The notes under the pieces: model-generated
What the model was told of the DNA's origin: nothing
Databases searched by the model: none
What the model saw: the letters and a program-made list of their open reading frames with translations, nothing else
Virus record (IMG/VR): IMGVR_UViG_3300025300_000055
Coordinates: 1-31,919 of that record
Length of the DNA: 31,919 nucleotides
Strand: one strand, 5' to 3'
Source: a virus
Shown here: in pieces, positions 1-31,919 of the stretch
Layout of the letters: the number at the start of each line of letters is the position of its first letter
Position numbering within the stretch: the first letter of the stretch is position 1
Program-made: the position numbers and the translations under genes

Positions 1-45
1 ATCACCGGCACTGCCACTCAGACCGTCAGTTACATCCTGACATAG
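1..45 (+). CDS. 3' end of an upstream structural-type protein (partial)
   Basis: An open frame enters from the left edge and ends at TAG 43-45. Its last 14 residues read ITGTATQTVSYILT. The Thr/Ser-rich, beta-like end and the position just before a tail fibre gene suggest a virion protein, but too little is visible to name it. An AGGAGG ribosome site for the next gene begins on the stop codon, so the two genes are probably co-transcribed. Confidence 0.5.
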   Translation: MTGTATQTVSYILT

Positions 46-54
46 GAGGACACA

Positions 55-1932
55 ATGAAATTTCACGATTTTAGTCCGTTCTATAGATCAGGCGAAGGTA
101 TCCGCTCCAAGGTAAGTGGAGATAGGTTGATCGATAACCCGGCTGTGGCTGATGCACAGGGTGGGGCTAGTTTCCATCTTAATGGCACGACTGATTGGGT
201 CAAGCTCGATACGACGATGAAGTTGAATGACCAGATGTCGTATGAGATGGTGATTAAGAAAGATTCTGACCTTTCTTCTACAGCTGGTGCAGTTTTCAAT
301 CATGGGCAAGATGCTAGTAATGATGCTAGACGGTTTATTTGGTTAGAGAAGACTGGTACCTATGGTGGCATACGTAGTTATAAGACAGTTAGTGGTTCAG
401 GGGCAAACTTTAGCACCACCGTACCCGCTGACTATTTTAGTCGTGATAGGCATATTGTGTATGTCGATGATGGTACTGCTATCAAGATATATGGGGATGG
501 GGTGGAACTCGTAACAACAGTGGCAACTGGTAGTTACCCGACCCTATCAGGCACAAGTGTTGCCCAGTTCGATATTCAGTTGGGTGGGCGGTATACAGGG
601 AATGGGGATAGCAATCAGACCGCTATTGCAAGTTTCTTTGACGGTTCCATCTCAAGGTTCAAAGCCCACAACCGTGCCTTATCAGCAGCCGAAGTACGAG
701 CCAGCTACAATGGTCAGGCTGTGCCGTATGAGTACGTTGGTGCGAAGCAGGATGAGTTGGTTACTAATGGGACGTTTGAAACGGATCTGTCAGATTGGAC
801 AGAAGGTTCTGAGATTCCTGCTGCAAGAGTTACCACAAATGCTGCTACGGGTTCGGCTTCGGTTGAGTTTGCCCAATTAGCTGCGGGTGAAAGTCTGGCA
901 GGATCATCAAACAACTGGTTCGGCGATGATTCGGTTTTCTTAAATGATGGCAAGAGGTATAAGGTTACTTTTTCTTGTGCCAGGGCATCAGGTACAGGGG
1001 TGCTTGAGGTCGGTAATGGGTACTGGGGGGCATGTCAGGTAAATGGGGCAACTGCAACTCAAATTAACAACATAGCAGATGCTGCCCTTTGGATTAAAAC
1101 CCCTACAGTTAGCCAGTCTAGTGTTACCCCCAGTGTAGGCTCTTTGGCTTGGATTAAAGTTGACTACGAATTTACGACCCATGTAATAGGTGCTAGTGGT
1201 AGAGATAATCTAAATTTTGCTGTTAATGGCATTGCAACTTGGTACGTTGATGATGTCTCAGTCACCCAAATAGGCTGCGTAGCCGAATATCTGCCCAGCG
1301 GCATCAATGGTAACACCGATGGAACCAACCCGTCATGGGTCGATACGTCAGGGAATAACTTACACGGCACGACATCCACAGCCACAGCGGTCAATCACAC
1401 CACGGGTGCGTTGACGATGGTGGATAACATCGTCATGGCTGATGGTAAGGGTATCGATTTCAGTGCTACGGCTGATGGGACGGGTGCAAGTAGTGTGGCA
1501 GAGGTGCTCTCTGATTATGAGACGGGGAATTGGACACCCGTCTTGTCTGACGCTTCAAGTGCTGGCAACCTGGCAGGGGTAACTGTGGCAGAGGCCAGTT
1601 ATACGAAAATCGGCAGGTTAGTCACAGTCGAAACTGCGTTTCAGATAACAAGTGTTTCTGGTATGACTACGGGTGATCCACTCTATATTCAAGGATTGCC
1701 TTTCCCTAGTAGGGCGGGTGATGACGACTACCGCTCACACGGCATCGTTGGGTACTTTAGCGGCATCTCGTTTGATTCTGGGTTTACTTGGATTGCAACA
1801 CGCATTGAAGGTGATGAGATTAGTTATCTGGTCTTCCAAGAAGCGGGATCGGGAGTGGCTTCTAATAAAATACTCGTTAGTCAGATTGTAGGTACTCCGT
1901 ATATTCAACTTTCTCATACCTACCAGGCTTAA
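55..1932 (+). CDS. Tail fibre / receptor-binding protein with LamG-like and CBM-like domains
   Basis: This 625-residue protein is probably the distal adhesin that binds the host surface. Residues of about 35-215 resemble a LamG/concanavalin-type jelly roll and end in the usual SAAEVRASYNG element. Residues of about 233-405 open with LVTNGTFETDLSDW, the typical start of a CBM4/9-like carbohydrate-binding module. From about residue 488 the YETGNWTP motif marks the C-terminal domain found in many phage tail fibres. The start is fixed by an AGGAGG ribosome site 4-9 bases upstream. No catalytic depolymerase motif was recognised, so binding rather than sugar cleavage is the safer reading. The fibre lies upstream of the packaging genes, which fits a circularly permuted or circular map. 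Confidence 0.8.
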   Translation: MKFHDFSPFYRSGEGIRSKVSGDRLIDNPAVADAQGGASFHLNGTTDWVKLDTTMKLNDQMSYEMVIKKDSDLSSTAGAVFNHGQDASNDARRFIWLEKTGTYGGIRSYKTVSGSGANFSTTVPADYFSRDRHIVYVDDGTAIKIYGDGVELVTTVATGSYPTLSGTSVAQFDIQLGGRYTGNGDSNQTAIASFFDGSISRFKAHNRALSAAEVRASYNGQAVPYEYVGAKQDELVTNGTFETDLSDWTEGSEIPAARVTTNAATGSASVEFAQLAAGESLAGSSNNWFGDDSVFLNDGKRYKVTFSCARASGTGVLEVGNGYWGACQVNGATATQINNIADAALWIKTPTVSQSSVTPSVGSLAWIKVDYEFTTHVIGASGRDNLNFAVNGIATWYVDDVSVTQIGCVAEYLPSGINGNTDGTNPSWVDTSGNNLHGTTSTATAVNHTTGALTMVDNIVMADGKGIDFSATADGTGASSVAEVLSDYETGNWTPVLSDASSAGNLAGVTVAEASYTKIGRLVTVETAFQITSVSGMTTGDPLYIQGLPFPSRAGDDDYRSHGIVGYFSGISFDSGFTWIATRIEGDEISYLVFQEAGSGVASNKILVSQIVGTPYIQLSHTYQA

Positions 1933-1947
1933 CAAGGGGCATAAATT

Positions 1948-2349
1948 ATGGCAACAACAATAACTGAAATAGAACAAATCGATGCAATCGAGTGCCTTGA
2001 ATCGGGTGCCATTCAGGTTAAAAAAGGCACCTATTATGAAAAGACCATCAGTGGCGAGACTGGACTAGACGAGGACGGTAACGAGGTGGAGATCCCACCT
2101 GTTACTACCAAGAGTCATGTCGGTAACTGGCGTGGTGTGATCGGTCTACGTGATGAGGCCAGGGCTGCTGAACTGCTGGGTGATAGTGCTAATGTGGCAA
2201 CCGCTCATTGGGCTAACTTCCCAGTACCACTAGAGAAACCTACAGATGACAACACAGTGGATGAGATTAAAGCCTATCTGGATCAGGAGAGTATTAGCTA
2301 CAGTAGTGGTAACACTAAATTGGAACTATTAGCTTTAATCCCGGAATAG
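1948..2349 (+). CDS. Small protein with C-terminal HeH/LEM-like domain
   Basis: This 133-residue acidic protein has a C-terminal segment (103-131) that fits the HeH (helix-extension-helix, SAP/LEM-like) fold: TVDEIKAYLDQ, then SYSSGNTKLELLALI. Such domains are common at the ends of small phage structural or head-completion proteins, where they may contact nucleic acid or other proteins. The N-terminal 100 residues contain an imperfect acidic hairpin-like stretch and are not assignable. The gene sits 15 bases after the fibre gene, and its TAG abuts the next ATG, indicating tight coupling. A virion accessory or head-tail joining role is inferred from position only. Confidence 0.6.
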   Translation: MATTITEIEQIDAIECLESGAIQVKKGTYYEKTISGETGLDEDGNEVEIPPVTTKSHVGNWRGVIGLRDEARAAELLGDSANVATAHWANFPVPLEKPTDDNTVDEIKAYLDQESISYSSGNTKLELLALIPE

Positions 2350-2514
2350 ATGAAACTGTTCGGTAAAAAGAAACCGGATCAACCTAAAGTGAGTCGGGAA
2401 CTGACCAAGCCTCACGTCAACGAGGATGCTGATCTGGTTAAACGTGAGAAACAACAGATTCGAGCTTTCAGTCAGAAGAAATTCTGGTTAAAAACCCAGA
2501 AGTTCGGTTGGTAG
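2350..2514 (+). CDS. Small basic protein of unknown function (54 aa)
   Basis: The ATG immediately follows the TAG of the preceding gene, and the frame runs 54 codons to TAG 2512-2514, overlapping or abutting the TerS start. The product is strongly basic (many Lys, Arg and Gln; it begins MKLFGKKKPDQPK and ends KTQKFGW), soluble, with no membrane segment. It resembles the small Lys-rich open frames often found just before terminase genes, but no family is recognised. The perfectly packed gene spacing on both sides is the main evidence that it is expressed. Confidence 0.55.
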   Translation: MKLFGKKKPDQPKVSRELTKPHVNEDADLVKREKQQIRAFSQKKFWLKTQKFGW

Positions 2515-2516
2515 AT

Positions 2517-3155
2517 ATGGCATTTTGGGATCAGTTGGAAGGTGAGACAGCTACAGCTTTTCGAGCCTTCTGTGCTTATCGTGACATGGGATTGGATCGG
2601 ACCCAACGCCAAGCCTGGGAAATGTTACAGCGGGCGGATGGTAAACAGACCAAATCGATGAACCCACGCTGGAAAGAGTGGCGTAAAAATTATCGATGGG
2701 ATGATAGGTCTGAAGCTTTCGATGCTTATCAGGATAGTATCTTTCAGAAACGATTGATCGATACTAACATGAAATCTCGACAGAAGATGATTCGCAGTGC
2801 TCAGACCCTGCAGGAGTTCGCCGTTCAAGTTATCCATAAATCCGACATCGAGGAGATGGATAGTGACGAAGCCCGTAAACACCTCAAGACAGCGGTAACA
2901 GCTTTGAAAGACGGCATACAGTTAGAGATGTCGTTACTAGGAATTAAGACAGAACCTGGGTTCACACCCAGCTCATCGGCGCACAATGGACAACAAATCG
3001 ATATTAACATCCTTATTGACCAGTTTAGAACCTTCGGAACTCGATTGGCTTCAACAGACCTCCCAAGTGTTGTATCAGAGCAACCCCAAGCTCTTAATAG
3101 CGGGGTTGACGGAAATGATCAACAGCATGGCCGGGTTGCTGAAGATTCACGATAA
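2517..3155 (+). CDS. terS: Terminase small subunit (DNA recognition)
   Basis: This is the likely small terminase subunit, which binds phage DNA at the packaging site and recruits the large subunit. The N-terminal 70 residues have the small-terminase-type pattern FRAFCAYRDMGLDRTQRQAW, then W..WRKNYRWDDRSEAFDAY. This reads as an HTH-like DNA-binding module followed by a long helical region (about 75-150) suited to ring assembly. The gene directly precedes the large subunit. ATG 2517 is chosen; TTG 2508 in the same frame would add three residues. The last 170 bases overlap the large-subunit frame, and the C-terminal tail from about residue 160 is low in recognisable structure and Gln/Ser rich. 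Confidence 0.75.
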   Translation: MAFWDQLEGETATAFRAFCAYRDMGLDRTQRQAWEMLQRADGKQTKSMNPRWKEWRKNYRWDDRSEAFDAYQDSIFQKRLIDTNMKSRQKMIRSAQTLQEFAVQVIHKSDIEEMDSDEARKHLKTAVTALKDGIQLEMSLLGIKTEPGFTPSSSAHNGQQIDINILIDQFRTFGTRLASTDLPSVVSEQPQALNSGVDGNDQQHGRVAEDSR

Positions 3156-4788
3156 GTTCCGTCAGTTACGGCCGCTGATCCCCAATAACACCCAGTTAAA
3201 GATCTTGGAAACGGTCTTTAAGATGGAGTCGGAAGGGAAACCGATCAGGATCATAGCTCTAAAAGGTCGACAACAGGGGTCCAGCACCGGTATCGGCGCT
3301 TACTGTTTCTTACGGGCTTTATGTGAAGCTAACACTAACGCTCTGATAATCACTGAGGAGAAGGGTGGATCGGCTAAGAATATCTTCCAGATGTACAAGA
3401 CATTTGCTGATAACTTACCCGACATGGGCGTAAAGCGTGAGTTTACAAGAGAGAACACCTTTATGAAGTTCGCCACCCCGCTCAACAGTCAGATACGGGT
3501 TGAGGGTGGAACTATCACTAGCTTTACATTCCAGGTGGTCCACTTATCAGAAGCCGCTTTCTTCCGTAACCTACGAGAAACTATCAGCATGTTGTACCAG
3601 ACGGTTCCTGACACTGATAGTGCTATCTTCTTGGAATCCACAGCTAACCGACATGGTGACGATTTCTATCAAGAATGGATCAGAGCTGTTAATGGAAAAT
3701 CGGACTTTTTCCCCTTATTTATTCCCTGGTTCACCCACGAAGAATATCAACGAGACTTCGATTCCGATCTAACTAAAGAACAACTAGGTAACAGTTTGGG
3801 TAACGCCGAGGGTGACGAATATGGCAACGAACAACAGTTGGTCGAAGCCCATCCAGAGTTGACCTTAGAGAAAATCAACTGGAGACGGCACGCTATTCGC
3901 AACCGATGCGCTGGCTCGATACATGAGTTTGATCGACAGTATCCAGTTAGTTGGGAAGTAGCCTTCAGGACTCAAGTAGCATCGATATTCGATCTCAACC
4001 GGATAGGTCAACTGAAAAGTAAAGCCCCAAGAGTTAAGAAGGGTCACTTTAATGAGACACCGCGTGGTGTAGAGTTCCGACCGATGGGTGTAGCTGTCTC
4101 TAAAGTTTATCGCTTCCCAGACGAAGCCTACAAATCGGGTTACATTATCGGGGCTGATGTGGCTGAGGGGTTAGATACTGGCGATTATAGTTGTGCCGTG
4201 GTAATGAAACGGTTACCGATGGAAGTGGTCTGTGTTATCCGAGCCGGTAAGGGTGAACAACTATCTCTCGATTATTTCGCTGATCAGATTAAGTGGGCAG
4301 CTAAATATTATGATAACGCTTCCATCTGTGTGGAGAGTAATGCTGATGGTAGTGCGGTCAACCTCCTACTATCGGAACGTGGAGCAGGTAATTTGTTACG
4401 AGAACGAGACATCCAGATCAGTGATTCGTCTCGATTTGGTTGGCGTAACACCTCATCCACCCGTCGGTTAGGGGTGGCCTTGTTACAGACCTACTTTAAT
4501 AAGGGTGAGTTCCTGGTCTATGATGACCAGATATTGCAAGAACTGAACAACTTTGTTACCGTCAATGGCAAACCTCAAGCTGTTAAGAAGGGTCAACGGA
4601 GAAAACCGGGTGAGGATGATCAGGGTTGGTTTGATGATGGGGTCTTCGCTTGTATCTCAGCTCTGTTAGCTCACGAAGGGTTGCCAGCACCCAAACCTAG
4701 CAGATGGGTCGAGAAAAAAGAACGATTGATAGAAGAACGTAGGTGGGAGGAGGATCGTAAACCGAAATCGGTATGGGATTATGTCTGA
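2986..4788 (+). CDS. terL: Terminase large subunit (packaging ATPase and nuclease)
   Basis: This is the motor that cuts concatemeric DNA and pumps it through the portal. The ATPase domain shows a TerL-type Walker A, KGRQQGSST (93-101), and a Walker B/catalytic Glu region, VVHLSEAAFF (184-193, Glu189). The RNase-H-like nuclease domain begins around IIGADVAEG (Asp391), with a second acidic site at CVESN (Glu450) and a third at WFDDG (Asp550/551). At 600 residues it has the usual full length. The start at 2986 overlaps terS by 170 bases; ATG 3115 or 3127 in the same frame would cut the overlap to 41 or 29 bases. The stop overlaps the portal start by 8 bases, implying coupled translation. Confidence 0.93.
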   Translation: MDNKSILTSLLTSLEPSELDWLQQTSQVLYQSNPKLLIAGLTEMINSMAGLLKIHDKFRQLRPLIPNNTQLKILETVFKMESEGKPIRIIALKGRQQGSSTGIGAYCFLRALCEANTNALIITEEKGGSAKNIFQMYKTFADNLPDMGVKREFTRENTFMKFATPLNSQIRVEGGTITSFTFQVVHLSEAAFFRNLRETISMLYQTVPDTDSAIFLESTANRHGDDFYQEWIRAVNGKSDFFPLFIPWFTHEEYQRDFDSDLTKEQLGNSLGNAEGDEYGNEQQLVEAHPELTLEKINWRRHAIRNRCAGSIHEFDRQYPVSWEVAFRTQVASIFDLNRIGQLKSKAPRVKKGHFNETPRGVEFRPMGVAVSKVYRFPDEAYKSGYIIGADVAEGLDTGDYSCAVVMKRLPMEVVCVIRAGKGEQLSLDYFADQIKWAAKYYDNASICVESNADGSAVNLLLSERGAGNLLRERDIQISDSSRFGWRNTSSTRRLGVALLQTYFNKGEFLVYDDQILQELNNFVTVNGKPQAVKKGQRRKPGEDDQGWFDDGVFACISALLAHEGLPAPKPSRWVEKKERLIEERRWEEDRKPKSVWDYV

Positions 4789-6604
4789 TAAAATAGAAAG
4801 TTTTGAACTGATCAACGACGAAGACGACTTACTCCAATCTATCAAAGCTATGCGGGCTGAAGCTGAAGACGCTATCAGTCAACGTATTAAGGTGGCTCGG
4901 AAATCCTGGCTGTATCTGTTGGGTAGTCAATACCTGATCGAAGAAGGTGAAGCACTGGTCGATGCTGAAGTGCCGAGCTGGAAGTTCAGGTTGACCCGTA
5001 ACATCGTGGCACCGGTGGTGGATACATTAGCCCCCATTCTATCCCAAGCTCGACCTAAATACTTTATTCGAGCTGATTTCCCTGATATGGAAGCTGTTAT
5101 CTCAGATAACGATATAGGGATGCCGATCCCGACGGGGATGACTGATAAAGAGTTAGCTGAGAAGTTGGAGACCATCCTAGATGCTACGCACCAACGACGA
5201 GGTGAAGGTTTAGAGATCAGTAAGCTGTTAATGGATGTGTTGGTCAACGGGACCGGGTTTCGTAAAGTCCATTATTGCCCCTATATGCAAGAGATCAAGC
5301 TACCTATTATCCCGATGGAAGATGTACTGGTCGACCCGATGGGTACTAGATTGGACTTCCAAGACTCCAAGTATGTGATTGTACGGACCTATCTGGATGC
5401 GGCTGACATCGAACACCTGTACGGAGTCAAGGAATCCGATTACGCTGATGGGTCTGATGCCGATCAATCGGCTGATCATAGTGTTAAGAGCGGTCGTGGA
5501 TTCTTGCGACGGGTACGGAACTATTTCAAAGCACCACGCGGAGAACTTACCACTGAAACCCGATATGAGCGTAACAGGTATCCGGTCCTAGAGGTCTATT
5601 TCGACGCTGATCACGGGATTTCGGAAGCGTTTGATTATCGTTACGATGAGGAACGCCAACAAGCTAACCGATCCAGAGTAGTGGTATGTATCAATGAACA
5701 AAAGATAGTCTACGATCAACCCAACCCATATTGGCATAACGAGTTCCCTATTATCGGTTATACCTCATCACCGTTACCTCACGTATTTCACGGCCGATCT
5801 GAAGTAGAACCACTGTTATCGATACAAGACGGGACCAACATTCTCTATAACACTGTTATCGCTAACGCTTTACTGATGTCCAATTCACAATGGTTAATCG
5901 AGGACGGATCAGTCGATTATGGTGACTTAACTAACCAACCCGGTCTGATTGTACCGGTGGAAGATATAGGTAAAGTGCAACGAATCCCACCAGCACCCAT
6001 TCCAGGGGATGTCTTGGGATTAGTCAAAGAGTTGGAACAGACAGCTCAGGAACAGGTGGCCGGTGTCAGTCCTGTTTTACAAGGTCAAGCACCCGGCTCC
6101 AACGTTTCGGGTAAGATGGTCAGTCTCCTGACCGGTAACGCTTACAACCGTCAAGTACCCAAGATCCAGAGTCTGGACGTATCCTATCGTCGCCAAGCTA
6201 GAGTGGAAGTCAGCCTGTTACAACAGTATAAAGAGTTTGATGATCCCAGAGAGACGCGAACTTATGATCAGGGTGAAAACCTGTTATTCAATGAAGCCAT
6301 GCGAGAACTGTTATATAGCGTGGAAATCGAATCTAAGGCCGATGCGCCTTTGAATATGACCGACCGTATCAATTACGCTTTTGCTATGGTCCAATCTGGT
6401 GTCTTTGATGTTAAAGAATTTATCAGATACACCGGTGTCGAACTTTCTGAAGAACGGCGAGCTGAGATCTTTGATGTCATGGATCAGGCTCAAGTTCTTC
6501 AACAACAATTGGCCAACAACCCAGAGTTAGGACTGTCGGCAGACAATAATCCTGCACAACCTGGACTGGCCGAACCCAATGTAGCTAATCAGTTAGGAGT
6601 ATAA
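4781..6604 (+). CDS. Portal protein, P22-like
   Basis: This 607-residue protein fits the portal, the dodecameric ring at the capsid vertex that forms the DNA channel and docks the terminase and the adaptor. Its position directly after TerL, its length and its internal pattern match P22-type portals. It has a helical N-terminus (AEAEDAISQRIKVARKSWLY), a central region with P(L/I)PHVFHGRSEVEPLLSIQD, and a conserved QEQVAGVSPVLQGQ...NVSGKMVSLL segment near residues 420-450 followed by long helices. The C-terminus (from about 560) is Gln/Asn rich and probably flexible. It overlaps terL by 8 bases (ATG inside the TerL end) and leaves 6 bases before the scaffold gene. Confidence 0.88.
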   Translation: MSDKIESFELINDEDDLLQSIKAMRAEAEDAISQRIKVARKSWLYLLGSQYLIEEGEALVDAEVPSWKFRLTRNIVAPVVDTLAPILSQARPKYFIRADFPDMEAVISDNDIGMPIPTGMTDKELAEKLETILDATHQRRGEGLEISKLLMDVLVNGTGFRKVHYCPYMQEIKLPIIPMEDVLVDPMGTRLDFQDSKYVIVRTYLDAADIEHLYGVKESDYADGSDADQSADHSVKSGRGFLRRVRNYFKAPRGELTTETRYERNRYPVLEVYFDADHGISEAFDYRYDEERQQANRSRVVVCINEQKIVYDQPNPYWHNEFPIIGYTSSPLPHVFHGRSEVEPLLSIQDGTNILYNTVIANALLMSNSQWLIEDGSVDYGDLTNQPGLIVPVEDIGKVQRIPPAPIPGDVLGLVKELEQTAQEQVAGVSPVLQGQAPGSNVSGKMVSLLTGNAYNRQVPKIQSLDVSYRRQARVEVSLLQQYKEFDDPRETRTYDQGENLLFNEAMRELLYSVEIESKADAPLNMTDRINYAFAMVQSGVFDVKEFIRYTGVELSEERRAEIFDVMDQAQVLQQQLANNPELGLSADNNPAQPGLAEPNVANQLGV

Positions 6605-6610
6605 GAAGCT

Positions 6611-7282
6611 ATGAACGAGCAGCCCATCGAAACAACTCCCCAAGAGGGAACCACTGTTACCGAGGACTCGTCTGAACCCGTTGACCCGATTGAAGCCGAA
6701 CTCTCGACCCTACGTGAGAAAATGGATAGCGAAAGATTAACAGCTAAACAGAAGATCACCGAAATGGGTCAGGATCGAGCCGATCTAAAAGCCCAGTTGG
6801 AATCCCAACAAGCTGAGATCGATAACTTGAGACGAGGCGGTTACGCGGACAATCAACCCCAAGAAGAAGATGTATATCAGCGGGCAGTGCGGGAAATGGC
6901 GCACGAAATTGTTGACCTAAAAACTCAACAAGCTCAACGCGACGAAGCACAAGCCGTTGATTCCAGAATCACAAAACTGCAACAACAGTTTGGGGTTAGT
7001 GTTGAAGACGCTCAGTTAATTCACGATTACAACATCCAAGGCGATTTTGAAAGCGCTTATAAGGTGGCTAATCTGAACTCGCAGCGTAATCAGAAAAAAC
7101 AGAATCAAGCCCAACAGAGAGCCTCAGCCGGTGAACCATTACCTCAAGCCAGATCCAATACATCGTCACCACCGCAAGTGAGTGAAGGTGATATGGTAGA
7201 AAGGCTAGAGAAGATGAGTCCCACCGAGAGAGCTTCTGCTGTGGCTGCTAATCCGGACCTATTGCAGTATCTCGGGCGATAG
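6611..7282 (+). CDS. Capsid scaffolding protein
   Basis: The 223-residue product sits between portal and coat, the invariant place of the scaffold gene. It has the expected composition: an acidic N-terminal arm (1-30), a long Gln/Glu/Lys-rich coiled coil (about 30-75 and 90-125), then a Gln/Asn-rich basic linker and a short helical C-terminus (VERLEKMSPTERASAVAANP). Scaffold proteins co-assemble with coat subunits in the procapsid and leave before DNA entry. No protease domain is visible, so exit without cleavage, as in P22, is likelier. Identification rests on position and composition rather than on a sequence motif. Confidence 0.75.
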   Translation: MNEQPIETTPQEGTTVTEDSSEPVDPIEAELSTLREKMDSERLTAKQKITEMGQDRADLKAQLESQQAEIDNLRRGGYADNQPQEEDVYQRAVREMAHEIVDLKTQQAQRDEAQAVDSRITKLQQQFGVSVEDAQLIHDYNIQGDFESAYKVANLNSQRNQKKQNQAQQRASAGEPLPQARSNTSSPPQVSEGDMVERLEKMSPTERASAVAANPDLLQYLGR

Positions 7283-7318
7283 GGTCAATAATACCCTACG
7301 CCATTGGGGGATTTTACA

Positions 7319-8572
7319 ATGGCCGCAGTCGGTGGCGCATCAACTACTATTCTCGAACAGATCGAGATGGCAACTTTGCCATCTCAACAGGGGCTGAACA
7401 CAGCTCTACTTTCTAAAACCAGCCCGTTATTACGGGTACTACAAGAGAATGCCAAGGAAGATACTGGCAACTCGATTCGGGCCCAAGTCCGATATAACAG
7501 GAATAAACACCAATGGTACTACGGGTCCGAGCAATTAACAGCTTGGAGAACCGATGCGACCACTGACGCTACTGACGATGTTGGTGGTGCCGGTGCGACT
7601 ACCGGAGCCGGTGGTCAGTTCGCTCAGGTTGAGTATCAATGGAAAAACCTAGCTGTTAATGTTCGTATCACAGAAGATATGTTGGTGGAGAATAGTGCGC
7701 TCAACATCAACGACCTTCTTAACATAGAATCGATCGATTCTATACCGGAGAGAGACCGTAAGACAATCTTCAACATCTTCGCTCGTGAAACCGAGTTGAT
7801 GGCTGATGATATGTCTAATGCTCAAGCCTACGCTTTAGCCAACCAGGAAACTGGTGGGTCTGGTGGTTTGACTAACGGTGGTAACGATCACGACGCAACT
7901 GGAGGTATTCACAGTATCTTTAGTGTGTTGGATAGTAACGATCTGGGCGGGTTCTCTCGTACAGCTTTGGGTACTTTCCAAGATCAAGCCGGAGCTGAAG
8001 ACCTGGGCTTGTTGTCAGGTTACTTTAACACCCATAACACTTCAGGGTCCGATCCAGCCGACTTCACCACTAGTAATAAATGGCAAGCCAAGACCGTCAA
8101 TGTCGAAACGGTTGAGGATGCTGGTGGAGCTCAACATAACCTAACCAAAGAACTGTTAGGGTTGGCTCTACACGATTGCGCTCAGGGTGGTATCGATGCG
8201 GTAGATTACGTTTTCTGTAATCCTCGTATTTATGTAGCCTTGGAAATGTTACTGGAAGGTCAAGTCCAACGTGACGACACCATGTCGAATATTGGGTTCT
8301 TGCAGAACATGACCTGGAACTCCTTCGGCACTACCATTATGGCTGACCCGTTCATTCCGACCGGTTCAGTGATCGGTATTAATACCAACCACACCTATTT
8401 AGTGAACCATGAAGCACTAAACTCCCAGTTTAGTGGGTTCAAAACTCATCCTGATCGAGCGGTGATTGAAGGTCAACTCAAGACCAAATCCCAACTAGTT
8501 TGTGATGACAGAGCCAAAAACTTCTGGATCTATTTAGGTGCTACTCCTCAAGTGGGTGGTACGTCCGTCTAA
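7319..8572 (+). CDS. Major capsid (coat) protein
   Basis: This 417-residue protein is the expected coat subunit by position (scaffold, then coat, then adaptor), length and composition. The start is ATG 7319, preceded by a GGGGGAT ribosome site; an upstream in-frame TTG at 7304 overlaps that site and is unlikely. The N-terminal part (GLNTALLSKTSPLLRVLQEN) is typical of the N-arm of HK97-fold coat proteins. A Gly-rich loop near 85-100 (VGGAGATTGAGG) and another near 185 (TGGSGGLTNGG) look like surface loops. The HK97 fold is inferred from context. A strong hairpin follows the gene, as is common after coat genes, where it tunes downstream expression. Confidence 0.85.
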   Translation: MAAVGGASTTILEQIEMATLPSQQGLNTALLSKTSPLLRVLQENAKEDTGNSIRAQVRYNRNKHQWYYGSEQLTAWRTDATTDATDDVGGAGATTGAGGQFAQVEYQWKNLAVNVRITEDMLVENSALNINDLLNIESIDSIPERDRKTIFNIFARETELMADDMSNAQAYALANQETGGSGGLTNGGNDHDATGGIHSIFSVLDSNDLGGFSRTALGTFQDQAGAEDLGLLSGYFNTHNTSGSDPADFTTSNKWQAKTVNVETVEDAGGAQHNLTKELLGLALHDCAQGGIDAVDYVFCNPRIYVALEMLLEGQVQRDDTMSNIGFLQNMTWNSFGTTIMADPFIPTGSVIGINTNHTYLVNHEALNSQFSGFKTHPDRAVIEGQLKTKSQLVCDDRAKNFWIYLGATPQVGGTSV

Positions 8573-8583
8573 CCTTTACTGAT

Positions 8584-8609
8584 GAGTGGGGTGTTAATTC
8601 GCCTCACTC
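8584..8609 (+). terminator. Hairpin after the coat gene (attenuator or processing site)
   Basis: GAGTGGGGTG (8584-8593) pairs with CGCCTCACTC (8600-8609) over 10 bp, two of them G-U pairs, around a 6-base loop TTAATT. No T-run follows, so this is not a full intrinsic terminator. It may be a partial terminator or an mRNA-stabilising stem that separates high coat expression from the adaptor gene. It lies in the only sizeable intergenic gap of the virion operon. Confidence 0.55.
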
Positions 8610-8627
8610 TCACTATTCTAAAACACA

Positions 8628-9920
8628 ATGGCTTTAACATTAGAAGAACTACGAGACCGGTTAAGATTTAGACTGGGTGACCCTAGTGGTAACTTTATCA
8701 GTAAAGATGTGGTCTATTCCGGTGGTTCGGCCACTGATGAAGAAGCCAAGGTGATCAACGATTCAGCTCGGAAACTAACAGCCGATCTGTATCGGAACGG
8801 TGTTTCGATGTTGACCGGGCGAAAGAAACTGGCCATCGAACCCAATAAACGAGAATACGCCTTACCAGAAGACCTGTTAGGTGTCCAAGAATGCTTCTGG
8901 GAGGATTCAACGACCCGCTACGAGATTAAACAACGTCCGTTGCAATCCTTCAGAGATTTGGACAGTACCGACATCCAGCCCAGATATTTCGATGTTTTTG
9001 GTCAGACAGCCGAGATAATTAACGCTAGAATTTGTAACAATACAAACGATTCCACCACCGTGGCCACTATCGATGTAGCTAGTGCCGGTGATTATCAGGC
9101 CAACTTCGATACCGGTAGCGTGGTCACTGGACGCGATAAGATCTTTAATCTGAGTGACGGTAGCAGTGGGACCATCACCACAACAGCTCTCACATCGATG
9201 ACAGCTTCAGCCGGCTTAACTGGTGGTAAAACCAACACTTTCAGACCAAACGACCGCATACAAATCGAGAGAGCTGAGAAAACCTTGTCTTTGTTCCATA
9301 TAAACCCATTGGTATCCGACTCCAGTTACACCACCATTGCCGACGGTGTTACCACTGCCTTTACACCTACTACTCCCTACTATCTCTATGGGGCTAAGGT
9401 GTCACTATCATCCGTAGGCACAGATACACACCCCTTGAAAGTTTATCTTGAGGATGGGACCAATACGGTAGATGTCACATCTATCGATAGTCGTTCTGTG
9501 GCTACGCATGAAGTGGTGTTTCCTAACAACAAGATCTTGGATACAGACAATACCTACACGCTTTTCGTCGGCGGTTCTCACGATACTGGTAATGTTGTCA
9601 GCAGTTACGACATCTTGGGGTTTAATGGTAACGAACGTCTCAACATCTACTATGCTCGATACCCGATGAAGATGGGAACCTCGACCTATAGTGCTACCCG
9701 TTTGAGTGATCGACTGGAACTTCCAGAGACCTGTTTGGAGGCTCTGATCAATCAAGCTGTCTCGATGGCTAGTTATAAAGCTGAGGGTGGTATTAACAAC
9801 GAATCGGCTCAGGCATTAGCTATGTATGAGATGGAAGTCAATAAGTTGGTCCGATTCCAGAGGACGCGTAACATCAGAGGATCACGTCAGGTCAAGAATG
9901 TGATGTACTCGGCTTACTAG
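8628..9920 (+). CDS. Head-to-tail adaptor protein (gp4-like) with beta-domain insertion
   Basis: This is the probable adaptor ring that binds under the portal and closes the filled head. The N-terminal helix TLEELRDRLRFRLGDP, the following EEAKVINDSARKLTADL, and the C-terminal helical pair (ETCLEALINQAVSMASYKAE...ALAMYEMEVNKLV) together make the all-helical adaptor core seen in phage adaptor families. Between about residues 150 and 340 lies a Thr/Ser/Asp-rich, beta-like segment that interrupts this core. Classical gp4-type adaptors are about 160-220 residues, so at 430 residues this protein is roughly doubled by the insertion. The insert may be a surface-exposed decoration. It ends one base before another ATG and 4 bases before the repeat protein. 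Confidence 0.7.
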   Translation: MALTLEELRDRLRFRLGDPSGNFISKDVVYSGGSATDEEAKVINDSARKLTADLYRNGVSMLTGRKKLAIEPNKREYALPEDLLGVQECFWEDSTTRYEIKQRPLQSFRDLDSTDIQPRYFDVFGQTAEIINARICNNTNDSTTVATIDVASAGDYQANFDTGSVVTGRDKIFNLSDGSSGTITTTALTSMTASAGLTGGKTNTFRPNDRIQIERAEKTLSLFHINPLVSDSSYTTIADGVTTAFTPTTPYYLYGAKVSLSSVGTDTHPLKVYLEDGTNTVDVTSIDSRSVATHEVVFPNNKILDTDNTYTLFVGGSHDTGNVVSSYDILGFNGNERLNIYYARYPMKMGTSTYSATRLSDRLELPETCLEALINQAVSMASYKAEGGINNESAQALAMYEMEVNKLVRFQRTRNIRGSRQVKNVMYSAY

Positions 9921-9924
9921 ATGA

Positions 9925-11097
9925 ATGAAATGGCGACCTGTTCCCACTCCAGATCGGTTTCTGAAAGAGGTTGTACCCCAGACCATTACTCTGACTGCTG
10001 CGGTAGGGGTTTCTGTTGGCCTTGGCGACCACACTCACAGTATAGAGAATCCGGTTACAGCTACCTTCAACCTACCAAAATTGTCGGCATTTATCAATCT
10101 GACCGACCGTTCCGCGGCTCAAGGGGTGGATGTCAGCCGAGTTATCGGTCTCTACAAGATGGTTTCATCCATCGGTTTAGGCGACCATGCTAGCATTGCT
10201 GAGAACGACTTATCCTCCACTATCACACTCTACAAGATGGAGAGCTCCATCGAGTTGGGTGATAATGCGGGGGTGGCTGAGACTAATATTACGGCCGGTG
10301 TTGAACTCTACAAGATGGAGTCGTCTATCGGCTTGGGCGATAATACCCAGGTGGACGAAAACAATGTGGCTAGCACCATCACTCTCTATAAAATGGAGGG
10401 GTCTGTCGGGTTGGGCGACCATAGCCATGTTTATGAAGATAATGTCACTGGGATTATCACACTCTATAAGATGGAGTCGTCAGTCAGGTTGGGCGATCAC
10501 GTCTCGATGGATGAGACCAATTATGCTAACGTTATCACCTTGTATAAGATGGAATCTTCTGTTGGCTTGGGCGATCACAGTGATGTTGATGAAAATAACG
10601 TGGTTAGTATCATCACTTTGTATAAGATGGTGTCTTCCGTCGGTCTGGGTGATCACGCTCAATTGGATGAAAACAATGTTGTTAGGACTATCACCCTGTA
10701 TAAGATGGGAACATCGATGGGGTTGGGCGACCATAGTCAGGTGGATGAAACGGATGTGGCTAACATCACTACCCTGTATAAGATGGAGTCATCGGTCAGC
10801 CTGGGCGATCATAGTCAATTAGATGAGAACGATGTTGCTAATACCACAACTCTCTACAAGATGGAATCTTCGGTCGTATTGGGTGACCATTCTTCGGTCG
10901 ACGAACATAACCAACCTAACGACCGCGTTACCGACGGTGTTTATTTCAAAATTAGTGTTCGTGATAGCGTAGACTCTGAGGAACAAAATAACCCAAGTGA
11001 CAGAGCCTCTAGTAAAGTCGATTTCTACATCCGGGTTGACGACAGCGTTGCAGCCTATAGCCAATCCCAAGGGTCAGGGTCAGGGTCTGGGCCTTAG
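9925..11097 (+). CDS. Virion-region protein built of 26-residue tandem repeats
   Basis: This 390-residue protein consists almost wholly of a 26-residue repeat. Ten close copies cover residues 76-335, each of the form LYKMESSVGLGDHSQVDENN plus a six-residue Thr/Ile/Val tail. Two diverged copies precede them (24-75) and two follow (339-390), ending in a GSGSGSG tail. Key positions are Leu1-Tyr2-Lys3-Met4, Gly11-Asp12 and a Glu near 18. The regular hydrophobic/turn alternation suggests a beta-solenoid or stacked beta-hairpin rod. It lies between the adaptor and the nozzle genes, so a tail or neck component is likely, but no known family was recognised. Codons differ between copies although residues are kept, implying selection on the protein. 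Confidence 0.7.
   Translation: MKWRPVPTPDRFLKEVVPQTITLTAAVGVSVGLGDHTHSIENPVTATFNLPKLSAFINLTDRSAAQGVDVSRVIGLYKMVSSIGLGDHASIAENDLSSTITLYKMESSIELGDNAGVAETNITAGVELYKMESSIGLGDNTQVDENNVASTITLYKMEGSVGLGDHSHVYEDNVTGIITLYKMESSVRLGDHVSMDETNYANVITLYKMESSVGLGDHSDVDENNVVSIITLYKMVSSVGLGDHAQLDENNVVRTITLYKMGTSMGLGDHSQVDETDVANITTLYKMESSVSLGDHSQLDENDVANTTTLYKMESSVVLGDHSSVDEHNQPNDRVTDGVYFKISVRDSVDSEEQNNPSDRASSKVDFYIRVDDSVAAYSQSQGSGSGSGP
10150..10929 (+). repeat. Ten tandem 78-bp units encoding the 26-residue repeat
   Basis: Units begin at 10150, 10228, 10306, 10384, 10462, 10540, 10618, 10696, 10774 and 10852, each opening with a Leu-Tyr-Lys-Met codon block (CTC TAC AAG ATG and synonymous variants). The period is exactly 78 bases with no insertions. 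The DNA copies have diverged mostly at synonymous or surface positions. The repetition also keeps other frames open, which explains long spurious frames on both strands here. Confidence 0.95.
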
Positions 11098-11107
11098 GGG
11101 TGAGGCC

Positions 11108-11851
11108 GTGGTTACAGTTCGTGACCATCGGGGTCGAGTTAAAGGACAGCAGACCATCAACAACAGCCTGACAGATGAGGTCCGGGTTAATTTGATGAAG
11201 AAGATCACAGACGGAGATGCCTACCCTGAGATATTGGTTCCGGTACGAATTATCTGTTTGTTGAGCAATATGTATTGGACTTCAATGGAGATGGTCGGGA
11301 CTAATCACTCTACCAGTGGTGTTGTTAATAATCAGGTCACAACTGAGTTCAGTATCAGTGGGTCAAAACCTCTCGGCACCTTTGACGGTTCGGCTTCAAT
11401 CTCCACTGTTTACCTGTTATCTAATTCGTCCCAAATTGGGTCAGCTACTGGGGATGAGATCGACCCTAATGTGCAGATCGATGATAACGACACCATTGAC
11501 GTGACTTATAAGATAATACTAAGCCGCTCACCGGATGTTAGTGATGATTTAATGGTTCGGTTAGGTGACATCTTACGTGGCGTGGATCAGAATGTAACCA
11601 TCAGTAGGGCCAGCCTGTATAACGGTGCCACTCACTTACAACAAACCGCCTTTACGTTACAGTGGGGTGGAACCAGTAGCTCAGCTAATATCAGATTTAA
11701 CACCATCACCAGTTTACCAGATATAGCCACTTTTTATATCTATGAGGGGTCGGGCATAACGACCAAGGTTTATAGTGAAGCTATCACTGTCGATGGTTGG
11801 GGTAGCGGTGATAATGTGATCGTACCATTTTCAATTAGTTTGACGGCATAA
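11108..11851 (+). CDS. Beta-rich virion protein, paralogue of the next gene
   Basis: Downstream of the repeat protein, this frame encodes 247 residues from GTG 11108, which has a good AGGGG site 7 bases upstream. The frame is open further back, to GTG 10997, giving 284 residues and a 101-base overlap; CTG 11087 would match the paralogue's start best. It is clearly related to the 11863 gene. Shared elements include RGEAVVTV/SGQAEITI at the start, DDNDT followed by a beta strand in the middle, QN(V/I)T(I/M)S, and GDNVIVPFSISLT at the end. The predicted structure is all beta. A role in the tail, perhaps as a ring or spike partner of the repeat protein, is inferred from position. Confidence 0.65.
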   Translation: MVTVRDHRGRVKGQQTINNSLTDEVRVNLMKKITDGDAYPEILVPVRIICLLSNMYWTSMEMVGTNHSTSGVVNNQVTTEFSISGSKPLGTFDGSASISTVYLLSNSSQIGSATGDEIDPNVQIDDNDTIDVTYKIILSRSPDVSDDLMVRLGDILRGVDQNVTISRASLYNGATHLQQTAFTLQWGGTSSSANIRFNTITSLPDIATFYIYEGSGITTKVYSEAITVDGWGSGDNVIVPFSISLTA

Positions 11852-11862
11852 GGAGATTTTCG

Positions 11863-12732
11863 ATGTCAGGATTATCAGGCCAAGCAGAAATCACGATCAC
11901 TAAACCGGATGGTCGACAGATTAAGCAGGTGATTAAGAATAATATAGTAGACAATGTTTATAATGAGTTGAGGGGTCAGATCGTTAGTAGTGGCGATGAT
12001 TATATAAGTGGGGGGCTGATACCGACTCGGATCAAGATTACGCTCAACACTGGGGCCGTTTATTTGGCACCGTCTTCCAATGTTAGCGACGGTGGTATCA
12101 GCCTGGGTACAAATGTTTATGCGGAGTATTCCATACTAACTGCTCCGACGGGGGCTACTTTTGATACTGGCGGAGGTCCGATAGATGGTTACGTTTCGCG
12201 TGTTGACCTGATGGCTGAGAACGGGACCACAATAGTGGCGACGGCTGATACGTCGAACAACACTTTTACTCCCACCAGTACCGGGATCGCCACTGATGAT
12301 GTAATCGATGATAATGACACTGTATCCTGTACCTATCGAATCCAGTTTCAGGGTTACACCGACAGTAGTCAAGAGTATGTGCATCGACTGTTACGGACCA
12401 TTCAAGGTACGGCTCAGAATATTACTATGAGCATCTATCGCTTAACCGATGACGATGGAGATCAGTTGAAAACGGGTGAACTCTCAGTAGCTGGGTTGAC
12501 CACGGATGACGGTACTAACGCTTATACCATTCTGGGCACAGTTATCACAGCAAAAGTGCCAGATACTCCGGTCAACCTGGAGATACTGACATCTGATAGT
12601 ATTCGTATAATGAATAAGGATCTATTAACTGGTCTGGGTAACGATACTGACTTAGAAACCTTTAGTGATGGGGATACAGTAATCGTTCCCTTTGAGTTCA
12701 CCTTGACCCAGTTAATAACGGCAGTCACCTAA
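11863..12732 (+). CDS. Beta-rich virion protein, second paralogue
   Basis: This 289-residue protein has an AAGGAG ribosome site and ATG 11863, so its start is clear. It aligns along its length with the preceding gene: GLSGQAEITITKPDGR at the N-terminus, IPTRIKITLNTG, DDNDTVSCTYRIQFQG, AQNITMS and the terminal DGDTVIVPFEFTLTQ. The two genes therefore arose by tandem duplication and then diverged strongly. The composition is Thr/Asp/Gly rich with regular beta strands and no catalytic motif. Placed directly before the nozzle gene, it probably belongs to the tail hub or to tail-attached spikes. Its family is not recognised. Confidence 0.7.
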   Translation: MSGLSGQAEITITKPDGRQIKQVIKNNIVDNVYNELRGQIVSSGDDYISGGLIPTRIKITLNTGAVYLAPSSNVSDGGISLGTNVYAEYSILTAPTGATFDTGGGPIDGYVSRVDLMAENGTTIVATADTSNNTFTPTSTGIATDDVIDDNDTVSCTYRIQFQGYTDSSQEYVHRLLRTIQGTAQNITMSIYRLTDDDGDQLKTGELSVAGLTTDDGTNAYTILGTVITAKVPDTPVNLEILTSDSIRIMNKDLLTGLGNDTDLETFSDGDTVIVPFEFTLTQLITAVT

Positions 12733-12733
12733 A

Positions 12734-14878
12734 ATGAAGAAGATCTATAAGCTAGACAACTTCAGTCGGGGTATCAACGAGAACTTGAGCGAAGCGGCCG
12801 ACGACATCAAGAACTTTAACGTTCGTATCGATGGGGCTTTGGTTACTCGACCCGGTATCGATTTCGGTGGTAATGGGGGTGATTCCTTAGCCTATTATGG
12901 CAACCCACCAGGAGAGGGGCCGACCGGTACCGGAACCATGACCAATGTGGTTCAGGTTTTCTTTATCCAGGGTCGTCGTTACATCCAAACTACCACCGGG
13001 TTATGGTATAGCGGCATTTCAACCTCCTGGCTAGTCAGTAACCAGACCGGTGACATCACTGACGCTAACTTATGGACCACAGACTATTGGGCTGAGAAAT
13101 ATCATGTAGTGGTAGCTAATCAGGATCGAGCTTTCTTAGCCAACGGTAAATGGCAGTTCTGGATCGATGCCAGGACCAGTGAAAACTATCCCAAAATCTA
13201 CCGCTGGGGGATGGATGCGCCACCCTTCGCGGCCAGTAATATTGAAGTCAACACAGCCGCAACCCAAACCGGTGGAACCATCGAAGCCGGGTTCTATGCT
13301 TATGCTATCTGCTTTCAAAACGCTTTCGGCGGGCTGAGTCCGTTGTCAGATCGGGTGGTAGTGGAACAGGAGAAGGATGGTGAAGACGGACACAAGAATA
13401 AAGCTATCATCACCCTGTTGAACACTGGCACCAACCCCATCCCGACTGATACACAGATAAAATACATCAACCTGTACCGAACGGACAAACAAGCCCCCAT
13501 CCCGGCCGATGCTAGTGAGATAGAAGGAACCTTAGCCCAGAACGCGCCACTGAAACTGATTCGTCAGCACGATATTTCTGTACCTATTGGAGATCCTTCA
13601 ACTTATCCATCCATCAACCATCAAGACACCGACGCTACTCGATCCTATGGGGTTTCGATGTTGTCTAGCACCGAATTTGCCAGTAAACCCCCCTCCAGTC
13701 TGAACCATATCGTGTTATATGCTGGTCGGATATGGGGTAGCATGGTGGAAGATGCCAGCCATTTAGACGAGACAACTACAGCCAGGGCTAATCTACCTGA
13801 TAACGGAGATATGCTGTGTTTCTCAGCTATCGATGAGACAGCGGCTCCATTATACGATATTTGGCCTTTGGTTAAAAGTAAGGACCAGGGTGGTTGGCTG
13901 ACCGATGGTGCAGAATCACCAGCTATTCCTCATCAGATCAAAACACGCGACGTTATCCGAGCTATTGGTCACAGTCGTAACTATATTGCCATCTTCGGCG
14001 ATGCTTCCATTCAGTTAGGTAAAGGTCACGGGATTATTGAGGGTTTATATAATATCAGATTACCTAACACCGACTTAGACTTCTCGGAGTTCATCGATTC
14101 CATCGGTGGTAAAGATAGGTGTGTGGGTGAGATGAATGGTAACCTATATTTCCTGTCTCCGGCTGATACCCGTATCTACCGCTTGGATGTGAATGGTCAA
14201 ATCACTTGGATTTCGGCCCCCATACAAGGAGCTTTGAACGATCACGGTGAATCTAAGATCAAGAATATCGTGGCTGATGATGGTCTGGTTTATGTCTTGA
14301 TTGTGGCCAGTAGTGGCCAGTCAGATCTATATGTTTATGAGGAGTTTCGTAACACCTGGACTCGGTTCGATGTGGGTGATAAGAATCTGTCGAACCTGGC
14401 TGTTAATACCTTAGAGAATACTTATGTCAGCCGTGGGAACAACCATTTCTCCTCTCCATCATCGACCACTTATGCCAGTGGTAGCCCCGCCTTGTATGCA
14501 ATGGGTGAGAAGTCGGGTATCACGGTGTTGTATCGGTTGTTTGATGATGAGGCTGAGACTGACGATAACTCTAGCGTGGCTGTCAGCTACACTTCCGAGG
14601 AGTTTGTCTTCGCCCGACCCACCACAATCGACACTGTTCGAGTGGGTATCGATGGGACTGCGGCTAATGTCTCTCTGAAAATCGATGTCGATGGAGAGTC
14701 TGAATCGGTAGTGATTCCCAATCCAGCTTCGTCGGTTGGTCCTACAGTCTATACTCTATCCAAATCCAACAACTACACTATTCGCCCCTTCGCTCGTGGA
14801 AACAGATTCAAAGTTAAGTTCGAGTTAAGTGGTGTCCAAACAGTAAGATTCTTAGAAATACAGTTTAGGGGGAAATAA
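12734..14878 (+). CDS. Tail nozzle / stabilisation protein (P22 gp10-like by position)
   Basis: The 714-residue product has the features of the large podovirus tail tube (nozzle) proteins that sit below the adaptor and plug the filled head. The N-terminal motif NFSRGINENLSEAADDIKNFNVRIDGALVTRPG is the typical opening of this group (read as NFSRGINEN, then FNVRIDGALVTRPG). The central part has WD/propeller-like repeats with YHVVVANQDRAFLANG, HIVLYAGRIWG and YIAIFGDASIQLGKG. The last 150 residues form a beta sandwich. The length and the gene order adaptor, tail proteins, nozzle, ejection proteins match P22-like phages. The gene starts 1 base after the previous stop, and its TAA overlaps the next ATG. 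Confidence 0.75.
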   Translation: MKKIYKLDNFSRGINENLSEAADDIKNFNVRIDGALVTRPGIDFGGNGGDSLAYYGNPPGEGPTGTGTMTNVVQVFFIQGRRYIQTTTGLWYSGISTSWLVSNQTGDITDANLWTTDYWAEKYHVVVANQDRAFLANGKWQFWIDARTSENYPKIYRWGMDAPPFAASNIEVNTAATQTGGTIEAGFYAYAICFQNAFGGLSPLSDRVVVEQEKDGEDGHKNKAIITLLNTGTNPIPTDTQIKYINLYRTDKQAPIPADASEIEGTLAQNAPLKLIRQHDISVPIGDPSTYPSINHQDTDATRSYGVSMLSSTEFASKPPSSLNHIVLYAGRIWGSMVEDASHLDETTTARANLPDNGDMLCFSAIDETAAPLYDIWPLVKSKDQGGWLTDGAESPAIPHQIKTRDVIRAIGHSRNYIAIFGDASIQLGKGHGIIEGLYNIRLPNTDLDFSEFIDSIGGKDRCVGEMNGNLYFLSPADTRIYRLDVNGQITWISAPIQGALNDHGESKIKNIVADDGLVYVLIVASSGQSDLYVYEEFRNTWTRFDVGDKNLSNLAVNTLENTYVSRGNNHFSSPSSTTYASGSPALYAMGEKSGITVLYRLFDDEAETDDNSSVAVSYTSEEFVFARPTTIDTVRVGIDGTAANVSLKIDVDGESESVVIPNPASSVGPTVYTLSKSNNYTIRPFARGNRFKVKFELSGVQTVRFLEIQFRGK

Positions 14879-15462
14879 TGGCAGATTATTCGGGCGAATA
14901 TAAGAGCAAGAAGAAATGGTGGTCCGATAACCAAGGTAAAGCCTCGTTAGGAGAGATCGTGTCTTTCGGTTTAGCACCTAATAAACCTGATATGGGTGAA
15001 TACGCCTTCAATCGTCGCAAAGCCTTCGAGGATATGGCCGGCCAGTATACCGGTGAAGCTATGCAGGGTGCTAGCGCTATCGGTCAGCTAACTGGTCAGG
15101 GTATGAATCGACGCGGGTTGGGTGACAGTCCGTTAGGGGCTGGAATCACAGCCGGCACACAGAACCAAGCTATCCAACGTGCCATTGGTGAACTCAACCG
15201 GATGAGGTCGCAGATGGAAGGTGAAATCTCCGAGCGGGGATGGCAACAGAAAATGATGGAGTATCAGATGGAGATGCAGATGTTGTCTGATTTCATCGGT
15301 CTATTCAGTACCGCCACTGGGAGTTACCTGGGCTACCAGGGTACTCCTACCGGTCAATTAACCCCACCATCAGGAGCGTTACCATCTCAGGGGGGTGGGG
15401 CACCTCTACCGGCCGGGAGTGACTGGTCAACATGGGCATCACAATCGAGGTATGATAGATAA
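14878..15462 (+). CDS. Small ejection-type virion protein
   Basis: This 194-residue protein has a basic, Trp-rich N-terminus (YKSKKKWWSDNQGK), Ala/Gly/Gln-rich helices (about 40-110), a Met/Glu-rich amphipathic helix (EYQMEMQMLSDFIGLFSTATGSYLG) and a Pro/Gly-rich tail. Composition and place, first of three consecutive genes after the nozzle, fit the smallest of the internal proteins that P22-like phages expel with DNA. The hydrophobic stretch near 135-155 could touch the cell envelope. The start codon shares one base with the preceding stop. Family assignment is by position; no motif is diagnostic. Confidence 0.55.
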   Translation: MADYSGEYKSKKKWWSDNQGKASLGEIVSFGLAPNKPDMGEYAFNRRKAFEDMAGQYTGEAMQGASAIGQLTGQGMNRRGLGDSPLGAGITAGTQNQAIQRAIGELNRMRSQMEGEISERGWQQKMMEYQMEMQMLSDFIGLFSTATGSYLGYQGTPTGQLTPPSGALPSQGGGAPLPAGSDWSTWASQSRYDR

Positions 15463-15463
15463 G

Positions 15464-16792
15464 ATGGCTAATACAGGATTAGTAATCGCTTCCGGGTTGG
15501 CTAAAGCAGTCGACAGTTTCTTCAAAGCTCGAAAGTTACGAGATCTCAACGCTCAAGCCCAGTCTATGGAACAGATCAAGTACCTGAAAGGGTTGGAAGA
15601 CCTGAATAACGCCAGGACACAGGGGGGTATTTTAACTCAGAAGAAGCAGCAGTCGGCGCAAATATTCCCCTATCAATTAACTGAGGCTGAGGGTCTTTCA
15701 TCTATAGCATCCGATGAGGCTAATTTAATGAGCCAACGGGTGGGCCTAACTAAGTTGCCAGAAAAACCGAGGGCGATAGATGAGATGATGCGTCTGAGTG
15801 CCATCCAGGGTCGATCTCTGACAGGTCCAGAGATCCAGGAGATGAGTGGGACACTGGCGGGAACAAAACTACAAACTGAGATAGATCGTGTTGGGGCTAT
15901 GAAGACACAGGCTGAGGAGCGCACCAAATATATCACCCAACAGGTGGCAACGAGTAAGGCTAGTGAAGGACTGATCAATCAGCGAATGGCCAACGTTCAA
16001 TATAAGAATTATGCGCTAACGAAATCGGCTGAGCCTTTAGGTGATCCCGTCTTCGACCAATACTTCCCACTAGCCACCGCTTTAATAGCTGATAAACATG
16101 ACCAGATCGCTGTTTATAAAAACTCTATCAGGGAGGAGTTATCTGACGGTCAAATAAATACAGCACAGGCGATGTTCCGAACAGCTACCAAGGGATCAAT
16201 GTCGGCCACTGGTCGAGACAAAATGCAGCGGATGGAAATCGCGGTGGAATCTACCAGCCGGATTAAAGATGAGTTAGATGAGTATTACCGCTTAGGTGGA
16301 TCGACCGGCATATTTGACGCTATGAAACAGACGTTAAGCGAAGGCGCGGCCTCTCAGGCATTCGAGAAAATAGCTGCTCAACAGATCCCAGCTTTACAGA
16401 GAGTGACATTAAGTATAAAGGATGAGTTTTTCAAGTTTCGACAAGCTGTCTCAGGAGCAGCGTTCTCAGATCAGGAGACTAAAGATTATTACAGTCTGTG
16501 GCCACAAGCCGAGTTGGCTCAATCGGTTAATGAAGGCCGGATCAATAGTATGCTGGAACGAGACAGTTTGAAGGTGGCTTATCAATATATGAGTGCGGCG
16601 GGTGTGCCGGATATTGAAACTGTAGAGAAGCTGATAGGCCAAATCTATCGTTACGATGTCTCTCAGGTGTCGAGGGTTCCTCTCACTCCAGAACAGGTAA
16701 AGGAAATGCAACAAGGGTGGGACAACCCTATAGGTCCGGCTAAAGCGGCTGAGGAACAGGACGCTAAGAGTCGTATTACGGGGGGTAAATAA
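15464..16792 (+). CDS. Helical ejection-type virion protein
   Basis: The 442-residue product begins at ATG 15464, just after the previous stop at 15462, with CGAGG upstream; an ATG at 15452 would add four residues. The protein is almost entirely helical and rich in Gln, Ala, Lys and Glu, with an N-terminal amphipathic segment (ANTGLVIASGLAKAVDSFFKARK) followed by long coiled-coil-like stretches. Such proteins form the trans-envelope DNA channel or internal core in podoviruses. It is the second of three ejection-type genes. Function is inferred from order and composition. Confidence 0.6.
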   Translation: MANTGLVIASGLAKAVDSFFKARKLRDLNAQAQSMEQIKYLKGLEDLNNARTQGGILTQKKQQSAQIFPYQLTEAEGLSSIASDEANLMSQRVGLTKLPEKPRAIDEMMRLSAIQGRSLTGPEIQEMSGTLAGTKLQTEIDRVGAMKTQAEERTKYITQQVATSKASEGLINQRMANVQYKNYALTKSAEPLGDPVFDQYFPLATALIADKHDQIAVYKNSIREELSDGQINTAQAMFRTATKGSMSATGRDKMQRMEIAVESTSRIKDELDEYYRLGGSTGIFDAMKQTLSEGAASQAFEKIAAQQIPALQRVTLSIKDEFFKFRQAVSGAAFSDQETKDYYSLWPQAELAQSVNEGRINSMLERDSLKVAYQYMSAAGVPDIETVEKLIGQIYRYDVSQVSRVPLTPEQVKEMQQGWDNPIGPAKAAEEQDAKSRITGGK

Positions 16793-19700
16793 TGACCAGA
16801 GAACAAGCACTGGAAACATTACGACAACAAAATTACGAACATCTGAATGAAGACGATTTTCAGAGAATCGTAACTGGTGTCTATGGTCCGGCTCCAACCA
16901 GTCCCGGATTGCCGGCCGACCCTCATGCTGGCATACCCATTGTCGAACCACTAGGTGGACCGTTCGGCCCATTATTGGACAAGTTGCGACGGTTCCGAGC
17001 TGAAAACCCAGGTCTTGAAGCCCGAGACCCGGAAGGTGTTCGATCTTTCGTCAACCAACAACCAGAGTTTCAGCAGGCTATGAATGAGATTAACCGTAGT
17101 CGTCGTCAACATTACGCTGACATGGGTGTGGGTGAAGCTGCCGTCAAAGGGGCACCATCGTTACCAGGAAGATTACCGGGTGCAGTTTGGTCCGGTATTC
17201 AAGCCTTTACTCCAGCTACTATCGGCGGACCCAAAGCTGGCGGTGTCTATAAAGTCTTGCGGGAAATAATTAAAGAGTTCCCATCCTATTACGGCTTGAT
17301 GTGGAGAGGAGCCACCGGTGAGGATATTACTGAACAGGAATGGGAACAGATCGCTGAACGGATGCCGACGGCTACAGCGATGGGGAAAGATACTCAAGAC
17401 CTGCTGAGTGAAGGTGGTCTACAGGAACGATTAGTCGAACGACCGGAAGAAGTTCTATCGATGGGGGCTGAGTTACTGGGTCCAATAGCCCGAGTGGGTG
17501 GGATGGGTGCTCGAGCGGCTAAATTGCCCCGATTGGCTAGAGTGGCTGGTATTACGGCCGATGTAGTTGATGCGGTTGATCCCTATGCTGTGGTTCCTAA
17601 TGTGGGTGGGAAGTTCTTAGAGAAATTCGCTAGAGGTGATTTCACTACCCCTTATTCCGACGCTTACAAACCGGAGGTCGACCCTGTTTTACGGAAATAT
17701 TCGGAGGAGTTTGGTGGTAAACCAGGAGAGAAACCGGATACACCCATCGGGCTGGAGACTAGTGCCGAACCAGTGATCAAGCGTGAAGCGGCTGATATTA
17801 TGACTGGATTCAATAAATCAGCTCGAACCCGATGGGATAATTTCACGAAGGGTATCAACAAGCTGGTCGATAAGACGATCAGTATGGCTGGTGGAACCAA
17901 TATCGACACGGCTGATGTGGGTCGTCAAATAGCCATTGGTTTCGATAAACATTACAAGAAATGGAAGGCTGAGTCAGGTGCGGTCCTGGAAGCTGTTAAG
18001 AACCAGATCGGTCACCATCCAGCCAACTATAACCATACTATCGCTAAACTAGACGAGATATTAGAGGAATATTCTGTCGGTGCCATCTCGGAGAACGAGG
18101 TTGATATTCGTCGAGTTCAAACTATGCGCGACAACTTGGCGGCATATATGGGTCAAGCTGAAACTACACCCACGGCGGTATCAGGTCAACCCATAGAGGG
18201 TCAGCCTTACGAGTTTGATTCTGTTCGTAACACAGAACAGGCGCCGAATATGGGAACCCAATACGGTCAAGATATTGAACCGGCTGGTGTTTATATGACC
18301 AAGGGTACACCCCAAAGTATTCAAGGTATGCCCAATTGGGTGTCGAGTCGTGTTCGGTTCGAGAATCCTTTGGTAATCGAATGGGGTGAAGGTTATAGCC
18401 AACCAGGAAACTGGAAAAAAGTGTTGACCCAACGTTTCGACGGTAAAACTGGGGCTGAGTTAAGTGACGCTATTGCGGCTGCTGGGTATGATGGGATTGT
18501 TACGACTCGCCCCTTTCAGGGGGGGATCGAGACTTCAGAGATCGTTGATCTTAGAACAAGAGGCACATCCCCGACGGGTGGTACGGCTCCGGTCGAACCT
18601 CAGAAGCCGTGGAAGAAGTGGACCATGAACGCCCAGCGGAACTTCTTGGAATCCACAGAACCCCATCAGATGACGCGGGAACAGTTCAATTCCTGGAAGC
18701 ATCTAAGTTATAAGAACGAGGTCCGGGCGGATCGGATGTCAAGAGCCTTATCGGCTGACCCTAGTAACGAACTCCCCACCGCTATCAGGAATCATTCTGA
18801 AGATTTCGGATATGAAGAAGGAGGGCCAGGGTTCGTTGAGAAGTTCATTGATATTGAACCAGACGACACAGTTACGATTTATCGGGCCATTTCGTCTGAT
18901 GATCCTTCCGATGGTATTCTTCCTGGTGATTGGGTAGCACTCGAACGTTGGTACGCGGATGAACACGGGGCTGATGGATATGGTGATGTGGGGAGTAAGG
19001 TGGTCGAACTGGAAGTTCGGGCGGCTGATGTTACCTGGGCTGGTACGGATCAAAATGAATGGATATATTCACCCAGAGATTTACGTAGTCAAGAGAGTCT
19101 CGGTGCCCATGAGTCTATGATCAAGCAAGCAATGGAAGAAGGAGAGTCGATACCTCCTGAAGTGATGGCCGAATATCCTCGACTACAACAAGCCCCGTCC
19201 GGTGAGGGTGGTCCGTTATCAGTTGAGGCGTACAAGTATCCGACAGCGGATGCGTTTATTAAAGCACCTTATAAGATCGAAACAATTTTAAGCCAGAAGT
19301 ATTCTGGTGTTACTGTTGATATTTCGGAAAAGAACGGCACCATAACTCTATCAAGGGTTATCGTTCCTGAATCCCAAAGGGGGGAAGGGATCGGCACCAC
19401 CTTGATGGATGACCTGATTGATTATGCTGACAAAACTGGACAGAGAATCGTATTGACACCGACAGGAGATTTTGGAGGAAATGTCAAACGTCTGAAGGAT
19501 TTCTATAAATCATTCGGTTTTGTTGAAAATAAGGGTCAAAGCAAGGATTTCACAACGAGAGAAACGTTTATCAGAGGTCAAGTGTCTGATGATTATGATC
19601 AACGTTTGGCTCAGTTATGGGAAGAATCCCGACAACCAGCGGTTCCCGCCACCACAACCCCCACCACACCTACAACACCGACGGGAGCATACCAGTTAGC

Positions 19701-21159
19701 CGGTGATACTGTTGATGGTTTAACTGTCAGAGGTGAGATCCCTAACACTGACTCTATCGGAGCTACTTTTGACGAGTATGAGGTATTAGATGGTGTCCGA
19801 GAAGTGTCGATGGATGAGTTTGGCGGGCCACAATCTGTATTCTACGCGGCTGATGATTTCAATCGCAGCAAAACTTTGGCTGAGAAAATAGAGCAGAGTG
19901 GAGAGATCAGCCCGCTGATTATTGCTGTAGATAGCGACGGCCCCTATATTTTAGAGGGGGCACATCGGTATGTTGCATTACATAATATGGGTAAAAAGTC
20001 TTTCCCGGCCATAATTGTTAAAGACCTGGACTCAGTGGACACAGCCCCCACTACACCTACAACCCCAACAGGCACTCTAACCATATCGGATCTGGATAAA
20101 GAACGATCCAGTTTCCGTCGTCAGCAAAAAGAAATCTATACCGGAGATGTGGCTGAGGTCCAGATACCTCTCAATAAAGCTTGGGGCATGCAGATCTATG
20201 ATGCTATGACTGATGATATGTATGAGGCGGCTATGGCGGCTTCACCTGAAGACGCGGCTAAATTACGTCAGGGTAAGTTGGAATATTACAAAGGAACTCA
20301 GAAGTTTAACAGTATTTGGGGTAAACGGATCAAAGCACTGGTGGAAGGGACATCGAAACGGGCAGGCGGTCGATACAAAGAACTGGTAGAGAAATATATC
20401 CTCAACCCCAGTGGTAGCGGGTTTTTCAACGAGGTGGACATGCCAGCCATACTAGCCACCGTAGGTGAAGACGCGCAACAGGCTATCAAGGGTGAATTGT
20501 TGGTTCAGATCTTCGAGAGGGCTCAACCTGGAAGGGGTCGAGAGATAGGGATATTAGCCACTTCTGAAGGTGACCTGACAGCTAGCGCCTTGAGAAGATC
20601 AGTCAGCAAGGTTGACCGTAAGGTGATGACTGATGTTTTAGGTGACGATATTGTGGAGCTGATGGATGATTTACAGATGTTGCTCAACAGTTCCGGTGGT
20701 TTAAGAAGCACTATAGGTGGGTCTCAAACAGCTTACAACCAACACGCTATAAATCAGATTGCTAAGATGGCGGCGCTACTACGGTTTGGAATTGGGGCGG
20801 CTGCTGGTCAATCTGGGAGTTATCTATTCGGTGACTTACCCGGACCGGAGTGGGTAGCTGGAGCCATCATAGGGTTAGTAGGTCAACCGGTTTATGATGC
20901 TTTTCGTCAATCCAAGTTCTCCAAGAGATGGCAACTACAAGGTTACACCTTCCCAGAAACGATCCAGAAAACTGGTCGGATCATGTCAGGGGTTTCACCG
21001 GCCGCGGGATTCGTGGCCAGGGTATCGACACAACCTGAAGTCCAGCAAAGGAAACGGAGCCGAGCGATGGATGTTCTACTGGGTCTCCCATACTCATCAC
21101 CGGAGGAGGGTCAGAGAGCGATGGATAAATTACTGTTGAGAAATCAGCCTAGAGACTAA
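16792..21159 (+). CDS. Giant ejected polyvalent protein: two ART-like domains, GNAT and ParB/Srx-like domain
   Basis: A 1455-residue protein in the place of the largest P22-type ejection protein. A helical body (1-460 and about 1095-1455), with a hydrophobic, possibly membrane-active stretch near 1325-1370, is interrupted by an enzyme cassette. Residues 470-590 resemble phage polyvalent ADP-ribosyltransferase domains (DIEPAGVYMT, FENPLVIEWG, AAGYDGIV, SEIVDL). Residues 660-765 look like a second, R-S-E type ART (TIYRAIS, PGDWVALERWYADEHG, NEWIYSP). Residues 825-925 are a GNAT acetyltransferase with the acetyl-CoA loop RGEGIG (863-868). Residues 967-1080 resemble the ParB/sulfiredoxin fold with LEGAHR (1054-1059). 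TP-rich linkers at about 952-965 and 1084-1094 bound the last module. The likely role is delivery into the cell with the DNA, then modification of host proteins. Confidence 0.8.
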   Translation: MTREQALETLRQQNYEHLNEDDFQRIVTGVYGPAPTSPGLPADPHAGIPIVEPLGGPFGPLLDKLRRFRAENPGLEARDPEGVRSFVNQQPEFQQAMNEINRSRRQHYADMGVGEAAVKGAPSLPGRLPGAVWSGIQAFTPATIGGPKAGGVYKVLREIIKEFPSYYGLMWRGATGEDITEQEWEQIAERMPTATAMGKDTQDLLSEGGLQERLVERPEEVLSMGAELLGPIARVGGMGARAAKLPRLARVAGITADVVDAVDPYAVVPNVGGKFLEKFARGDFTTPYSDAYKPEVDPVLRKYSEEFGGKPGEKPDTPIGLETSAEPVIKREAADIMTGFNKSARTRWDNFTKGINKLVDKTISMAGGTNIDTADVGRQIAIGFDKHYKKWKAESGAVLEAVKNQIGHHPANYNHTIAKLDEILEEYSVGAISENEVDIRRVQTMRDNLAAYMGQAETTPTAVSGQPIEGQPYEFDSVRNTEQAPNMGTQYGQDIEPAGVYMTKGTPQSIQGMPNWVSSRVRFENPLVIEWGEGYSQPGNWKKVLTQRFDGKTGAELSDAIAAAGYDGIVTTRPFQGGIETSEIVDLRTRGTSPTGGTAPVEPQKPWKKWTMNAQRNFLESTEPHQMTREQFNSWKHLSYKNEVRADRMSRALSADPSNELPTAIRNHSEDFGYEEGGPGFVEKFIDIEPDDTVTIYRAISSDDPSDGILPGDWVALERWYADEHGADGYGDVGSKVVELEVRAADVTWAGTDQNEWIYSPRDLRSQESLGAHESMIKQAMEEGESIPPEVMAEYPRLQQAPSGEGGPLSVEAYKYPTADAFIKAPYKIETILSQKYSGVTVDISEKNGTITLSRVIVPESQRGEGIGTTLMDDLIDYADKTGQRIVLTPTGDFGGNVKRLKDFYKSFGFVENKGQSKDFTTRETFIRGQVSDDYDQRLAQLWEESRQPAVPATTTPTTPTTPTGAYQLAGDTVDGLTVRGEIPNTDSIGATFDEYEVLDGVREVSMDEFGGPQSVFYAADDFNRSKTLAEKIEQSGEISPLIIAVDSDGPYILEGAHRYVALHNMGKKSFPAIIVKDLDSVDTAPTTPTTPTGTLTISDLDKERSSFRRQQKEIYTGDVAEVQIPLNKAWGMQIYDAMTDDMYEAAMAASPEDAAKLRQGKLEYYKGTQKFNSIWGKRIKALVEGTSKRAGGRYKELVEKYILNPSGSGFFNEVDMPAILATVGEDAQQAIKGELLVQIFERAQPGRGREIGILATSEGDLTASALRRSVSKVDRKVMTDVLGDDIVELMDDLQMLLNSSGGLRSTIGGSQTAYNQHAINQIAKMAALLRFGIGAAAGQSGSYLFGDLPGPEWVAGAIIGLVGQPVYDAFRQSKFSKRWQLQGYTFPETIQKTGRIMSGVSPAAGFVARVSTQPEVQQRKRSRAMDVLLGLPYSSPEEGQRAMDKLLLRNQPRD

Positions 21160-21494
21160 TGGAAGATCTACCGCACGAAACTCAGACCCAGATTGACCAC
21201 GACCTGCCACATGAAATAAACTTACGTTTGCTTCAAATCGTACTATATCGTCAGCAGCGTAAGTTTATTCTAAGCATGGGGTTACTAGCGGTGATGATTA
21301 GTGCGGTGATAGGGTTGATGTTAATGGCAGCTAAAGCAGTGGAGATGTCGGATTCAGTGGAGAACCTGCTGCTGATAATTTTGACTGCTAGTGCCACCAC
21401 GCAAGCCAAGCTGAGCGACTTTTATTTCTCTGATTCGGCTGACGATCAATCCATTATTAAGGAATCTACCAGCTACAGCACTAATAACAAATGA
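21159..21494 (+). CDS. Small two-helix membrane protein (holin-like)
   Basis: This 111-residue protein has a charged N-terminus (1-36), then two likely membrane helices at about 38-60 (ILSMGLLAVMISAVIGLMLM) and 68-82 (VENLLLIILTASATT), and a polar Ser/Asn tail. Size and topology suit a holin or antiholin, and it opens a run of small membrane proteins downstream of the virion genes. Its ATG overlaps the stop of the ejection protein by one base. No holin family motif is diagnostic, so the lysis role is inferred. Confidence 0.55.
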   Translation: MEDLPHETQTQIDHDLPHEINLRLLQIVLYRQQRKFILSMGLLAVMISAVIGLMLMAAKAVEMSDSVENLLLIILTASATTQAKLSDFYFSDSADDQSIIKESTSYSTNNK

Positions 21495-21503
21495 TATGAT
21501 AAC

Positions 21504-21671
21504 TTGGAGAAGATAACCGGATTTCCCCGGACCCGAATTGTAGCACTCACGGCCAGCCTGGTGGATCAGGTGGAGGAACAGTGTCAAACGGCGGTGATGG
21601 ATGCTTACATCGCCAAACCATTTAAGCGCCAAGACCTGATGGCTCAAATAGAATTAGCCCAACATGGCTGA
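21504..21671 (+). pseudogene. Half receiver domain (response-regulator fragment)
   Basis: In this frame a stop at 21492-21494 is followed by 55 codons from TTG 21504 to TGA 21669-21671. The translation contains RTRIVALTAS, then CQTAVMDAYIAKPFKRQDL. This is the beta4-alpha4-beta5-alpha5 half of a CheY-like receiver: IVALTA carries the conserved Thr, and AKPF carries the conserved Lys-Pro. The first half, with the acidic pocket and the phospho-acceptor Asp, is absent, and the upstream DNA codes an unrelated membrane protein. It is either a relic of captured host DNA or a small expressed peptide: its stop overlaps the next ATG by 8 bases, and it starts 9 bases after the previous stop, like neighbouring real genes. 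Confidence 0.65.
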
Positions 21672-22020
21672 CAAGGAAAATGGCAACGATTTCGATGGGC
21701 GATCTGATCATGAAGTTATCGTCCTGCTCGAGTCTCAAGTCAACGACTTGCAAGACCGGTTAGGTGAAAGTGAGAAGGACCGATCCAACCTGATAATGCT
21801 TCAGGGTCAGGTTTCCATCGTTCGGCTGGTATTCGCTGGAATATGTGGGTTGTTGATGGCCACCTTAATTACCGCCGTGGCTAGTTGGTATACACCTCAG
21901 GCTAACCTATCGACTGAGAAGGTAATCGCTCTAGCGGAACGGATATTGTTGGTACTGACCGGCATTCTATCCAGTGTGGTAGCCGGATTCGGCGATAATC
22001 GCAATCATAAGGATTCGTAA
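21664..22020 (+). CDS. Coiled-coil membrane protein with two helices (holin-like)
   Basis: The 118-residue product starts with an acidic coiled coil (about 15-48, EVIVLLESQVNDLQDRLGE) and continues with two membrane helices at about 55-75 (VFAGICGLLMATLITAVAS) and 92-108 (ILLVLTGILSSVVAGFG). The architecture suggests a holin or a lysis regulator of the inner membrane. It overlaps the receiver fragment by 8 bases. It shares the topology of the 21159 and 22412 proteins but no clear sequence similarity. Confidence 0.55.
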   Translation: MADKENGNDFDGRSDHEVIVLLESQVNDLQDRLGESEKDRSNLIMLQGQVSIVRLVFAGICGLLMATLITAVASWYTPQANLSTEKVIALAERILLVLTGILSSVVAGFGDNRNHKDS

Positions 22021-22023
22021 TTA

Positions 22024-22230
22024 ATGCGACTGCAAAAACTGCGCAACAAAAATCACCGATTTGGTCAAGCGACAGACTATTGGTATACCGAAATTGATCA
22101 GGATGGGTTAGACCACCCCTTATTATTTTGCCCCTCAGAAATCAAATCAGCTAAGAGGAGAGCCCTACGAATGCCAAAAACTCGACCCACCCAGTGGTGG
22201 CACAGACTGCTAGGTAATAATGATGAGTGA
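22024..22230 (+). CDS. Small basic hypothetical protein (68 aa)
   Basis: This basic protein (MRLQKLRNKNHRFGQ...RPTQWWHRLLGNNDE) has several aromatic residues and no membrane segment or cysteine pair. It begins 3 bases after the previous stop, and its end overlaps the next gene by 11 bases, so it is packed like a real gene. No family is recognised. Its place among membrane proteins suggests a lysis-region accessory, but nothing in the sequence proves it. Confidence 0.5.
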   Translation: MRLQKLRNKNHRFGQATDYWYTEIDQDGLDHPLLFCPSEIKSAKRRALRMPKTRPTQWWHRLLGNNDE

Positions 22231-22405
22231 TATGGATAACATCAGAGCTCGATTACATGCTATAGAATCGACACTAACTGATCTACAGGTAGCCATTGCC
22301 CGACTGGAGACCCATCAAGCCCAATCTCACAAAACACTAGCTGTGATCGGTGGGGTAGCGGCTACGATGGTGGCTGGCATATTAGCCAAACTTCTGATAG
22401 CTTGA
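22220..22405 (+). CDS. Coiled-coil plus tail-anchor protein (XhlA/holin-like)
   Basis: This 61-residue protein has an N-terminal heptad-type helix (DNIRARLHAIESTLTDLQVA) and one C-terminal hydrophobic segment (VIGGVAATMVAGILAKLLI). That is the layout of XhlA-type hemolysin/holin helper proteins. Two adjacent ATGs (22220, 22223) and a third at 22232 could start it. It overlaps the previous gene by 11 bases. The XhlA resemblance is in architecture only. Confidence 0.55.
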   Translation: MMSDMDNIRARLHAIESTLTDLQVAIARLETHQAQSHKTLAVIGGVAATMVAGILAKLLIA

Positions 22406-22411
22406 TTATGA

Positions 22412-22843
22412 ATGAATCCGTTATTTCTGATCAGATCAGTAATGGAGCTGGTTGGAACACTGAAATCGACCCAGGAGACGATCAAGGCTGAGTCAGAGAG
22501 TTTTGACACTGAAGCTGGTGTAAAAACCTCTCCAGGGGTGAAATCAGCCGCCCATGTTACCATCTGGGTTAAAGTAATTCTGTTAGCTATGGTGGCAGGA
22601 GACCTCCCCATCCTGGATTGGTTCAACTTATCAGGATCAGAGATATTTGAGTGGGGAGCAGTGATTTGTGTTTGCGGGGCTGGGGTGCTGGGATTAGTAT
22701 CACACTGGAACTCAGCCGATAAAGATGATCAGCGAGAATCAGCCCATCAAACTCAAGCCACCCAACTATCGAAACAAAGAACTGAAGAACACCGACACCG
22801 ACGACAACGACGTAAAGACTCAGATTTCTTGCCAGACCTTTAG
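22412..22843 (+). CDS. Holin-like membrane protein with basic tail
   Basis: The 143-residue product has an amphipathic N-terminus, two membrane segments (about 50-68, VTIWVKVILLAMVAGDLP, and 80-96, WGAVICVCGAGVLGLVS) and a long His/Gln/Arg-rich hydrophilic C-terminus (HRHRRQRRKDSD). A short hydrophilic turn joins the two helices. This resembles class II holins and phage membrane proteins with a cytoplasmic basic tail. It is the last gene before the intrinsic terminator at 22927, so it closes the late transcript. No endolysin is next to it. Confidence 0.6.
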   Translation: MNPLFLIRSVMELVGTLKSTQETIKAESESFDTEAGVKTSPGVKSAAHVTIWVKVILLAMVAGDLPILDWFNLSGSEIFEWGAVICVCGAGVLGLVSHWNSADKDDQRESAHQTQATQLSKQRTEEHRHRRQRRKDSDFLPDL

Positions 22844-22926
22844 GACTTTAGGAGAGGTGACGATTCAGACAGTAACTGAATTATCGCACCAAAGTTAAAC
22901 CTTGATCTTGCAAAACTCTCCTGAAG

Positions 22927-22966
22927 AAACCCTGTCAGCGCCAGCAACGTTGGCAGGGTTTTTTTT
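22927..22966 (+). terminator. Intrinsic terminator ending the late operon
   Basis: AAACCCTG (22927-22934) pairs with CAGGGTTT (22954-22961), with a further CCA/TGG inside, and an uninterrupted T-run reaches 22966. This is a textbook rho-independent terminator 84 bases after the last late gene. Its right arm also supplies the -35 of the next promoter. Confidence 0.88.
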
Positions 22967-22978
22967 ATGGTATATAAT
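22950..22978 (+). promoter_or_regulatory. Strong sigma70-type promoter nested in the terminator
   Basis: TTGGCA (22950-22955, 5 of 6 to consensus) and a perfect TATAAT (22973-22978) are separated by exactly 17 bases. The -35 lies in the right arm of the terminator hairpin and the T-run fills the spacer. It points to the early gene at 23056, with a start of transcription expected near 22985. A host-recognised early promoter is the natural reading. Confidence 0.8.
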
Positions 22979-23000
22979 AGTGCCGGTGTATTAAGTGTCG

Positions 23001-23033
23001 GGCTTGCGCAACCTTGGCGGGAAGGCGCAAGCC
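23001..23033 (+). promoter_or_regulatory. Structured 5' leader hairpin
   Basis: GGCTTGCGC (23001-23009) is the perfect complement of GCGCAAGCC (23025-23033), giving a GC-rich 9-bp stem; CCTT and AAGG can extend the inside. It lies in the leader between the promoter and the AAGGAG site at 23044. It has no T-run, so it is more likely an RNA stabiliser or a protein-binding stem than a terminator. It matches no riboswitch class I can name. Confidence 0.65.
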
Positions 23034-23055
23034 TGGCGTCTTTAAGGAGACTATT

Positions 23056-23478
23056 ATGAAAGTTTATCGAGTAACGCACACTTACGACGATACGACCAAG
23101 ACTTATTATCTACCTTCGATCTCATCCGCTACAGCCTGGAATCGGCACAATTTTAAGCAGCGCAAACAGATGCTGATTGCTAGGATAAAGAAGAAACTAA
23201 CCCTCCCGCCTGAGATGGAAGGTTTTGACCCCGGTCCCAAATACGGCAGAATAACCCGCAGCGTGCTGAGAAATCTAAATATCTTCGACTATACCGATCC
23301 AGAAAAGCTGGACTTTAAGAAAAAGTGGTTCTTGTGCAATTTCTTCAGTGACGATAGTTATCTCCACCACCGAGTTCCTGGCAGCTCCTCAATATCTGTT
23401 AGTGCCGGTCGTAATTACTTCCACTTCTCATCCTGGCTCAGCCGGTACCAAAAACGAGGGGATGACCGTATACCCTAA
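23056..23478 (+). CDS. Early protein of unknown function (140 aa)
   Basis: This is the first gene behind the strong early promoter. ATG 23056 is preceded by AAGGAG at 23044-23049; an upstream TTG in the same frame lies before the ribosome site and inside the leader hairpin, so it is rejected. The 140-residue product is basic (RHNFKQRKQMLIARIKKKL) and aromatic-rich with no membrane segment. First genes of early operons often encode host-takeover proteins, and that is the best guess here. No family is recognised. Confidence 0.65.
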   Translation: MKVYRVTHTYDDTTKTYYLPSISSATAWNRHNFKQRKQMLIARIKKKLTLPPEMEGFDPGPKYGRITRSVLRNLNIFDYTDPEKLDFKKKWFLCNFFSDDSYLHHRVPGSSSISVSAGRNYFHFSSWLSRYQKRGDDRIP

Positions 23479-23488
23479 CCCTTTTCGC

Positions 23489-23523
23489 TTGTTTGATTGT
23501 ACCCCTATACGTTACAATATAGG
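23489..23523 (+). promoter_or_regulatory. Promoter with inverted repeat upstream of the Cro-like gene
   Basis: A -10 TACAAT (23513-23518) lies 18 bases after a weak -35 TTGTTT (23489-23494). The inverted repeat CCTATA (23504-23509) / TATAGG (23518-23523), spaced 8 bases, covers the -10, a typical operator position. The AGGAGG site of the regulator follows at 23529-23534. Confidence 0.5.
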
Positions 23524-23540
23524 CAAGCAGGAGGATAATA

Positions 23541-23780
23541 ATGGAAGTCGATTTCAGGTTGATGGATCACTTGATCCTCAATGCTGGTGGTTATACTGAG
23601 GTAGCTGAGAAGATGGGTATCAGCCGCCAGACCTTGTACCGCATCGCCAAGCCCCACAACCATAAAACACCAATACCACCAACCATAGCCCACTTGAACC
23701 AGCTAGCCGACATACTGGATCTGGAGGCCATGACGTTCCTGAAAAAAAGTGGACGCAGACGCCGTAAAAAGATCAAATAA
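23541..23780 (+). CDS. Cro/YdaS-like HTH transcription regulator
   Basis: This 79-residue, basic, single-domain DNA-binding protein has its helix-turn-helix at about residues 16-38 (GGYTEVAEKMGISRQTLYRIAK), with the usual Ala-Glu-x-x-Gly-Ile-Ser turn. A second helical part (HLNQLADILDLEAMTFL) is typical of Cro-like folds, and a poly-basic tail (GRRRRKKIK) follows. AGGAGG and ATG 23541 define the start. Promoters with inverted repeats lie just before and just after the gene, so self-regulation and control of the downstream early genes are likely. No partner repressor of cI size is visible, so it probably acts as an early-to-late switch factor rather than as part of a lysogeny switch. Confidence 0.75.
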   Translation: MEVDFRLMDHLILNAGGYTEVAEKMGISRQTLYRIAKPHNHKTPIPPTIAHLNQLADILDLEAMTFLKKSGRRRRKKIK

Positions 23781-23782
23781 CC

Positions 23783-23812
23783 TTGCATCAGTGTAACTCC
23801 AGATGTTACAAT
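23783..23812 (+). promoter_or_regulatory. Promoter with overlapping TGTAAC-N7-GTTACA operator
   Basis: TTGCAT (23783-23788) and TACAAT (23807-23812), 18 bases apart, form a promoter for the 23850 gene cluster. A perfect inverted repeat TGTAAC (23792-23797) / GTTACA (23805-23810) fills the spacer and enters the -10. Such a dyad between the promoter elements is a typical repressor site. The GTTACAATA string recurs at the preceding promoter (23511-23519), so one protein may bind both. Confidence 0.65.
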
Positions 23813-23849
23813 AGTGTCACATCGAGCAAAGACCAGGAGACACACAGAC

Positions 23850-24125
23850 ATGAACAACGTAACCACAACCCCACTAGAAAGAATAGTATTGACTATCCCG
23901 GTGGGTAATAGTTTTGATTTAGATCCGATAGAACATGGTATTATGAGAAAAAAGGTAGTTTATAGAGTATCCAATGTTTTGGGTAAATACTACGTTGACA
24001 CTCTCTTGAGAGGTCCGTTCAGTGACACATATGATGAAAACCGAGGCTGGCTAGTCGCTCATAGTTTATCCAATATGAACGATGTTAAGAACGCAATCAA
24101 CGACAGTATAAATTCTTGGAACTAA
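23850..24125 (+). CDS. Early hypothetical protein (91 aa)
   Basis: ATG 23850 has AGGAGA about 10 bases upstream; the frame is open further back but only across the promoter. The 91-residue product (MNNVTTTPLERIVLTIPV...) is neutral with alternating hydrophobic and charged residues and no membrane segment or known motif. It is the first of five closely spaced small genes up to 24994 that share strong GGAG ribosome sites and so form an operon under the preceding promoter. Confidence 0.6.
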   Translation: MNNVTTTPLERIVLTIPVGNSFDLDPIEHGIMRKKVVYRVSNVLGKYYVDTLLRGPFSDTYDENRGWLVAHSLSNMNDVKNAINDSINSWN

Positions 24126-24135
24126 GGAGATATAG

Positions 24136-24285
24136 ATGAAACGCGGAACCAAAGTTAGAACGATTTACGGTCAGATAGAGACAGTGATGTATTCTGATTT
24201 TATTCAGGTTATCACCTACGAATCAGCCAGAGAAGGTAACTGGTATCACCCGACTAAAGTTTTTATCGTGAAGGAGACAGAATAA
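24136..24285 (+). CDS. Small early protein (49 aa)
   Basis: The AAGGAGATATAG leader and ATG 24136 open a 49-codon frame that ends at TAA 24283-24285, overlapping the next ATG by one base. The product (MKRGTKVRTIYGQIETVMY...VFIVKETE) is a small, probably beta-rich domain; the pattern G-T-K-V-x-T-x-Y-G resembles short SH3-like barrels. Function is unknown. The precise ribosome site and the TAATG junction support expression. Confidence 0.6.
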   Translation: MKRGTKVRTIYGQIETVMYSDFIQVITYESAREGNWYHPTKVFIVKETE

Positions 24286-24449
24286 TGACTAAGCATCAAC
24301 TAGCACTGGAAACTGAACAACGTCTAAGGGATGAGATCGAACGGCTCAACAAAATCGTCATCCGTCAGCACCGAGAGATTCAGCAACTGGAGAGCACCAG
24401 TCGACAACTGAAGAATGAAGTATCCTCTTTAGAATACTACAACCGATAA
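24285..24449 (+). CDS. Small coiled-coil protein (54 aa)
   Basis: A 54-codon frame starts at ATG 24285 within the previous stop, with GAAGGAG upstream. Nearly the whole product is one helix with heptads (EQRLRDEIERLNKIVIRQHR, then EIQQLESTSRQLKNEVSSLE), so a parallel or antiparallel coiled-coil dimer is likely. It has no catalytic motif. It may be a small host-protein binder, but nothing shows which. Confidence 0.6.
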   Translation: MTKHQLALETEQRLRDEIERLNKIVIRQHREIQQLESTSRQLKNEVSSLEYYNR

Positions 24450-24461
24450 GGAGATAGAATA

Positions 24462-24695
24462 ATGGATCGAAAGCAGAAGTATCAATCAATCCGAGGCATG
24501 GTATCGATGGGTAACTTTACAGCTAACGAATACCCAAGCCGACGGGAGTTCGATAAGGCTCTGAGCGAAGGTAGAGTTTGTGGCCATTATGGTGGGGTAC
24601 GACTTCGCATCAACAGCAACGACCCTTTCAAGGATTATCAGTTTATAAGTCGGGGTTTTTACAATCGGTTTTTAGGCGGAGATGGTACAGAATAA
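24462..24695 (+). CDS. Early hypothetical protein (77 aa)
   Basis: An AAGGAG site 10 bases upstream and ATG 24462 define this 77-residue basic, aromatic-rich protein (FKDYQFISRGFYNRFLGG). It has no recognised family and no membrane segment. The stop TAA overlaps the ATG of the next gene by one base. It belongs to the small-gene early operon. Confidence 0.6.
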   Translation: MDRKQKYQSIRGMVSMGNFTANEYPSRREFDKALSEGRVCGHYGGVRLRINSNDPFKDYQFISRGFYNRFLGGDGTE

Positions 24696-24994
24696 TGGAT
24701 TATTTCAAATTAGCCAAGAAAATCGAGAAGGACTTGAATAAGATGACCTTGGGTCAGGTGATAGACGTTCGCCGTCAGATGACGGAACAAATCGTCGATA
24801 TAGAATTGACGGAGCCGGTCAAGGAGATCAAGAAATGGTATCGACAAGGGTTGGTCCAGGGAATGCCCGGTTACGTGAATGACGAGCTGTCGACCCTGAT
24901 ATTCCACTACCTGAACACCGTGGGTGATCAGCTTTTTGGTGATACCGATGACGATTGGAAGGATGAATCCCACTTCTGGTCGGAACTAAACTGA
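24695..24994 (+). CDS. Early helical protein (99 aa)
   Basis: The start is ATG 24695 in the TAATG junction; a longer upstream reading runs through the previous gene and is rejected. The 99-residue, mostly helical product alternates charges (KLAKKIEKDLNKMTLGQVIDVRRQM) and ends acidic (DTDDDWKDESHFW). No known domain is recognised. It is the last gene of the small early operon, followed by a stretch of about 450 bases with little coding evidence. Confidence 0.6.
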   Translation: MDYFKLAKKIEKDLNKMTLGQVIDVRRQMTEQIVDIELTEPVKEIKKWYRQGLVQGMPGYVNDELSTLIFHYLNTVGDQLFGDTDDDWKDESHFWSELN

Positions 24995-24998
24995 CAAC

Positions 24999-25026
24999 TT
25001 GACATCCTAGACGGGGTTATGATAAA
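24999..25026 (+). promoter_or_regulatory. Probable promoter
   Basis: A perfect TTGACA (24999-25004) is followed after 16 bases by GATAAA (25021-25026), a 4-of-6 -10. It points into the segment 25035-25412. The -35 is the best in the window but the -10 is modest. Confidence 0.45.
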
Positions 25027-25049
25027 GTAAGTCAATGGATATTAGATAT

Positions 25050-25076
25050 AAAAAAAGCCCCGGCGGGAACCGAGGC
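25050..25076 (-). terminator. Minus-strand intrinsic terminator
   Basis: GCCCCGG (25057-25063) and CCGAGGC (25070-25076) form the stem, with an A-run at 25050-25056 on the + strand, which is a T-run after the hairpin on the - strand. The middle pair is C/A if read on + but G-U if read on -, so the stem is complete only in minus-strand RNA. This supports leftward transcription ending here. Confidence 0.6.
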
Positions 25077-25172
25077 GAAAAGGTGAAACCAGCTGATGGA
25101 ATCGAGGCTATTGTATCAGACCTGCACCATCCGTTTCAACACTTGTTATATCCAGGTATGGAATTAGTGGCG

Positions 25173-25206
25173 ATAACGTCCGATAACTATAATTATCGGA
25201 CGTTAT
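25173..25206. repeat. Perfect 14-bp inverted repeat
   Basis: ATAACGTCCGATAA (25173-25186) is followed by CTATAA and its exact complement TTATCGGACGTTAT (25193-25206). A further copy with one mismatch lies at 25291-25304 (TTATCGGACATTAT). It could be an operator pair or an RNA hairpin. Confidence 0.9.
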
Positions 25207-25367
25207 TTCCATCCATATCTACAGTTCCCATAGACAGACCGGTTCTAAAAAATAACTTGAGTTCAGTTCTTAAAAGTATATCAAGAAAAGTTATCGGACA
25301 TTATTCAGTTCTGAATAACAGTTCGGAAAGTTTACGAGACAAGCGTCATGTCGAATTGGTCGGCATG

Positions 25368-25392
25368 AAAAAAGCCCCGATCAGGGGGCTTT
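25368..25392 (-). terminator. Second minus-strand (possibly bidirectional) terminator
   Basis: AAAGCCCC (25371-25378) pairs with GGGGCTTT (25385-25392) around GATCAG. The A-run at 25368-25373 gives a T6 tract on the - strand; on the + strand only TTT follows. It is therefore strongest leftward, but may also slow rightward transcription before the 25443 gene. Confidence 0.6.
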
Positions 25393-25434
25393 CATCAGAA
25401 AAACAATGTTAAATCATATTTGCACGACGGAGAT

Positions 25435-25463
25435 ATTATATCATGGGAAATAAAACCCATCAA
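25435..25463 (-). promoter_or_regulatory. Possible leftward promoter
   Basis: On the minus strand TTGATG (complement of 25458-25463) and a perfect TATAAT (complement of 25435-25440) are 17 bases apart. It would send a transcript into the two leftward terminators, giving RNAs of very roughly 60 or 370 bases. The -10 lies in A/T-rich DNA and the -35 is only 4 of 6, so chance is possible. Confidence 0.35.
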
Positions 25464-25664
25464 GATATTTTGGCCAAACAGCTTGGTCAAAATAGATTCA
25501 ACAGGTTGTTCGCCCAACGTCATCAAGCGGATGTACCGGCTGCTTTACGAACCGAGAAATATTGCAAGATGGCACTACTCAAGCGACTGACCACTGAAGC
25601 TGATAAGTTTCTGGTGTCCATCGAGTCGGATAAGTTTCTGTCTGAGGTGAAAAATGAACGATAA
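25443..25664 (+). CDS. Hypothetical protein (73 aa)
   Basis: ATG 25443 has a CGGAG site about 10 bases upstream. The basic, helical product (KTHQDILAKQLGQNRFNRLFAQRHQ...) has no recognised domain. It overlaps the next gene by 11 bases and begins a chain of overlapping genes (25443 to 29394) leading to the methyltransferase and primase. Co-expression with replication genes is therefore likely. Confidence 0.6.
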   Translation: MGNKTHQDILAKQLGQNRFNRLFAQRHQADVPAALRTEKYCKMALLKRLTTEADKFLVSIESDKFLSEVKNER

Positions 25665-25857
25665 AACCTTAGCTGAGCAGTTAGCTGGATTTGTCAAGAT
25701 CTTAGAGATGAGATCTGATCAACAGGAATTTGGGAACAAAGCCCAACATGAATACAGCGTAGCTCGGAACCTAGTGTCACAAGCTATCACTAAAGTAAAG
25801 TATGCAGCTCAATATGCAGCTCAAGAATCTGGTGCTATCAAGGGGGTGTCAAAATGA
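25654..25857 (+). CDS. Hypothetical helical protein (67 aa)
   Basis: This 67-residue helical protein has Gln/Ala-rich stretches and a short internal repeat (KYAAQYAAQE). The start overlaps the previous gene and has GAGG upstream (TCTGAGGTG); the stop overlaps the next start as ATGA. It has no recognised family. The conserved overlap pattern indicates translational coupling in the pre-replication operon. Confidence 0.6.
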   Translation: MNDKTLAEQLAGFVKILEMRSDQQEFGNKAQHEYSVARNLVSQAITKVKYAAQYAAQESGAIKGVSK

Positions 25858-26225
25858 CAATAAGACATCGCACCGGTGGTGGTGACAAGTTTCAACAAGC
25901 CGACCAGATGGATGCTAAATCGATCCAAGCTTATGTCAACGATCCTAAATCATGGAACCCGATTTACCTCTGGCACGCGCCAGGGGTTCCAACATTTGCT
26001 GGGGCAGTATTGTTAGCCCAAGAATCTAAGATGACCTCCTTCGATCAATCTAAAGTGGTTCTTAAGCAGAGTAATAATGGTACTTTCAGAGCTGTGGTCA
26101 CTGTTCTAAATGGATCGAGTAGTCGCGGTGGGGCTGGTTCCCACACCGATTCTATGGTGGCTCGTGGATTCGCTTATCGTAACGCTGTCCGCCAGATGGT
26201 TCTCAGTGTTGGAGGTGCCAAATGA
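25854..26225 (+). CDS. Hypothetical protein (123 aa)
   Basis: The start ATG lies in an ATGA junction with the preceding gene and a GGGGG-type site upstream. The 123-residue product has a Gly/Thr-rich N-terminus (HRTGGGDKFQQADQMDAK), a small beta part (KVVLKQSNNGTFRAVVTVLNG) and a C-terminal helix (MVARGFAYRNAVRQMVLSV). The alternation looks like a small alpha/beta domain, perhaps nucleic-acid binding, but no family is recognised. It overlaps the methyltransferase gene by 4 bases. Confidence 0.6.
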   Translation: MTIRHRTGGGDKFQQADQMDAKSIQAYVNDPKSWNPIYLWHAPGVPTFAGAVLLAQESKMTSFDQSKVVLKQSNNGTFRAVVTVLNGSSSRGGAGSHTDSMVARGFAYRNAVRQMVLSVGGAK

Positions 26226-27187
26226 TCTATAAGAGTCAGATCATACAAGGTGATGTCCGTACCTCACTGGGCACGCTGGAAGATGCTTCTATAGATTGTG
26301 TGGTGACTAGTCCGCCATACTACGGGTTGAGAAATTACGGTGTTGATGGTCAGATCGGACTAGAATCCACCATCGACGAATACGTCGATACGATGGTTAA
26401 AGTGTTCATCGAAGTATCACGGGTGTTGAAACCTAGCGGGACATTGTGGCTCAACTTGGGTGACAGTTATACCAGTGGAGGGCGGAAAACCTGTGACCCT
26501 GGTGTCTCAGTCCTGCATCCAGCCCAACAGAAGGGGATGGTACGGCCAGAAGTACCCAACGGCCTAAAACCAAAAGATCTGTGCGGGATTCCCTGGAGAG
26601 TGGCTTTCGCTCTCCAGGCTGATGGGTGGTATCTCCGTCAAGAAATTATCTGGAGTAAACCCAACCCCATGCCGGAGAGTGTCAAGGATCGGTGTACTAA
26701 AGCCCATGAGTCGATATTTCTGTTAGCTCATGCTGAGAGTAAAGGCAAGTATTATTATGATGCTGATGCTATTCGAGAGAAATCTGAAACTCAATGGAAC
26801 AGCACCCAGTTTGTGACTGAGAAACGGGTTCAACGTGACATCGGTAAAGGGTTCGGCAACCTCAACCAAGGTAATTCAGCCCATCCCGATCTTGAGCGTA
26901 ACGATAGGAATAAGCGCTCAGTATGGAATATCAGCTTGAAACCCTACTCGGCTGCCCACTTCGCCACTTTCCCGCCAGAACTTCCGAGAACCTGTATTCT
27001 GGCTGGGTGTCCTGAAGATGGGACCGTACTCGACCCCTTCGCTGGGGCTGGGACCACACTGATGGTAGCTAATCAACTGCAACGACACGCCATTGGGGTG
27101 GAACTCAACCCCGATTATGCACAACTGGGTCAAGACAGAATCTATGATGATGCACCCCTGTTTAATGGGATCGGAGGATTAGCATGA
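26222..27187 (+). CDS. DNA methyltransferase, N6-adenine/N4-cytosine (beta class)
   Basis: This 321-residue enzyme transfers methyl from S-adenosylmethionine to the exocyclic amine of adenine or cytosine. The catalytic motif TSPPY lies at 29-33 within DCVVTSPPYYGLRNYG. The SAM-binding motif DPFAGAGTT lies at 271-279, near the end, followed by IGVELNPDY. Catalytic motif first and SAM motif last is the beta-class order (N6_N4_Mtase family). The middle segment (about 170-240) is the likely target recognition part; the target sequence cannot be read from it. No restriction enzyme is adjacent, so it is an orphan that may protect phage DNA or time replication. It overlaps both neighbours by 4 bases. 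Confidence 0.93.
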   Translation: MIYKSQIIQGDVRTSLGTLEDASIDCVVTSPPYYGLRNYGVDGQIGLESTIDEYVDTMVKVFIEVSRVLKPSGTLWLNLGDSYTSGGRKTCDPGVSVLHPAQQKGMVRPEVPNGLKPKDLCGIPWRVAFALQADGWYLRQEIIWSKPNPMPESVKDRCTKAHESIFLLAHAESKGKYYYDADAIREKSETQWNSTQFVTEKRVQRDIGKGFGNLNQGNSAHPDLERNDRNKRSVWNISLKPYSAAHFATFPPELPRTCILAGCPEDGTVLDPFAGAGTTLMVANQLQRHAIGVELNPDYAQLGQDRIYDDAPLFNGIGGLA

Positions 27188-29394
27188 TTGCTATAACCGA
27201 CGATCAAGGCAACGAAATCAAACATTCAGCTCACGAATGGGCTAGCATGTTAGCCCAACTGGGGTTGAGTGTAATCCCAGTGGGTGAGGATAAAACCCCG
27301 CGGATCTCTAGTTGGGCTAAGCACCAAACACGTCAACCTACATCCAAAGAGCTGTCGAATTACTTCAGTAACGGAACTACCGGCTTTGCCGTGGTTTGTG
27401 GGAAAGTCTCTGGGAATCTGGAAACACTGGACTTTGATAACAAGAACGATAATTGCGTATTTGAAGATTGGTTCGAGACGCTGAAAGATATGGATGCCGA
27501 ACTGGCAGCCCGATTGTATGTGACTTCCACCCCATCCGCTGGATTTCATGTCAGATACCGTTGCCCGGATGTGATCATCAAGGGTAATCGGAAACTAGCC
27601 GTGGTGGGAGATGACACGCTGATCGAAACCCGTGGTCAAGGTGGTTACGCTCTTTGTCCACCTTCAATCGGTTACTCCAAGCACCAAGGCTCAGTCTCAG
27701 AGATACCACTACTCCAACCATGGCAACATAAATTACTGATTGACCTGTGCCGATCTTTTGGCACACCACCTGAACCTAAACCCATTCAACCCGATTCGAT
27801 AACGGGTGAGCGACCTGGAGATGTCTATAATCAGTCTCCCGATATAGAATCTCAGACGACAGATCTATTGATCAAAAATGGGTGGACGATGGTAACTGAA
27901 CGGGGCGACCGGATATTCTGGAAACGCCCCGGTTCAACTAATAAGTGGTCAGCTAATTATAGTAAGGAACATAAAATATTCTACTGCTTCAGCTCCGATG
28001 CAACCCCCTTCGAGCCAGATCAGGGTTACAACCCCTTTGCTGTTCTATCGTTTCTGGAGCATGGGGGTGATTTTGCAGCCGCTGCCAGGTCGTTAGCAGC
28101 GGTGACACCTGCTCCTCGTTCCGATATGTCCGTGGTTCAGGCTGAGGTTCCACCGGTTACTGATAATCAGGTGGAGACCGAAGCCGATGACGGTAGTCTC
28201 AAAGATTGGGATATGAGCGAACTCAGTACACTGATCCCTCCTAACTCCTGGCTAGAGAAATATATCGAGTATGTCTATCCCACTGTTGATTCTCCGAGTC
28301 AATTCACCCTAGCTTGTGGTTTGTCTGTTCTGTCGATGGCTATCCGCGATTCTCATATACCGTTTGGCACCTTCAGGATTAGACCTAATCTATGGATCGC
28401 TATCGTAGCTCCATCATCGATTTATCGCAAGAGTACCAGTATCCGTATCGCTCGACAGTTCCTGAACGAGTTGGAACCCGGTGTCGTCCTGCCGGATCAG
28501 ATGTCTCCCGAAGCTTTCATCAGTTATCTAGCTGAAGAAAATGGGTTCGGTCTATTTCATTGGTCCGAAATGGCTAGTCAGTTACTGTCGTTCGAGAAGT
28601 CTTACATGGCTGAGTATAAGTCACTGTTGACCGAACTCTACGATTGCCCCCATCAGTTTACCCGAATGACTAAAGCTGATGGATTGGTGGAGATCGATAA
28701 TCCGTTTATCAATATCCTATGCGCCTCAACTCAGAAGTGGCTTAACGACTGTTTAAGTGAGGGTAACTTGAAAGGTGGGTTTCTACCCAGATTTATCTAT
28801 ATTCAAGCTTCTAGTAAAGATCGGTTCGTCGGCTTTCCTCAAGCACCTGATCAGGGACTTAAACACAAGTTGCTGGATAAGCTGACTTTGATGGCTCAAT
28901 CTTTTAACGGACCCATCCAGGTTGATCCCAAATCTATCGACCTCTATTCTGATCAAGCTAAAGAATTGGAACAGGCTTCGATGGGATCGGAACATGAAGG
29001 GATCGTCGGCGCTTTCTATAGTAGACTGAGTAACTATCTACTCAAGTTCGGACTGATCTACCAAGCCATGATGGACCATACTCAGACCGAGATCAGTCTG
29101 GAAGCTATGCAATATTCTGTCAGGTTGTGTCAATACTTACGCCAGAATATCGACCTGGTGATGGATCGTATTACCTACAGTCCCGATATGGCCGAACGAC
29201 AGAAACTGATTGAACTGATCCGAGCTGAACCCGGTATCTCTCGATCACGTCTGTTGCGAAAGTCCCGATTGAGTGTCAAACGGATGAATGATGGACTCGA
29301 TACATTGGTTCAAGCCTATCAAGTCCACGCCAAAAAATCAGTTCCTACCAGTAAAGGGGCTCCCGTAACTCAGTATTTTATGGTTAAAGGTTGA
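27184..29394 (+). CDS. Primase-polymerase / DUF3987 helicase-like replication protein
   Basis: This 736-residue replication protein has three parts. The N-terminal Prim-Pol domain (about 15-200) has the metal-binding LDFDN (Asp83, Asp85), STPSAGFHVRY (115-125, His122) and ETRGQGGY (148-155). A linker domain (about 220-310: LLIKNGWTMV...YNPFAVLSFLEHGGDFAAAA) is typical of phage prim-pol proteins. From about 350 a DUF3987 ATPase follows with an unusual Walker A, APSSIYRKST (409-418, Lys416), and an acidic site LFHWSEM (Glu462). The C-terminus (about 675-725) looks like a winged helix. It should prime and unwind phage DNA. The adjacent iteron region downstream is a natural origin candidate. Confidence 0.88.
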   Translation: MIAITDDQGNEIKHSAHEWASMLAQLGLSVIPVGEDKTPRISSWAKHQTRQPTSKELSNYFSNGTTGFAVVCGKVSGNLETLDFDNKNDNCVFEDWFETLKDMDAELAARLYVTSTPSAGFHVRYRCPDVIIKGNRKLAVVGDDTLIETRGQGGYALCPPSIGYSKHQGSVSEIPLLQPWQHKLLIDLCRSFGTPPEPKPIQPDSITGERPGDVYNQSPDIESQTTDLLIKNGWTMVTERGDRIFWKRPGSTNKWSANYSKEHKIFYCFSSDATPFEPDQGYNPFAVLSFLEHGGDFAAAARSLAAVTPAPRSDMSVVQAEVPPVTDNQVETEADDGSLKDWDMSELSTLIPPNSWLEKYIEYVYPTVDSPSQFTLACGLSVLSMAIRDSHIPFGTFRIRPNLWIAIVAPSSIYRKSTSIRIARQFLNELEPGVVLPDQMSPEAFISYLAEENGFGLFHWSEMASQLLSFEKSYMAEYKSLLTELYDCPHQFTRMTKADGLVEIDNPFINILCASTQKWLNDCLSEGNLKGGFLPRFIYIQASSKDRFVGFPQAPDQGLKHKLLDKLTLMAQSFNGPIQVDPKSIDLYSDQAKELEQASMGSEHEGIVGAFYSRLSNYLLKFGLIYQAMMDHTQTEISLEAMQYSVRLCQYLRQNIDLVMDRITYSPDMAERQKLIELIRAEPGISRSRLLRKSRLSVKRMNDGLDTLVQAYQVHAKKSVPTSKGAPVTQYFMVKG

Positions 29395-29410
29395 TTAACA
29401 GAGTGATTTG

Positions 29411-29631
29411 TTTCACACTTATTTCACATTTAATTCCTATTTATTTCACACACCTCAAACCTATGCCACCATTGGGTTTAAGGGGGTTTTTGATTTATTT
29501 CACAGGCCCCCTAATATAACCCTAACGTGAATAGACCATATAAGGGACTATATATATTAAATGAAATATATATATTTACTATACGGGGCTTGGGTTTGCG
29601 ATGGTGAAATAAATGTGAAACAAATGTGAAA
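29411..29631. other. Iteron-rich AT-rich region: candidate replication origin or operator
   Basis: TTTCACA occurs at 29411-29417, 29422-29428, 29444-29450 and 29498-29504. The complement TGTGAAA occurs at 29614-29620 and 29625-29631, with a near copy GGTGAAA at 29603-29609. The two clusters face each other across an A/T block holding the perfect inverted repeat TATATATATT/AATATATATA (29549-29558, 29565-29574). Oriented iterons plus an easily melted core, placed right after a primase-helicase gene, are the hallmark of a phage or plasmid origin. It is also the only sizeable gap (29395-29661) in the replication part. Confidence 0.65.
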
Positions 29632-29661
29632 TAAAGAGAAATAAATAAGGAGACTATTATT

Positions 29662-29862
29662 ATGGATGATAACTACATTCAAGCTAAGGGTAATGGTGAC
29701 CAACACTCCATCACTCGCCTTGCTCTGGTCTGGCATCAGGATCACGACCAGCCTATGGGCGCTTGGATCAATGGACACTACTACATACTAGCTGACAATA
29801 ACCCTCAAACTATAAACAGGTCGGAAGATAGAAGGAGCGAAGACCATGTTCGGATTGTTTAG
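29662..29862 (+). CDS. Hypothetical protein (66 aa) downstream of the iteron region
   Basis: ATG 29662 is preceded by TAAGGAGACTATTAT, identical over 15 bases to the leader of the early gene at 23056. The product is neutral to acidic and His/Asp/Asn-rich (ALVWHQDHDQPMGAWINGHYYILA), probably a small beta domain, with no recognised family. It overlaps the next gene by 17 bases. Expression is likely, given the strong ribosome site. Confidence 0.6.
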   Translation: MDDNYIQAKGNGDQHSITRLALVWHQDHDQPMGAWINGHYYILADNNPQTINRSEDRRSEDHVRIV

Positions 29863-30682
29863 GAAATCGAAACCGGTGGATAATACGGCTCGACCAGAGT
29901 TGAGCCCGGAGAATATCAAGAAGCTGGCTTGGTATCAGAATCGACTCACACTGATGATGAACTCGTTCCGCACCCAAACCGAGTTAGCCCAGTACCTGGG
30001 AATCAAACGAGCTATTCTGAATAAACTGCTCAACAAAAACGGAACCTCTACCTCCTATCTGGCTATGAGACATTTCCCCCGCACTGATCTGACTCAAGCT
30101 GACCAGTTGATTAAAGATTTTAAGGCTGATACCTATCGAGAGATTATCGAGACTGCCCGTCAAGGCAGTTCTTTCAAGAAAGAGATTCAAGATGATCCCG
30201 GCAGCTATCGTATCATCTTCGATGGCTTCGATTTCACCTCATCCATCGATTTTAACGATCACCATACCTATCCGCTGCTGGGTTGGACTTACACCCTAGC
30301 TGATGTTAAAAAGCTTCATGGCTCCATTCCTGACAAGTTCTGGGGGCAAGTATGGATTATTGTCGATTCCCGCGTTGGTGATTCAGCCGCCTATTTTCTA
30401 CATAACGCCACCAAAGGTGAAGTCTTAATCCGGCTGGATAAATATAACCACCGTAAAATCACACTCTACGCGGCTAATAAGATCCTGATCGGTTCGGCCA
30501 ACTTCGGCCATACTATCAATAAAGAGTGCATGGTCGAGATCACCAGCGCTAGCGATTATGGTTGGCTGATGGATAAGTTCATGCTTCATTGGGAGTCTCT
30601 GGACGAGTTTCCGGGTGCTAATTATCAATCATCTGATTCGGTTGTGCCAGTCTCAATCGATAGTCGTCGCGTGAATGGCTGA
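29846..30682 (+). CDS. HTH protein, candidate initiator or regulator (278 aa)
   Basis: The N-terminal part carries a helix-turn-helix (about 42-68: FRTQTELAQYLGIKRAILNKLLNKNG), close in pattern to Cro/XRE recognition helices. The remaining 200 residues form a mixed alpha/beta region with no motif I can name (YPLLGWTYTLADVKK, FWGQVWIIVDS, EVLIRLDKYNHRKITLYA). It sits just downstream of the iterons and could bind them as a replication initiator or as a repressor, but this is inference. The start has a GAAGGAG site. The stop overlaps the next start by 8 bases. Confidence 0.6.
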   Translation: MFGLFRKSKPVDNTARPELSPENIKKLAWYQNRLTLMMNSFRTQTELAQYLGIKRAILNKLLNKNGTSTSYLAMRHFPRTDLTQADQLIKDFKADTYREIIETARQGSSFKKEIQDDPGSYRIIFDGFDFTSSIDFNDHHTYPLLGWTYTLADVKKLHGSIPDKFWGQVWIIVDSRVGDSAAYFLHNATKGEVLIRLDKYNHRKITLYAANKILIGSANFGHTINKECMVEITSASDYGWLMDKFMLHWESLDEFPGANYQSSDSVVPVSIDSRRVNG

Positions 30683-31130
30683 TAAGTGGGTTACGGTTAA
30701 GAAAGCGGCTGAGATCGTGGGGCGGAGTCATCATACAGTATATAACTGGATCGAACGGACTCGTCGCGGTAAAGCTTCGCCAGCCTTGCTGATCAAACAT
30801 TCGGAGAAGGAAAATGGTAAAGGCTGGCTGATCAATGTTAAATCACTGAGGAAAGTGAACAAAAATTCACCCCGAGTCTCCCGACCCCGATTGATACACC
30901 GACCCATTGAACAACCACCAACCAAGTTGGCTGGAACTCATAGCTGTTTCAAAGGCGGTGATTCGATGAGACGAGTCACGGCTGATCGACGGAAATGGAT
31001 TAAAACTTGGGTCGATGAAGGTAAATCACTATACAGAGTGCTGGCCATATTCGACCCTAAACTACATCAAGAGATAGAACGCTTATACCGGGATGAAATA
31101 AAATCCCGTCGGAGGAGAAATGTCACTTAA
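30675..31130 (+). CDS. Excisionase/MerR-type HTH DNA-binding protein
   Basis: This 151-residue, strongly basic protein begins with WVTVKKAAEIVGRSHHTVYNWIER (residues 5-28, here given as two parts: WVTVKKAAEIVG and RSHHTVYNWIER), a clear HTH_17/MerR-like helix-turn-helix with a winged element following (KGWLINVKSLRKV). The C-terminal half has a second basic helical part (RRVTADRRKWIKTWVDEGKS) and ends RRRR. No integrase is visible, so a role in excision is unlikely; transcription control is the better guess. It overlaps both neighbours by 8-11 bases. Confidence 0.65.
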   Translation: MADKWVTVKKAAEIVGRSHHTVYNWIERTRRGKASPALLIKHSEKENGKGWLINVKSLRKVNKNSPRVSRPRLIHRPIEQPPTKLAGTHSCFKGGDSMRRVTADRRKWIKTWVDEGKSLYRVLAIFDPKLHQEIERLYRDEIKSRRRRNVT

Positions 31131-31395
31131 GAAACTGACTGGACTATGGATTAATGAAACTAAAGAGGGCGAAAAGTATTTCAGTTCAGCCAAGTCCAAA
31201 GAGAAAACTAGGCTGGTGATGGAAGTGGAGGCTAAACTGTTCGTCTTCAAAAATAAGTATTATGAGGAAGGTAGTAATCAACCGGAATATAACCTAATGT
31301 TCGACACCGATACAGCCGAATTGATCGAGAGCGATGAGGTTGCTACACCCCCACCTTCGGCCAGGGTGGAAACTTCAGACGAACTACCCTTTTGA
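31120..31395 (+). CDS. Small SSB-like protein with acidic C-terminal tip
   Basis: This 91-residue protein begins LTGLWINETKEGEKYFSS and continues with LFVFKNKYYEEGSNQPEYNLMF, a small beta-barrel-like pattern found in phage single-strand-binding-like proteins. After a flexible Pro/Ala linker the acidic C-terminus ends DELPF, like the DDDIPF tip of bacterial SSB that recruits partner enzymes. It is encoded between DNA-binding and nuclease genes, consistent with replication or recombination. The OB fold is inferred, not proven. It has GGAGG upstream and overlaps the previous gene by 11 bases. Confidence 0.55.
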   Translation: MSLKKLTGLWINETKEGEKYFSSAKSKEKTRLVMEVEAKLFVFKNKYYEEGSNQPEYNLMFDTDTAELIESDEVATPPPSARVETSDELPF

Positions 31396-31426
31396 TTTAA
31401 TCGTAATTTTTGGACCATTTTGAGAT

Positions 31427-31750
31427 TTGAAGGAATCCGAGATTCAGACGGCTATCGAGAAGGTGCTACGCATCTATGAACGGTCTGGGTCGTGTATGTA
31501 CATCAAGAATAACAGCGGAGCCTATAAGACTGATCATGGTGCCTTCGTCCGCTACGGCAAACCTGGGTCGTCGGATTTCCTTCTGTTTCTCAAAGGTGGG
31601 GATAACGTGTTCTTGGAAGTGAAAACACCAAAGGGTCGCCAAACTGATCGACAGAAGGAGTTCCAACAACGAGTCGAGCGGTTAGGTCACCGCTATCAAA
31701 TCGTGACATCAGCCCGCGAGGTGTGGATGATTCTGGAAAATGAAGGCTAA
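31427..31750 (+). CDS. VRR-NUC domain nuclease
   Basis: This 107-residue PD-(D/E)xK-type nuclease of the small phage VRR-NUC group has the active-site pattern GKPGSSDFLLF (Asp50), then FLEVKTPKG (Glu64, Lys66) and QTDRQKEFQQRV, with an N-terminal Glu-containing helix (EIQTAIEKVL). Such enzymes cut branched or flap DNA and are often encoded beside phage replication genes; Holliday-junction activity is likely but unproven. The start must be TTG 31427, because the stop at 31421-31423 precedes it in frame and no ATG is available before the conserved region. It overlaps the next gene by 11 bases. Confidence 0.85.
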   Translation: MKESEIQTAIEKVLRIYERSGSCMYIKNNSGAYKTDHGAFVRYGKPGSSDFLLFLKGGDNVFLEVKTPKGRQTDRQKEFQQRVERLGHRYQIVTSAREVWMILENEG

Positions 31751-31919
31751 GAAGGGGTTCAGCGGATTGTACAGGGACGGTCCCGAATGGTCCGGCGGAT
31801 TCATTAAAAGGGTTGAGATGGCTAAGAAGGAAAAGAAATCTAATAAGATGCGCCGAAAATGGGCTGACAGCTCGTTTATCTGGATCTGGGCTGGGTTACT
31901 GATGGTGATATTATCGGCC
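31740..31919 (+). CDS. 5' end of a small membrane protein (partial)
   Basis: From ATG 31740, inside the end of the nuclease gene, 60 codons remain open to the window edge. The N-terminus is basic (KAKKGFSG, then AKKEKKSNKMRRKWA), and the visible end is hydrophobic (FIWIWAGLLMVILSA), the start of a membrane helix. An alternative start is an internal ATG (residue 27). Function is unknown; a lysis or inner-membrane role is possible. Confidence 0.5.
   Translation, partial: MKAKKGFSGLYRDGPEWSGGFIKRVEMAKKEKKSNKMRRKWADSSFIWIWAGLLMVILSA

Follow-up and report, generated by a model that had tools for sequence, protein, structure and literature searches.

A predicted P22 gp16-type ejection protein of 1455 aa carries an insert of ~640 residues at a single point of its body. 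This insert is made up of modules bounded by linkers, and the sets of modules differ among relatives that have the same body. We propose, with a probability of roughly two in three, that one loop of the gp16-type protein represents a swappable payload slot for enzymes that would be carried into the host together with the ejection proteins, both their delivery and their activity being inferences. The gene is located in the window, i.e., the whole stretch of 31,919 nucleotides of viral DNA that was analyzed.

The open reading frame spans positions 16792 to 21159 on the plus strand, as do all features given below, starts with ATG and has no internal stop codon. The terminase, portal and coat genes are found upstream of it on the same strand, which places it in the late virion gene region. 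It is the last of three genes that follow the P22 order gp7-gp20-gp16 with corresponding sizes, 3′ of the head-closure genes. The assignment of the other two, a small protein in the gp7 position (14878 to 15462) and another of ejection type at the place of gp20 (15395 to 16792), is based on position and size only, as no homology of their products to P22 gp7 or gp20, respectively, was detected.

The assignment of the 1455-aa protein to the gp16 type relies on its match to the family phrog_770 (E value of 1.6e-6), which is shared by its counterparts in two related contigs, L003 (9.6e-7) and L028 (1.3e-8). P22 gp16 itself matches this family with an E value of 2e-266, showing that phrog_770 is the P22 gp16 family. 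A profile hidden Markov model (HMM) was built from 11 uninterrupted proteins of 609 to 738 aa, namely P22 gp16 and ten relatives. It gave two matches that abut in profile coordinates, with nodes 353-418 corresponding to residues 385-450 and nodes 420-503 to residues 1094-1184, and such abutting matches flank the insert in all three proteins. This indicates that ~640 residues are inserted in one loop of gp16, around residue 339 of the P22 protein. At that site the loop of P22 gp16 and its ten relatives is short and differs in length between them. The C-terminal flank scored 19.5 bits and the N-terminal flank 9 to 11 bits; in the shuffle comparison the latter reached 11.3 bits, against at most 3.0 in 1000 trials with shuffled sequence, and 217 unrelated ORFs scored no more than 3.6 bits. 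The N-terminal match is short, at 66 residues, which counts against our preferred explanation.

The N-terminal body comprises residues 1-455 (16792 to 18156; 51% identity to L028 and 84% to L003), and its last segment with detectable gp16 homology is found at 17944 to 18141. The C-terminal body comprises residues 1096-1455 (20077 to 21159), and the match of L028 to the family covers phrog_770 375-619/668. A first-pass annotation of the window, made from the sequence alone, had described this ORF as an ejection-type protein in a P22-gp16-like place, whose helical body looks like a single one split around residues 465-1095 by a cassette of modules. Its position, start codon, length and open frame were confirmed, the body matches phrog_770 with one point of interruption, and homology to uninterrupted P22 gp16 on both sides of the insert bears out the notion of one interrupted body. 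The proposed limits also agree with those determined independently, since gp16 homology stops at residue 450 and restarts at 1094. A Pfam search of the whole protein revealed no peptidase, metallopeptidase or LPD domain.

Four modules were delineated within the insert. Module 3 is a GNAT acetyltransferase at residues 807-950 (19210 to 19641), with E values of 2.8e-6 to 2.2e-4 in Pfam and of 3e-25 in PHROGs; its score against Acetyltransf_1 (23.1 bits) exceeds the cut-off of 20.7. Its acetyl-CoA-binding motif is intact, as RGEGIG at residues 863-868 fits the pattern R/QxxGxG/A.

Module 1 (residues 466-592, 18187 to 18567) is predicted with moderate confidence to have the fold of the ADP-ribosyltransferase (ART) superfamily. 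Its AlphaFold2 model is itself of moderate confidence (pLDDT 64, pTM 0.58). ART-superfamily chains account for 38 of the 39 matches listed by VIA, including NatT, MbcT, ParT, diphtheria-type and PARP proteins, but Z scores are low, the best being 4.8 and all below 5. A viral library returned polyvalent proteins and PolyVal ADP-ribosyltransferase entries. These two sources alone provide the ART signal, as Foldseek found no significant match of the model in the PDB, and a PDB profile search with the module 1 alignment gave only chance matches. Residues R479, Y501 and E583 are shared by all five sequences compared, among them those of MW202647 and Gordonia phage Skog. The model places them on its first and second strands and on the last, as expected for the catalytic residues of ART strands 1, 2 and 5. 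We considered HYD2, a polyvalent ART clade, and rejected it because R, Y and E occupy the active-site places instead of H, Y and D. A similar domain is found C-terminally in a late-region protein of a podovirus, and Skog has one in a small protein.

Beyond a helical-looking connector at residues 603-650 (18598 to 18741), common to the window and L028 and absent from L003, lies module 2 (residues 676-775, 18817 to 19116). It matches the phage family phrog_2579 (E value of 1.3e-11), aligns with sequences of Vibrio phage 1.185.O and mycobacteriophage Phaux, and is 76% identical to its counterpart in L028. We call it ART-like on the strength of its family and of the conserved motif YR (697-698), GDWV (712-715) and E756 only. 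The fold is unproven: a PDB profile search with the module 2 alignment gave chance matches, none of them relevant, and an AlphaFold2 prediction of residues 456-1099 from a three-row alignment was uninformative (pLDDT 34).

Module 4 (residues 966-1085, 19687 to 20046) is a putative ParB-type domain. ParB_N was matched at the same position in four libraries, weakly in each of them: Pfam (E value of 0.015; 15.8 bits, below the cut-off of 26.3), PHROGs (0.003), PDB sequences (7o0n, 0.001) and NCBIfam (0.0017). Its motif EGAHRY was read against the GxHR-type motif of the ParB/Srx superfamily. Of the two ART-like, the GNAT and the ParB/Srx-like modules initially proposed, the first, third and fourth are supported to differing degrees by sequence or structure, and the second by motif and family alone. 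The accompanying idea of several protein-modifying activities was too broad, as it does not apply to the ParB-type domain; substrates of such domains are nucleotides or DNA, and they do not modify proteins.

Only three related genomes, from two lineages, could be compared; they share body and gene order and have three module sets in the same slot. L028, from a different sample and 61% identical to the window protein, has modules 1, 2 and 3 in the same order and lacks the ParB module. L003 has kept module 1, and two unrelated modules take the place of the others, even though the bodies of the window and L003 proteins are 84 to 91% identical with a dS of 0.24 to 0.34. An ART-like assignment of these two L003 modules (motifs YYHQT, LYHAS and LGYDAGF) was dropped for want of profile support, and they belong to no recognised family. 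Module edges coincide with linkers shared between relatives, and the linker matches to L003 hold at the DNA level. The linker QQAPSGEG (19186 to 19209) matches L003:9807-9830 over 24 nt with one mismatch. TPTTPTTPTG, at the left edge of the ParB module (19657 to 19686), is a near-identical in-frame direct repeat of PTTPTTPTG, which marks the right edge of both the module and the slot (20047 to 20073) and also ends the slot in L003 (11154-11183). Module exchange among close relatives is the strongest part of the analysis, and it is not visible from the window alone. The first-pass annotation had named a comparison of relatives at the same position as a check and a continuous helical domain there as a refutation; different modules turned out to be present, absent or replaced, and none of the relatives found has such a domain. 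Its other refuting outcome, structure prediction without any ART, GNAT or ParB fold, did not arise either.

The GNAT module was transferred horizontally between the two lineages. Between the window and L028 it is 90% identical at the amino acid level with a dS of 0.46, and it alone is not saturated at synonymous sites, unlike the other regions of the protein. Accordingly, ps is 0.35 for GNAT versus 0.73 to 0.82 elsewhere in the protein (Fisher p of 2e-15). Its G+C content is 0.42 in both genomes, compared with 0.49 to 0.52 for the bodies.

Searches for further relatives of the body found none in 50,697 phage records and the GTDB species genomes, matches to single modules aside. Peptide-pattern scans of IMG/VR yielded only three contigs, one of which, L002, is near-identical to the window. 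A further contig, L010, agrees in gene order, but it includes only the first 103 aa of the gene product, and this N-terminal end could not be aligned. With the linker as a DNA bait, the known contigs and three others were matched; the one of these three that was examined had an unrelated frame.

If the loop is a payload slot, the protein would be packaged, ejected ahead of the DNA and placed at the inner membrane like P22 gp16, which exits the virion before the DNA and works at that membrane (PMC10883804; PMC8954989). As parts of one polypeptide with the body, the modules would travel along and regain their fold in the cytoplasm, which supplies NAD+, acetyl-CoA and nucleotides. Their substrates there, in the first minutes of infection and before phage gene expression, would be host proteins, to be modified, or else nucleotides or DNA; most likely they would counter host defence or redirect host machinery. 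Differences between module sets would reflect differences in host targets. In-frame swaps would arise by recombination in the short linkers that the sets share, leaving the ejection body intact. Delivery with the DNA before gene expression is inferred from the biology and homology of gp16 only, without virion proteomics or activity data. The chain is probably unfolded as it passes the tail channel, and a burden of ~640 additional residues in each copy might impede ejection, which is a point against the proposal. Further points against it are the small sample of related genomes, the unproven fold of module 2, the weakness of the ParB match in each library, and the moderate confidence and low Z scores of the module 1 model. 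A wider generalization, that the gp16 loop is a dedicated, general effector loading site, from which any module set between the linkers would pass through the ejection apparatus into the cytoplasm and where linker recombination changes the early sets, like the tips of polymorphic toxins, is possible, though somewhat less likely than not.

Alternatively, the modules might serve the producing cell or the virion itself, with a role there in assembly, maturation or exclusion of other phages, and not have their effect in the newly infected cell. The sequence does not indicate the site of action, the gene is among late genes, and processing before packaging is thought to occur for some polyvalent proteins (PMC5512222). 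We find this unlikely, as the body belongs to a family whose P22 member exits the virion ahead of the DNA (PMC10883804), and the absence of a detected peptidase domain leaves no evident agent for release from the body before packaging. Somewhat less likely still is that the modules have no enzymatic role and form a mosaic, tolerated in a permissive loop, of domains that are decayed or serve structure alone. Such a mosaic would fit with gp16 and gp20 being among the most variable, mosaic parts of the P22-like virion genes (PMC10883804), with the variable length of the loop in ordinary gp16 proteins and with the two unrecognised modules of L003. However, the acetyl-CoA motif of the GNAT domain and the R, Y and E of module 1, the latter at the expected strands and in distant phages, have been kept. 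Furthermore, dN is 0.20, 0.16 and 0.05 for modules 1, 2 and 3, respectively, versus 0.39 to 0.46 for the body, which indicates constraint, with a contribution of recent transfer for GNAT.

Given repetitive linkers and contigs that come from records of uncultivated viruses, unrelated reads could also have been joined at these low-complexity regions during metagenome assembly. We rejected such a chimera, which is largely refuted: L002 is 99.99% identical to the window over 15 kb spanning the whole gene, the module order recurs in L028 from another sample, and the reading frames are open throughout their 1331 to 1455 codons.

The payload-slot proposal links two topics treated apart so far: polyvalent proteins, for which injection is largely a prediction, and podoviral ejection proteins, for which ejection has been measured. 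With the gp16 body as a credible vehicle, P22-like laboratory systems allow a direct test of the predicted entry of polyvalent enzymes alongside the DNA. The slot is also a possible route by which phages change their first-minute effector set and leave the ejection machine unchanged. Literature searches for an exchange slot in gp16-type proteins, or for polyvalent cassettes and the exchange of modules in ejection proteins, in which subscription journals were mostly not covered, returned nothing beyond Iyer et al. 2017 and papers on ejection proteins.

Several known systems share features with the 1455-aa protein. P22 gp16 has a homologous body on both sides of the insert and a gene that is last in the same order, but it and its ten relatives have a short variable loop in place of ~640 residues. 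T7 gp16 is likewise an ejection protein to which an enzyme domain, an N-terminal transglycosylase, has been added, and domain swapping among ejection proteins has been described (PMC8954989); the T7 enzyme, however, opens the peptidoglycan for passage, in contrast to a cassette of several enzymes that use cofactors of the cytoplasm. T4 Alt is a packaged, injected ADP-ribosyltransferase (PMC5512222), but it belongs to another ART clade and is not inserted in an ejection protein. The late-region protein of Vibrio phage 1.185.O (AUR93205.1) occupies the same place in the gene order and has GNAT and module 2-like domains of the same families; it differs in its length of 2514 aa, its module order, the presence of LPD22 and the absence of a gp16 match. 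ART, GNAT and ParB-type domains have already been described in polyvalent proteins of phages and conjugative elements (Iyer et al. 2017, PMC5512222). Like the 1455-aa protein, these proteins combine disparate enzymatic domains in one large late-region protein and are predicted to be injected, and one phage GNAT family typically adjoins an ART (PMC5512222). The GNAT, ART-fold and ParB-type modules meet the criterion of at least two disparate domains in one polypeptide, and the gene meets that of being encoded among late virion genes. A term search of the main text of that work found neither P22 nor ejection proteins named. Unlike in that account, the domains described here are located in one loop of a gp16-type body and are exchanged between relatives at defined linkers.

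The window is a virus record of 31,919 bases. Its ORF at 16792-21159 is intact and encodes a protein of 1,455 residues, and a second contig, L002, is 99.99% identical to the window across 15 kb. It is the last and largest of three ejection-type genes, which follow genes for terminase, portal and a podoviral coat protein and a 714-aa gene. Between the coat and tail genes, a 390-aa protein (9925-11097) consists mostly of about nine 26-residue repeats (ITLYKMESSVGLGDHSQVDENNVAS-like, 78-nt period) and is kept in the relative L003 (IMGVR_UViG_2788500251_000036). An 11-nt tandem repeat present four times at 29604-29646 (GTGAAATAAAT), in the gap behind the primase gene, is possibly a replication or regulatory site.

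Profile comparisons show that the body of the large protein is of the gp16 type. P22 gp16 (609 aa) itself falls in PHROG family phrog_770 (E 2e-266), which also matched the C-terminal bodies of the window, L003 and a second relative, L028 (IMGVR_UViG_3300009104_000069), with E values of 1.6e-6, 9.6e-7 and 1.3e-8, respectively (profile 375-619 of 668 in L028). We ran over the unmodified large proteins an HMM of 11 uninterrupted gp16 proteins of 609-738 aa (P22, APSE-1, UPF_BP1, BTP1, ST64T, Gally, Vibrio D273, 1.036 and PVA1, Proteus V3 and Bas95). Each protein gave two segments that abut in profile coordinates: residues 385-450 and 1094-1184 in the window and 387-452 and 1063-1153 in L003 (nodes 353-418 and 420-503 for both), and 387-455 and 965-1200 in L028 (nodes 351-419 and 423-633). 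The N-terminal flank alone scored 11.3, 11.4 and 6.4 bits in the window, L003 and L028, respectively, versus at most 3.0 bits for 1000 shuffles and 3.6 bits for 217 unrelated ORFs. As the three proteins are mutually homologous, these matches are not three independent tests. The phrog_770 match and the abutting segments on both sides bear out the first-pass annotation, which had proposed an ejection protein in a P22-gp16-like place with its helical body split by a cassette. The insertion point lies around P22 gp16 residue ~339, in a short loop that varies in length among ordinary gp16 proteins; a PDB sequence search found no gp16 structure.

Two ART-like modules had also been proposed. The first (ART1, residues 466-592) has invariant R, Y and E, also present in its homologs from podovirus ctMEh928 and Gordonia phage Skog, and 38 of the 39 listed structure matches (VIA) to its moderate-confidence AlphaFold2 model belong to the ART superfamily (best Z 4.8). 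The second (residues 676-775) rests on family and motifs only (phrog_2579, E 1.3e-11; conserved YR, GDWV and E), and its fold remains unproven; AlphaFold2 yielded no usable model of the whole cassette. The predicted GNAT module (residues 807-950, motif RGEGIG) was upheld by Pfam Acetyltransf_1 above cut-off and phrog_10691 (E 3e-25), and is 41-46% identical to GNAT segments in giant phage proteins that carry PLxRFG or DarB-like annotations. Matches of the ParB-type module (residues 966-1085, motif EGAHRY) are weak, yet their positions agree in four libraries.

Elsewhere, the ART1 homolog of ctMEh928 is C-terminal in an unrelated late-region protein of 960 aa (3490-6372, UOF79907.1), and that of Skog belongs to a small protein encoded close to tail and glycosylase genes (3710-4318). 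Vibrio phage 1.185.O encodes a 2,514-aa late-region protein (14469-22013, AUR93205.1) whose GNAT and ART2-like domains belong to the families seen here but stand in reversed order; it also has an LPD22 domain and a body without gp16 similarity.

L003 is 94% identical to the window DNA from 2720 to 16672, and its body is 84% and 91% identical in amino acids (dS 0.34 and 0.24). Module 1 is common to both (83% identity), and window 18570-20040 shows no DNA similarity to L003 beyond 25-35-nt matches at linkers: where the window has modules 2-4, L003 holds two other modules, each ~220 aa long, for which a family search found none. L028 has the gene order of the window, a more distant body (51-53% identity), and ART1, ART2 and GNAT without ParB, a Pro-rich linker running directly into the body. 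The window is thus nearer to L003 in its body but nearer to L028 in its modules. The linker QQ[A/N]PSGEG lies near the left edge of GNAT and is retained in L003 before a different module. Two almost identical repeats in frame with the gene, TPTTPTTPTG (19657-19686) and PTTPTTPTG (20047-20073), bracket ParB, and a similar linker stands at both ends of the last L003 module. Recombination in linkers is the simplest account of module exchange, although it is inferred and not shown. Directly behind the ejection genes, L003 encodes a 461-aa hybrid sensor histidine kinase/response regulator (12651-14036; NCBIfam TorS model, E 5e-105), unusual for a phage late region; the window has only short ORFs there.

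Synonymous divergence between the window and L028 has reached saturation in the body (ps 0.80-0.82) and in nearby genes (0.76-0.81) and has almost done so in ART1 (0.77) and ART2 (0.73), but GNAT is unsaturated (ps 0.35, dS 0.46). Identical residues use the same codon at 101 of 132 positions in GNAT, compared with 233 of 599 outside this module (Fisher p 2e-15), and the G+C content of GNAT is 0.42 in both genomes, with bodies at 0.49-0.52. The GNAT module has thus moved between lineages.

P22 gp7, gp16 and gp20 exit the virion once the phage has adsorbed, ahead of the DNA, forming a conduit, and gp16 is thought to be located at the inner membrane (PMC10883804; PMC8954989); each virion injects about 12 copies of gp16 (PMC8402733). 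A cassette within a gp16 loop would be carried along with it. ART requires NAD+ and GNAT requires acetyl-CoA, so these modules should act in the cytoplasm.

Iyer et al. (2017) described polyvalent proteins in which ART, GNAT and ParB-type domains occur, predicted their injection and noted that one phage GNAT family is usually found next to an ART; their main text mentions neither P22 nor ejection proteins (PMC5512222). Published work on ejection proteins reports mosaicism and the exchange of a peptidoglycan hydrolase domain (PMC8954989), but we found no multi-enzyme cassettes of this type in it. On the basis of three genomes from two lineages, and without protein data, what is new here is the insertion at one point of a gp16 body, the differing module sets among close relatives, and evidence for horizontal movement of a single module, GNAT.
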